A stretch of 64,000 nt of DNA. Origin: Buxus sempervirens. Taxonomy: Eukaryota; Streptophyta; Magnoliopsida; Buxales; Buxaceae. The position numbers and the translations under genes are program-made. The stretch is from contig OX387190.1 in assembly GCA_947561395.2 (NCBI GenBank), positions 16,238,858 through 16,302,857 on the forward strand. Reading direction: 5' to 3'. The notes below the pieces were generated by a model that saw only the letters and a list, made by a program, of their open reading frames with translations, was not told the DNA's origin and ran no database searches. Below, piece after piece: positions 1 through 64,000 of this stretch. Each line of letters opens with the position of its first letter. Positions within the stretch are counted from its first letter, which is position 1.

Positions 1-200
1 AAATCGGAGGGGCGGATCCTCAGCTCCACGTCCGGCAGATGAAAGGACTGAGTCTCTGGAAAATATCGCTCCATCATGGCAAAGATAAGGGGACGGTCGG
101 CTCGGAACGAAGGGATACGAAGAAAGTAGTTAAGATGGCACCGACCAAACTCGCGCCTGAGTGCCAGAGAAAGCGTCTGCGCCAAATCATTGAATCTCCC
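1..200 (-). CDS. PMD/DUF1985-like exon, partial at window edge
   Basis: On the minus strand an open frame runs from position 200 to the window edge and reads through LALRREFGRC, NYFLRIPSFRADRPL, MMERYFPETQSFHLP and LRIRPSDF. This pattern (short helix, 'RADRPLI', 'MERYxPETxSFHLP', then a DF motif) resembles the start of the plant mobile domain (aminotransferase-like, PF10536); DUF1985 of Mutator/Ulp1-type elements is an alternative. The 3' part lies outside the window. The frame is closed by a TAG just upstream, and GTTAG immediately before position 200 is a plausible splice acceptor, so I treat this as an internal exon. It belongs with the ATG exon at 544-693. It could be a host gene or the antisense gene of another Tat element. 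Confidence 0.5.
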
Positions 201-349
201 CTAACTGCTTCGTAGATGAGAAGGAGGATATGGAAGAGCAGATGCACATGAAGGGGTGGCTGTCCAAACCACTAAGGAGCTCTGTATCATGAACAGACGC
301 TCTCAACTACGCGGAAATCCCTATGCGGAAAGCTACAGCAACACCCTCC

Positions 350-471
350 TGGCCTGAAGCTCCGGCCCGGCCTCGGCCCCTCTCTCTGGCTCGGCCTCGG
401 CCCCTCTCCCCAACTCTACCTCCGCCTCTCTCTCAGCCTCTACCGCGGCCTCGAACAAGAGCAACAACAGG
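350..471 (-). other. possible Arg/Gly- or Glu/Ala-rich exon
   Basis: Reading minus from 471, a T-rich stretch ending TTTTTAG is followed by GC-rich sequence with repeated GGCCGAGGCC-like units. In one frame it encodes RGRGRG-rich protein with a single TGA. In another frame, opened by a later AG, it encodes an Ala/Glu-rich segment of about 40 residues. The position between the ATG exon and the PMD-like exon suits a linker exon, but the correct frame cannot be chosen from sequence alone. Confidence 0.3.
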
Positions 472-543
472 CTAAAAACAGAAATGAATAAGCGAAGTCG
501 GTTTCAAGGGAAGCAAGAAGAGAGAAAGAATTGGGAAACCTAC

Positions 544-693
544 CTTAGCAAAGCCCTCTCCAGAGCTCTCTTTGGAATCAGCTAGCGGCTCCGACAGGGT
601 AGCTCTAGAACTCGCCTCTGTCCGAGCCCGCGAAGTGGAGGGCTGATCAGTAGGGTCAGCCTCCTCTCGAACATGGGAACGACTCCTAGCCAT
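544..693 (-). CDS. first coding exon of the minus-strand left-edge gene
   Basis: The ATG at 693 is preceded on the minus strand by CTTGTTTCTGTAG, a good splice acceptor, and the exon ends AAG|GTAGGT, a good donor, giving exactly 50 codons in phase 0. The product begins MARSRSHVREEADPTDQPS and is Ser/Arg/Glu-rich and probably disordered. Reading on past the donor gives only a short hydrophobic tail, so splicing is likely. No known domain is recognised. Linkage to the 1-200 exon is by order, strand and splice sites only. Confidence 0.45.
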
Positions 694-1736
694 CTACAGA
701 AACAAGGAAATGTTCCTACTTAAATTTTATGTTTGTCAGAAATTACAATTCTCCAATATTGTTCTAATCCTGAATGATTACTCTTGCCTAACGTGTTTCC
801 AGGAGTACTAGATGAAAAGAGAAGTACAAGAGGGACTCAGGAAGGCAGAACCAATGTGCAACAAAATAAAAAAGGGGTCTTAGATCAAAGCAAAAACGGC
901 ATGGAAGTAAGGACAAACATTAGTATGCATTTGATGACAACATATAGGGGTGTATTTGGTATCAGTCAGAGGCGAAAGACTGGCAAGTTACAGAAATCCA
1001 GCATTATCCTAGATCGGAAGATAAGCATTCAATTTTTTTTCACCACCGATAATTCAAAAGCAATGGAAAATTATGCAAGTCAATGGAAAATATCATCGGC
1101 AGGCAATCAGTCTTAAAGAACTGCATAATTCAGATCAGGAATTGGCAAGCTAAAGCAGATTGTAGGAAAAAAAAAACAGCATGGCATTTGCAATTCAAAA
1201 GTAATCAGAAGCATGAGAGATGAGCAATTCAGTCAGAATTCATCACCAGCAGAAAATCCAGTGTTCTTAGCCACTGACGATTTGAAGATACCGATTTGCA
1301 AGCATACTTCAAAAATTATCCAATCAAGGTTTGTAAAAGCATGTAGTCAGTCTCAAGAGATAAAACCATGAATGGAGAACCTACCTCAAAGGTATCAAAG
1401 TGATCATGCAAAGTATAGTCAAGAACAAGTCATGAAAAAAATAAATTATCAGGTGGAGCATTACATTAAGGAAGCTAGAAATCATCAAAACAGATTGCGA
1501 GGAAAGGCAAAGGAAAAATCTAACATAATATTGGGATCAACATTTGAGATGGTCGGCAACAGTGGAATAAGAAACATGTAATTAGATCAAAGGCATCCCT
1601 AAAGCTACAAGTTTTGCAATCGATCGAGTACTGAAAATCCAGACACAGCAAAAAGAAAAAAAAGGAACTTTATGCTCATTGCTACTGTTTGATGAGCAGA
1701 CAATCAATTGCAAACGAGAAGGGAGTATTGCCTAAC
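694..1736 (-). other. probable first intron; no gene recognised
   Basis: AT-rich sequence bounded on the minus strand by a donor (CAG|GTTAGG at 1737/1736) and the acceptor before the ATG at 693. It holds a few accidental open frames on the plus strand with no recognisable domain. I read it as an intron in the 5' untranslated region. Confidence 0.35.
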
Positions 1737-1776
1737 CTGCCAAAACCGAAATGAAGTCGCCGGCGTCGGATAGTGG
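1737..1776 (-). other. 3' part of probable 5' UTR exon
   Basis: Short exon segment ending GGCAG|GTTAGG on the minus strand. Together with 4137-4395 it would form one leader exon that the LTR at 1777-4131 has split; AGTGG at 1772-1776 is one copy of the TSD. Confidence 0.35.
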
Positions 1777-4131
1777 TGTAACGCCCCGAACCCGGGTCAG
1801 TGCAAAACCGGCACCCGACCCGAACCCGGTTCGCTACTGTAACAACTCGAATTTAGTTCAACAACCAAATCCGAGGTGTTACTGGCCCATATCAAATATA
1901 TCATCAATAATATACCGGACCAAGGAATTAAAATCCATTCACTTTATTATACTATCAGAGTTGCGGAAACAAGTATGTGCGGAAGTGTAGTTTAAAATCC
2001 TCAAATAAACATTTAAGTTGATCATCAATCATTAATATCAAAGTCTGGTAAAATAAACTGGTTACTATCTCTCTCATCTCTCTAGTACATCAAATCCAAA
2101 TGAATAATAATCTAATCAAAAGTACTAAGTCTATATCAATCATCCACCTCAAACAAGATCCGGATAATAGTAATCCTCCGGTGTATACTCAGCTACCTCT
2201 CCCTGGAAATCACGAAGATCCCCCTCTCGTATATCAGCTGAAAAATGAAATGAAATTAGGGTGAGATACGAATATCCCAGTAGGTAACACATGCATGATT
2301 AAACAATTAATATAAGTAAAGTAACAGTTAATGCACGATTAAGCAATATCGACTAATCAGGCTCGTATAATCATTCATATCATTCATGAATACAAAACAG
2401 TTTGATACACAATTCTAGAAATGAATTTCAGCAAGTTCTAATATAAGAATCCAATATCAAGATCGATAACATAATTCATACTTTGCCAGGATGAACTAAG
2501 CAGTTGCATCCAGCCAATATCCCAATCACATGCCTCCAGCATGTATATAATAATAATATCAAGTGTTGTGATTTCAGTGTCATTTGTAGGACTCACAAAG
2601 ATAGATAAACCTTTTGAGATGATTCTTAACCAATTGCTATACCACCGTGCGACTTAGGAGCAATACTACTAATGATACTCAAGTCCCATGCAGCGCAGCT
2701 TAGACAAGAGCCGTAGTCACTGACTTATTGCATACGTACCCATCAGAGTTTGCATGTACCACCAACATGCAGCATCAGAATCAATACATGGAGATGGTCG
2801 CTTATCTACATGTACAGGGAATCACCAACGGCTCACCGGGGTGTCCCTCCAGACATAGGACCTTCCTACACAAACTAACTTGCAAAGGAAGCGTGTCGCA
2901 TATAGGAGTAACTCAACCCAAATGACATATCCCTTAGCTATCTAGCTACAACTATGGATCTATAACCAGCTATGCCCATTAGACTCCAAAATTCCCTAAA
3001 ATATAATAATTCTATAAGGGTTGGGGCCTAGCGGCATATAAAGGTTAAATCAGTCAATTACTTCAATATTTGGTCAACTGAATTTTGAATTCTCTTTATA
3101 AAGTTTTCTGGTTTATAGTGTCATTTAGAAGATGTTCTAGTAATTAAATACTAGTTAGGTTTTCCAAAAACTAGGTTTCTCCATTTCTTTCAAAGTTTGG
3201 CAAGTAATGTCCTAAATACCTTCCTAATTTATTTTTCTGTAAAACAGGGAATTAGATAATTTATTTCAGTCTTAAAACATCTTATTTAATCATTAAAATT
3301 GTCTAAAAATAGTTAGGAATTGAATCAGGGTGTGAAATTATGAAAATCTGCAAAATTTGAACAGAGCGCCTAGGATCGCTCAGGATCGCCCCGGTGGTCT
3401 GAAGTCGGCGGTAGTTCAAAATCGAACGCCGACGATACATCTTCCAGCGATCTACGGCGGTCTTCAGTTTATAACGAGCGCCTATGATCGCCGAGCACAG
3501 TCGAGGTTGGCGGTCGTCGAAAACGAACAGAATCAGTTCCAAAACATGATTTTTCTCGTCTAAACTCATTCTAACATATTTATAACATGATTATCTAACT
3601 ATATACATCATTACATATCATAAAAACATGCTTTTGCGATTAAACGGACGTAAATACAAATCAATCGAATAAAACAGTGTCACCTACCTCTTTCGTGCGT
3701 GGTTTCTCTCCCTCTTCTCCAAACAAGAGTTCTCACAGGTGCGAGGTAATCCCTGGACGATGAAGAACACAACCCAGCACTCTTCCTTCTTCCTTTTCTT
3801 CTTCTTCTCCTTCAGTCGCTCGTTCGTTCAAGGTTGTCGCTTGCGGCTGTCGAATACAAGCGAAATACGAACGTGTAATGTTTTAGGTTATTAAACTAAT
3901 ATTTATACTCTCCGATCCCATGTATCTCCCATACACAAAACTCCATACACACGCCCAATCAGAATACATACCTCGATATCTCATGATCGGTCAGTCAGAT
4001 CTGCGTCTAATTCTGGATCTACGCTAATTAGATCATCGCCTACAATAATAAAATATTTCCATCAATTATAACTCCCAATAATATTATTTATTAATTTAAT
4101 TTATTATTTAAGGAAAATTTGGGGTTTTACA
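1777..4131 (-). mobile_element. solo LTR, family A, TSD AGTGG
   Basis: The unit begins TGTAACGCCCCGAACCC and ends GGGGTTTTACA; both ends match those of the plus-strand element at 20641-23973 when inverted. AGTGG flanks it directly on both sides (1772-1776 and 4132-4136). The length is 2355 bp and no open frame of retrotransposon type is present. TG...CA ends and a 5-bp TSD fit a solo LTR. It carries a GC-rich island (3360-3500), a donor-like site read minus at 3687, a hairpin at 2263-2278 and a TTTTCAG at 2238-2245 (minus). An inverted near-copy of its first 250 bases lies at the right edge of the window (63795-64000). Confidence 0.88.
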
Positions 4132-4136
4132 AGTGG

Positions 4137-4395
4137 AGTTGGTGCCGCAATGGAGGAAGAACAGGGACTTAAACAAAAATCGAGCTAGGGCTCTGGCACT
4201 GCTGTGGATGGACGTTCACCGGAGTTAAGGCAGTCGCCAGTGGCAATGGGAGTCGCCGGAATCCGGAGAAGTTGTCGGAGAAGAAAGGAATGGTCATCAC
4301 AGTCAGAGAAGAGAAGGAGTGTCTGATGTTTGCGTTCGGAGAAGAAGAAAAGGAAATGAAGGGTCGCGGTCGCGCGCGACTAATATAAACAAGGG
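4137..4395 (-). promoter_or_regulatory. probable 5' leader and TATA region of the left-edge gene
   Basis: Read on the minus strand, this is CT-rich sequence (CCTTCTCTTCTC, CTTTCTTCTCC) typical of plant 5' leaders, preceded by GTTTATATTAGTC near 4385, a plausible TATA box. It would be transcribed toward the ATG at 693. Upstream lies the remnant of a Tat-type LTR in the opposite orientation, so the promoter may partly derive from transposon sequence. No transcript evidence is available. Confidence 0.3.
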
Positions 4396-6992
4396 TATCC
4401 AACAAGTTATGTCGGATACAAAGCAAGGTCATCAATAGCCGACCAAACATGTTGGATACAAAAGAAAAACAGAAAAAAAAGAGAAAAAGAAAAGGAAAGG
4501 GAAAAAGAAAAAGAGGAAAAGAAAAAGAAAAAAGAAAAAAAAGAAAAAAGAAAAAAAAAGAAAAAAGAAAAAAGAAAAAAAAGAAATAAAAAAGAAGAAA
4601 GAAAAAGAAAAAAAATTGTTTGCTACAAAGTCTGCTATTTTACAAAAAAACCCATTTTGGCTTAAACTCCACTTCACAGCCATGAGAGCTCAGTGGAATT
4701 TAGGACAAGTTGGGGAAATGTGTTGGTCAAAGGAAAATATTCATTCAATTTTTAACTTGGTTTGACAAAAAAAAATCAGTTTTCATAAATCTTATTTTGG
4801 ACTTAAAATCCACTTCATAGCCACGAGAGCTCAGTGGAATTTAAGACATCTTGGAGAGATGCCCCCCTTAGGGTTAAGCTTGGTGGGCTCTAGACATCAT
4901 TTCGTGTCTAGCATTAAGGAAAACCTAAACCTAGCCTTTGCCTATAAATAGGAGGCTCCTCCTTAAGCAAATGGCCAATAAGTTGGAGATTGAAGAGCTC
5001 CTAGTGAAGAAGGGAACCGCTGCCGCACTGCTCCCAGAACCCAGGTAAGCCTAAAACCTTCTATAATTTTTCTGTCTTACATTCTAGGTTTAGTTCTCTT
5101 CTTCTACCTTTCTGTAGAATAAGGCCTAATCTGTGTGTATGAAAACCTTTCCTCTACTCAAAGTACCTCGAGACTCCCCCTAGCCGTAAAACGTGAAGGC
5201 GGGGTCTAGGGGAAACGAGACTGAGGATTGATCCTAGTGTTAGAACCTTGTTGAATAAGCCTTTTGATTTTATGAAAACCGTTTCATATTCAAAGTACCC
5301 CAAGATTATCTCGAAGAACCGTTAAACGGGGAGAGAGAACTAAGGGAAACGAGAATGGAACGGAACCCTAGGTCTTTTTAGAACCCCATTTGATATGAAT
5401 GCTATATGTTGTTATATTATTGAAGAATGGATTTTTACACACATACACATAGCACTTGTTTTGTCCGATTCGGCTTATATGTCGGATTTGTTGCATTCGT
5501 TGTGATAGATCTGGAATAAATAGCCCCAAACAATTCTGTGATATTTCTTATTGGTTTTCAACATGATTTCAAGCAAGTATTGAAGACCTCTAGGTCTAAC
5601 CTCTCGGTTTTGGGCACTTTTGCTCAATTTTGGGGTTTTTGGCATATTCTTTCCAATCGGAGAGAATGGTGAGCCAAACTTGTGCCACATTTCTTCCTAG
5701 AGGTTCTTCAACTTTTTTAAAATGATTTTGATTCATATTGCACAGATCACACACACCTCATCACTGTTTTGAGTTGATTTTCTTTAAAAAGGCTGAAACT
5801 GGACAGCAGCTGTACCCGAACTTCGGACACTCGTAACTTCATCGGCCGGATGAATTTTTTGAGTGATTCTAAAGCCATGGGAAAGGTAAGGCTGTCTAGT
5901 TTATGCCTGTAAAAGTTCATCAATTTTTATGGAGGGTATTTTTGACACCACTCAGTCGAAGTTGATAGGTCAGTTCAGGTATGATTGCGGAACTTGTCAC
6001 TTCGACTGAGCGGCATGTGTTCGTTTTAAGTCCGATTCGAGTGATTTTTGTTTCTGTATTTTCCTTTGGAAGTCTAATTTCAAACTCAGTTGGTTTCATA
6101 ATTTTTTGACTCCATTTGTGTCGTGGGTAATAGATTCACTCAGAACTGCTCAACAGCACTTTTATGGGTAAATCTGTGATCTTCGGGGCCTGTTCGTGGG
6201 GTCACCCAAGGCGTATCCGAATGAATTTTTGTATGAGGCTAGTTTGATTTGAAATATGGCCATACTTACTTCATTCACACCAAATTTCATGGATTTATAT
6301 GGAGCCGATTTTTCTAAAGGATTTTCCAAACCCTCCCACTTGTCACTTTTAACTATCTCCAGCAGTAGATTTCAAAGGAGAATAACTCCTAGGATTTTAA
6401 CCGGAATTGATTGAAAATTTACATGAGTCTTCTATTTATCATTATATTTAAATGGATTTGGTTTGATTCAATCTAAACTTGATTTGAATGATTTCAAGAC
6501 AAATGGCTCTATCTTTTACCGAATTTTCCGGATTTTACTCAACTTGGTTTTGTGCAATTTTTGATTTGATTTCCATCTATTGGTGATATTCCAGAAGTGA
6601 TATTGACATAAAAGAGGATCTGGAATTCATTTGGATTTCTCATGTGAAGGTATCACACATTTGTTTAATCCTTTCTCAAGGTTTTTTGATTATTTTAGCA
6701 AGCTTTCTCATTTTTTTTGCATGAACAACACTTGGCAATCACCTTGTGTGGGTGAATGGGGGTGCCTAACACCTTCCCCCCGTTCATAATCTAATCCCCT
6801 TACCCATCTCTGGAATTGATTTTCAAGTAGATTTATTTTTACTCTAGTATTTGTCTTTTAGCTCTTTTTACTTATTTTGAATCTTTTGGTGTCCATTCAC
6901 ATAAAAAATTGAATGGTGGCGACTCTCCCATTTTCGTTGAGCCCGTGTGTTGACGGAGGGAAATCATCTCGGTGATTTTTCCATGTCTCACA
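4396..6992 (+). mobile_element. Tat/Ogre-type LTR, probable 5' LTR, left end truncated
   Basis: The sequence ends CCATGTCTCACA and is followed after two bases by a primer-binding site, so it is the right end of a 5' LTR. It matches, inverted, the solo LTR 9815-12276 along most of its length, including CCTATAAATAGG (TATA box at 4943-4950), CCAGGTAAGCCTAAAACC after it, and the closing AATGGTGGCGACTC block. The first ~60 bases contain fragments of the TGTCGGATACA inverted repeats. No TGTAGACA start or TSD was found, so the left boundary is approximate. Confidence 0.65.
4456..4616. repeat. purine-rich (A-rich AAAAAG) low-complexity tract
   Basis: About 160 bases of A runs interrupted by G (AAAAGAAAAAG type) inside the U3 end of the Tat-type LTR. 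It produces only artefactual poly-Phe frames on the other strand. Confidence 0.85.
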
Positions 6993-6994
6993 AC

Positions 6995-7012
6995 TGGCGA
7001 CTCTGCTGGGGA
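6995..7012 (+). other. primer-binding site of the Tat-type element
   Basis: TGGCGACTCTGCTGGGGA begins two bases after the LTR end. It opens with the TGG expected to pair with a tRNA CCA end. From memory of the group, Ogre/Tat elements use a PBS of this form (tRNA-Arg). Confidence 0.75.
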
Positions 7013-7250
7013 CCTGTGGATTTAAATCATGATTGGTGTATTTTGTTCATGCTTGTTCTTTATTTTTGAATGCTTGGTATTTTGCTTACTTCATTGGTGC
7101 ATATTGTGGTATCTCAAATCTGTTTTGTATGACTAGAAAATTCATAAGGATATTGGCATGTGTGTATACTTTAGATTTATTGTTTTGAGCCTAGATTCGA
7201 ATTGCAATACTTCTGGACCTTTCTTAAACCCTCAATAACACCAATTTGGG
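7013..7250 (+). mobile_element. short remnant of Tat internal leader
   Basis: AT-rich non-coding sequence between the PBS and the start of the minisatellite. No open frame is present, and the rest of the internal region is missing, so this element is broken here by or before the family-A LTR that follows. Confidence 0.4.
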
Positions 7251-7251
7251 C

Positions 7252-7990
7252 CAAGAATACCTAGGGCACACCCCCAAGTAAATCTAAAGTATACTCTCCC
7301 AAGTATACTTAAAGTATCCCCCAATTATATCTAAAGTACCCCCAAGTATTACCTAAAGTATCCCAATTATACCTAATGTACCCCCATGTATAACCTAAAG
7401 TATATCTCAATTATATCTAAAGTATCCCCCAATTATACCTAAAGTACCCCTAATTATACCTAAAGTACTCCCATGTATTGCCTAAAGTACCCCAGAGTGT
7501 TACCTAATGCATCCCCAAATTATACCTAAAGTACCCCCAAGTGTTACCTAAAGTATCTCTCAATTATACCTAAGATACCCTCCCAAGTATACTTAGAGTA
7601 GCCCATTATATAAGTAAAGTACCCCCCCCCCCCCAATACACCTAAGGTACCCCTTAATATAATTAAAGTGCACCCTTGTATACCTAAGGTACCCCCCTAA
7701 TATACCTAAGATACACCCCCAATATAACTAAGGTACACCCATTGTATACCTAAAGTATACCCCTTATATTACCTAGGATACATCCCTTGTATTACCTAAA
7801 TGTACCCCTTTTATATAACTAAGGTACCCCTCTTATATTACTAAGGTACACCCCCAAGCATACCTAAAGTATACCCCTTTGAATAATTAAGGTAAACCCC
7901 CTTGAAACATCAAAGTGCCCCCCCAAATGACACTAAGGTACACCCCCCTCTCATAACACTAATGTACCCCCTTGATAACCCTTAGGTACC
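7252..7990. repeat. degenerate 20-24 bp minisatellite, about 30 units
   Basis: Irregular tandem units with core CCTAAAGTACCCCC plus a spacer like AATTATA. Units vary by point changes and small indels. A C13 run interrupts it at 7622-7634. It lies directly upstream of the TATA box at 8053. Confidence 0.92.
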
Positions 7991-8052
7991 TCCAAGGGTT
8001 TAGTAGAATAAAAGACTTGTTGAGGGGCAACTTTGATAAACAAAAGAAAGGC

Positions 8053-8060
8053 ATATAAAA
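8053..8060 (+). promoter_or_regulatory. TATA box of the truncated family-A LTR
   Basis: ATATAAAA in the context GGCATATAAAAGGATG. The same context is conserved at 54493 in the related LTR, including the downstream GTATAGAACAAGAGAG. A donor-like GTAAGTAGC follows 170 bases later (8223). Confidence 0.6.
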
Positions 8061-9814
8061 GGATGTCTTAGCTTAATTTTTTGAGTGTTTTGAACATCCC
8101 TTCTTGTGTTCTACGTATAGAACAAGAGAGAAAGAGAGAGTGTAGAGGACTTGGAAGCTCGGTGAAGAAAAAGAAGAAGAAGGAAGAATATTGAAGAGAA
8201 GTTGTGTTTATCCATTAAACATGTAAGTAGCAAACCCTTCCAACTAAAATGAATTTACTAGACTTTCGTATTTCTCTCTCCTAGGGTTTGGTTAAATTGG
8301 AAATTCACTTGCATGTTGGTTTTTGCTTCTAAAATTCGTAGAGTTTTAATTGTATAACTATCTTGTTTTGTTTTCTATTGATTTGTCATGGATTTCCAAC
8401 CTATATTGATCACATTTCAGTTTTTGGTTTAAGTTTGGTGGGTTGAATGAGGTTTCATGTGGTTGGACTTGTGTTTATATGTATTGGATGGATTCCTGTT
8501 TTGGAAGGTGTTTTTGAGCATGTTGGGATGTTTTATGATCATCCCATTTGGTGTTGGAAATGTTAGAAATGGTTTGTATGGATTTAGTGTTGGAAAATAG
8601 CCAAAAAAATTCTAGAACCCGAGCTTGCGATTAATCTTGAGCCAGAACACCCAAAAATAGTCATTGTAAAGGCTAATCGCGAGACAGGATTTGTCCAGGC
8701 GACTAATTGCGAATCAAGATTAGCTTGGCGATTAATCGCGAAGGTAATCGCCCAGGTGCAATTAATCATGAAGCTAACCGTGAGCCCTGTTTTATGTTTC
8801 CATTTACTTAAGTATTTACATGTTAATAAAGTTTCACCCCCCATTTGGAACCACTAAAAATACTTCCAGGACCTAATTCCTTACCAATAAAAAGTCAACC
8901 TTCCAATTCGTACCTAAAATTCTAATTTTGCCCAATTTTTTTTATATCAAAAACCACTTTTTGAGTTTGATACCCAAATGAAGGATTCAGAAGCCCATAA
9001 AATTCCATAAAATTTTTCTACCCTTCATTTGACTACGATCTAAATTTGAGGCCAAAACTCCTAGTAAATTTGTCCAAGAAAATCATATACCCAAAAAATC
9101 ATATACTCAATATCGAAAACTTTTTGTCTCAGAATCCATTGATTTTTGATATGGTGACCTTATTGAGAATTCTAAAACTATCCCACTCATCTAATATGTG
9201 TTTAGTGGATTTTACAGCTATCATTTTGCTTGATTGGGATTTATGAAAATAAGGTTGAGATCTCTTATGTAATTTGACAAGGTGCTTAGCCTTAGTTTGA
9301 TTTATAGTGAATGGGTAATCTCACTTGGCCTTGGTTGAATGGCAGTGGATGCATAATTCCACATGGCCCTGGTTTGTGTTTTGTGGACTTTGTGGCATAT
9401 GTGTTTTACTTTGAATTGACTTTGGCTGGGAAGTAATTATTACTTTTTTTCACACTTGTGAGTATTGATTTGATTTGGTAAAGGTATGATGAGTTCTCTT
9501 ATGTGATTTGACTAGGCACCTGGCCTAGGGTTTGATTGGCAGTGAATGAGTAATCTCACTGGGTAGTGGATGAGTAGTCCCACTTGGGTGTGAATGTGTA
9601 ATCTCACTTGGCAGTGAATAAGTAATCTCACTTGGTTTGTGCATTGAGGCATTGGTTCTAGTAAAGGATGTGAATGGTTGGTTTTACATTATGAGTCCTG
9701 CCAAGATATGCTTGTAGTAAATGATTGGGTCTATCGAACTAATTATGTGTGTTATTTGATTTAGACTTTTTGACTTGAGATTATACCTTATATCTAAGAA
9801 TATTATCATGATGT

Positions 9815-12276
9815 TGTGAGACATGGGAAAATCACCTAGATGATTCCCTCCGTCATCACATGGGCTCAACAAAAATGGGAGAGTCGCCACCATTCAATTT
9901 TAGGTGTGAATGGACACCAAAAATCATCAAAATAAGCAAAAAGGCAAAAACTAGAGTAAAAATAACTCTACTTGAAAATAAAATCCAGAGATGGGTAAGG
10001 GGATTAGATTATGAACGGGGGAAGGTGTTAGGCACCCCCATTCACCCACACAAGGTGGTTGCCAAGTGTTGTTCATGCTCAAAAATAAGAAAGCTTGCTA
10101 AAATAATCAAAAACCTTGAAAAAGGATTAAACAAATGTATGATACTTCCACATGAGAAATCCAATGAATTCCAGATCCTCTTTTATGTCAGTATCACTTC
10201 TGGGATATCACCATTAAATGGAAATCAAAGCAAAACTTGAACAAAACCAAGTTGAGACAAATCCGGAAAATTCGGTAAAAGATAGAGCCATTTGTCTTGA
10301 AATCATTCAAATCAAATTTAAATTGAATCAAACCAAATCCATTTAAAGATTATGATAAATAAAATACTCATGCAAATTTTCAATTAAATCCGGTTAAAAC
10401 CCTAAGAGTTATTCTCCTTTGAAATCTGCTGTTGGAAATTGGTAAAAGTAACAAGTGGCTACTTTGGAAATTCATTTAGGAAAATTGGCTCTATATAAAT
10501 TCGTGAAATTTGGCATGAATGAAGTATGTAGGGCCATCTTTCAAATGAAACTAGCCCCATACCAAACTTCATCCGGATATGCCTTGGGTGATCTCCCAAA
10601 CAGGCCGCGAGGATCATAGATTAGCCCAGAAATGTGCTGTTGAGCAGTTCTGAGTAAATCAGTTACCCACGACACAAATGAAATTAAAAAATTGTGAAAC
10701 TAATTGGATTTGAAAGTAGACTCCCGAAGGAAAACACAGAAACAAAAATCACTCAAATCGGACTTAAAACGAACACATGGCGCTCAGTCAAAATGACAGG
10801 TTCAGCAATCTGGCCTGAACTGACCTATCAACTTCAACTGAATGGTGTCAAAAATCCACTCGATAAAAATGGCTGAAATTTTACAGACATGAACTAGATA
10901 GTCTCACTTTCACATGTCCTTGTAATCACTCCAAAATTCATCCGGATGATGAAGTTATGAGTGTCCGAAGTTAGGGTACAGCTGCTGTCCAGTTTTACCA
11001 TTTTTAAGTAAAATTATCCCAAAACGGTGATCAAGTGTGTGTAATCCGTGCAATATAAATCAAAATCATTTAAAAAGTGTTGAAAAACCTCTAGGAGGAA
11101 ATATGACACAAGTTTGACTCACCATTCTCTCCGATTGGAGAGAATATGCCAAAAACCCTAAAATGAAGCCAAATGCTCACAACCAGGAGGTTAGACCGAG
11201 AGATCTTCAATACTCAAGATAAACTTGTTTGAAATCAATAAGAAACATCCCAGAAATGCTTGGGGCTATTTATTTCAGATCTATTACAATAAATGCAATA
11301 GATTCCAAATACAAGCCGATTCCGACAAAACGAGTGCATGTGTAATTAACTCTTCAATCACATACATAACAACATATAGCATTCATATCAATCAAATGAG
11401 GTTCTAAAAAACCTAGGGTTCCGTTCCATTCTCGTTTCCCTTAGTTCTCTCTCCCCGTTTCACGGTTTTTCGAGATAGTCTTGGGGTACTTTGAGTATGA
11501 AACGGTTTTCATAGAATCAAAAGGCCAATCAAAATGGTCCTATAACTAAGGATCAATTCCCAGTCTCGTTTCCCCTAGATCCCTCTCCACGTTTTACGGC
11601 TAGAGGGAGTCTCGAGGTACTTTAAGTAGGGAAAGGGGTTGCATACACAATCAATAGGCCATTATTCTACAGAAAGGTAGAAGAAAGATCTATTTCTAGA
11701 ATTTAAGAACATAAAGGAAAAGGGGTTTTAGGCTTACCTGGGGGTGCTCGAAGCAATGGGGTAGAGGTTTCCCTTCTTCACTTAGAGCTCTTCAATCTCC
11801 AACTCTTCTCAAAAATTCTTGGCCATTTGCTTGAGGAGTGGCATCCTATTTATAGGCAAAGGCTAGGGTTAGGGGTGCCCTAATGCTAGACACAAAATGA
11901 TGTCTAGAATCCACAAACTTAAACCTTAAGGCTATTTTCGAGATTTCCACTCCTTAAACAAATGATATGATGGTAAAAAGTGAAAATTCTCGGAAAACCC
12001 TAATTTTGAGCAAAAACCTTGTATCCGACAACACAGGTCGGCTACAAGGGCACATTTTTGTATCCGACATATGTCGTCAGATACAATGATACTTGTTGGT
12101 ATCCGACGACTTCTGTCGGATATAAATACCCTTGCTTGTATCCGATGACTTGTGTCGGATACAAGGGGAAAATGTTCCAATCCGAAATTTTGCACTGGCT
12201 ACAAGAAAACAAACTATTTTTGAATGTTTTGGCCAATTATTCATTATTTTCTCGGCGCAATTTTGGGGTGTCTACA
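9815..12276 (-). mobile_element. Tat/Ogre-type solo LTR, TSD GATGT
   Basis: On the minus strand it starts TGTAGACACCCC (12276) and ends CATGTCTCACA (9815). GATGT flanks both sides (9810-9814 and 12277-12281). It is 2462 bp long and contains no protein-coding domain. Features on its minus strand are U3 inverted repeats (12000-12190), TATAAATAG (11846-11854) and a donor-like CAG|GTAAGCC (11733-11737). The sequence is an inverted relative of ~4396-6992, and the site of insertion corresponds to a position near 56610 in the intact family-A relative. Confidence 0.92.
12000..12190. repeat. array of short inverted repeats (TATCCGACA / TGTCGGATA)
   Basis: At least four palindromic units of the type GTATCCGAC...GTCGGATAC separated by about 30-40 bases, in U3 of the Tat-type solo LTR. 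Each unit could fold as a 7-10 bp hairpin. Confidence 0.85.
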
Positions 12277-12880
12277 GATGTCATAAACTTGCATAAACTG
12301 CCTCTATTCATGAGTTCCATATTTAATATGAGTGAATGTTATCATGATGTTATATGAATTGCATACACTGTTTCTATATATGCATGTTTGCTGTTTACTA
12401 GGACTTTAAGTCTCATGCATGTTTTGTTTTACCGGATTTGTTTTCAAATCCTCTATGTGAGCACGATATTGGGGCAGAGCTAGAGGGAGAGTGTGAGTAT
12501 AGGCCTGAGGACTACTACCGCCCATAGTAGGGTTCTCCATGTGTTGTTGGTTTTAGTTTTTTTTTTTGAAATTGTAAATGGGAATGTAATAACTCTCTTT
12601 TGGATTACGACTTTAGTATGTAATTGTACATATGAGAGAGACATTGTGAGTATTTAGTTAACCCATTTGTTATACACAGGTATCACATCTTTAAGATTAT
12701 TATATAGGTGACTTTTGTTATATGGAAATTTTTATTCCATACTTCTTATGTTTATTTGCACTCTGATGAGTACCATGTAATTGCCCTTGATTGTATCAAT
12801 TAGGTTCTTTTGGGCCCATAAATAGGGCTCGGGGACGGGTCAATGCCCCGCATGGGCAGACCCGGTTCCGTGGCGCTACA

Positions 12881-13765
12881 TCCCTTCATTCTCACACTCT
12901 CGATTCCTAAAACAAAAAAACAAAGCAACTCCATTTAACATTTTTTTTCTTCAAAATATCAAAATCTATCTTTCTACAATTTTTGTGGCAACAAGGTCAC
13001 AATTCTCACCATATTTTGGCCTCAGGTTTATCATAGTCAATTTCATCTCCTAATTTTGTCTTCTAAGAGATTTAATCAAAGTAATCTTCTCCAAATGTGA
13101 TCAAAATATTCTTGAGGGTTGCAACCAACTCCATAGATTCGTTTCCATTTGTCGTGTATGATTTGGCATAAATTTCTGAGGTTGGGAGTGCAGAAGCTTG
13201 AAGTGATTGAGAAGATACTGATGATCTTCTGGTTGATTGAGGCCCGGGATGGTTACGAGTACCCTTATATCAAGAAATCAATTGAAGAAGGACTTTTTGG
13301 AGTCCTTGAGAGTGTTTTCTTCCATTTCTTTTTTCTTTTGGGAATCAACTTGAGTTCTTATAAGGGGCTCGAAAGAGAGGGAAGTTTCTATTTAGGCACA
13401 ACGATGTCCAAAAGAATTTTACAAGGTACTGTTTCATTCTTTCATGTGGTAAAATTATAATTTCATCATGTCATATTTCCATCTACAATATATCCATGAA
13501 TTCAAAAAGGGAAAAAAACAGAAAGAAAAAGAAAATTTTCTGTTGATTTCTAGAGTTTGAATTGTTTACTTGACGTTTTTAGATTGATTTAAGGTCATTT
13601 GGGTTTATACTTTGTGTGAATGGAACGAGGGCAATGAGAAAAGATCTTATTTAGAGTCGACTACACTTGACGAACTCAGAATTGCAAATTTCTGAGTTGG
13701 GCCGAGCACACACAGGAACGAACGAAGCAGAAATGAGCCGGAGATCTTGGAAAGCCCGAATGGTG

Positions 13766-13822
<57 letters not shown>

Positions 13823-14089
13823 AGAGATCATGTATGCTTGAGGGAGTGAAAGTTCTCTTTTAGTTTCAAAGTAAAAGACGCAGTGAATGATTGAATAAGG
13901 AATATAAGGGAGTATTGAGAGTTCTTGACATTATGAATGCTTAATAAAACTGAAATCCAAAAAATGACGTTGATTGAATGGTTTGAGTTTAATACATTTT
14001 AGGTTCAAATAAAAAGTTTCACAACTAATTCAACTTGGCTTCCTTTCATTATGAATGCTGTGTGATCAACTTTCATAACACATGCAAGC
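12881..14089. other. non-coding interval between element insertions
   Basis: AT-rich sequence with no recognisable protein or RNA gene. A 103-codon open frame at 13149-13460 has no recognisable domain, no good start context and no neighbours, so I do not call it a gene. A TA microsatellite lies at 13770-13821. CAAGC at 14085-14089 is one TSD copy of the complete retrotransposon that follows. Confidence 0.5.
13770..13821. repeat. (TA)n microsatellite, about 25 units
   Basis: Uninterrupted alternating T and A. Likely to vary in length between individuals. Confidence 0.97.
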
Positions 14090-15182
14090 TGTTGCTCCGA
14101 AATTGGGCCGATGTGGACAGGTGTCTGTGTTGATGATGTGTCTCTACACGGGCGTGCCAGTATCGTTTGATACAAATGATTTCGGGTCGAGCCCTGACCC
14201 CGGGCACCTGTTCCGAATCTAAACCGGGATCGGTTCAGTCGTACTGTAAGTCACCTGTAATAAAATCGATTAGGCGATGTTATGAAGACTAGGGGTTCGG
14301 TCTTCGTTTGGGTTCTTGTAAGTGTTTGAAAGCGAAAGCAACTAATGGCACAAAAATCCTTTATTATAAAAAACGCCGACGGGCCGAAAGCGACAACAGA
14401 TAATCCTCAAAAAGGAAACAAAAAGTAAAAAGAAAACTGACAGGGTTTGCAGGACCGGCCTGTCCTGGTCTTATAGCCGTAATCGGGTATAAGCACAGGA
14501 GGAAGGGGTGGTTGCTAGCAAAGCGAATTCAGGGGGTTCACCTTGGATTGCTGCTTACCCGAAAATACACAAGTCACCTGGCGTGATCAGAGCGAGTCTC
14601 GGGACCGGCTGCTCGGGATTCTGTAAACACAGAACTACAAGTCAAGGGCGGCCTCAACTTACTCTCCGGTGGTAGGATTCTGGTGTTAATCGGAGTAAAG
14701 AGGGGTCTAAGATGTCACTGCGACTGGAAGCAGTGAGAGAGGTCATAGTTTATCCTTTTGGCTACAGTGTAGGAGAGGGGATAAAGATCACGGATGATCA
14801 AAATAATATAATAACCGGTTGTAGTTGGATGGATTGTGTCCTCGAGTTCTTCGAAGTTATGCCTTTTATAGCCGATCCTTGACGGTTGCTCAACGTCCCA
14901 CTGTTGCACGATCTTCATGGTGGTTAGCCGTCTTCAGTCTTCTGCTACAGAAAGATAACCGGTCGGCCACGATCTTTGAACGACTGATAGCACGATCTTC
15001 AGATAGTTGTGGTTTTGTCGTGTTTGGCTTGTGTGGTTTTAACTGTACTCTTGGTTTATGGGCATGCTGACGTGGCCTGTCCAATTGTACAAAGCCTATG
15101 TGCGTTGATACCATGGCCTAAGTAAGCCACATAGGTGCCACGTGGCCTTCTCTTATTCTTTGGTTTGTATAGGGTGTAAACA
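14090..15182 (-). repeat. 3' LTR of the complete Tat element
   Basis: Begins TGTTGCTCCG and ends GGGTGTAAACA on the plus strand, matching 32896-33987 end to end with scattered substitutions and few indels. Open frames within it have equivalents in the other LTR and carry no domain. Confidence 0.96.
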
Positions 15183-15196
15183 TTGCCCCCCTACTT
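15183..15196 (-). other. polypurine tract
   Basis: Read minus, AAGTAGGGGGGCAA directly precedes the LTR end at 15182, the position needed to prime plus-strand synthesis. Confidence 0.75.
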
Positions 15197-15340
15197 ACTT
15201 ATTACGCCGTCATATGCCGATGTGATGAGTAAGTATTTTTGAGTTTTTTCAAAATTTGTCCGTTGCTTGATGTGAAAGATTTCGCCACTTTCCCTCTATC
15301 GAAATGATGAGACTTTTCGGGTTTCTTCTTGCAGCTTGTT

Positions 15341-15347
15341 TATAAAG
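15341..15347 (+). promoter_or_regulatory. TATA box candidate for antisense PMD gene A
   Basis: TATAAAG, 76 bases upstream of the chosen ATG (15417), followed by a pyrimidine-rich leader (TCTTCTCTTCTTCCC). The gene would be transcribed away from the 3' LTR, antisense to the retrotransposon genome. Confidence 0.45.
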
Positions 15348-15416
15348 TACCGTAGCCGAAATTTTTACTTTCCTTGTCTATTTCGGCTATTGTCTTCTCT
15401 TCTTCCCTTTTCTTCA

Positions 15417-18400
15417 ATGGCGGGTAATATTATACGCTATACTTCTACGGTCGAAGCTTTCGACGGCTCACTATCTGTTGGTCCCTTCCTTTGTGCTCGT
15501 GATGCTCCTTTGGATGCCCCGAATGAAAGAGTGAAGGGTCCCTTACTTTTCACTGATGGTAGCAATCTTAATAAATCTTCCCGCTTTCGGAGTTGGCCGA
15601 TTGTTTATTCTGAATGGGTACACTGGGTTGACAGGATGAAAGAGAGTTTTGCAGTTATTTGGCGTAAAACTGGTATTTATGATATGATCCTGTTTTCTTG
15701 TCACTCTATTCCTCTGAATCGCAAGCTTCTCTGTTCCATGAGTTTATTTTGGAATACCCAGACCAATACTTTCAACTTTCCTTGCGGCCCGATGACCCCT
15801 ACTGTCATGGATGTTTGCTTCATTACTGGCTTCTTCGCCACTGGTCATGAGGTACGGGTTGGCATGGCAGATCTTCAGAATTACCAGCATTTACCTCCGG
15901 TTGAAGTAGGTGAGAAGGGAAAAGAGGTGATGAAGAAAAGGAAGCAACCCCCCGTGAAGGAGAAAAAACCCTCTAAGAAGGCTGGACCCTGGCGGCAGAA
16001 AGGGATTGTTTTGTCAAAAAGTAAACCTCAACCGACGGATACGATCCGTACCTCTTATCGGTCCTATATCAAGGACTGTGCGAAGTTTCAACCTCTAGAT
16101 TACGAGGATGATGTGGAACACTTCTACTTCCTTCTTTACTTCTTTTGTAATTTCGTATTCTGCTCCAAGGCTCAAGCGGTTACCAGAGAATATTATTCAC
16201 TGGTTAAGCTTATTATGGGGGAGTATGAAGTTGCTCTTGCTCCCTATTTCTTGTCGGTCTTATACCGTTCACTCCAAGAATTTATCCAGGGCACCCTTCA
16301 GACTGCTGGGGGACCGCTGTGGTTTCTCCAATTTTGGGCCTACCACTATTTTCCTTCCCAGTTTTATACTCGGGTGCCGAATCCACCAAATGTGCCTCCT
16401 GAATTTGGTGGTCACGCCTGCTTGGCCGCAACTCCTGTTGTCCTTTCCTGTGCTGAGTGCTTTCTTTTCTTTTTTGATCTTCGTTATTTTCCCAAGCCTC
16501 CTTTCAAAGTTTCTGCTAATGCCCTTGGTTTCCTTTCTATGGTGGATGATATAACCGATGCTCAACATCTTATCTGGGCCAGCTTTCTGATAGCCCGGAA
16601 TTTGAATTATGCTGTGAAGTCGATCAACAAGAAACCGGGATTCGAAGTCTATTTGCCGAATTGTGTAGGTCGGCAATTTCAATGTGACCAGAGGATCCCC
16701 TTGCTTGATATGGATGGTCTGTTTACCATTAATACCAGCTCCATTGAACGACCGTCCGTCACTGCAGTTGACGCTCTTCGAATGGAAGAGGGTTATAGGA
16801 CAATTTCTGTTGATTTTCGTCTTCCCTTTCTTCCTTCTCATGACTGTTGCCGCTCTGATTTTCATGTATGGTGGGGTTCGTTCTGGAGTAAAATTTGCTG
16901 CCATCCGGCCGATTATTATCTCGGAAGATTGGGTCTGCTTGAGTCTTTGCCTATACCGATACAAGAAGGTATATTCTCCTCTTCCTCATTTCTGGTTTAT
17001 GTGACACTAATTCAGTTATTCGGTCCCAGGTGAAGTGCCGTCTCTAGCTTTCGAAGCTTATACTTCCCCTCCAAGGGAATTGGCCGAGGATGTTGTTTTG
17101 CCGCCCGAATGCCCTGCTTCACCGAATGTTCCAGATGAAGATTCCGATGAAGATCCTGATGACGTCCCATTACGACGGCGTTCTAGGAAGGTGCTAAATC
17201 TTATAGATTTCTCCTTGTTTATTCTTCTTCTTTTGTCTTTTCTTTTGACACGCTAGTTCTCTAGGTTTCAAGTTCTTCCGGCCTGGTCACTCTTTCTTCC
17301 AATGTTATGGAATCTTCTTCGGATCGAGTTGTTGATCCTATGTCTGTTTTGGACCCGGCCGAGTTCGTCGATCCTATCGAACCAACGGATTCTCTTGTAA
17401 GTGCCATTGGTGAAGTTCCTTTAGCACTTCCTGAAGGTCAGGAGCATTTTTCTCCTCGACGAGACTCTTCAGAGAGAGGTTCTTCTCCAGAACGGCCTCC
17501 AAGGTATGAAGAGGAAGCTGCCCCTGCGATAGCTGAAACCACCACGTCCACTGCCTCTATTGGGACTCACATTCCCCCGGGTCCTTCTGCTGCGACCGAT
17601 ATCCTCCCAGGTTCTTCTGTCATAAGGGCGGGAGATGATTTTGTTCGGCCGAGGCAAGCGTTCGCTGAATTAGGGAGCACCAGTTCGTCTCTCGTTCCTG
17701 TATCTATTTCTGACTTGGGGCTTTTCTCTGATGATGGGAGAGGGCGATTGGGTGTGATGTTAAATGACGTCCGGTCCAATTTTCTATCGTGCGGTTCTCC
17801 TGATCCTTCCTCTTTATCTTCAAGACATATTCGATCAGAGATTATCCGCCTTCTTGCTTCGGGCATAGTTGGTATTTCAGAGGAAACTCTTACTCGTTTG
17901 GTGGCATTGGCAGCAAAGCTCACTGATATTCCTTCGGTGTCTTCTGACGCAAAATCGGTGTTTTCCTGACTTTCTCTCCTTTATTCTCATAAAGTTGTTT
18001 TTGACCATCATTCGACCAAGATACATGAAATAGCCAATGCGGCCGATTTTGTTGATGGCCGGTATCAACTTTTGCAACAACTGAAGAATGAACGTGAGGC
18101 TTGTCATCATCAGTATATGGAAACAATCTACCGTGTGAATACCATAGATGGTAATATTGCGGATCTTGACCGTAATATTGCAGAGTTGCAGTCTAAGAGA
18201 TTTGAACTCGTAAATCAACGGGAGGAACTCCTCCGTACTAATGAGGTCGCTGATGATGCCATGAAGGAAGAGACCCGTCAGTACAACGAAATTGCCCGTG
18301 AGCTAGAATTGGAAATAGAATTGGCTCAAGATTCTTTTCTGCTTCGGCCCACTTTGGAAGAGGAAAAACAATCTACCCAAGAATCTTTTGACCGTATCTG

Positions 18401-18428
18401 TTCTGAAATTTTAAACACCTCTTTGTAA
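15417..18428 (+). pseudogene. antisense plant-mobile-domain gene A (3 exons, one nonsense codon)
   Basis: The gene lies inside the retrotransposon, antisense to gag-pol. I chose the ATG at 15417 (MAGNIIRYTS) because it follows a CT-rich leader and parallels MADEHSND of gene B; the frame is open further upstream. Exon 1 (15417-16968) holds the PMD: helical N-part, FPCGPMTPTVMDVCFITGF signature, a Lys-rich insert (KKRKQPPVKEKKPSKK, NLS-like) and GGPLWFLQFWAYHYFP. Introns 16969-17029 (61 bp) and 17191-17264 (74 bp) have GT/AG ends and preserve frame exactly. Exon 3 encodes an acidic/Ser-Pro linker, then a Glu/Gln-rich coiled coil (KNEREACHHQYME onward) ending at TAA 18426. A TGA at 17967-17969 interrupts the frame before the coiled coil. 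PMD proteins act in host silencing; the role of retrotransposon copies is unknown. Confidence 0.82.
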
Positions 18429-18773
18429 AGTGTTTAATGAATTCAAATCCTTTTTTGAGATCCATGTGCCAACTGTCAAGGCCGTCAGAATCAGCCCCTT
18501 TTTTGACAAAGTTTATCCTTTCAAATTGATTCGTCCGTATGATCTTTACTTTTAAAAATGCTTTATTCAAGAAGATATTCAACCGCCGTTTCGATTTCTT
18601 CGGGAAGGCAATCGTACCATCAACACCTTTTTCGGGAAAACCGCGGTCTTATCAAAAGCCCTTCCTCGATAGTTTAATCATTACGAATCTTTTCTCTATC
18701 GGCAGACGTTTTCTGTAGTGCTTCGTCTTCCTTCTTTCTGCAAGCTTTCTTTGTTTTGTTCCTGATATCGATC
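18429..18773 (+). other. spacer between the two antisense PMD genes
   Basis: Non-coding on the plus strand. It ends in a pyrimidine-rich leader (CTTCGTCTTCCTTCTTTC) just before the ATG of gene B, similar to the leader of gene A. Confidence 0.5.
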
Positions 18774-21700
18774 ATGGCGGACGAACACTCCAATGACTTG
18801 AATCTGTTTGGTGATGGTGAAGATGGACCTGTCCTCGGCCCATGCACCGATGTAGAGACGGAAGAGGCCCCAACTGTCATGCGTTCTTCTTACCATTTAA
18901 TCGGTGCCCATGACAACGTAAGGTGGGGTTCTCTGATTCTGCTTCCTCGTTCTTGGCCTAAGCTTTCCCCTGAGTGGAACAAATGGGTTGAGAGGGTATG
19001 GCCCTACCACATGGAAACCTGGGTTAGGCTTGGGTTGGCGGAGATAATCTTTTTCTCCACTTTCTACATTCCTTTCAATCCTTTCTTGCTTGGGGTGGCC
19101 TCGTTTTTCTGGTGTCGGGGTTCCAACACCTTCTTTTTCTATCATGGTCCCATGACTCCCACACTCCTAGATGTTTGTTGTATTACTAGCCTTTCAGTTC
19201 TTGGGGAAGAAATAGATTCCAGCCTATCTCTTTTCCCATCTTCTGTTTTTAGTACAATTCATGCTTCTTCTGCTTTTGGCACCTTCATTCGTGCCGAGTA
19301 TGTTTTAGATGACGATACTCCTCCCTCCTTCCAAGAACACTGTTCTTTCTTGCTGTTCCTTCTTTGCCACTTTTTCTGTTGTGGCCCATCTGCTCAGATG
19401 GTAAAGGAGTTCGCCGGTATTGCGGTGGCCCTTGCTCAGGGTCGCCGTCTAGCTTTAGCTCCCTTCTTTCTTAGCCAGGTCTACCGTGGTTTACATAGTC
19501 TGTCCTCCAGCCGATTAGGGGTCGCTTGTGGCCCTCTCTGGTTCTTACAGTTCTGGTTGTATGAATACTTCCCCGGCTTTTTCTGTGAAGCTGTAGATAA
19601 CCCTTTTCCTGATTATTACTATGCCGGGCGTCGTTGGCTTACCGTGACGCCCAGGCAATTGTCTTTTAGAGTTGTTCTTGATTTCTTTCTTGTGGGTATA
19701 CAGGAAGCAAATCTTCCCTTATTTCATTGCTTTTCCTTAGAACAATTCCATGGGTCCCCTCTTTATGCTGCCATCAATTCTTCTCCTGAGGCTCGCCGAC
19801 GTGCTATGGCTAGTTTTCTTATTGCCCCGGAGCTCCCTTTTGGCTTGCATAACCGAGATGCTCCTGCTACCTCCAGAAGAGAAAGAGTAGAAATCTATCT
19901 GCCTCATTTTGTCAGCCGGCAGCTTGGTTATGGCCAAGGCATTCCTCTTGTTTTGTTCCCATTTACCAATGGTGACTCTCGGTCAGTCTTGAATCCCAAC
20001 TATCTGTCGTTAGCTACCCGTCGGTTTCGTGATCTTTCTGATTGTTTCCGCAATTATCCTCTTCCTCGGGAATCCTCGGCCGAACCTTCCTTTCGGAGAT
20101 GGTGGGCTCGAATTTATTCTGACTTTGTCAGACTTGATGCGGAGTCGTATACTGCGCTTTTTTGACCGATTGCGGCCGATGTTGCGAGTATAGGAAAACT
20201 CCGTGGGCATTATGAGGCTCGCTACCCAGGTAACTCTCTTTTATTCTCTTGCGAATTGATTTTTCATATTCGGTCGAGTCTGACTTTTTTATTCTCCATT
20301 AGATGATCATCGGTCATCTAATGGAAAAGGCAAGAAAAAGAAAGCTGAGATGACGCCGACGGTCACTGTCTGTTGGAGGCGACCTTCGAAGGCTATTGCT
20401 AGCCGGAGTAACCCTTCCTCCAAGAAGTCGCCACCAGAAAAGCGGAAGATTGGTGAGGTATCGGATAGCCGTGCTTATGTCACTCGCTCTAGCTTGCGAT
20501 TTCGGGTTCAGCATCCAGATGAACATATCATCGTGGCTGATGATCCTTCGGACGAGGAAGAAGATATCGATTTGTCTCGCCCTCAGCATGGGCCTCCCGT
20601 TGGTTCTGGAAGCAGTGGTCGATCATCTCCCATGCCGACTTGTAAAACCCCGAATTTTCCTAAAATAAAGTAAATTAAATAAGCTTAAATATTGAGAAGT
20701 AAAGATTCAATTTAGGTAATTGAAGAATAATATTATGATCCAAAGAGATATTAGTAACTAAATAACTAAACAATAATTTTGAGTAATTAGGAAATTAAAT
20801 AGTGGCTTCATTTAAATAGGAAAAGAGCAAGGTTGATTTGGATAAATTGGGAGAGGAAATTAAATATAAAGGATTTGAGAAAATAGGTATTAATCTAAGT
20901 ACATTATATGGTTAAGATTGATGTGAAGAATAAAGAGGAGAATTTTTGGAAAAAGATTCAAAGGTTAAGTATGGAATTCCAAGGAAAGGGTATTTTAGTC
21001 ATTTCCCAATTAGCCAAATTAAGATATTGAATAAGTAAATAATTATTAGACTTGAAATATTTAACTAGACTTAATTTAGGTTAGGTTTGGATTTAAATAG
21101 CAAATTATTTCTTAAAAGTAGGAAAAAGGGTATATTGGTGATTATGGTTGATAAGGAGCCTTAAGTTTGAGGATAAGAGGTAGCTTTAGGGTGTTTTAGT
21201 AATATTTTAAAATAAGAAATTTAATTAGCACGAAAATAAATTAAAATTTATCCTTCTCTTGTATAAGATACTTAAAAGAGGAATTAGAATGAGGGTTAAG
21301 ATGGGGAGGTTTCTAATTAAGAGTGAGAAGTCTATTTAGAAGGTTTCCTAAACCTAGTAGGATTTCTAATTAAAAGAGCTTATAAAAGGGGAGGTCTAGA
21401 AAAGGTTTAGGGTTTTTAGCAAGTCAAAAATAAGGATGAAAGAGAGGAAAATTCGTGCTTGGGCTTGGGAGAAGAATAAACGAAAGAAAAGAAGAGAGAA
21501 GAGAGGGAAGAAAGGAAAAAAGGAGGTGCTGCAGAGGTCCGACCAGCAGACTTTGAGCGACGATCCCCGGAGATCTAGTCGTTGGATCGTCATGAAATTT
21601 GAAGGTTATGTTCTATACATGAGATACTTTAATCTGAACGGTGGAGATTGGATTTGGATGAGTCTAAGGTGGTGTGAATTAACCCAGAGGTTGGTGGAAA

Positions 21701-24700
21701 ACCAGATTTTGGAAGAAAAAGGAGTTGCAGAGATGGCCGACTAGTCAACTTCGAACGGTGAGATAGGAAGATCCAACCGTTGGAATGGGCTGAACTTTTA
21801 GGGTTTTGTTCTACTCATGGAGGACCTCAAACTGAACGGTGGAAATCTAAATTTGAGAAGTTTAGAGGGGTCCGGTTGAGCTCCAAAAACGGGCACCGAA
21901 GATGTTCTGAAAAATCTGGGTTCATCAAAAAGGCAAGTAGCAAACACTTGAAACTGGAGGAATTGCATATTTTCTTGTGTTTTGATGATTGATCGTATTG
22001 GTTCTTAAATTGGATTTCATTGGAAAAGTTAGATTATTATAAAGTTTCGATTTGGTGATTTGAATCTCTTTTTAAGAATCAAGAAGAATGTTGTTCATGG
22101 GTGGGTTGAATCAAAAAGAAACCCTAGTTAAATTTTAATTACCAAGATGTGAGTAGCATTGTTTTAAAATTGAGGATTTGAGTTTGTTCGTGATTTTATC
22201 CTGATGCATGAGTAAGGTTTATTCGTGAGTTATTCTGAGAGATGAGTGATTTACTGAGTTTCTGGAAGAATTTCGTTCTTTGAGCATGAGAGTGAATTAT
22301 AACTTAAATAGAAATATGTTTAGATTAAATTCAAAACTACTTGGGATGTATTCTGGGGATATTAGGAGACTACTGGAATAGTTACAGACCGAAAAAGATC
22401 GGCCAGAGTCGGAGATCTGGAAATAACAGAGAGTCGGAAAAGGCTGTGAGCATCCGCCCACTTGGCGCTCACTGGTGCTCACTTCGGGTAGTAGGCGCAC
22501 CTTAAATATACACTATCCACCGAGCTCGCGCCCACTTGGCGCTCAGCTCGCGCGCACTTAAAAACTATACGCGCATCTCGCGCTCATTTCCCGCTCACTT
22601 CCCGCCCACTTCGCGCCCACTTGAAATTGAGTAGGCGCATACCCCAATTTTAGCCCTATAACTATCCGCCGACCTTGCGCTCAGTTCAGGAGGTGAGCGC
22701 ATGGTCAAGTAAGCTTGCCGAATTGAATTTTTGACTAAACCAAGTGGTGTTTGATGATTTGAGGGTTAAACCACTTAACCAATCACTTGTTTTGGGACTT
22801 TGGAATCTATATTACACATTCAATTAATAGAGAAAAATTTAGTGGAAATTCTTAAAGGCTCCCAAGGTTAAGTTTAGGTTATTTGTAAGTGATGTACTGG
22901 GTACCGAAACACTAGGAGTTCCTAGTTAGTTTCCTCTTTGTTTTTATACACTGTTTTGATTGAGAAATTATTAAAGTCTGGTTTCACTTGTTTGGAAAAT
23001 TCTGAATGTATTGTAAAGATTTTCTTGGTGTGAATAACTGAGTTTTATTTCCAAATGGCATGTGTTACGAAATTTGGAAAATACTGGAAGTACTTGAGGT
23101 ACTGTTTGGTCCAGAGGGACAGGTGGTGAACTGTGATGTGTTATACAGGATGTGAAATGTATTGTTTTATTTTGATGTTGGAATTGAGATTATACGATGA
23201 TTTACTGTTTTGGTTTAGCTTGTCCTGGATCCATGTCTAAGCTTAGTAATGTGATGGTATTGTTTATTGATGTAATTGCATGGCCTTGTGTGTTGCCACA
23301 ACCGGTGTAGAGCAGCCAGAAACCCTGACTAGGCTTGGTTGTCAATGCAGAAACCCGGGGAGTAGTCCTTCATTGGATGACGAAACCCTGAGTAGGCCGT
23401 CATTTCAGAGTGTCCGAAACCCTGAGTAGGCCGGAACTGTGTACATGGAGGTGTGGACTGTCTACTTGGCATGTCAATTAATCAATTCAAACAATAGTCA
23501 TGACATTGACCATTCGATGTTTTATCGGTATTGTTATTGAGATACGATTTGATAATATTAATGGGATTGGGTTTAAACTTTGGAATTATCCTTGTTAATG
23601 TTGTTATTGGTTTAATCGTACACCTCATGACTTATTTTATATAAACATGGACTGATTTCATGCATGCACCTTGCTACTTGTTGAGATTTATTCTCACTCC
23701 GGTTTCTCCCATTTTTCAGGTACTCTTGGTGAGGACGTCAAGTTGTGGGCTAGTTGTAGCTGGGTAGTCTATATAGATGTAGGATTGCTCATATAATTGA
23801 AATCCTTTTATATTATAATTGTTGATTAATAAAGAGATTTTAAATTCAAGTTTCCGCTTTTACTCTGATTATAAAGTTAGAAAAAGTTTTAAATTATTCC
23901 ATATTTAGTTGCTTTTGTTGCTTTCCATAACACCTCGGGTTTTGGGAATTGGACCCGGAACCGGGGCGTTACACGACTCCTCCTCGTGCATTCCATTATG
24001 TTAGTCCTCCATCTCGTCCTTCAACGAACCCTGCCACCTCCATGGCCGATCCATCGCCTAGTGCGTTTAGGCAGGTTCCTCTCATTCCTTCTCCTGGCCT
24101 TGATGAAGCCAGCCCGTCCACTTTCCCTGGCGCTGCTTTATCGGATTCTTCTTCTGATGAATTACCTGATGAGCCAAAGTCCCGGTGGTCGATAAAGATA
24201 ATTTTAGACCTCTTCCTGGCACTTGCTTTGGATTCGTCAGATCATGTTTCACGGAGGTAGACCGTTGTCTTGCCTCCCCAGAATTCCATGATCTTCGTCC
24301 AGCATTTCTCTCAGGTTTCGACAGTCGGGATGAACTCCGCTCTTTAGTTTTTCGTCGACCTAAAGATCTTTCTGATGATGAGCTAGCTGAAATCCGATTA
24401 CTAATTTGTCAAGCCATGGTGACTAATTCTCATGGGGATCCTACGGCCGAAGGTCGGCTAATGTCTATGCTTGGATTTACAGCGCCGTGCCGCAGCTAAG
24501 AGAAGCTATGGACTTTCTTCGTTCTATCAATATCAGATGTTCCGACTTTTGCCGAGAAATCCGTGAGGTATTCAGTTATCATCGTCAGCTGGAAGCTTTG
24601 AGGCGGACTCTATGTGTCAATTCTCTCAATCAGGCCTCGATTTCTGGTAGTCCATCGGCTGCTGCTCCGGCCAAATTATCTCGACTTCGATCTGAGGAAC

Positions 24701-24870
24701 AACGTCTTAAATAATCTATTAAGGCTCAATGGATGCTAGTCGAGTCAAGCCGTCATCGCTTGGAGGAGCACATGAGAGATGAAAAGGAGGTGGAGGTACG
24801 TCGGGATGAGATGCAATTCTTTCTGAAGCGGGCGAAGTATGATCATGCCCGATTTAAAACTTGGTTTTGA
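18774..24870 (+). pseudogene. antisense plant-mobile-domain gene B, split by a solo LTR
   Basis: Second PMD gene, tandem with and diverged from gene A. The ATG at 18774 gives MADEHSNDLNLFGDG. Exon 1 carries PMD landmarks shared with A: FYHGPMTPTLLDVCCITSL, LALAPFFLSQVYRGL and CGPLWFLQFWLYEYFP. It lacks A's Lys-rich insert. An in-frame TGA is at 20163-20165, after which the frame continues to a GT donor at 20230; the intron is 20230-20302. Exon 2 has a basic stretch (GKGKKKKAE) and an acidic stretch (DDPSDEEEDID), then is cut at 20640 by the LTR 20641-23973. The frame resumes exactly in phase after the second TSD copy (PPRAFHYVSPPS). A frameshift follows near 24190, and the 3' part (to TGA 24868-24870) again encodes a charged, probably coiled-coil C-terminus with a further TAA near 24713. 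Confidence 0.8.
20641..23973 (+). mobile_element. solo LTR, family A, TSD CGACT
   Basis: Starts TGTAAAACCCCGAATTTTCC and ends CCGGGGCGTTACA, with CGACT on both sides (20636-20640 and 23974-23978). It is 3333 bp and lacks coding domains. Internal landmarks: TATAAAAGGGG at 21381, donor-like GGCAAGTAGC (GC-type) at 21933, GC-rich island 22440-22700, 'CCCTGAGTAGGCCG' units at 23320-23440, hairpin 23682-23696, TTTTTCAG ending 23719. Its precise insertion into PMD gene B shows that it arrived after the retrotransposon. Confidence 0.95.
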
Positions 24871-25700
24871 GGGGTAAGATCTTTAAACAATATACCGTTT
24901 GTTCGGTATTAACTTCTTGATGACAATGCCATATGGTTGGCATTTTAAACTTTATTTAGCCGGTTTCTCGGCTTTTTATTTAAATGGTAGTTTCTTCCAT
25001 ATCTTTAGATGCGTAACGTACTCGTTTTATTTCATATCAACTGTTCGTTACAGAAAGACTAAAACTTGAAACAAGAACAATCAAAATGTATTTATTTCAA
25101 CATTGATCTTTCATACAACCAAAGCCGAGCTTTTCTGGCTCTTTCATACAACCAAGGCCAGATGTTTCAACCGGGGCCGGTATGTCCCTGAAATTGCTCC
25201 ACACGCCAATCATGGATGGCGTGAGCGAAGGACAATTTAATCAAAGGGACAAGAGGAAAGAGGGAGGAATGGCGAACACTCCGACCGGCGTACATGTTGG
25301 TCGGAGAAGAGAACTCTTGTCTCTTCCCAGAACTCGGTGGGAGAACACGTACTGTGATGGGGTCAGCGAGAGTAGAGTCGCCTTTTCCGATCCCGCCCAT
25401 TCCTATGAAGTAATCGGCTTTTTCGACCTCTTCTTCTTCGATCACCTCCTTAGTCCGTAATCGGCTTTTGATCATTCGTCATTTCTTTCCCTTTATATTA
25501 CTCATCTTCCATTTCTTGAAAGAATGGCGAACCTTACCTTTAGTATTTATAGACCGAACGTTCAGAGGAAGATCAATGGGTTTGAGCGGATCTCGAAGAG
25601 ATCTTCTATTTTAGTCTAATCCGCACCGTATATTGTCGGTGATTCGATTTGACAATGCCATTTATGTGGCATTGCAGGTACCGAGCAGTAGATATTTATT
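24871..25700. other. non-coding region between PMD gene B and integrase
   Basis: Converging ends of the antisense gene B and the sense integrase gene. Three places carry a 'GACAATGCCAT...GGCATT' type sequence (24921-24945, 25650-25675 and nearby), short inverted repeats that may be 3'-end signals for either strand. Open frames of about 100 codons at 25167-25475 have no recognisable domain. Confidence 0.4.
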
Positions 25701-27382
25701 TTATTCTTGATTTTCCTCAGGTTGGTTATCGATTTCGCGGCTTTCCCATAGAGTGGGAAAATACCGTTTCAAAAACTGGCCGTTGATAATCTTCTTTTCT
25801 TGGCCGTCTAATGACTGTATGTGGTATCCCCCCCCCCCCCCCCCCCGGGTAATACTTTGCTGACTTGCAGTGGTCCTTCCCATGTAGGTGACCACTTTCC
25901 GTATAAGGAGTCCTTTTTCCCTATTGGTAGAAGAGTTTTCCACACTAGGTTTCCTTGAGCAAATGACTTGTGTTTCACTCGGCGGTTATACGATCTGGCA
26001 ATTCTTTGTTTGAGTGCTGTCTGTCGGTCTAGGGCTAGCCTCCTCATTTCTCCCAAGTCCTCTAGCTCGACTAACATTGCTTCCGTGTAATCCTTGGGAG
26101 TGAAATTATTTTGAATAGCCACCCTCAAAGATTTGACCGTGATCTCCACTGGAATAACTGCCTCATGGCCGAAGGTTAAGGCAAATGGGGTAGTTCCAAT
26201 AAACGTCTTGTAAGACGTACGATATGCCCACAATGCTTCAGATATAAGTTTATGCCAACTTCTTGGCCTATCTTCAATCATCTTTCTCAGAATATTTTTC
26301 AACAACTTATTGGTTGCTTCAGCTTGTCCATTTGCCTGTGCGTAATAAGGTGTCGATTGAATCATTCTTATGCCATATGTTTTGGCAAATTCAATCATTT
26401 TTTGTCCCACAAAAACAGTGCCGGAATCAGTCGTGATGGTTTCTGGGATGCCATATCTGTGAATTATCTGTTCCCTGATAAACTCGATCACATCCGATTG
26501 TTCCACCTTTTTCAAAGGTTTGGCTTCCACCCATTTGGTAAAGTAATCGGTAGCCACTATGATGAAATTATGTAGCCCAGATGAAGGAGGATATACCTTT
26601 CCAATTAAATCCATTGCCCATCCTCTGAAGGGCCATGGTTTGACTATTGGTTGCAATTCGAATACTGGTACCCTTTGAACTGGTCCATGTTTTTGACACT
26701 CTTGACACCCCGTGGCAAATGTTTGGCAATCTTTCAAGATTGAAGGCCAGTAATAACCATGCCGACGTAATAACCATCGCATCTTGATTCCAGCTTGGTG
26801 TGCGCCACAGACTACTTCATGTACTTCGGCCATTACTAACATGGCTTCTATAGGGTTGACACATCTAAGTGAGATGTCATCAATACTCTTTTTGTATAAC
26901 TCATCGCCCAAAATGAAATAGTTGGCGGCTTTCCTTTTGGTTGATCTGCTAGTCTTCACAGTAGGATCTTTAAGATATCCCCAGATTTCACCTCTCCAAT
27001 CCCGTTGTATTGTCTGGTTACAACATGCCAGTGAATCCACCAAAAATGGTCTTTTCTCGGAATTGGGGAGAGATTGTACGGTCACCGTTTTGACTGGATC
27101 GCGTAGCCTGAGTCCGGATGCCAACTGGGCCAATTCGTTAGCTTGGTAATTTTCCTTCCTTGGACGATGTTCAAATTCAATTCTATTGAACTGCTGTGCC
27201 AAGAACCTCGCTCTTCGCAGCAAGAGTACCAATGACTCACTATTGCAGTTATATATACCTTCCATTTGCTTCAAGACGAGCTGGGAATCCCCAACAATAT
27301 TGACCGCTCGAGCACCCATTTCCCATAAAATTTCCAACCCTATAATCGTAGCTTCAAACTCCGCTTGATTATTCGTAGACAA
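25701..27382 (-). pseudogene. Tat archaeal-type RNase H (3' part) and integrase
   Basis: The frame starts within the second RNase H domain (STNNQAEFEA, VGDSQLVLKQ), which continues in frame from the RT segment across a single TAG. It then reads through the integrase zinc finger (H188, H195, C226, C229), the catalytic triad D258 (AMDLIGK), D319 (TTDSGT) and E355 (NGQAEATN), and a C-terminal domain. A run of 19 C at 25828-25846 (G on this strand) shifts the frame near the end. The last ~50 residues (LDGQEKKIINGQFLKRYF) are in another frame down to 25701. All metal-binding residues are present, so only the C-terminus is damaged. Confidence 0.92.
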
Positions 27383-27391
27383 TTCTTCGAG

Positions 27392-29287
27392 CTAAAATGC
27401 ATGTTCATTCTTATCGCCGGTTGGTGAAGTTATTACTACTCCAATCCCAGAAGCAAATTCTATTTTTGAGCCATCAAATTCCAGTGTCCACGACTGGAAT
27501 TCGGCATAGCAAAAACTGGCATGAAATACTGGGATATCAAGTTCTTTTTCTTGTACACTAAATGGATGATCGGCCAGGAAATCGGCCAATGCTTGACCTT
27601 TTACCGCCTTCTGTGGTACATATTTGAAGTCAGACTCCATCAGAGTTAGAGTCCATTTCCTGAGTCTGCCACTCACCGTGGGTCGAGTGAGCATATACTT
27701 AACCACGTCAGTGGCTGCTATGACAAAAATCTCTCTGGCCGAAATGAGATAATGTCGCAATTTGGTAGCTGCATAGTAAAGTGTGAGACACAATTTCTCC
27801 AGATGAGTATACCTTTCTTCTACCGAAGTAAGAAATCTGCTAAGATAATAAATGGCTTGTTCAAACCTTTGATCGTTTTCTTGGGCCAGTAAGACTCCAA
27901 TTGAATCGTTTGCAGCCGCTATATAAAGCTTTAGTGGCCGTTCTTTTGAAGGTGGCACTAAGACCGGTGGTGTTGCCAAATATTGCTTAATGCTTTCAAA
28001 AGCGGCTTGATGTTCCTCATGCCAAATAAATTCTTCAGTATCCTTGAACTTTAGTAATGGAGATAGGACCCTGATCTTTCCGGCCAAGTTTGAAATGAAT
28101 CTCCTCAAGAAATTTACTTGGCCGAGCAATCTTTGTAGCTGTTTCTTATTGACCGTTGGCTTGGCTTCTATGACCAATTTTGCCTTGTTTTTGTCAACCT
28201 CAATTCCTCTTTGGTGCACGAGAAAGCGTAGGAAATTTCCGGCCGATACACCAAAAGCACATTTTAGTAGGTTCATTTTCAAACTGTACTTTTGAAGTCG
28301 CTCAAAAACCCGCTTTAAATGCTGTAAGTGGTCTGCTTCGGTTTGAGATTTTATTACCACATCGTCAATGTATACCTCAAGTATTTGACCGATCATATCA
28401 TGGAAGATAAGATTCATTGCCCTTTGATACGTTGCACCAGCATTTTTCAACCCGAAGGGCATAACTACCCAACAGTAAGTTCCTAATGCTCCAGGACAAC
28501 GAAATGTTGTTTTAGCCACATCATCTTCGGCAATAAAAATTTGATTATAACCGGAGTGGCCATCCATAAATGACAAAAACTTATGCCGTGATGCGTTATC
28601 AACTAAGAGATCAGCGATCGGCATTGGATATTCATCCTTGGGTGTTGCAGAATTCAGATTGCGGAAGTCAATACATACCCTAATTTGACCATTCTTTTTT
28701 ATTACAGGCACAACGTTTGAAAGCCAATCGGCGTATCGTATTGGCCTAATGAACCCGGCTGATAAAAGCCGTTCTATTTCAACCTTTACTTTACATATCA
28801 CATCGTCACCCATCCTCCTTGAAGGTTGTCTGAATGGTTTAAATTCTGGCTTGATAGGGAGCCTGTGTTCTACCATTTTCTGATTCAATCCTGGCATCTC
28901 TTGGTAAGTCCAGGCAAAACAGTCCGAATATTCGGCCAACAATTGTTTCATTTCTTGTTTGACCAAAGGTGGTAGTAACTCGCTTATGAAAACAGGCTTT
29001 CGTTCCGCTTCTGTCCCTAGGTTGATTTCTTCTAATGAATCTTGGGTGTCTACCTTCAGGTCTTCTAACTTGGCTGGTGCTGCTTGCAGATCGGCGAGAG
29101 TAATCTCATCCCGATCTTGTATCCTTTCCTCATCTTGTTCATTGATGAATTCGGCCAAGTTTACCATTATCTCGCCGTTTCCCAGCCATTCCTGATCCTG
29201 TTGCAATTTCCATATCTTTTCTTCCTGCATGTAAACCGTCATCTTTCTTAAGACGGCTTTTGCAACTTCTGATGGTTCAACTATCAT
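27392..29287 (-). pseudogene. Tat reverse transcriptase and RNase H
   Basis: 631-codon frame. RT motifs in order: KKNGQIRVCIDFRNLN (~197-212), FLSFMDGHSGYNQI (~237-250), GLKNAGATYQRAM (~279-291), YIDD at residues 306-309 with its aspartates intact. The Ty3-type RNase H follows (~440-560: LYIAAANDSIG, YTHLEKLCL), then the start of a second RNase H (LEFDGSK). The frame ends at TAG (27392-27394), and the same frame resumes in the downstream segment, so this is one nonsense change within the second RNase H. The N-terminal part overlaps the protease segment in another frame, implying an upstream frameshift. Confidence 0.93.
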
Positions 29288-29609
29288 TTGGTAGCTCTTT
29301 TAGTTCGGCGGCTGCGGCTACCTCTATAAACCGTTGTTGCGCCGTTTGTAGCATAGCCGAACTTGAAGTGATTGGCTGCCCATTCTTGTCATATCCACTA
29401 AATGAAATTGGTCTTACCCCTTCGTTATAGAGGGATGCATGTGCGGCATTGGAATCCACGGCAAATGGCTGCTTGTCGACTTTTACCTCTTCAATCTTGC
29501 CATCTTTCCAAAACAGCAACGATTGGTGTAAAGAAGATGGTACACATCTATTCGAATGGATCCAATCTCTTCCCAGCAATGCATTGTATCCGACCGATGA
29601 TTCAATCAC
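29277..29609 (-). pseudogene. Tat protease, C-terminal part and linker
   Basis: Contains [16 protein letters not shown], the conserved end of Tat-type aspartic protease domains, followed by a linker toward RT. It is in a different frame from both the protease N-terminal part (ending near 29606) and RT, so at least two frameshifts bracket it. Confidence 0.82.
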
Positions 29610-31405
29610 GAAGAATGCCGTGCCCCAACCGTTAGTTTGATTGGGAGGATTCCTCTAGTTCCTGTAATACCCCTTGCAAAGTTAGTAACAGTGATTTCGG
29701 AAGGAATTAAATCCGAATAAGACTTACCTAGCTTCTTCAATGTGGAGATCGGGATGAAATTTATTGCTGCCCCATTATCAATTAGAATTCTATTGAGAGG
29801 GACCCCGTTCATGTGCGCCTTTATAAATAAAGGTTTCAGATGTTGAGTCATGGCTAAGGATGGTTCAACAAAACATACCTCTTCAACCGGACCGATTTGG
29901 TCACCATCAGCCGGTTTCTGGTCTTTTTTCTCTTCCTCAAGGTGTTCCGGGTCGATCACGTACAAAGCTACTGGGTCCTCTTTCTCATTGATCTCTTCTA
30001 ACCATGGTAAATTCATGCTCGCCCCGAAAGTCATGGGTAAGGTGAGGACCATATGACAGTCAAGTGGTATCGGGGGCATCCGGCCGAAGCAAATTTCGGC
30101 TATTAATGCATCAGCACTCAAAGGGGGTTGACCCAATGATTCGCTGATCTCATCTTTTGGAGTTTCGAGTGTCAATTCCTCAGTTATTTCTACCGTAGAA
30201 GGAGTCGACATCCTGCTATATTCAGTTAACAATTGTTCAACTAACAACTGTTCTCCTTCTCCTCCGGCGAAATTGTCTGTCAGATCATCGTCAGAAACCA
30301 GCCTTTCGGTTACTGCATTGGAACTATGTTCGGGTGCAGTACCTGGAGCAACCGATGAACCGAGTAATGGGCTCCTCATGATCTTTTGCAGTTTTGGAGT
30401 GCGCCTTTTGGCGACAAACCTAGAAGACCAATATGGTTCGGAGGATCCAGTACTCTGTTCATGGTATCGTCTCTTAGCTTGCTGTCGCTGCCAGCGTCGC
30501 TTCTGCGTTCTGGTCAATTCTACGACATTTTCCTGCGCATAGAAAGGAAATTTAGGATGAGTTAGTCTTTTCCAGTGACCGTCTCGAATAATAGGAGGTT
30601 TTACCATCCTGGTCTTGTCCCTGTTTACCATCATATATTGTTCATGGGTCATATAGCCGCTTTCCCGGGCTGAGCTATATGTGGCTGCCGTCCTTGTCGG
30701 CAAGCCTACTTGTCTTCCAGAAGTTAAGTATAGTGGTCTCTTGCCCCCCTGAGTGTGGCGTGCATCTTCATACTTGACGGATTTTCCTTTGTTATACTGG
30801 TATCCTGTTATCACTTTTTGCCTGCAGTCTTGGCAAAGGTGATCTGGTGATACTTCAATTTTTTTCGGAATCTTATACGATGCATCCTTACTAAAGGAAG
30901 AATCCTCTGAGGACTTAGCAATCGTTTCCGATCGCTTTCTGGTTGCAGCTTGATTGGAAGATAATTCAGAAGAAGCCGAAGCCACTTTCTTTGTTATCAT
31001 CTCGTAAGGATCTCGCGTTCTGCTTTCTTCTATCCTGGGTTCGCGCCTAGACTTATGCCACCATTCACCCCAGATCTCACCCCTCCTTTCTTGACGCCAC
31101 GATCGTCCTTGTGTGGGCGGATACCTCCAACAGTTTCTTGGTTGCAAGTTCACCTGGTTCTGAACTGGTTGTGCTTTTTTCCCCCATTTTTCCGACGAGG
31201 ATCCATCCAGGTCGACTTTAACTGCTGGAATGCGTTTTGGCAAGCCAATGGTGACCATATTCGCCGACACCTCTTTAGGGAATGGTTGTGTGTCAACCTG
31301 CATCTTCCCTTTATCTGTTTCTGTGAACTTCAGGAGTCTCTTATCAATATTCTCCTGCATCACATTGCGAAGCACAGTACATTCATTAGTTTCGTGAATT
31401 TTCAC
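29606..31405 (-). pseudogene. Tat gag C-terminal region and aspartic protease N-terminal part
   Basis: 599-codon frame. The middle is highly charged and Ser/Glu-rich. A Cys/His pair region (LCQDCRQKV) is the only Cys cluster; a clear CCHC knuckle is not seen. Near the end, RILIDNGAAINFIP is the protease active-site motif (DNGA, where many retroelements have DSGA or DTGA). The frame ends at a stop, with the rest of the domain in another frame. Confidence 0.82.
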
Positions 31406-31470
31406 TCCGTGCCATTTACAAGCTTTACCCTTGGCCGCTACATTGGCTGGGATAAAAGGATGGTCTTTGG

Positions 31471-32055
31471 TCAGTCTGAAGAATCCTTGTTTAGAAGGTA
31501 TTCAAATATTTCGGCCGTCTTATTTATGTCAAAGGAATAATTTCGGCTAAAAGTATTTGTCTCTTTTGCCGGTTCTGTATCCTTGGTTTTTCGGATAAGA
31601 ATCGGACAGGTAATTGATTGTTTTCCCACGACTTCCACGACTCCGTATTCAAAGTTCGAGTCCCTGTAATAAGACCCGTAAGATGAGGCTTTCTTGTCGT
31701 TGTCTTCCTGTAACAGCCATTCATATTTGGCTACTCTGGCCGGCAACTCAAATAAGTCTTCGAACTGTTCACCTTCGAATTTCTTTCGAAGTTCAAAGTG
31801 TAGTCCGTTTAAGGCCAAATTTGCAAATTCCGATTCTGGTAAAAGAATTCGGCATTTGTTTTTCATATATTTAAAGCGAGCAATGTACTTATCGGCCGAT
31901 TCCCCTGGTTGTTGTCTTAACCGAGCAAGATCAACCATGGTTACTTCGGGTTCTGTTCGATAAAATTGGGAGTGGAATTTCTCTTCCATCATTGCCCAAT
32001 TTGTAACTGAATTGGCCGGTAATGTAATATACCATGTAAAGGCCTTTCCAGTCAA
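31471..32055 (-). pseudogene. Tat gag, retrotransposon gag domain
   Basis: Contains AFTWYITLPANSVTNWAMME, EEKFHSQFYRTEPEVTMVDL, LRQQPGESADKYIARFK and ALNGLHFELRKKFEG, a clear retrotransposon gag domain (PF03732 type). The N-terminal side is in the same frame but separated by stops, so the capsid gene is broken. Confidence 0.88.
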
Positions 32056-32220
32056 TGAGTTTCCAAATAGTCTAAGTCTGAGGAAATCATTACCGAACGC
32101 CTTTCCACATTAAACCGTAAATCGGCCAATGTGTTCAATGGTAGACTGTTGACCTTTTTCTTGAAAAAAAGTGAATTCAGGAATCTTGTATCCCCTGGGA
32201 AACTCAAATTGCTGGTCAGT

Positions 32221-32868
32221 CTAGCCCGGGTAAGGTTTCCGATAAACTGGCCTAGTCATTTGTCGGTGATATTGATCTCCGATCATTTCTTGAATCACAT
32301 TTTGAATGTAATTACGGTTTACGGCCATATTTCTTACCCCAATATCTTCTCTATGGTCCTTTTGTGCTTCCCTTTGCCTCACTGGGCGTACCTCGATCGG
32401 AGGCACATTAGGAGGAATTGGGACACCAGGGGTATTTCTCCCCTAAAAGCAGCGGTGTTGGCCGGTTCATTTCAGCCGTTACCACCCAAGTTCATGGATG
32501 GTGGTTGCTCCGGGATATTTATCCTTTCATGAGCATTCGATCCAGCAGCCGATGTTTCGGCTCGCTCGGCCATCATAGCCGGTCTTGCCATTGTGGAGAA
32601 ACCTTCCTGTAAAACCGCTAAGATTCTACCATTATTAGAAGAAATTTTTTTAATACCCTGACCAGAGCTTGCCATTTGCTGGCTAAGACCTTGTATGACC
32701 TGGATAAGTCGTTCATTAAGATCCGGCTGAGAACTCGAAGGTCCTTCTTCCGAAGCTTCTGAACCATAAAGAGGATTTACCTGAGATTTTGCAGGTTCCT
32801 CTGGCGTTGCGTTTTCAGCATGCTGAGTACTTCTTCTTGCCGCAATTAGTGCTCTTTCAAAGACTAAT
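32221..32868 (-). pseudogene. Tat gag N-terminal region, degenerate
   Basis: Two open segments. One (down to 32472) encodes a Ser/Glu/Gln-rich stretch with IQVIQGLSQQMASSG. The second (32406-32221) is in another frame and includes NYIQNVIQEMIGDQYHRQM. The first frame stays open through the PBS into the LTR, so its computed start is not biological. TAG and TAA stops separate this part from the gag domain. Confidence 0.7.
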
Positions 32869-32887
32869 GGTCCCACCGGGCGTGCCA
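32869..32887 (-). other. primer-binding site of the complete Tat element
   Basis: Read minus, TGGCACGCCCGGTGGGACC lies eight bases inside the 5' LTR. The leading TGG suits pairing with a tRNA CCA end. I recall the same PBS type in other plant Tat elements but cannot check the tRNA here. Confidence 0.8.
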
Positions 32888-32895
32888 AAAAGGGA

Positions 32896-33987
32896 TGTTG
32901 CTCCGAAATTGGGCCGATGTGGACACGTGTCTGTGTTGATGATGTGTCTCTACGCGGGCGTGCCAGTATCGTTTGATACAAATGATTTCGGGTCAATCCC
33001 TGACTCCCGGCACCTGTTCCGAATCTAAACCGGGATCGGTTCAGTCGTACTGCAAGTCACCTGTAATAAAATCGGTCAGGCGATGTTATGAAGACTAGGG
33101 GTTCGGTCTTCGTTTGGGTTCTTGTAAGTGTTTGAAAGCGAAAGCAACTAATGGCACACAAATCCTTTATTATAAAATCGGCCGATGGGCCGAAAGCGAC
33201 AATAGATAATCCTCAAAAAGGAAACAAAAAGTAAAAAGAAAACTGATAGGGCTTGCAGGACCGGCCTATCCTGGTCTTATAGCCGTAATCGGGTATGAGC
33301 ACAGGAGGAAGGGGTGGCTGCTAGCAAAGCCAATTCAGGGGGTTCACCTTGGATTGCTGCTTACCCGAAAATACACAAGTCACCTGGCGTGATCAGAGCG
33401 AGTCTCGGGACCGGCTGCTCGGGATTCTGTAAACACAGAACTACGAGTCAAGGGCGGCCTCAACTTACTCTCCGGTGGTAGGATTCTGGTGTTAATCGGA
33501 GTAAAGAGGGGTCTAAGATGTCACTGCGACTGGAAGCAGTGAGAGAGGTCCTAGTTTATCCTTTTGGCTACAGTGTAGGAGAGGGGATAAAGATCACGGA
33601 TGATCAAAATAATATAATAACCGGTTGTAGTTGGATGGATTGTGTCCTCAAGTTCTTCGAAGTTATGCCTTTATAGCTGATCCTTGATGGTTGCTCAACG
33701 TCCCACTGTTGCACGATCTTCATAGTGGTTAGCCGTCTTCAGTCTTCTACTACAGAAAGATAACCGGTCGACCACGATCTTTGAACGACTGATAGCACGA
33801 TCTTCAGATAGTTGTGGTTTTGTCGTGTTTGGCTTGCGTGTTTTTAACTGTACTATTGGTTTATGTGCATGCTGACGTGGCCTGTCCAATTGTACAAAGC
33901 CTATGTGCGTTGATACCATGGCCTAAGTAAGCCACATAGGTGCCACGTGGCCTTCTCTTATTCTTTGGTTTGTATAGGGTGTAAACA
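32896..33987 (-). repeat. 5' LTR of the complete Tat element
   Basis: Direct repeat of 14090-15182 with the same TGTTGC...TAAACA ends on the plus strand. Followed outward by the TSD CAAGC. Confidence 0.96.
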
Positions 33988-33992
33988 CAAGC

Positions 33993-34312
33993 TTAATTAG
34001 TTGAATGGGGTATTTGAATTAGCTAATTTCTCCTTAATTTCTTATAATATAACAATCTTCTTTATGACGAGTTATACAATAAATTTGTATTCTTGAAATC
34101 ACTAATATTCTTCTTATATTTTAATTATAGCCAGGTCAATTCCTTTATTTGATATGGCGTTTGTGAGATGCACAATTTCTCGATCTCATCATTTACATGG
34201 TTGATAAGGGTTCGAAACTAAGAGTAGTAATTGTATACGTTTCTTTATTGAGTTTATTTATCGACATGTTGTAGTGTGCAATTTTGCTTATTTATTATTA
34301 AGGATTGCTTGT
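33993..34312. other. AT-rich non-coding interval
   Basis: No gene, repeat or element end recognised. It lies between the TSD of the complete Tat element and the probable start of an outer family-A LTR. Confidence 0.4.
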
Positions 34313-34581
34313 GTCAGGTTGTGTGATGACTTGGAACCAAGTGTGCCCATCTAAGACACTAACCTGTCCCTGGACCTTACAAGTAGGCCTTGTGGACCTA
34401 ATAAAATACGGATAATTTAAAACTTTTCTGTGCAAGTAACAGTGGTGGAACAATTTATACATGTGCATATCGAAGGAGTATCTAAAGTAACAAAAGTCCC
34501 GTGGTGGACTACAAGTTTTTGTCATATACTAGTTGGCTATTACAAAATGGCACAATCTAGTCACTCATTTCAGTTACAAGG
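34313..34581 (-). mobile_element. outer family-A LTR, left fragment
   Basis: TGCCCATCTAAGACACTAAC...CCTGGACC...GTAGGCC aligns loosely with the inverted right end of the LTR at 52601-57167 (TGCCCTATCACATCACCAAC...CCTGAGACC). I take it as the degraded start of the LTR whose remainder is at 48077-49880, 52474-52600 and 57173-57328. The exact end and TSD are not visible. Confidence 0.35.
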
Positions 34582-34904
34582 TGTGTGCGCACATAAAAAA
34601 TCCTTTTTCCTAGATCGCACACCGGGCGCACGTTTGGTGCGTGCCTCGGGACTTTCGGAGTCGCCACTGCCTGAGAGTGCAGGCAGACACAGTTTTGCCT
34701 TAGTCGGGTCTAAGTCTGGTCTGCGGCTTTTCAGAGTTCTAGCTAAGTCCTCGGTTACGATCCGGGGAAGTCCTAAAGACACCCCGGTCCGCCCCGCCGG
34801 TTTGACGGGTCCCTCGGGTCTCCCTAGTTTTTGAGTCAGTTTCACCCTTCCTAAACCAGCATGCTGTTCTGTTAGGTCTGGCGGGGCCCGTTGGAAGGGT
34901 GGGT

Positions 34905-35290
34905 CCCTTTTTATTTGATTTTATCTTTTTATTTATTTAAGTGAAGTGGGTCGGACCCGGGTCCCGTTGGAAGACCCGTGGGTTGCCATGGTTGGGCCTT
35001 GGGCCCAGTTGGGTTATTGGGTAACCCATTTGGTTATTTACTTAAACTATTTGCAGATGCCAATGGGATTAGTGGGCTTGAATTTGGCCCATTAGCCAAG
35101 GGTCAAAGGGCCTGGGCCTGTTTATTGAAAACAGGCTTGGTTTGGGCGGGTCTAAGGTGGACCACTCATGTGGGCCAAAAGGAGGTCTTGGTGGGCCCGT
35201 TTGGGCCCACAGTCCAAAAATGGGCTTAAGATAGCCCAAATTATTTAAAGGGCTGGTTCAGGCCGGTTTGGGTCGGAATAGATCCAACCG
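34905..35290. repeat. cluster of GGGCC/TGGGC motifs
   Basis: At least fifteen GGGCC, TGGGCC or TGGGCTT sequences in about 390 bases downstream of the LTR promoter on the minus strand. The same enrichment occurs at the matching place in the LTR 39237-42219. TGGGCC/T is a known plant promoter element (site II, TCP-binding), but the function here is inference. Confidence 0.65.
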
Positions 35291-36237
35291 GGCCGAAAAA
35301 TTACATTTTTTATATTATTTTTACATTAGCCCGTATTTTCTATACGGTCCACCGTCGCCTGTGAATGGAATCCGGTTTGGGCTTGCCCGTGAAGCAAACG
35401 CGGTCCAGACGGGACCGTTCTGAGTTTACGGGCGCAGCTTATTCTGCACTTTTGCTGCCGATTCTGCTTGGGGTCAATTCCGTGGTCTCTTTGAGGTCTT
35501 CAGCAACTTCGGTGGTAGTTCTGGTGCCGTCTAATATGGCACACTTGCCTTCTTCACCATCTTCAAGTCCTTTTTCATTGGCACCTTGGAATGGAACTTA
35601 ACTCCCTTTGTCTTCTTTTTTGTACCATGCCATCTTTTGATAATGTAACAAAAGAAGAAGGGATAGTGGGGAGGGGATTACATAGTAGGATTTAAAGAGG
35701 ACCAATCCCTTTTATACTTATGGATTTAATTAAATAACCGAAGCATATTATCTTTTCCTTCTTTGATTAGTTTTATGGTTCCATCCTCTTTCTACTCCAT
35801 AAGAGGGTGCTCATTTGCATGGGAGTACTCCAACGAACAATGAAGCCAATGAGTTAGTAGTAAAGCAATAGAATAAGAAAAAAACTTAAATAAGACAATT
35901 CATGTGTATATTGGGAAAGAAGGTGATAAAAAGATTACCACACTATTACTCCTTGGGTTGTTCCTCCGATGATTCCTGCAGCGCTTCCGCGTCCTCCCAA
36001 ATATTTCTAAATGGATGAAAAAAGGGTTTGGTTGGGTGGTGGGTTTGAAAGTTAAACTAAAGTGGGTGTTTGCATGATATTGGCATCATTCAACTAACCT
36101 AGGGGTAGTTTAGGGATAAGAAAGGGTTTGGGTGTTGGAGTGACAGCATCAGGGCATCATTTGGTCGAGGAGAAATGCAGGAGGGCATGGGTGATGGCCA
36201 GGTAGAAAGGCTTGTTGAAATGAGGGGGGTGGCCTCT

Positions 36238-36246
36238 CTATTTATA
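36238..36246 (-). promoter_or_regulatory. TATA box of the Tat-type LTR
   Basis: TATAAATAG on the minus strand, in the same GCCTATAAATAGAG context as at 4943, 11846 and 50468 in other Tat-type LTRs, just downstream of the inverted-repeat array. Confidence 0.7.
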
Positions 36247-36251
36247 GGCAA

Positions 36252-36475
36252 AATTTCCGTGCCCGTATTTGAAATACGGGCATGCCTTGCCCATACTTTA
36301 AGTACGGGCGTGCTTTGCCCGTAATTCAAATACGGGCGAAAAACGTATATGTGCGAGTCTCGCGAATCGGTCGTACGGGACGCGTGTCCCGCCGTACAGC
36401 GACGCGTGTCTTCTACCAGAATCTTGCCCGTAGTTCAAATACGAACATGCCCTGCCCGTAATTCAAATACGGTCC
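36252..36475. repeat. array of inverted repeats (CCCGTATTTGAAATACGGG type)
   Basis: Five or more units with arms CCGTA(A/T)TT and AA(A/T)TACGG and a tiny loop, each able to form a 7-9 bp hairpin. They occupy the place of the TATCCGACA array in the other Tat-type LTRs but with unrelated sequence. Confidence 0.85.
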
Positions 36476-37034
36476 AGCACGTTTTTAAAATGTTTGGATT
36501 TCAAACCTTTATTCAATTTGGTTTTTTGCAAGATTCTTATTCGATTTTTCGATTATTTTATTAAAAAAGGGAGATTCTCTTTATTAGAATATTATTAAAC
36601 ACATTTATCTTATTTATTTTATTGGTTTATTCCACTTTTGCTGCCTTTTTTGCCACATGGGCAGTTTTTCTAAAACTTCAACTGCTCATAACTTCTTCAT
36701 CTGGTGTCTGATTTCAGCAAACTTAGTGTCGTTGGAACCGGTTCGGAACCACCTATTCACTGGGGTCAAGTTTGGCAGCTGAATTGGGGTCGAGCAAAAA
36801 GTCAACTTTTCGCTCCCCAAAAGTTTGACCAGCTCATATCTTTTTCATCTGGACTCCGATTCCAGCAAATTCAGTTGCGTTAGAACCGTGTCGAAATGAT
36901 CTTTTCAATGATATAAAGTTTGATGGCCAAATTATCTTGAATCAAAAAGTCAATTTTTTTACCCCCTCAGGGTTTGACTAAAAGTTTGACTTTTCATTTT
37001 TTGCCATTTTAGGGGTGCAAAAATCAGGTGGGAC

Positions 37035-37250
37035 CAAGGATTGACTTTTCGGTGCCGCCAGGCGGCCGAAACGAAATATGGGCGAAATTTCGTCGAAATT
37101 CCGGTGAAATGGTCCGAAATAGTGTTTTTGGCGAAATCGGCGGCACGCCGACAAAACACAATTTTTTTTAAAAAAAAAGACATAATTAAACTATCAGAAG
37201 AGGAGTTTTACCGAAATCGGCGACACGCCGACGAAATGTCCTTTTTTGAA
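37035..37250. repeat. hAT left subterminal region with CGAAAT/ATTTCG palindromes
   Basis: Repeated GCGAAATTTCG, CCGAAATCGGCG and CACGCCGACAAAA motifs, direct and inverted, within 220 bases of the end. Subterminal repeats of this kind are binding sites for transposase in characterised hAT elements; the binding itself is inferred here. Confidence 0.6.
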
Positions 37251-37580
37251 ATAAAAAACATAATTAAGCTAAAATAACATAATAGACATGATTTTATACA
37301 ATTTATATGCAAAAAATAGATAGAATAAGGAAGTATTTTATCTAATTTATGAACAAATACAAACACATGAACATAAATAATTACAAGGCTACAACTACAA
37401 GCACATTAGAACACACTACAAAGTGTGATGTGTAAAACAAAGTCATAGGCTCATAGATTAATAATCATAAAAAGACAAATTGCAAAAAATGCAAAATACA
37501 AAGTAGAAGTCTACAAGAGAGTCAAGAGATAAAAGACAAGGGTCACAAGATTACAAAATACAAACTACAAAGTACAAAGA

Positions 37581-39231
37581 TCAATAAGAAGTAGAGTGTC
37601 TAGAAGGCTGGAAATGCTGATGTTGTTGCTGTCGTCGTCTCTCAAGCATGTGAACATATCGCCTCCACGACATGCGCCCTGTGTACTGACCTCTGTAATG
37701 ATGCACAACCTCCTCATACTCATCCTGATCTAAAGCCACAACAAAGCCCACAGGAGGACAATCATCATAATACTCCATCATAATAAGAACACCAGCATCC
37801 TCATCCTCATCCTCCTCCTCCTCCTCTGCTACGACTGGTGGAGGATAATAACCATACGAATATGGGATAGCTGGGACTGGCACTGGCACTAGCACTGGGA
37901 CATACCCATATCCGTATGCAGCTGGATATGGAGCTGGTGCAACTGGATAGGAGGGAAATAACCCATAGCTGTCAGATGTCTGAAACTGCCCTGGATATGG
38001 ATATGCATATCCTCCATATTGCCCGCTCTGATCCCCATAACTACGTGAAGATGTGCTGCTAGATCCCTCCATGTCCATACTCATAAATGATCGAGACATC
38101 TCATCCTCCTCTTGGGCACCAATCCTTTCCTTCCCCTTACCCCGCCTCTGAAAAGTACGTGCCTCTGGATCTGACTGACCACCCTGACCGTATCGCCCTC
38201 CATGGTGGGAGTCCTGGGTGGCGTGTGTGTATGCTGCCTCCCCAGTGAAAGAACTAACCCCTGGCCCATGTGATTGTCCTCCACCTCCCTGATGATCATT
38301 TCCATCATCATCGTCATCATCATCATCAGACCCTCCACCATCCCCAATATCTCCATCATTGTCATCCTTGGAGTCCGACTCTCTACGCTCAACTGACTGA
38401 ATTGGGACTGAGGGCATCGCTGCTGCTGTAGAAACTGAAGGGGGCACTACGCTGGTATCTCTATCGAAAGAGTCAACAGAAGGAAATCCCCTCTCCTCCT
38501 CCATAACAGCATCAACATCAATCCCCATCTCTGCTACGGCACGAGCAACGACTGAACTCAGCCCACCATCAGGCTCATCTAACTCCACAGTCCTCACCCA
38601 TTCTGAGAATGGGTTGTCGTCATCAATCCAGGTGCTGCATAGGATGTCCAAAGGGTCGTCAACATATGCACTACTACTCTGTGTCTCGATCTCCAGCTGT
38701 TTCGCTCGTAATCTCATGTTATAGTGACAAAAAAACACGAGCTTTTGCAGCTTCTGATAGGCCAGCCGATTCCTTTGCTTTGTATGAATCAACACAAAGG
38801 TGCTCCAGTTACGCTCACAAGCAGATGAGGATGCAGTCTCAACGAGAATCCGATATGCAAGCTTCGACAAAGTAGGAGCAGAAACTCCGTACATGGCCCA
38901 CCACTCGCCTGAAAAGTATAATGATTTTCAATAAGCATAAAATAAATTTAGAAATTCTAAATGATTTACCAAAATGTAGTAAATTATATACATGGCATCA
39001 TCGTACTCCGCGAGGCAATGGCAGGCGTCATTCCAAATGATCCCATTGCATCTCTAAACATGATCAACTGCAAGAGCATGTTCAGAATTTAGTAAAAATT
39101 GAGGAAAAGATTCCAAATTACAATTGATAGAGCACTTATTTATTATTTATATATAATTTACCTCATTGCCGAAATCTGCCTGCCCGTCAGAATTGGGATC
39201 AAGGTGGGAATAAACCATGTGCACAACTATC
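37581..39231 (-). pseudogene. hAT transposase, C-terminal part with dimerisation domain
   Basis: Minus-strand exons: one ends NSDGQADFGNE before a GT at 39161 (intron 39068-39161); a short exon reads LIMFRDAMGSFGMTPAIASR (intron 38909-38991); the last exon starts GEWWAMYGVSAPTLSKLA and contains ILVETASSSACERNWSTF and KLQKLVFFCHYNMRLR, the hAT C-terminal dimerisation domain. After it comes a long acidic, Gly/Asp- and Pro/Tyr-rich tail (DDDDDDDD, VPVPVPAIPYSYGYYPPP, EEEEEDEDED) ending at 37581. The tail is much longer than usual for the domain. The upstream coding region is cut by the LTR at 39237. Confidence 0.88.
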
Positions 39232-39584
39232 CACATTGTGCGCATGGTCGCACGGGTAAAAATGGGAATTTGGAGTCGCCACTGCCTGATGGGGTGCAGG
39301 CAGACACCTGGGTGCCTAAGTTTGTTTATCAAGGCTTGGTCTGCGGCTAGAGATTCTAAGCAAGTTCTCGGTTGCGGTTTTGGGGAAGTCCGTAGACACC
39401 CCAGTCCACCCCGTCGAGTGACGGGTCCCATAGGTTTCCCTGGTTTGAGTCAACTTTGGTCTCTCACTCACCCGATTCCTATTCTAGCATGCACATTTGG
39501 TTAAGTCTTGCGAGACCACCAAAGTGGTGTGGGTCCCTTTACTTGATTTTATCTTTCTAGTTAAAGATGAGATGAGTCTGATTG

Positions 39585-40205
39585 GGCGGGACACGTTGGA
39601 AGGTCCACGGGCTCCTTTTTCGGCTTGGTTGAGCCCACATGCCCCTTGGTGGGCCTCAGTCTAAGCCTGAGAGGCCCTTTGGGATCCGGTTCAGTTGAGT
39701 TGATTTTATTTTGAAGTTCAAGTTGGGATTTAGAAATGATTTTTATGTCAAGTGGGCCGGCATTGGTTTGCGGGCCCTTGAGTGGGCCATGCAATTGGTT
39801 GCCAAATGGTTTAATTCCTCTTTGATTTAACTTCGCCAAAATGAGCCAGGCTTTGGGCTTGGGCTTGAAAGCCCAAGACTTCCTAAGTTTGGGTTTTGGA
39901 AACCCTAATCTTGTTTGGTTCAATGGGCATTGTGGGCTCGACAGGCCCTACCCGTGGTCTTGGCCAAACCAATCCTAATCTAAGCATGCTCCCAAAAAAT
40001 TGGGCTTGGGTGGGCCTCCAGTGGTACGGCCCACTCAATTGATTAATTTACTGATTTAAAGCAAAGTGAGTTAGTCGGCCCACTCAATCCGACCTGAGTT
40101 GTCGGATCAGCACAAAAAAGGGCTTTTTCGGATTCGGCCAATGGGCTTAGGTTCCAGGGCCTTCTAGGATGTCCCGAGCTTGGGTGGGCCCCTGTGTGGG
40201 CCCAT
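39585..40205. repeat. cluster of GGGCC/GGCCC motifs
   Basis: Dense GGGCC, GGCCCA and TGGGCTT sequences (more than twenty), at the place equivalent to 34905-35290 in the related LTR, while the sequence between motifs differs. Confidence 0.65.
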
Positions 40206-41399
40206 GGTAGTCAGAGAAGAGGAGGAAGACCCTCATTTTTTGTCTTTTGAAGGCTTTTCAGCAAGGAAGAGGGAAGAGAAGGCCTGGGAGGCTGCCTTCT
40301 CCCCTTTGAGCCACTTTCAATAGCTAAACAGGGACCAAGAGGTCCCTGTTTTGGTCTTTCAATCCACACAAGACAGCAACCTTAAAGATCAATAAAAAAT
40401 CCATGCAATCGAGCACCCAAAAATACACTTCATCCTATGACAGGAACACATGCATGCTGCCCTATTTCTTATCCATGTGGGGAGAAAGCGATATTGGGAC
40501 TTAACTTTGAACAACTAAAGAGGATGGCAAGTATGGACATGGGGGTGTTGCTGCTGCCTCCAGCAGCAGCTCATGCGAGCCATAATAGTGGGCTGCCAGG
40601 GGAGGTGATCATGCTTACACAAAGAAATACATGCTCCCTTAATCACTAAACTTTCCAGCATCTACACATATGCACACTTTATCTCTAATCATGCTCATAA
40701 CAGCCACTTACTTAGCAAGAGAGCAAACCAACAAGAAGGGATGAGGAAGGGGGGTTACATTTGGGATACATGAGAAGAGGCATAAAGGGAACACACTCCC
40801 TTGATAAACGGAGGAGCAAACAACATCATGCAAGTACAACAGTAACCTTATAATATACTAAAACCAAGCCTAAAGAATCCCCTTTCTCCCTTCGATCCAC
40901 CCGGAATATCCATCTTGCCTTATGAGATCAACACCCTTGTAATGGTGTAAAACAAATGGCGGAAATAAGAAATAAGGAAAGAAAACATGAATCTAGTGCT
41001 AACAGCAAGTATACAACATGCATAAAATAAGATGCACTTCAAATCATGCTATATTCATATATGTGAATCACAAAGGTACAAGGAAGCTCACCTTGGGTTT
41101 AAAACCCTGGAATGAAACATGTGGAGCCTTCTTAGAGTGAAGGAAGTAGCTGGAGCAGCACCTCCTCCCACCAACAGTAGCCTCTTCTCCTTCTTCAAGT
41201 TCTTGAGTGAGGGAGAGAAGGGAGTAGGGAGGGGTAAAATGGTCAAGCAAGGAGGTTGTTGGGTTTGGGGAGCAAGGTGGGGGAAAAGGAAGGGCTTTCG
41301 TGCCTGGAATAATGGGGGGGGGGGGGGGAAGAGGTGGAAGCAAGCTAAGAAGAGCCAACCCCCAAAATGGGGCTGCAGTTGCCTTTTTATAGATAAATT

Positions 41400-41650
41400 T
41401 TTGTATCCGGCATTTAATGTCGGATACACTACACTTCCTTTAAATCCGGCATATTATGTCAGATACATTGCACTTCCTTTGTATCCGGCATATTGTATCA
41501 GATACAAACATAATCATTTCCAAAATTTAATTTTCTGCGCGTATCTGTCAGCGAATCAGCGCGAATCTCGTGGGCAAATCTCTTGTATCCGGCAATATAT
41601 GTTGGATATGAATAAAAGCATGTGTATCCGACATATTTGATCAGATACAA
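41400..41650. repeat. array of inverted repeats (TATCCGGCAT / ATGTCGGATA)
   Basis: Five units of the type TATCCGGCATTTAATGTCGGATA, some decayed by single changes, spaced 35-50 bases apart in U3 of the LTR. Confidence 0.85.
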
Positions 41651-42224
41651 ATCGAAAAATTACAGATTTGCCCCTCAACTTGACAGATTTGACTGATACG
41701 ACCGATTTGACACTTTTGGATATCTACAGATTGCCCCCTGCGAATTTTGGTTTAGTCCTTGAGATATTTAGCAAGTTTTTTATTTTTAAAGATTGCCCCC
41801 CGAGATATTTTGCTGCGTTTGCTGCCACGTGTGCAGTTTCCGGCTTTGCTGCTCGGAAACTTAAACTGCTCATATCTTCTTTATCCGGACTCCGATTTGG
41901 GCAAACTCAATTGCGTTAGAACCATATCGGAGTCCTTTATCCAATGGGATAAGGTTAACCACCTGATTTGGGGTTTCACGAAAAGTCAACTTTCGGCTCC
42001 CCTCAAGTTTGACCGGCTCATAGATCCTTCATCCGGACTTCGATTCCAGCAAACTCAGTTGCGTTGGAACCGTGTCGGGATTCTCTATCCACTGAAACAA
42101 AGCAAGGTGGCCAATTATCACTTGATCAAAAAGTCAATTTTCGTCCCCTCAGGGTTTGACTTTTCCTCCAGGGTTTTCATTTTCAGCACTTCCAGGGGTG
42201 CAAAAATAAAGTGCTTACACACAT

Positions 42225-43455
42225 ATCTGAGCGCATCCCAAGGTTGTCTTTGTAGTGATATTTCAAGTTAAAGTAATGTGCTGTTATTGTGTTTGAAAAG
42301 AAAATGAGAATTAATAAATAATTTAGCATTACCAAAGAAGTATAAGTACAAAAAAAAATCAACAAACCTTAATTAATATTATAAATTAATTACCTGCCAA
42401 GAGTATGGGATGATCCATCTATTTAATCTAACGATCATCAATGATCTTGTGGACCCACTGGTAGGACGTCTCTGTGGCAGCTTGAACTTGTGCTTTCATC
42501 ACCCTCATGCTCTCATAGATGGAACCGAGGGTCAGGTATGAATCTGTATCAACGATCCATAGCACCCTGTAAATGGGCTCCAATATATCGACAACTTCCT
42601 TCACACCATCCCAAAAGCTACCATGAATCCTTGCTTGTGTCGGAAGATGCTATCCAAGGCAATATAATTTGTACCAAATCTATCCCTGGCCTGATTATAT
42701 CTCCATGATATACTGCTCTCATCTTCGCTAGCACATAATTATGATTATAAATAAATGTAGTCAAGGTTCGTGCATCTCGTAATGTCTTCACCACCTTCTT
42801 CCTCTTCCCAATGGCCTCTAACATCAGGTCTATACAATGTGCAGCACAAGGGGTCCAGTATATGGGGTACTTCGCATGTATCATTTCACCAGACTTCTTA
42901 AAGGCACTCCCATTATCTGTAACAATCTATACAACGAGATGCCTCCCAAACTCTCTAATCACCTCCTCTAGTAAACTAAAAATGTAATCTGCATCCTTGA
43001 TTTTATCTAAGGCATCTACAGACTTAAAAAATATAGCCTTCCTCTACAGTAGACCATAAAGTTGATGATTGACAGCTTTGTAGGGCCTGTCCAACCATCA
43101 CACATAATAGTAACCCCGAATCTCTCCCAGTATGGACGCAAAGATTTAATAAATGTCAACATCTCCTTCTCCTCATCATCCAAATACACCCCATGATCTC
43201 CTCCGGGGTAGGAGGTAGGACTCCAACCCCAGACTCCTGAATAACGTCAACCATACTCTTAAAATGCGGAGAGGCAGCTGCATCTACAGGAATATGGTTG
43301 AATATGAAGAAACAAGATATGAACTTACCCATCTTCTTTCTAACTGACCCTCCACTCCAAGTATCTTTCAGCCTCTTCTGCTTCGCATTTGATGATCTAT
43401 GCGTATCAGGGTCCACAGGATAATCAGGCACTCTCGTGGAATGAGAACGCCTCAT
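42225..43455 (-). pseudogene. hAT transposase, DUF659/catalytic part
   Basis: Minus-strand segments include IPVDAAASPHFKSMVDVI, then (around 42900-43150, other frames) ERFGVTIMCDGWTG and TDNGSAFKKSGEM, and at 42884-42618 YPIYWTPCAAHCIDLMLEAI. These are DUF659 and hAT core landmarks, including the D of DGW, the D of TDNGS and the WTPCAAHCIDLMLE block. Several stops and frameshifts separate them. The final residues before the nested LTR read KDNLGMRSDM. Confidence 0.85.
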
Positions 43456-43950
43456 AGAAGCCGAACAACTTGCCCCAAAATGACCGGCCTCTCACAAATC
43501 CATGTCTCTGCATCTCTCTCTGCTCAAACTCTGACTCCAAGGATGCACAGTGTGCTACTCTATACTGGGCCCTCTCAGCCTCTGTGTCGATCCCGCTAGG
43601 GTAGACAAAATCATCATCATCATCCTCAGGTACCTGTGGAGGCTCTGCTAGTCTTCGTCTGACCTCCTCCTCTATAATATGCTTCTTTTGTCTGCTTTTC
43701 ACACCACCCTGTAAGTGCTCAAGCATTTGCTTTCTAACTGCAGGTGGCACTCTATTACAATCCACAACATCCTCGGAACCACCTGCCAGATGCATCTTCA
43801 GTCTGGATATACCCCCCTGAATACGTGACAACAGTAATTACATACTGTCTTATTTCTGTCTCCCTGATAGTGGGTACCATGCTGCCAGCCAATATCTACT
43901 CTACGTCCACCCGCCTCGGCACCATCACCACCACCAGATCCCGATGCCAT
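43424..43950 (-). pseudogene. hAT transposase N-terminus with BED zinc finger
   Basis: The ATG at 43950 gives MASGSGGGDGAEAGG, then IGWQHGTHYQGDRNKTVCNYC. A one-base change in a G run near 43815 shifts the frame, and GGISRLKMHLAGGSEDVVDC follows. Cys-x2-Cys, His (MHL) and Cys (VVDC) give a BED-type finger for DNA binding. VPPAVRKQMLEHL follows, as in DUF659-type hAT proteins. Confidence 0.85.
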
Positions 43951-45584
43951 CACCCGCTAGCTGATCACCTGAAAACAGTATGTTACCTGTCGAAGTGTCA
44001 AATGTCAATTCCAATTTGCAAACAATTAAACAACTAAATATTTACCAAAAAATTTTAATAAAATGTAAGACCCTGATTATTTTGTGGGGTTATCCATGGT
44101 TTATTCATTCTGTTGATATACATAAACTGTGTTTATCAGGTGTTTAGTGTGGTTTGAGGGCTTCGCCCATGCTCGCATGTACAGGCGTTATATAGCCAAA
44201 TTTTCGGAAGAATATTTATATTTATCGTATGATTTTTATTGTATGGTGTCTACGTATTTATTTATTTAATTAAGATGTCGATGCCGCGAGCATGTGAGGT
44301 TTTGGTGGGCGAGCGCGCATCGGATAAGAGAAAAGAAGGATATGCATCCAACGGCGTATTTCTCGTAGGGTAAAAATGGGTAAAAATTTCCGAAGGGGGA
44401 AAGTAGGGTTTGGGTTGTAGGGATACGCGTAAGTTACGGAGGAAATCTTCATTGGAGTTAGAGCTGTGGCGACTGCGGCGGAAATGGCGATTGGGGTTAT
44501 TCTCAGGAAGAGAAAGAGTCTGAGGAACTACTAGAAGCTCATTCGAGTGGGATAAAGGCGGGTTTTCTCTCTCCAGAACAGCGAACAGTTCGACTAACAT
44601 TTAGGCTACCATTTCGTCTTCGCGCATTCGGGATCGCGATCGGCCGATTTCGAGGACGACTACCATTCTGGGATTATCGCGGACACGAGTGAGTGGCATT
44701 GTTTTAGCACCGAGGTTTTTCGGATTTATTTGTATATGCATTGAATTATATCATGGTATTAAATTGCATGAATGTTAGGGTTTTCTGGGAAACACAGTTA
44801 CGAAGGGTTTTAGTTACGGAGGGTTTTGGTGTTGCACAGTGGAATTGGGGATAACTAGGAAGTCATTTAGATTAAATCCAAAATTGGTTTGGATGTATCC
44901 TGGGACTATTAGGAGGCCATATAAGTGGTCACAGAGTGAAAAACTACAGCCAGAGTTGGATTTCCGGCATTAACAGAGACCTGGAAATTGAACTGGGTTA
45001 CCGCCTAGCTACCGCCTACCTAGCGCCCACCTAGGAGGTGAGCGCTAAGAAAAACAGACCTGGCGCCTAGCCAGCGCCCACCTCGCGCCTAGCTGGCGCC
45101 TACCTCCAATTCTCGCGCTTATCTCGCGCTTTTCTCCCGCCCGTCTGGCGCTTAGCTAGCGCCTACTCATCCACGGGTGAGCGCAAGCTGAGATTTATCA
45201 AGGGGACCTACCGCCCACCTGGCGCCCACCTCGGGAAGTGAGCGCCCAGTGGTTTTTCATACAGAATCCTAAATTTCGGAAGGGCCAAGGGTGCTCTGGA
45301 CAATAGGGGTTCTTCAACCATTCGACCAACAAATAGAATCCGCCATTAGAGGAAATAAATATTACCGGGAAGAACAATGTAGATAGGTACTAGTTTTAGT
45401 ACAAGCTTATGAAGTAGGTGTGGAGAAATATTTCGAGAATGTTCGGGATGTTCACATATTAGTGCTTTATTCTAGTCCTTTTGAAACATGCATTGCTTGG
45501 TACCTTATTTGGTTTATCGAACCCTGTTTGATGGAAAAGTTGAATGAGGTTGTAATTATTGTTTATTTGATTTCTCGTGTGAGT

Positions 45585-45697
45585 TTGTGTTCTGGTTGGA
45601 ACACTTGTGTGAATTTCTGTTCTGGTTGGAACACTTGTGTGAGTTTCTGTTCTGGTTGGAACACTTGCGTGAGTTGATGTTCTGGTTGGAACCACGG
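45585..45697. repeat. 28-bp tandem repeat, four units
   Basis: Units of the type TGTTCTGGTTGGAACACTTG plus TGTGAGTT, nearly identical, inside the solo LTR. The core CTGGTTGGAAC is itself partly palindromic. Confidence 0.92.
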
Positions 45698-45839
45698 GTG
45701 ATGTGTACTAATGCAGAGTTTTAAACAGTTAATTATCGGTTTGGGTTTAGCTTCCCATGGATCCTTGTTAAGCTTAGTAATGTGATGGTATGTGTTGGTT
45801 GGTGTAATTGCATGGCCACGTGTGTTGCCACGACCAGTG

Positions 45840-45965
45840 TAGAGCAGCCAGATACCCTGAGTAGGCCTGGTTGTCAGTGCCGATACCCGGAGTAGGCCGG
45901 CATTGGATGACGATACCCTGAGTAGGCCGTCATTTCAGAGTTTCCGATACCCTGAGTAGGCCGGG
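45840..45965. repeat. tandem 'CCCTGAGTAGGCCG' units
   Basis: Four units of GATACCCTGAGTAGGCCG separated by variable spacers. The related LTR at 20641 has the same units at 23320-23440 (CCGAAACCCTGAGTAGGCCG). Confidence 0.88.
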
Positions 45966-46511
45966 AACTGTGTACATGGAGGTGTGGAGTGTCTACTTGG
46001 CATGTAAATTAATCAATGTAACCATATGCATGGCATTGACCTGGTTTGAGTTGTTATCGAAATTTACGCTGTTATTATCATTGGTTATTTGTCGAAGCAT
46101 GTCTTATAACTGTGTTAACTATTTTATGCATGCATGTGTCACTCGCTGGGATATTCGTATCTCATTCCCTCGTTGTTACTTGTGTTTTTCAGATACTCGT
46201 GGTGAGGTGCCTACAGGGGTAGATCCGGCTGATACATATAGGGAGGAGGATTATTACTACCGACCTTAGTCCAGCAGGTTACTCGGTCTTAAACTGTTAA
46301 GTTGAATGTTGAGGATTGTAATAAGATAGTAAACTTGGGACCATTTGATGATTTCATAACTTGCCTGGATAGAAATGTTGAATTGTGCACTCTGATATGA
46401 TATAAAGGCGGGTGATTATCCAGCGATCACCATCATTGAGATCCTTAACTAACCCCTGGGAGACGTGTTATATCTTTAATGAAGAACACGGATCCGGGGC
46501 GTTACATAAAA

Positions 46512-47170
46512 TTTTCCCATTTTTGTATTAAATAAACAAATAATTATTCATTTTTTACAAAAAAAAATAAAGTTTGCATGCCCATCTAGAAATTGGGTGT
46601 CCACAATTCATATAAATTTAATCCATATTTTTACTAAATTTTTACAAATTTTAATAAATTTTTTTTAAAATTTTAATGATTTTCGGATTAAATAAACAAT
46701 TAATTATTCATTTTTTTCAAAAAAATACAAGTTTGCATGCCCATCTAGAAATTGGGTGTACACGATTCATATAAATTTAATCCATATTTTTACTAATTTT
46801 TAACATATTTTAATAAATTTTTTAATGATTTTCGGAATGAATAAACAATTAATTATTCATTTTTTACAAAAAAAATACAAGTTTCCACGCCCATCTAGAA
46901 ACTGGGTGTTCACGATTCATATAAATTTAATCTATATTTTTACTAATTTTTTACATTTTTAATACATTTTTAATGATTTTCGGATTAAATAAACAATTAA
47001 TTATTCACTTTTTACAAAAAAAAATAAAAGTTTGCACGCCCATCTATAAATTGGGTATCCACGCTTCATATAATATTTAATCCATATTTTAACTAATTTG
47101 TTTTCATATTTTAATAATTTCTTTAATTTTTTAATGATTTTTGTATTAAATAAATAATTAATTATTATTG
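46512..47170. repeat. ~150-160 bp tandem repeat, four copies, in hAT 5' region
   Basis: Each copy contains CATGCCCATCTAGAAATTGGG (or a close variant; anchors near 46575, 46735, 46885, 47035) plus an AT-rich stretch with AATTATTCATTTTTTAC. A shorter related unit, CACCCATCGATAGATTGGG, is at about 47487. Confidence 0.9.
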
Positions 47171-47689
47171 TTATTGTAATATTATTTTCATTATATTGTT
47201 AATATGTTATTCTAGTTACTATATACTAGTATAGTAGTATTATAATAATTATTAGTATTTAATGTAAATATTTTAGGCTTTTAGCATAATTTGAGGATTT
47301 AATGTATTATAAATTTATAATAATTATATTTTTATTCTAGTATTAATGTATTATAATAATTATTAGTTTATTACATAATTTTTTAGCATTTAATATAGAT
47401 TTATATATTTTTCTTAATTTTAAATGATTTTCCTGTCAAAATAATTCAAAAAATTATAATTTTTGGAGAAAAAAAAAGTAACAACACCCATCGATAGATT
47501 GGGTGTTGTTACATAACATATAAAAAAATCCCTACAATCTAAGTTAATTACAAGCATAAATAAGGGAAAAACATGATTACCTTAATTTAAAACTCTTGAC
47601 GGCTTCAAATCACTCCAAAACTGAGTGGAGATTGCAATTTTCAGCTTCAACCCTTCTCTATGTTTGATTTAGAAGATAATGGAAGCACA

Positions 47690-48067
47690 AATCGCAGGAA
47701 ATCGGCAAAAAAATTCAATTTTGGGGGTTTTTCGACCCCCTCCCCTTCGTCCCCCTTCTTTTGTCGAGATTTTGCCCTTTTGGGTGAAATCTCGACGGCA
47801 CCTCACCATATTTGGTGAGGTGCCGATAAGTGACCCCAGCGTTCCGCTGGGGTTTTGCGAAATGCAGCAAATTTTCGCTAGCACCCCAGCAAAACGCTGG
47901 GGTAAGAATTTTTTTTGAACCCCCTGCGTTTCGCTGGGGTTTTACGAAACGCAGCGAAATTTCACTGCGTTCCGCCGGCACCCCAGTGAAACTCAGGGGG
48001 GCCGTCTTGTAGGTGGATTTTGTGTTGGCCAGGTGGCGAAATCCGAAATTTCGGCGACACAACCTTG
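47690..48067. repeat. hAT right subterminal region with GC-rich palindromes
   Basis: Several inverted repeats: CCCCAGCG/CGCTGGGG pairs, CGGCACCTCACC/GGTGAGGTGCCG, and GAAATTTCG. They fill about 380 bases before the terminal CAACCTTG. The left end is rich in CGAAAT motifs instead, so the ends share theme more than sequence. Confidence 0.75.
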
Positions 48068-50031
48068 GGTGGGACAGTAATAGCTCTATTCTTATACCCG
48101 GATGCCTTCTCTTTTCCTTTCTCCCCACTCTGGCCTTCACACCGGAAGTCGATGGCTCTGAAAACAAAATCAATAGAACAACTTATGAGATGAAGGTCCC
48201 AGTAAGCAACACAAGCATGCTCATGAAAACACAGTTCATGCTAATATCATTCGGAATAAACCATGACATGTGAATTGTTAAAAAACAACAGTTAAATCGT
48301 TGACAATTTAATATTAATCAAAATGGTATGATTCCATACTGAAGTGAACAAGTCAATCAATCAATAAACAATATTTCAATGAGTCTCAATTTATCTAGGC
48401 AGCTTAATATATAGCACCAATGACCACATCAAACTCCACTGATTCCACGTGGTGGGTTAGGCATCAAACACCGATTCCCATGGTGGTGGGCATCAGCCAC
48501 CGATGTTGCTTAGTGCTGGAATAAACAAGATGATACAAGAACAATAGTAACAGAGTCATGGCACTATATACAAACCTACCCACTTAAGATTTATGGATCT
48601 ATAACTTAAGGTTTGTTCATTATGCAATATCCTTTAATTCATTAAGTTGGTTACTCTTTAACCAAAATTATAACTCATGCCACTCACGCATGCACAATAA
48701 AGGGTAGCCTCATAGCCTTACCCAAATACGCTTTGGCCAATGCCCTTTTTATCACCTCATGGGACCGGGCCACTGCCCTCCATAATATATCAACTTTATC
48801 AAGTAATTGGGTCAATGCCCTTCATGTCATATCAAATAACCAGGCCAATGCCCTTCATATCGTATCACATGCTACATAAACAATTAATAACGACAATTTG
48901 TTCTCATGATAATAAGTCAAGCATTATTTACACACTAGTCTGGGCAAACTAGACCCCAATTCATTAGGAATATTCATAAAATTCCTTTGGCTTTGATTCG
49001 CCACTTCCAAGGATCATTTGGAAGGTGTTCCAAGTGGTGGAATTAAAATATATTTCTTCTATGGTAATTTGGAACCAAAACTCTTTACAAAACCTAGTTC
49101 AGTAGAATGTCCCAAACTCTTGTATAATTTGAATTTTGAGATAATTCTAGTGTAAACACTTTCGAAACACCTAAATCCTATTTATACATAGGTTGGATTT
49201 GAATAAAGATCAATCCGTAGTTGAAATCACTTCAAAATCCTCAAAATGGAGTTTTTTTGTGTTGGGCTCTTGACCTAGTGCTTGAGTGTCCAGACAGACT
49301 ATGGAAGATGAAGCTCCAGGAGGTAACGTTCGGCATCACGCTTAAGCGTCGGGCTGGGCGCTCGGCTTAACCAAAAATCCAACTCTTGGGTTTTTGAATT
49401 TAAAAAAAAAAACATAGGCGGGGCGCTCGACCTTGCGCTCAAGCAGCCACGCGCGCCTGGCAGTTCTAAGTTTGGGACAAGATGGGCGCCTAGCATAGCG
49501 CTTGAGTGCCATGCCGAGCGCCCTGGCGATTTTCCAAGGTCGCATCTCACGCGATTTTTTTGTGGTTTTTCTCAAATCTAAACCATTTACTACTGCTTTT
49601 ATCTATCAAATCCACATAGGATGAGCTAATAATTAGTCTCTATCTAACCATTCACGCATGCTTATTTCATTTGCAAATAAATCAAGAAAACCCAAATGCC
49701 CTAATTCCAAAACCTTTTTTAGAACAAGAAATCAAACAAGGTTTTGGTTTGAAGAGTGTTGCTTACCTAATTCAAGCAAAAGCAAACTATTTGCTCCTAA
49801 ATGCAACTCACAAGCAGCTCCTCTTAAGCTCCTTGGAGGTTTCTCCACAATCCTTCCAACTAGAAAAGAAAACGGCAACTTGTAGACAACCCAAATTGCA
49901 CTAAAATATGAGAGAATAATAAAAATGTGTTTAAAATATCTTAATTGAGGTTTGACAGGTGCCAAAAGCTCAAAATCAAACAAGAAATGTGCTGCCCATA
50001 TTTAGCATGCGGATTTTGATAGTTTTGTTCT

Positions 50032-50268
50032 GTCCGTATATAGTATACAGACACACCCGAATTTTATATACGGGCAGATTCATACTTTTCTCATGTGCGC
50101 AAGTGGCTGCCACATGTGACCGAAAGCTTCGGCCGTTACACCACGTTGGCAACGTGCATGGGTGCGTAATTGAATTTCATCTATAGCATTTGTATGGATT
50201 TCTTTTTTGTTTGCTCTGTTCGTATGTATCATACGGTTTGGACAAAACGTATGATATATACGAACATG
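50032..50268. repeat. inverted repeats (CCGTATATAGTATACAG, CGTATGTATCATACG types)
   Basis: Four palindromic units in U3 of the Tat-type solo LTR. Arms differ between units and from the arrays in the other Tat-type LTRs. Confidence 0.8.
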
Positions 50269-50467
50269 GCTATTTTGATCAATTTCTCAAAGGCCTGAGA
50301 TCTGAGCCTTATTTACCCTTCGTACCTCTCTTTGGGAGACTCGATCTCCCCTATTTGCCCTCCGAAACTTCTAGATTTACTCAAAATCATGCCTTAGGCT
50401 TGATTTTGGAAGAATCTAGAAGGGTATTTTGGAATACCCTTGGGTCTTTTCTACCATTGGTTTTGCC

Positions 50468-50475
50468 TATAAATA
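50468..50475 (+). promoter_or_regulatory. TATA box of the Tat-type solo LTR
   Basis: TATAAATA in GCCTATAAATAGAGGG, followed by CTCTTGCAAATGGCTGAGAA, which is similar in the LTR ending at 6992. Confidence 0.7.
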
Positions 50476-52855
50476 GAGGGTCTCTCCTCTTGCAAATGGC
50501 TGAGAATCTGAAGATTGAGAGCTCTTGAAGAAGAAGGGAAACTCTGCCCAACTCTCCACTCAAGCACTCAAGCAACTAAGGTAAGCTTCTAAGCTTTTCT
50601 CGTCATTTTCTACTTCATTTCAAGCACTCTCTACTTCTACCTTTTTGTAAATAAAGCCTTGGGTGTATTTGTAATCCCAAACCATGCTCAAAGTACCTTA
50701 AGCACCCTTTCTAGCCGTAAAACGTGAAAAGAGAGCAAGGAGAAACAAGTATTGGAATGCATCCTTAGGTTTAGAACCCTTTGTGATGAGATAATTGCAT
50801 GATTTAGTGTATGCTTGCTGTTTGTATGTGTTTTGATTTCAAATCTGGAGGAATTACATAGATCTATGCTCTATATAGTATTAGATCTCAATTCTCTCCT
50901 AAAAATCTGATTTCCTACACAATTTCATACACACATCACTTGATTTTTGTCAAAATAGGCATAGATCTTAGATCTACTATGCTCAATATAGTAAATCTGA
51001 TATTAAAGGCCTTAGAACAACTTCTCAGGACTTTGTGAGTTGATTTCAAGTGGTTTTAATCTTTTAGAGAAGACTTCATGGTCTAATTTCTCTTATTTGT
51101 GCATTTTGCATCAATTTTGGTAGATTTGGCTCTTCCTCTCCAATTAATAAGAGATCTGAGCCAAGCCCTTGCCCTAAATCTTTCTGAGTGTTTTTCAACT
51201 CATTTCAAGTGATTTCAAATCAAATCATGTTGATCAAATATACACACACATTGTTTTGGCTTGGTGTTACTTGAATTCTACAGATCTGGACAGAACCTGT
51301 ACCCTGTCTTGGATCATGCATAACTTCATCATATGGATGAATTTTTGAATGATTTTAGAGACATGTGATAGGTGAGGATGTTTAGTTTAAACCTGTAAAA
51401 TTTGAGCAATTTATATGTAGCCGATGTTTCAAACCATTTGATTAAAGTTGATAAGTCAGATCAGATCAGATTGCTGAACTTGTCACTTTGATTGAGCACC
51501 AAAGGCTCATTTTAACTCCGATTTGAGTGATTTCAATTTCTGAGTCTTACTTTATGAGTTTATTTTCAAATCCAATTGGTTTCAAGAGTTTTTACTTTAA
51601 TTCGAGCTCCGTGTGCTTGATTGAACCTGTACTGCTCAATAGCAGATTATAGAATCTATCTATGATCCTCTAAGCATATTTGAGAAAGAACACAAGTCAC
51701 AAATGGATGAAGTTTTGAGTGAGGCTTATTTCATTCGAAAGATGGCATTTCATACTTCATTCACATCAGTTTTCCAGGATTTATATGGAGCCAATCTCCA
51801 CGAATAGGCTTTCAAAGTTGGCTACTCACCATTTTTACTAGTTTACAACAACTTTGAACAAGGGTATTTTCTTTGATTTCAATCGGATTTAATTGAAATT
51901 TCACTAAGTCTCCTACTTCATATAAGCTTTCAAATGGCTTTGGTTTCATTCAATTTAAGTTTGATTTGAATGACTTATGGTTGGTTAAGTTTTCTAAGTT
52001 TAAATGGCTTAATCTTGAGTCGATTTTTCCAAATTTGTTCTAGTTCGCTTTTCTTCAAGTTTTACCTTGATTTTTGTTTACTTAATCATGAAGTCCTAGA
52101 GGTAATATATTCATAGAGAGAGAATCCAAAATCTATTGGACTACTCATGTGGAGGAATTACACATTTATTTGTTTACTTTACTTGTTTTTTTAAGTGATT
52201 TTTATTTACATGCAATTTTCAAGCATGAATAGCATAAGGCAACTATCTTGTATGGATGAGTAGGGGTGCCTAACACCTTCCCCTACTCATAACCTAACCC
52301 CTTACCTGATCTCTGGATTTAACCATGAAGTAGAGCTACTTGAGCTCTATTTTTGCTTTTTATGCTCACCTTGGTGTCCATTCACACCTTAAATTGAATG
52401 GTGGCAATTCCATGTTTTTTAGAACTCCGTGTGACGATTAGGAGATCCCGTAGGTGATTTTCCATGTCTCACACAACTCTATCTCCAAGCCTTGGTTCTC
52501 CTTCTCTTTAACAAGAGCTTCCCCCAACTTTGCCCAACAAAAGGAAGAGAATGGGGAAGAGAAGAGAGTGTAGAGAGAGAAGAGAGTGGGAGGAGAAAAG
52601 TGTAAAACCCCGACCCGGATTATATCTTAATTATTAAGATTAATTATCTAAAGTGTGATTATTAGACTAATTAAGTATTTGTGTTATGAAGAGGAGGTAG
52701 ATGTGGATTATTCTTAAGGATTTAGAGGAATCAATTGAATGATATGAAAGTTATTAAGGTAAGTTTAATTAATGCTATTTCTCAATTCCAATTGTTTAAG
52801 ATACTCTCCAATTAGCTTTAATGAATTGGAAATCAAATTCTGAAAATTTGGACTT

Positions 52856-54435
52856 ATGTGTACCTAGAATAATTCCCAAGTATACCCATGGTATCCCAAA
52901 ATATACCCAAGGTACCCTCCCAAATACCACTAAAGTACCTCTTGTATTACCCAAGGTACTCCCATTGTATACCCAAAGTACATCCATGTACTACTCAAGG
53001 TACCATCTAAGTATACCTAGAGTACACCAAAGTATTTCCCCAAAGTACCGCTCAAAATGCCTAGGGTACGCCCATGTATTACCCAAAGTACCCGAATGTA
53101 TTACTCAAAGTATATCCAAGTGTTACCCAAAGTACCACTCAAGTATACCTAAAGTATCCCCTAATTATCCCTAAGGTACCCTCTTATATTGCACAAGGTA
53201 CCTCTCAAGTGTACCTTAAGTATCTCCCAAGAATGCCCAAATAACCTCTTAAGTATACCCCAGGTACCCCACTTTTATACCCAAGGTACACCCAAGTATT
53301 ACCCAAGGTACCACCCAAGTGTTACTTAAAGTACCCCCCAGTTATACCTAAGGTACCCCGCTTGTTTCCCTAAGGTACCCTACCTTAATTGCTTAAGGTA
53401 CCCCTGTGTTCATCTAAGGTATCCCCTTGTGTTTGCCTATAGGTACCCCTGTGTTTACCTAAGGTATCCCCTTGCATTGCCTAAGGTACCTCACATGTAT
53501 ACCTAAAGTACCCCCTTACATTACCTAAGGCACCTCACTCATATTGGCTAAGGTACCCCCTGTTTTATCTAAGGTACCCCATTCGAATACCTAAAGTACC
53601 CCCTAATTATACCTAAGATACCTCATTGGTATTGCCTAAGGTACCTCTTTATTTTAACTAAGGTACCCTACTATCTTACTTGAAGTACCCCTTGTTTAGC
53701 TAAGGTACATTCCCTTATACAGCTAAAGGTACCCCCTTTATATAACTAAAGTACCTCCAACATACCTAAGGTACATCCCCTATATTACCTAGGGTACACC
53801 CCTTGAATTTCCTAGAGGTACTCCACTCACATAAGTAAGGAACCCTCACTGTTTTGCCTAGGGTACACCCCCTATATAGCCAAAGTACCCCATTTGTCTC
53901 ACTAAAGTAACCCCTATATAAGTAAGGTAAACCCCCCACTATTTTCCCTAAGGTATAGCCCCTTATATAGCTAAGGTACCCCCCTCTTGTAGCTAAGGTA
54001 CACCCATTCTATAACTCAGGTAACCCTCTTATATTACTAAGGTACACCCCTCATGCTACTAACGGTACACCTCCTTGTATTTCCTAAAGGTACCCCCTGT
54101 ATAACTAAAGTACACCCCTCAATAATCAAGGTACCCCTCCTCAATATAACTGAGGTACACCCTCCTAAGCTTATTCAAAGTTTACCCCTTAGAATAACTA
54201 AGGTAAATCCCTTGGAATATCAAGGTACCTCCTCAAATAACTAAAGTACCCCTCATATAATTGAGGTACCCTTCTGTGTTAACTGAGGTACACCCCCCAA
54301 GCATTCCTAAAGCATGCCTTTTGAATTGGCTAAGGCAAACACCCCATTTAACACTAAGGTACTCCACTTAATACCAAGGTACCCCACTCGAATAACACTA
54401 AGGTACCCCTAATATGCCTTAGGTACACCCTAGGG
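52856..54435. repeat. degenerate 20-24 bp minisatellite, about 70 units
   Basis: Units with core CCTAAGGTACCCC and spacers such as CTTGTATTA. GGTACC palindromes recur throughout. It is about twice as long as the related array at 7252-7990 and ends about 60 bases before the TATA box. Confidence 0.93.
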
Positions 54436-54492
54436 TTTTAGTTGAACAAAAGCCTTGTTTAGGGGCAGATTTGAAAGACCCAAAACTTGGGC

Positions 54493-54500
54493 ATATAAAA
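54493..54500 (+). promoter_or_regulatory. TATA box of the minisatellite LTR
   Basis: ATATAAAA in GGGCATATAAAAGGATGCCC, conserved at 8053 in the related LTR. Confidence 0.65.
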
Positions 54501-55869
54501 GGATGCCCTAATTTCTAATTAAGGGTTTGAAAACCCATTTCTCTTGTCTTGGACGTATAGAACAAGAGAGAGAGTTGTGGGAGCTTGCTTCAAAGCCTCA
54601 AGAAGAAGGAGAAGAAGAGGAGAGCTAGGAGAGGAGGTTGCTTCTCCATTAACAAGTAAGTAGCAAACCCTTCCAAACAAAATGAATTACCAAAATTCGT
54701 ATTCTCTCTCTAGGGTTTGAGTTATTTGAAGAAATGATCTTGCATGTTGCTATTTGTTTCTAAAATTCGTAGGTTTTGATTGTATAATGCTCTTGCTTAG
54801 TTTCCTAATGATTTGCCATGGATTTACAACTCTATTGATCCTATTTTATATTAGGGTTTGAGATTTGTGTCTTGAATGAGGTTTCATGCGTTTGATTTGT
54901 GTTCATGTAGATTTGAGATGAATCTTTGTTTCAGAAAATGTTTTTAAATGTGTTGGGATGTTTTGTAATCGTCTACTTTGATGTTGGAAAGGTTGTAAAG
55001 GATTTACATGAGTTTTGTGTTGAAATTAGTCAAAATACTTCAAAATCCCGACCCCGCGATTAATCCTGAAAGTTGGTGATTAATCCTGAGCCAAACCCCT
55101 AAAAACAAGTCTCTGTTATCTTAAATCGCGAAACAGGATTAATCCTGGGCGCGCGAACCTTAACACTCAACGCCCGAATATTGAACTAATCGCCCCTGGG
55201 CGATCAATCCATGGGCTAATCGTGGACCCTGTTTTTGGAGTTGTTCATCCTTTTTCTCTCCAACCCTTTGTCAAACAACCCAAGCTTCTCGCATAGCTCC
55301 CTTATTACATGAAAGACATTTAAGTAAATGTCCTGTGTATTTATTGCTCCATTTACTTAAGTCTTTACATGTAAATAAGGTTTTACCCCCCATTTGGAAC
55401 CAATAAAAACACTCTCAAGGCCCAATTCCCAACCAATAAAAAGTCAACTTTCCAGTTTGTGCCTAAATTTCCAGTTTTCCCGATTTTCAAATAAGACCAC
55501 TTTTTGAGTTTGACATCCAAATCAGTGATTCAGAAGCCCAGAAAATTCTAGATGATTTGTATACCCTCCAATAGACTACAACCAGAAATGGAGCCCCAAA
55601 CTCCTTGTAGATTTGTCTAGAAAAATTCGACACCGAAAAGTCAACGTTTTCAACCAGACTTGGAATATTTTTGAGGTCCAAAACTTTTTGTCTCGGAATC
55701 CATTGAATTTTGATATGGTGACTTATTTGGGATTTTTAAGATCAACCCACTCATCGAAAATGTGGTTTGAGGATTTTATAACCTTCGTTTTGATTTGGCT
55801 TGGATTTATGAAAGCAATGTTGAAAAACCCTTATACGATTTGGCAAGGTTTTGGCCTATGGTTTTATTG

Positions 55870-56020
55870 GCAGTGGATGGGGAATTCCACTTGCCCTTGG
55901 TATGGATCGGTAGTGGATGGGGAATTCCACTTGGTCTCGGTTGATTTAATATTGGATGGGGAATTCCACTTGGCCTCGGTTGATTTAATAGTGGATGGGG
56001 AATTCCACTTGGCTTTGGTT
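55870..56020. repeat. tandem 'GATGGGGAATTCCACTTGG' units
   Basis: Four units, about 35-45 bases apart, each with the palindrome GGGGAATTCC. The related LTR has weaker AATCTCACTTGG units at 9300-9640. Confidence 0.88.
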
Positions 56021-57328
56021 TAAGCACTGGTTTTACTCTTGGAACTGAATGGTTTGTTTTGATTTATGAGTCGTCTAATTGGACATTGTTCTTGGTGTGG
56101 ATCCACAGTGAGTCTAATTAGTGTGTTGGTATTGGCTTGTTAGCTTTAATTTCCTTATCCATATAGCATTCCACTGTGGGGAATCAGTGAGGCCTTCTCA
56201 GGGAACAGAGGGCTGCGGCAACCCCCCGTCGCGGGGAACCGGCGGGAGTCCATGCGATTCATCGAGCAGTGGGTGGGGAATCCCACTTAGTCTGGATCCT
56301 TGGTTAGGTTGACTACTTGCCAGCCCATACGTGGGTACTCCGCTTGCTGAGATGTCCCTAGCTAAGCTTCTCTCTGTAAGTCGTGTAGGTGGCAATGGAT
56401 ACTGGTCATTAATCTAATTTACAGACATGCTAACCACGAGTCCTAACAAGACATGTTTACAGTGTTTGATCATAATTGTTGATTTGATTGAGATATTTGA
56501 ATTGGAATTTCTTTTATATCCGATGATTGAGATATTTGAATTGGAATTTCTTTTATATCCGATTGAACTGTTTTGGTTTTGCATTTAGTACTATATAATT
56601 GTGAATATCATCATGATGTTATAATAACTGCACAAACTGTTTCTCTACATGCATGTTTGCTGCTTACTGGGACTTTAAGTCTCACGCGTGTTTTGTTTTA
56701 CCGGATTTGTTTTCAGATCCACTTGGTGAGCCGCGTACCGGGGCAGTTATTGAGGGTGAGCTTGAGTAAAGTCTAGAGGGCTACCATTTCTACCCATAGT
56801 AGGGTTCTTATTATGATGATGTATTTTGTCTTGGGAATTGTATATGGGATGTAAATATTATCTTTGGACCTATACTCCTGGAAGAATCTTTTGTACTTAT
56901 CTGTATATTTTGGGAAGATCATTGTGAATGGTTAGTTGCCTTAGTTGTATTTTGTATGCACAGATATTATGGTTTGGAGATTATAGTACAGATGATCTTT
57001 TGATTATATGGAAAATTTTTATTCCATGCTTCTTTAGTCATGCACTCTGATAACTACATTGTAAATTGCCTAGGAAATTGTGTTTATCAGGTTCTATTGG
57101 GCCCATAGGTAGGTCTCAGGTACGGGTTGGTGATGTGATAGGGCAGACCCGGATCTGGGGCGCTACAAAAAGAGTGTGGGAGAAGAAGAGGGTTTCCTTT
57201 TTATACTCAACAAGCTTTTCCCGAAATGTTTTAAAGGCAAGCTTCCAAGTTTGCCCCTCCTCTCCTAAAACACATATAATTACCACCATGCCACTCTCAC
57301 TTCTTTTATTTTATAAGTCCTTGACTTA

Positions 57329-57729
57329 GCTCTGTTTGTTTTGATGTAAAATCTAATGCGGAAAATGTTTTCAAGATAAAATGAGGTTTTTCAAGTGTTT
57401 GTTTCAATGTAAAATACAATATGATGTAAAACAGTTTTCCTAAAATATAGCTATTTTCCAGAAAATGACTTACCTTAAAAAATCCCGTATGTCATTTTCC
57501 AGAAAACATGTCGTGATCGATATGTTTTCTGCCCCCCCCCCCCCCCCAATTTTTCTTTAATTTCATTTTTTATTCCAAATATAAGAAAATGAAAATTTTT
57601 CATTTTCAACTCTAACTCTATTTTCTAACGTCCATCCAAACAGTTAAAAAACCTTTGATTTTCCTAAAACTATTTTCCGATGTAAATGTTTTCCAAGGGA
57701 AAATATTTTACATCAAAACAAATGGAGCC
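57329..57729. mobile_element. MITE-like element with ~24-bp terminal inverted repeats
   Basis: The left end GCTCTGTTTGTTTTGATG and the right end CATCAAAACAAATGGAGCC are inverted repeats with a few mismatches, and the ATTTTCC/GGAAAAT theme recurs inside. It is about 400 bases and non-coding, with a C16 run at 57532-57547. No clear TSD (TTA left, TAA right), so the superfamily is undecided. Confidence 0.65.
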
Positions 57730-57855
57730 TAATGAGCCACTTGATTGGCTTTCTGGCTTCAAATTTGGGCTTCTCCCACTTCACCTTCACAATAAAAATT
57801 AAAATATATTAGAAATACTAAATCTCTCTTAAAGGCCTCGCCCCCCCCCCCCCCC
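57730..57855. other. short non-coding interval with a C15 run
   Basis: No gene recognised. The C run at 57841-57855 lies next to the probable start of the LINE. Confidence 0.4.
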
Positions 57856-58109
57856 AACCATTTGTGAGATTAATCATCTTACCTATTCGTCTGTGGGCTG
57901 ATCTGTTAGTCATAGTCGGGCTAGGAAAAACCTGATTAAGAGTCTCCATGCCACACCTAGGGGGGATCCGGGTATTGACTATCAAAGGGGGGTGACCTTC
58001 ATCTTTCAAAGAAATGAAAGTCTTCTGTGATTCAATTCTCTGGAGGCAGCATATCCTCCTCTAACATTCCTTTGCCTCTTGCTGGGGATACCTAGTGCAT
58101 ACTGCCAAA

Positions 58110-58810
58110 ATGAAAATATTAGCCTGGAATTGTCGGGGCTTGGGTCGAGCCCCAACAAGGCTCCACCTACGTAATCTTTTGCGTACTATCAGGCCAAATT
58201 TAGTTTTATTGTCTGAAACTTTGATGAATAAAAAAGCTTTTGAATGTTTTGTGAGAAGTATGGGTTTTTCTAACTGTTGGTGGTATGCTGCTAAGGGCCA
58301 TGCTGAAGGCTTTTGCGTGTTGTGGGATCACACCTGTAAAATTAATATTGAAGATGAAGAAGAATGGTGCATCCACATGTGTATTATAGTTGCCAATCAA
58401 ACCTTTGAAATAACTTTTGTTCATGCCAGTTCAAACATCCAAGTGCAAGCTATCCAATGGGAGTACCTGAAATCTATTGAATCCAAATGCTTGGCTCCTT
58501 CGTGTGCTATAGGATACTTTAATGTGGTATTATATAGCTATGAAAAGCGAGGAGGCGACCACATCTAGGTGCGTACAGCTCAACTATTCTCAAAATTTAT
58601 CAATGATTTTAATCTTCTGAAATTGCCGTGTAAGGGTATGAAGTTTTCTTGGTGTAATGGTAGATGGGGGATGGGTAGGATTAGAGAAAAAATTGATCAG
58701 GTGTTGAGTTTTACCTAGTGGTGTCTCCTTTTCCCCAATGCCATTCTTTGGCAAGACCCAATTGTGGGTTCCGATCATGCTCCATTATGCCTGAATCTTA
58801 ATAATGACCA
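58110..58810 (+). pseudogene. LINE endonuclease domain
   Basis: The ATG at 58110 starts MKILAWNCRGLG, the standard opening of plant LINE ORF2, with LVLLSETL carrying the catalytic Glu. The later block reads AIGYFNVVL where the family has GDFN, so a catalytic Asp is replaced by Tyr. After the stop at 58566 the frame resumes (LPCKGMKFSWCNGRWG) and reaches VGSDHAPLC, the conserved SDH motif, near 58785. Confidence 0.85.
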
Positions 58811-58929
58811 TTTCAACAAAAAAAATCAGATTTGAGAAATTTTGGATTGAAGAGAGAAATTGCCATCAAATTATTAGTGAGAATTGGAGTAACAACAGAG
58901 GTAATTGGCAGAGCAAGCAAAATCAGTTA

Positions 58930-60240
58930 AGATGTAGGCTTAGTGTGTAGAACAAAAAAATGTTGGAGATGTAAATAAGAGAGTGGATGAGATATATGGG
59001 GAGTTGAAAAGGGTTCAGAAAATTATGGAGAATCATGAGGACCCTGTTATGGTCATTAAAGAGCATCAACTTCATAATGATTATTTTTTTGTGCTTAAGG
59101 TGCAAGAAAATTTTTGGATGCAGAGGTCTCAGATCAAGTGGCTGAAGGAAGGAGACCTCAACACAAATTTTTTTCATCTCTCTACTAGGAACAGGAAACA
59201 CAGAAATAAGATTGTCGCTCCAAAATGACCATAATAAGGAAGTTGGAGAGATTGAGGAGATTGAACAAATTATTGTGGACTACTTCCAAGGCATTTTCTC
59301 TTGTGATAATAGAGAAAAAGAATTATCTCTTCTTAATTAGCTACTTACCTGTATCACTAAAGCAGATAATGGGCTGTTGTCTAGAACTGTTATAGAAAAG
59401 GAAATATGATTAACTGTGAAGAAGATGGGAGCCTTAAAAAGTCCAAGGCCAAATGGTTTCCAAGGGATATTTTATCAAACTTACTAGGATATCATTAAGG
59501 AAGATGTGTGTAAAATTGTTTCTAATTTTTTCCTTAATGGTTTTTTTGATAGAAAATTGAATTATACCCATATTGTTTTGATCCCTAAGACTGATTCCCC
59601 AAGGAGAATTAGTGAGTTTAGACCCATTAGTCTATGTAATTTCATTTATAAAATCATTTCTAAACTTCTTGTTGATAGACTTATACCTCTCATGAACAAA
59701 CTTATCTACCCCCAACAATGTGGCTTTGTTCTTGGGCATGTCATTCAAGATAATATTTTTGCTGCCCAAGAGTTATACCACACTGTTAAGAGCAAGAAAA
59801 AGTGTAAAAATCAGGGTTTGTTTGCTATGAAACTCGATCTTGCTAAAGTCTATGATAGGCTCAACTGGAACTTTATTGAAAAAACTCTTACTGCTTTTGG
59901 TTTTGATAAAAAAAAATTTTCAAAGATGATAATGTTTTGCATATCCTCTATCTCTTATAGTGTGCTTGTGAATGGTAAGCCGTGTGGAAATTTCAATCCT
60001 ACTAGGGGAATCAGACAAGGGGACCCCCTGTCCTCTTACATCTTCATATTAACTCAACAAGTCTTATCATTTGCCCTGGTTAAAGTTGAATAGGAAAATT
60101 ATATTCATGGAATTAGAGCTTGTAGACTGATTGAATCCATTAGTCATTTGCTCTATGCGGCTAAGTTGCTTTTATTTGGTCGTACTGCTATTGTTAATGT
60201 TGAAAATTGTATGTAAATCACTAACTATTTCTGTTATATG
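58930..60240 (+). pseudogene. LINE reverse transcriptase domain
   Basis: SQIKWLKEGDLNTNFFHLST near 59130 is the usual pre-RT block. The RT segment (59506-60093) contains HIVLIPKTDSP, FRPISLCNFIYKIISKLL, FAMKLDLAKVYDRLNW and TRGIRQGDPLSSYIF. The active-site block, in frame after a TAG, reads LLYAAKLLLFG where the family has F/Y-ADD, so both catalytic aspartates of that motif are gone. Confidence 0.88.
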
Positions 60241-61482
60241 GTAGGGCATAAGTTGAATCTTGAAAATTCTGAATTATACCTGAAAGGCAAGGAAAGAGGT
60301 AGGCTGGCCAAAATTTTTGGTATTAAACCTACCAAAAAGCCGAGCAAGTATCTGGGCATTCCCACCTCCCTAAATGCTCCAAAATTTTGGCAATTCAGAG
60401 AGCTTATGAAAAGAGTTAACAAAAGATTGACAAGATGGAAGGCAAAGCTACTCACACAAGTAGGGGAGCCACTTTGATCAGCTCAATTCTTCTAAGCACA
60501 GCTCAATACTACATGGCTACAATTAAAATCCCAGCTAAAGTGGTGGAGAACATTGATAAAGAAGCAAGGTGTTTTTTCTAGTACAAGCCTCAGAAGGAGA
60601 AAACTTTTCATATGGTGTGATGGGAAAAATTGTGTTTGCCCAAGCAATTTGGTGGTTTGAATATAAAGGACAATAAGACGCTCAACTTGGCTATGCTTAC
60701 AAAGGTAGCATGGAACGTGGCCATAGATGAGAATAAACTTTGGATCAAGGTCCTAAAAGCAAAATATTTCCCAAATACAGATTTTGTGGATGAGTTACAA
60801 GAAATTCCTTTTGGCTTTGGAAACAATTTTGCAAAGTAAGAGAGATGCTTCATTTGGGAAGACAATGGTGCATTGCTAATGGAGAGTCTATCCAAATCAA
60901 AGATCAAAGTTGGCTGAAACATCTAAATGAAGAAGAGGTGCAAGTCAAGCTGAAGATCTTAAAGTTGTTGATTTCATAGAACATAATACTAGATCATGGG
61001 ATATGGAAAAATTGTTAAATATTTGGCCACCTCAGTTGGCCATGAAGAACAATGGTATTCCCATTAGTAAGTATGATTTACAAGATAGAGTGGTGTGGTA
61101 TGGTACAAACTTAGGTAAGTTCTTTGTCTCATCCACATATAGATTACTGTCATCTTTGTCTAACCATGCTGAAGAGGAGAAAGGGTGGTTAAAAATTTGG
61201 CATCTGCCGCTTCCCCAAAATATTAGATTTTTTTTGTGGAAGTTGTTACTTGATGGAAATGTGACAAACGATATTCTTCACTTCTGGCTTGGTGTGCGTG
61301 CTGAACCCTGTATTCTTTGCAATAAGGAACAAGAATCATCTTTCCATCTCTTCTTTAAATGTGATTTCATTCGAGTCTTATGGTTTGGATGCGTGGGAGG
61401 CAAAATGCCTAAACAAGGTTTGATAAGAAATTGCAAGGTATGGATATTTAATCATGTTTTAAAAATTGGAGGTAATGGATAA
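60241..61482 (+). pseudogene. LINE thumb region and zf-RVT domain
   Basis: KLNLENSELYLKGKE and KKPSKYLGIPTSLNAPK continue the RT C-terminal region; CLPKQFGGLNIKDNKTLN follows near 60630. The segment 61003-61482 contains WLKIWHLPLPQNIRFFLWKLL and CILCNKEQESSFHLFFKCDF, the zinc-finger domain typical of plant LINE ORF2. Separate frames show several indels. Confidence 0.82.
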
Positions 61483-61684
61483 CAAGCTCCTCAAAAATTA
61501 ACGGCAGCTTGGGCAAATTTGTGTTGTGTTGTTTGGCTTACCTATACAAATTCATCTTTGAAAATGTTAAACCCTCCATTTCTTTGACTACTTCTCTCTT
61601 CTTAAAATTATAGGAGGACTCGGATGCTCCATACAAGATTGCTCACCGTGGAATGCTGAGAAGGGGAGAAGAGTACTACATTAG

Positions 61685-62094
61685 ATGGCAAAGATCGAGG
61701 GAGGACTGGTTAATGTCAATGTTGATGGAGCTGCTAGGGGCTCTCTGGGAGATCCGGCTATTGGAGCGGTGATTAAAGATTCCAACGGAAGAATTCAGTG
61801 TGCCTTGGCGCACAAAATTGGTTCAGCAAATGCTATGTGTGCAGAAGCCCATGCTATGGTTGAAGGGCTAAAATGTGCTCTAGCTTTAAATTGTCAAAAT
61901 ATTATTGTGGAAGTGATTCAATAGTTATTGTAGATAGAGTTAAAGACAGAAACAGCCATCTGTGGAAGATTGATCATTTGTTAGAAGAAGCTCGTCATCT
62001 TTGCAGTCTCTTCATCTCAGTTCACATCTCCAAGATCTACAGAGAAGCCAACTCAATGGTAGATGGTTTAGCAAATTTTGCATTAGATGAATAG
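61685..62094 (+). pseudogene. LINE RNase H domain
   Basis: VNVDGAARGSLGDPAIGAVI opens the domain (catalytic Asp in NVDGA), then CAEAHAMVEGLKCAL with the catalytic Glu. A frameshift near 61920 moves the DSIVIVDRVKD block to another frame, and the domain closes with HISKIYREANSMVDGLANFA. This is the RVT_3-type RNase H of plant LINEs. Confidence 0.85.
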
Positions 62095-62225
62095 CCTCGT
62101 TTTTTGTTCAACTAGGTTCCAAATGTGTTAAATCAATTTGCTGTGGATGATTTTGTAGGCCGAGCACAATCTCGATTTGTTCCTGATTAATTTCATACAT
62201 TCTTATCTTTTTATCAAAAAAAAAA

Positions 62226-63794
62226 GGGGGGGCGCTCCATGTCAAATTATGTTTCATGTATTACTTAGGATGCTTGGTTATGTTTTTAAAAAATGAATTA
62301 AAACCAAAAACCTTACAAATGGTTTTTTGTGTTCTTGAAAACAAGTGAAGTAAAAAACCCGTTTGGTAACACTTAGTTAAAATTAATTATGATTTTCGAA
62401 ATCAACAAAAATGCATTTGGTAAAGTATAATAATCATGTTTTAAAAACAGTATGTAATTATAGTAGTGGTGCTAACTATGGTTACGTACGATAATAGTTG
62501 TGATATTAATGGTAGTGGTGTTGATTGTGGAGGTGGTGACGGTGGTGGTGGAGGTGATGGTGTATGTTGTTGTGGCGGCGATAGCTGTGGTGGTGGGTGT
62601 GTTGGTAGAGGAGGAGACGATAATGGTGGTGGTGATGGTGCTGGTGTCCTAATGTCCCTTTTCATTTTATTCTTAATATTTTGTATCTCCAAATTCTACC
62701 TTGATCCCAACACTAAATCCAAGCCCCAAAAAAGGTTCTTGGACCTGAGGTTGGTGGCTTTGGGACCAACCTAACCACTTTATCGTGCTATATCTGTATA
62801 TAACATATAGCAGTTGGTGCTTTTCTTAAGTTCATAAGAGACACTAGCAGGGTGCACGTGCATAACTGCATGTTGGAAGGGATACATAGGCAACAATTAC
62901 AAAACCGCTTAACTAAACAAAGGGAATTTAGTTGTTATAACAATTATACCCCTATTATTAATGAATCTTAACCATGTGAGGAAAGGTTTTTTTGGAAAGT
63001 TGCACATTGCCTTTGGCACGCTTCCACGGGGTCTTCTCGCTTTATATATAGTATAGATTTTCTCAAAATGTAAATACTAATATTTTGACTTAATAAAAAA
63101 GATTTCTTATAGTGCACTTTACACACATGCAACACACATGCAGCTTTTCTAGTAGGAGATAAAAAGTGATAGAAGTAATAGTAAAGCGAATTTTGGACAA
63201 TAAAAGGTTTCTATATACATGTAAGTGATTAATTGAAAATTAAAGTGAATAGAATAAAAAGTGGGGAGCAATTTGGGTAGCAAATATCAGCTAAGAATTT
63301 TGAGTGTTCTCTTTATGGTAGTATATATATATATATATATTTGATTATTTGGTTGTTGGCAAAAGGTGATTTTGACTGTAAGTTTCTAAGGATACATTAG
63401 GCATTTCCTTTTGCTTTCGCTTTTGCTTTCTTGCTTTTTAAATATTATCACAAGCATGTGTTGGTCAATCATTGCTTTTTCTTCTCGTGATGAAGCAAAA
63501 AACAATCTCATTGCTTTTCTGGTGAAGCAAAAAAATTTTTTGCTTCTCATTGTTTGCTTTGTTATTATTTAGAAATCTTGACATTTCTTTCAACTCTCTT
63601 CACTTCTAACATTAGATCCTTTTGTTCTTTGGTTTTTCTTTCTTTCGTAGCCGTTGAGCGATGATGATCAACTATCGAGAGGCAGCATGTGCCAATATCC
63701 TTTGTTGTTTCCCCCATTTTAAACCTTCTTCCATCAATTTTGTTCATCAATGTCAATCACCCCCCTTGATGCATCCATTCTCTATTGCAACGTT
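62226..63794. other. non-coding interval with low-complexity repeats
   Basis: No gene recognised. It holds a G8 run after the LINE tail, a GGT/GGTGAT-rich tract (about 62500-62650), a stretch at 62840-63057 that ends TTTATATATAGTATAGAT and may be a small non-autonomous element, and a (TA)n tract at about 63328-63351. Repeats of TTTTGCTTTC lie near 63410-63440. Confidence 0.5.
62500..62650. repeat. GGT/GAT-rich low-complexity tract
   Basis: Imperfect trinucleotide repeats (GGTGGTGGA, GGTGATGG) that translate to Gly- or Pro-rich artefacts in all frames. Confidence 0.85.
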
Positions 63795-64000
63795 GTTCAT
63801 TAATGATTGATGATTAACTTTAATGTTTTTTTTGAGGATTTTAGACTACACTTCCGCACATACTTGTTCCGCACTCTGATGGTATAATAAAGTGAATGGA
63901 TTATTTAATTCTATTGTCTGGTATATTATTGATGATGTATTTGATATGGGCCAGTAACACCTCGGATTTGGTTGTTGAATTGAATTCGGGTTGTTACAGT
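63795..64000 (+). mobile_element. family-A LTR, right part, cut by window end
   Basis: TTAATGATTGATGAT...GAGGATTTTAGACTACACTT...CCAGTAACACCTCGGATTTGG matches the inverted sequence of 1835-2035 of the left solo LTR with about 10% differences by eye. By that alignment about 60 more bases, including the GGGGCGTTACA end, should lie just past 64000. Similarity fades to the left of about 63795, so the copy may be truncated or diverged there. Confidence 0.8.

What the first reader, a model, noticed from the sequence alone, without database searches (positions are those of the whole stretch)
52601..57167. Family-A LTRs seem to contain a complete intron inside the LTR
Six family-A LTRs have a donor-like site shortly after the TATA region and, 1.4-2.1 kb later near the 3' end, a T-rich tract with TTTTCAG. 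Pairs (donor to AG): 54656 to 56716; 21933 to 23719 (GC-type donor); 44689 to 46192; 8223 to about 12452 with nested LTR removed (AG decayed to AA); minus strand 3687 to 2238 and 49766 to 48158. The donor context AAGTAGCAAAC is shared by three copies. In four copies about nine bases after the AG there is GTGAG, which would make a tiny exon or a second donor. LTRs with a built-in intron in R/U5 would be unusual; a spliced leader could separate sense transcription from the long repeat-filled LTR body.
Basis: partly seen in the sequence, partly recalled or inferred. Interest (0 to 1): 0.8.

Follow-up and report, generated by a model that had tools for sequence, protein, structure and literature searches.

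The report
Retrotransposon LTR intron with paired ends
Long terminal repeats of a large plant retrotransposon group carry what looks like a whole intron, and the first bases of that intron are base-paired, through co-evolving RNA letters more than a thousand bases apart, to the spot beside its branch point, so the element may control for itself when its RNA is spliced.

Summary
Pairing is 66 of 66 cells, against a mean of 58.5 when arms are swapped. With more families it is 140 of 143 cells, with two-sided changes at 9 of 11 pairs. A small hairpin follows at once, closing on the branch-point-like A in five of six, then a pyrimidine tract and CAG. The elements are Ty3/gypsy retrotransposons. 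A second acceptor sits 0-6 nt before the gag ATG in 11 of 13 elements with a recognised gag start. Splicing itself is not shown: there are no RNA data, and one family has no intron-less junction (0, against 1,900 intron-containing acceptor junctions). Best reading: a U2-type leader intron locked by RNA structure, so that some RNA stays unspliced and can be reverse-transcribed while spliced RNA serves translation. New variant of a known kind.

The parts
52601..57167 (+). solo LTR (family A1), TG...CA, target duplication AAAAG
   Evidence: 467 genomic junctions of such LTR ends with a PBS
54494..54499 (+). TATA box, 162 nt before the donor
   Evidence: 0.3% minority letters in 54490-54510
54656..54668 (+). 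5' splice site GTAAGT and 5' arm of helix P1 (intron +1 to +13)
56655..56667 (+). 3' arm of helix P1
56668..56684 (+). hairpin P2; its closing A (56684) is the branch-point-like A of CTCAC
   Evidence: local fold; branch site by consensus only
56685..56716 (+). AG-free tract and 3' splice site (AG1)
8223..8233 (+). family A2 donor and P1 5' arm
12388..12398 (+). family A2 P1 3' arm; acceptor decayed to AA at 12446-12447; intron holds an insertion (reader: a nested LTR)
21933..21943 (+). family D GC-type donor and P1 5' arm (LTR 20641-23973, target duplication CGACT)
23671..23681 (+). family D P1 3' arm, pairing with the GC donor; AG1 at 23719
44689..44699 (+). family C1 donor and P1 5' arm (LTR 44064-46506, target duplication TAAAA)
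46136..46146 (+). family C1 P1 3' arm; AG1 at 46192
3677..3687 (-). family B1 donor and P1 5' arm (LTR 4131-1777, target duplication CCACT)
2280..2290 (-). family B1 P1 3' arm; AG1 at 2238
49756..49766 (-). family E donor and P1 5' arm
48202..48212 (-). family E P1 3' arm; AG1 at 48158

Best explanation
The LTRs carry a U2-type spliceosomal intron of about 1.3-2.3 kb lying after the promoter, so in R/U5 of the 5' LTR transcript. Its ends are held in one conserved RNA fold. Helix P1 pairs intron bases +1 to +11/13 with a site just upstream of the branch point. Hairpin P2 follows without a gap and usually closes on the branch-point A. The fold covers the bases that U1, U6 and U2 must read, so I infer that it is a splicing lock: part of the transcripts stay unspliced, keep the whole LTR leader and PBS, and serve as template; the rest splice, at AG1 inside the LTR or at AG2 at the gag ATG, which sheds tens of upstream ATGs and, with AG2, the PBS. 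Shown: the sites, the pairing by covariation, the retrotransposon context, AG2. Inferred: that splicing occurs, that the fold represses it, and the split of roles.
For: P1 starts at G+1 in 6 of 6 window LTRs; its score beats every control stretch of the same intron in five copies and 153 of 159 in the sixth, 21933. Own arms pair in 66 of 66 cells; of 720 arm swaps only 2 reach this, the identity and the swap of the two sister copies. Thirteen rows: 140 of 143 cells paired, 9 of 11 pairs with two-sided changes, covariation 0.521 against 0.305 (0 of 500 shuffles as high), slid registers 18-50% paired; six of these rows were found by looking for pairing. Non-Watson-Crick cells in the window six are 8 G-U and 0 A-C, which points to RNA of the sense strand. 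Ten B-family copies keep the 11 helix bases (9 identical, 1 with a G-U change) while exon 1 varies before -5. P2 folds locally in 6 of 6, with the branch A in its closing pair in 5. Whole-intron ensembles, run for five of six, give P1 pairs mostly 0.8-0.99 in three. Branch A to AG is 24-33 nt in ten listed introns, 8 without an inner AG; 26% of random window 26-mers lack AG. AG2 is intact in 11 of 13 elements with a recognised gag start, from 31 loci examined. ATGs in L018: intron 42, AG1 to gag 25; exon 1 joined to AG2 would leave 1.
Against: No RNA evidence at all. In family B the exact intron-less junction is absent (0) against 1,900 intron-containing acceptor junctions; this fits 'spliced RNA is not a template' but equally 'D1-AG1 is not spliced'. 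No exon1-gag junction either (0, without a count of intact AG2 sites to set beside it). Whole-intron folding gives P1 near 0 in 2 of 5 copies, 54656 among them. Of 17 PBS-linked loci tested, 6 show no acceptor module (L054, L057, L058, L085, L087, L088; the last three belong to elements whose AG2 is intact). Of the 11 with a module, 5 have a donor pairing over 10 or more bases, 2 have one with a single mismatch (L059, L086), and 4 have none in the stretch searched (L052, L056, L060, L062). Direction of effect (lock or bridge) is not tested.
Confidence: 0.5

Rival explanations
1. Bridge rather than lock: P1 and P2 stack end to end and bring G+1 next to the branch-point A across more than a kilobase of intron, so the fold promotes D1-AG1 splicing, as long-range pairings do in some yeast introns (recalled).
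For: No base lies between the 3' arm and P2, and P2 closes on the branch A in 5 of 6. The introns are long.
Against: P1 covers +1 to +6 itself, which U1 and U6 must pair with; a pure bridge could sit beside the site instead. That yeast bridges spare the 5' splice site is recalled, not tested.
Confidence: 0.25
2. The fold is a packaging, dimerisation or 3'-end-processing signal of the genomic RNA, and the splice-like letters are of minor or no use.
For: Both arms lie inside the intron, so only unspliced RNA would carry the signal. No intron-less copy found in family B. Foamy viruses use RNA structure at an LTR donor to keep U1 off and allow polyadenylation (PMC3694450, abstract).
Against: The helix begins at the first intron base in all six window copies, next to donor, branch-like, tract and CAG signatures; a second acceptor abuts gag.
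Confidence: 0.17
3. DNA-level inverted repeat (two sites for one DNA-binding protein, or the remains of a transposon's inverted ends) with no RNA role.
For: Matching changes in both arms could also follow a changing DNA-binding protein.
Against: 8 G-U against 0 A-C cells in the window six; exact start at G+1; branch site and AG placed just after the 3' arm; no target duplication seen by eye at the arm borders of the 54656 copy.
Confidence: 0.03
4. Ordinary chance: T-rich LTRs offer donor and acceptor look-alikes everywhere.
For: The blind window scan is not above shuffles.
Against: Covariation and arm-swap tests; the conserved block in B copies.
Confidence: 0.03

Closest known systems
Foamy virus major splice donor in the LTR, with RNA structure controlling U1 access (PMC3694450; abstract and outline read)
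   Same: Donor inside the LTR; RNA structure at the donor said to block U1.
   Different: Here the donor pairs with a site more than 1 kb downstream beside a branch point, and a complete intron with its own acceptor lies in the LTR; plant Ty3/gypsy element, not a retrovirus.
Barley BARE1 splicing and separate RNA pools (PMC3735527; passages read)
   Same: Spliced and unspliced pools with separate roles; [quoted passage not shown]
   Different: A 104-nt intron just after the gag domain; no LTR intron and no paired splice site in the passages read.
Ogre and EVADE introns (named in passages of PMC12786077)
   Same: Plant LTR retrotransposons with functional introns.
   Different: Not in the LTR: the passages put EVADE's over the protease domain; Ogre's place, between protease and RT, is recalled.
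HIV-2/SIV leader intron in R/U5 (recalled, not read)
   Same: A whole intron within the LTR-encoded leader.
   Different: Short lentiviral intron; I know of no such long-range 5' splice site to branch-site helix there.
Yeast introns with long-range pairing between the two ends (recalled; PMC12350175 seen only in a search listing)
   Same: Long-range pairing that links the two intron ends.
   Different: Here the splice-site bases themselves are paired, and the setting is a transposable element.

Membership tests
Ty3/gypsy LTR retrotransposon (chromovirus-like) | TG...CA LTR ends with 5-bp target duplication | tested here: met
   4 of 6 window LTRs; of 20 fetched A-family loci 3 had no LTR end found; of the other 17, 15 have an exact duplication, 1 has one mismatch and 1 (L018) runs into a PBS
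Ty3/gypsy LTR retrotransposon (chromovirus-like) | PBS after the LTR | tested here: met
   467 genomic junctions, control 0; that TGGTATC[AG]GAGC matches tRNA-Met is recalled
Ty3/gypsy LTR retrotransposon (chromovirus-like) | gag, protease, RT, RNase H, integrase in gypsy order | tested here: met
   one A element for gag, one B element for pol (RT_RNaseH_2 and rve below Pfam's cut-offs)
Ty3/gypsy LTR retrotransposon (chromovirus-like) | chromodomain after integrase | tested here: inconclusive
   SH3_Tf2-1 found, no chromodomain hit, in one copy with broken frames
U2-type spliceosomal intron | GT/GC donor, YTNAY branch site 18-40 nt before AG, pyrimidine tract, YAG (criteria recalled) | tested here: met
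   one of six window copies has a decayed AG
U2-type spliceosomal intron | spliced transcripts | not testable with these tools
   no RNA data held; intron-less family-B copies 0
Foamy-virus-type structured LTR donor | structure hides the donor and changes poly(A) choice | not testable with these tools
   pairing supported by covariation; effect unknown

The most novel reading that the evidence does not exclude
P1 and P2 form one continuous stack in which the branch-point A directly neighbours G+1, so the retrotransposon RNA pre-positions both partners of the first splicing reaction across 1.3-2.3 kb: a conserved, element-encoded splicing switch that decides between template RNA and messenger RNA, present in some 1,900 LTRs of one family alone.
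Probability: 0.25. Interest if true: 0.9.

Novelty: new variant of a known kind. Interest (0 to 1): 0.77.

Why it matters
How plant LTR retrotransposons divide one transcript between translation and replication is an open question. A covarying helix exactly on a 5' splice site and ending at its branch site gives a testable cis-switch, may explain very long LTRs as leader introns, and predicts that solo LTRs, which are common here, can act as promoter plus spliced first exon for neighbouring genes. It also offers a natural series for studying splice-site sequestration over more than a kilobase.

Tried and rejected
Microexon reading (9-nt exon between AG1 and GTGAG, then a second intron to AG2): rejected as general, because four PBS-linked loci have GAGAG and the two B elements shown have no strong donor soon after AG1 (L056 has GTGAG 7 nt after it, L062 none within 500 nt).

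L057 as a helix member: dropped, because its 'donor' lies in what reads like an inverted copy of the acceptor module; still holds that row, searches do not.

Partial circularity: the rows from L029, L051, L053, L055, L059 and L061 were found by looking for pairing; the window six and the B copies were not. L047 was picked from the ten B copies because it differs. Family labels are mine; no clustering was run. Blind scan of the window: not above shuffles.

Literature: no paper in the listings seems to describe an intron inside a plant LTR or this helix. The listings are capped; I judged by titles and abstract starts, plus passages of PMC11656987, PMC12786077, PMC7730604 and PMC3735527 and the abstract and outline of PMC3694450. 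Many journals are not held.

Sent but never answered by the busy search machine: the 54450-57167 query, the family searches for the 21933 and 44689 LTRs, the hairpin pattern, the A-family intron-loss junction, the A-family acceptor count, and a genome-wide count of AG2.
Full report
What was checked. The six donor/acceptor pairs of the finding are in the sequence. Five of six acceptors are intact; the copy at 8223 has TTTTCAA, ending at 12447. Four of the six LTRs have clear TG...CA ends and 5-bp target duplications, and all four are solo LTRs. The window lies in a 676-Mb genome held without a name. The A-family matches listed there (42 rows, a capped list) stand apart from one another, save three adjoining pieces at one place on C3. 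Of 20 fetched A-family copies, 17 had a recognisable LTR end: 15 have exact duplications, one has a duplication with one mismatch, and one (L018) is followed by a primer-binding site.

What kind of element. An LTR end of this type plus PBS occurs 467 times in the genome, with 0 for the reversed control. L018 leads into a gag ORF with a zinc knuckle. A B-family element carries protease, RT, RNase H, integrase and an SH3_Tf2-1 domain. These are Ty3/gypsy elements; 'Tekay-like' would be a guess from recall.

The main result. The first bases of each putative intron are complementary to a site 38-49 nt before the AG, and the complement starts exactly at G+1 in 6 of 6 copies. In one search five copies beat every control stretch of their own intron and one (21933) beat 153 of 159. 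Arms pair in 66 of 66 cells; swapping arms between copies gives 58.5 on average, and only the identity and the swap of the two sister copies reach 66 among 720 permutations. In 13 rows from about ten families by my labels, 140 of 143 cells pair, 9 of 11 pairs have changes on both sides, the covariation score is 0.521 against 0.305 in shuffles (0 of 500 as high), and slid registers pair at only 18-50%. Against the commonest pairs, the changes include splice-site letters: C-G at +2 at the GC donor (family D), G-C at +3 (family C), G-C at +4 (families B and I). The eight non-Watson-Crick cells of the window six are all G-U and none A-C; DNA symmetry would give both alike, so the pairing is likely in the sense RNA. 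Six of the thirteen rows came from looking for pairing, so the unbiased weight rests on the window six and the B copies.

Edges. In ten B copies exon 1 differs up to about -5, then all read AAGAG followed by the 11 helix bases (9 identical, 1 with a G-U change); letters vary again at +12 and from about +17. In the A family the donor and tract-plus-AG columns have no shared variant (0 of 9; 0 of 16), against 21 of 123 in exon 1 and 81 of 299 after the AG; but the intron interior has 145 of 1669 and private changes are no rarer at the donor, so this alone would not prove constraint. The P1 3' arm has 1 shared-variant site of 13: a C-to-T change in two copies that turns a G-C pair into G-U.

Branch-site hairpin. 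The 3' arm runs without a gap into a hairpin T(G/A)(G/A)GA...TCTCA. It folds locally in 6 of 6 window introns, and in 5 its closing pair holds the A of CTCAY; the copy at 8223 lacks the two outer pairs. From that A to the AG is 24-33 nt in ten listed introns, 8 of them with no AG between; 26% of random window 26-mers lack AG. Whole-intron ensembles, run for five of six, predict P1 strongly in three and not at all in two, one of these being the 54656 copy itself.

Second acceptor. Of 31 loci examined, 13 have a recognisable gag start: 11 have a YAG 0-6 nt before the ATG, and two (L074, L059) have lost it by one base; the L059 start was read by eye in a broken frame. In B elements the CAG abuts the ATG. 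Joined from exon 1 to this AG2, the L018 leader would be about 136 nt with 1 ATG; unspliced it holds 42 in the intron and 25 more before gag. The transcription start is inferred as 32 nt after the TATA box.

Tests that did not help the splicing claim. In family B the exact intron-less junction is absent (0) while the intron-containing acceptor is present 1,900 times; the exon1-gag junction is also absent (0; no count of intact AG2 was obtained). This fits spliced RNA being excluded as template, which the BARE study argues for its element (PMC3735527, passages), but also fits no splicing. Of 17 PBS-linked loci tested, 11 have an acceptor module and 6 do not (L054, L057, L058, L085, L087, L088; L085, L087 and L088 belong to the elements of L068, L082 and L071, whose AG2 is intact). 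Of the 11, 5 have a donor pairing over 10 or more bases, 2 have it with one mismatch (L059, L086) and 4 have none in the stretch searched (L052, L056, L060, L062).

Mechanism. I favour a lock: P1 covers +1 to +11 and P2 covers the branch site, so U1/U6 and U2 sites are both hidden until opened; a share of RNA stays whole and carries PBS and LTR leader, the rest is spliced for translation. Because both arms lie in the intron, the fold also marks unspliced RNA. A bridge that promotes splicing is the main rival. Foamy viruses give a parallel: an LTR donor bound by U1 suppresses 5' polyadenylation, while RNA structure is said to block U1 at the 3' LTR (PMC3694450, abstract).

Noticed in passing
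window 14090-33987: Two near-identical 1.1-kb direct repeats (97%) frame a 20-kb stretch that holds two ORFs with Plant Mobile Domain and, on the other strand, RVT_1/RNase H/integrase pieces with an RVT_3 domain.
   Followed up: no
G000 C10:8740435-8749755 and C11:11016045-11025372: Two places with B-family LTRs in inverted orientation about 7.0 kb apart (start to start), in nearly the same spacing: perhaps one composite that was copied.
   Followed up: no
G000 C1:25535563 and 25542760: Two LTR-PBS junctions 7.2 kb apart in the same direction: looks like a tandem LTR-internal-LTR-internal array, with an internal part of about 4.8 kb if the LTR is 2.35 kb.
   Followed up: partly
L054, L061, L070, L072, L073, L075: PBS-linked junctions (mostly linker AA) followed not by a recognised gag but by a shared sequence with CCCATGGA: perhaps a non-autonomous element using the same LTR ends.
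   Followed up: no
window 58065-60093 and 37581-38927: LINE-like pieces (Exo_endo_phos below its cut-off, RVT_1) on + and a hAT dimerisation-domain ORF on -.
   Followed up: no
upstream of P1 3' arms, e.g. window 56645-56655: A CATGCATG-like palindrome lies just before the 3' arm in many families, not in L029, L053 or L059.
   Followed up: no
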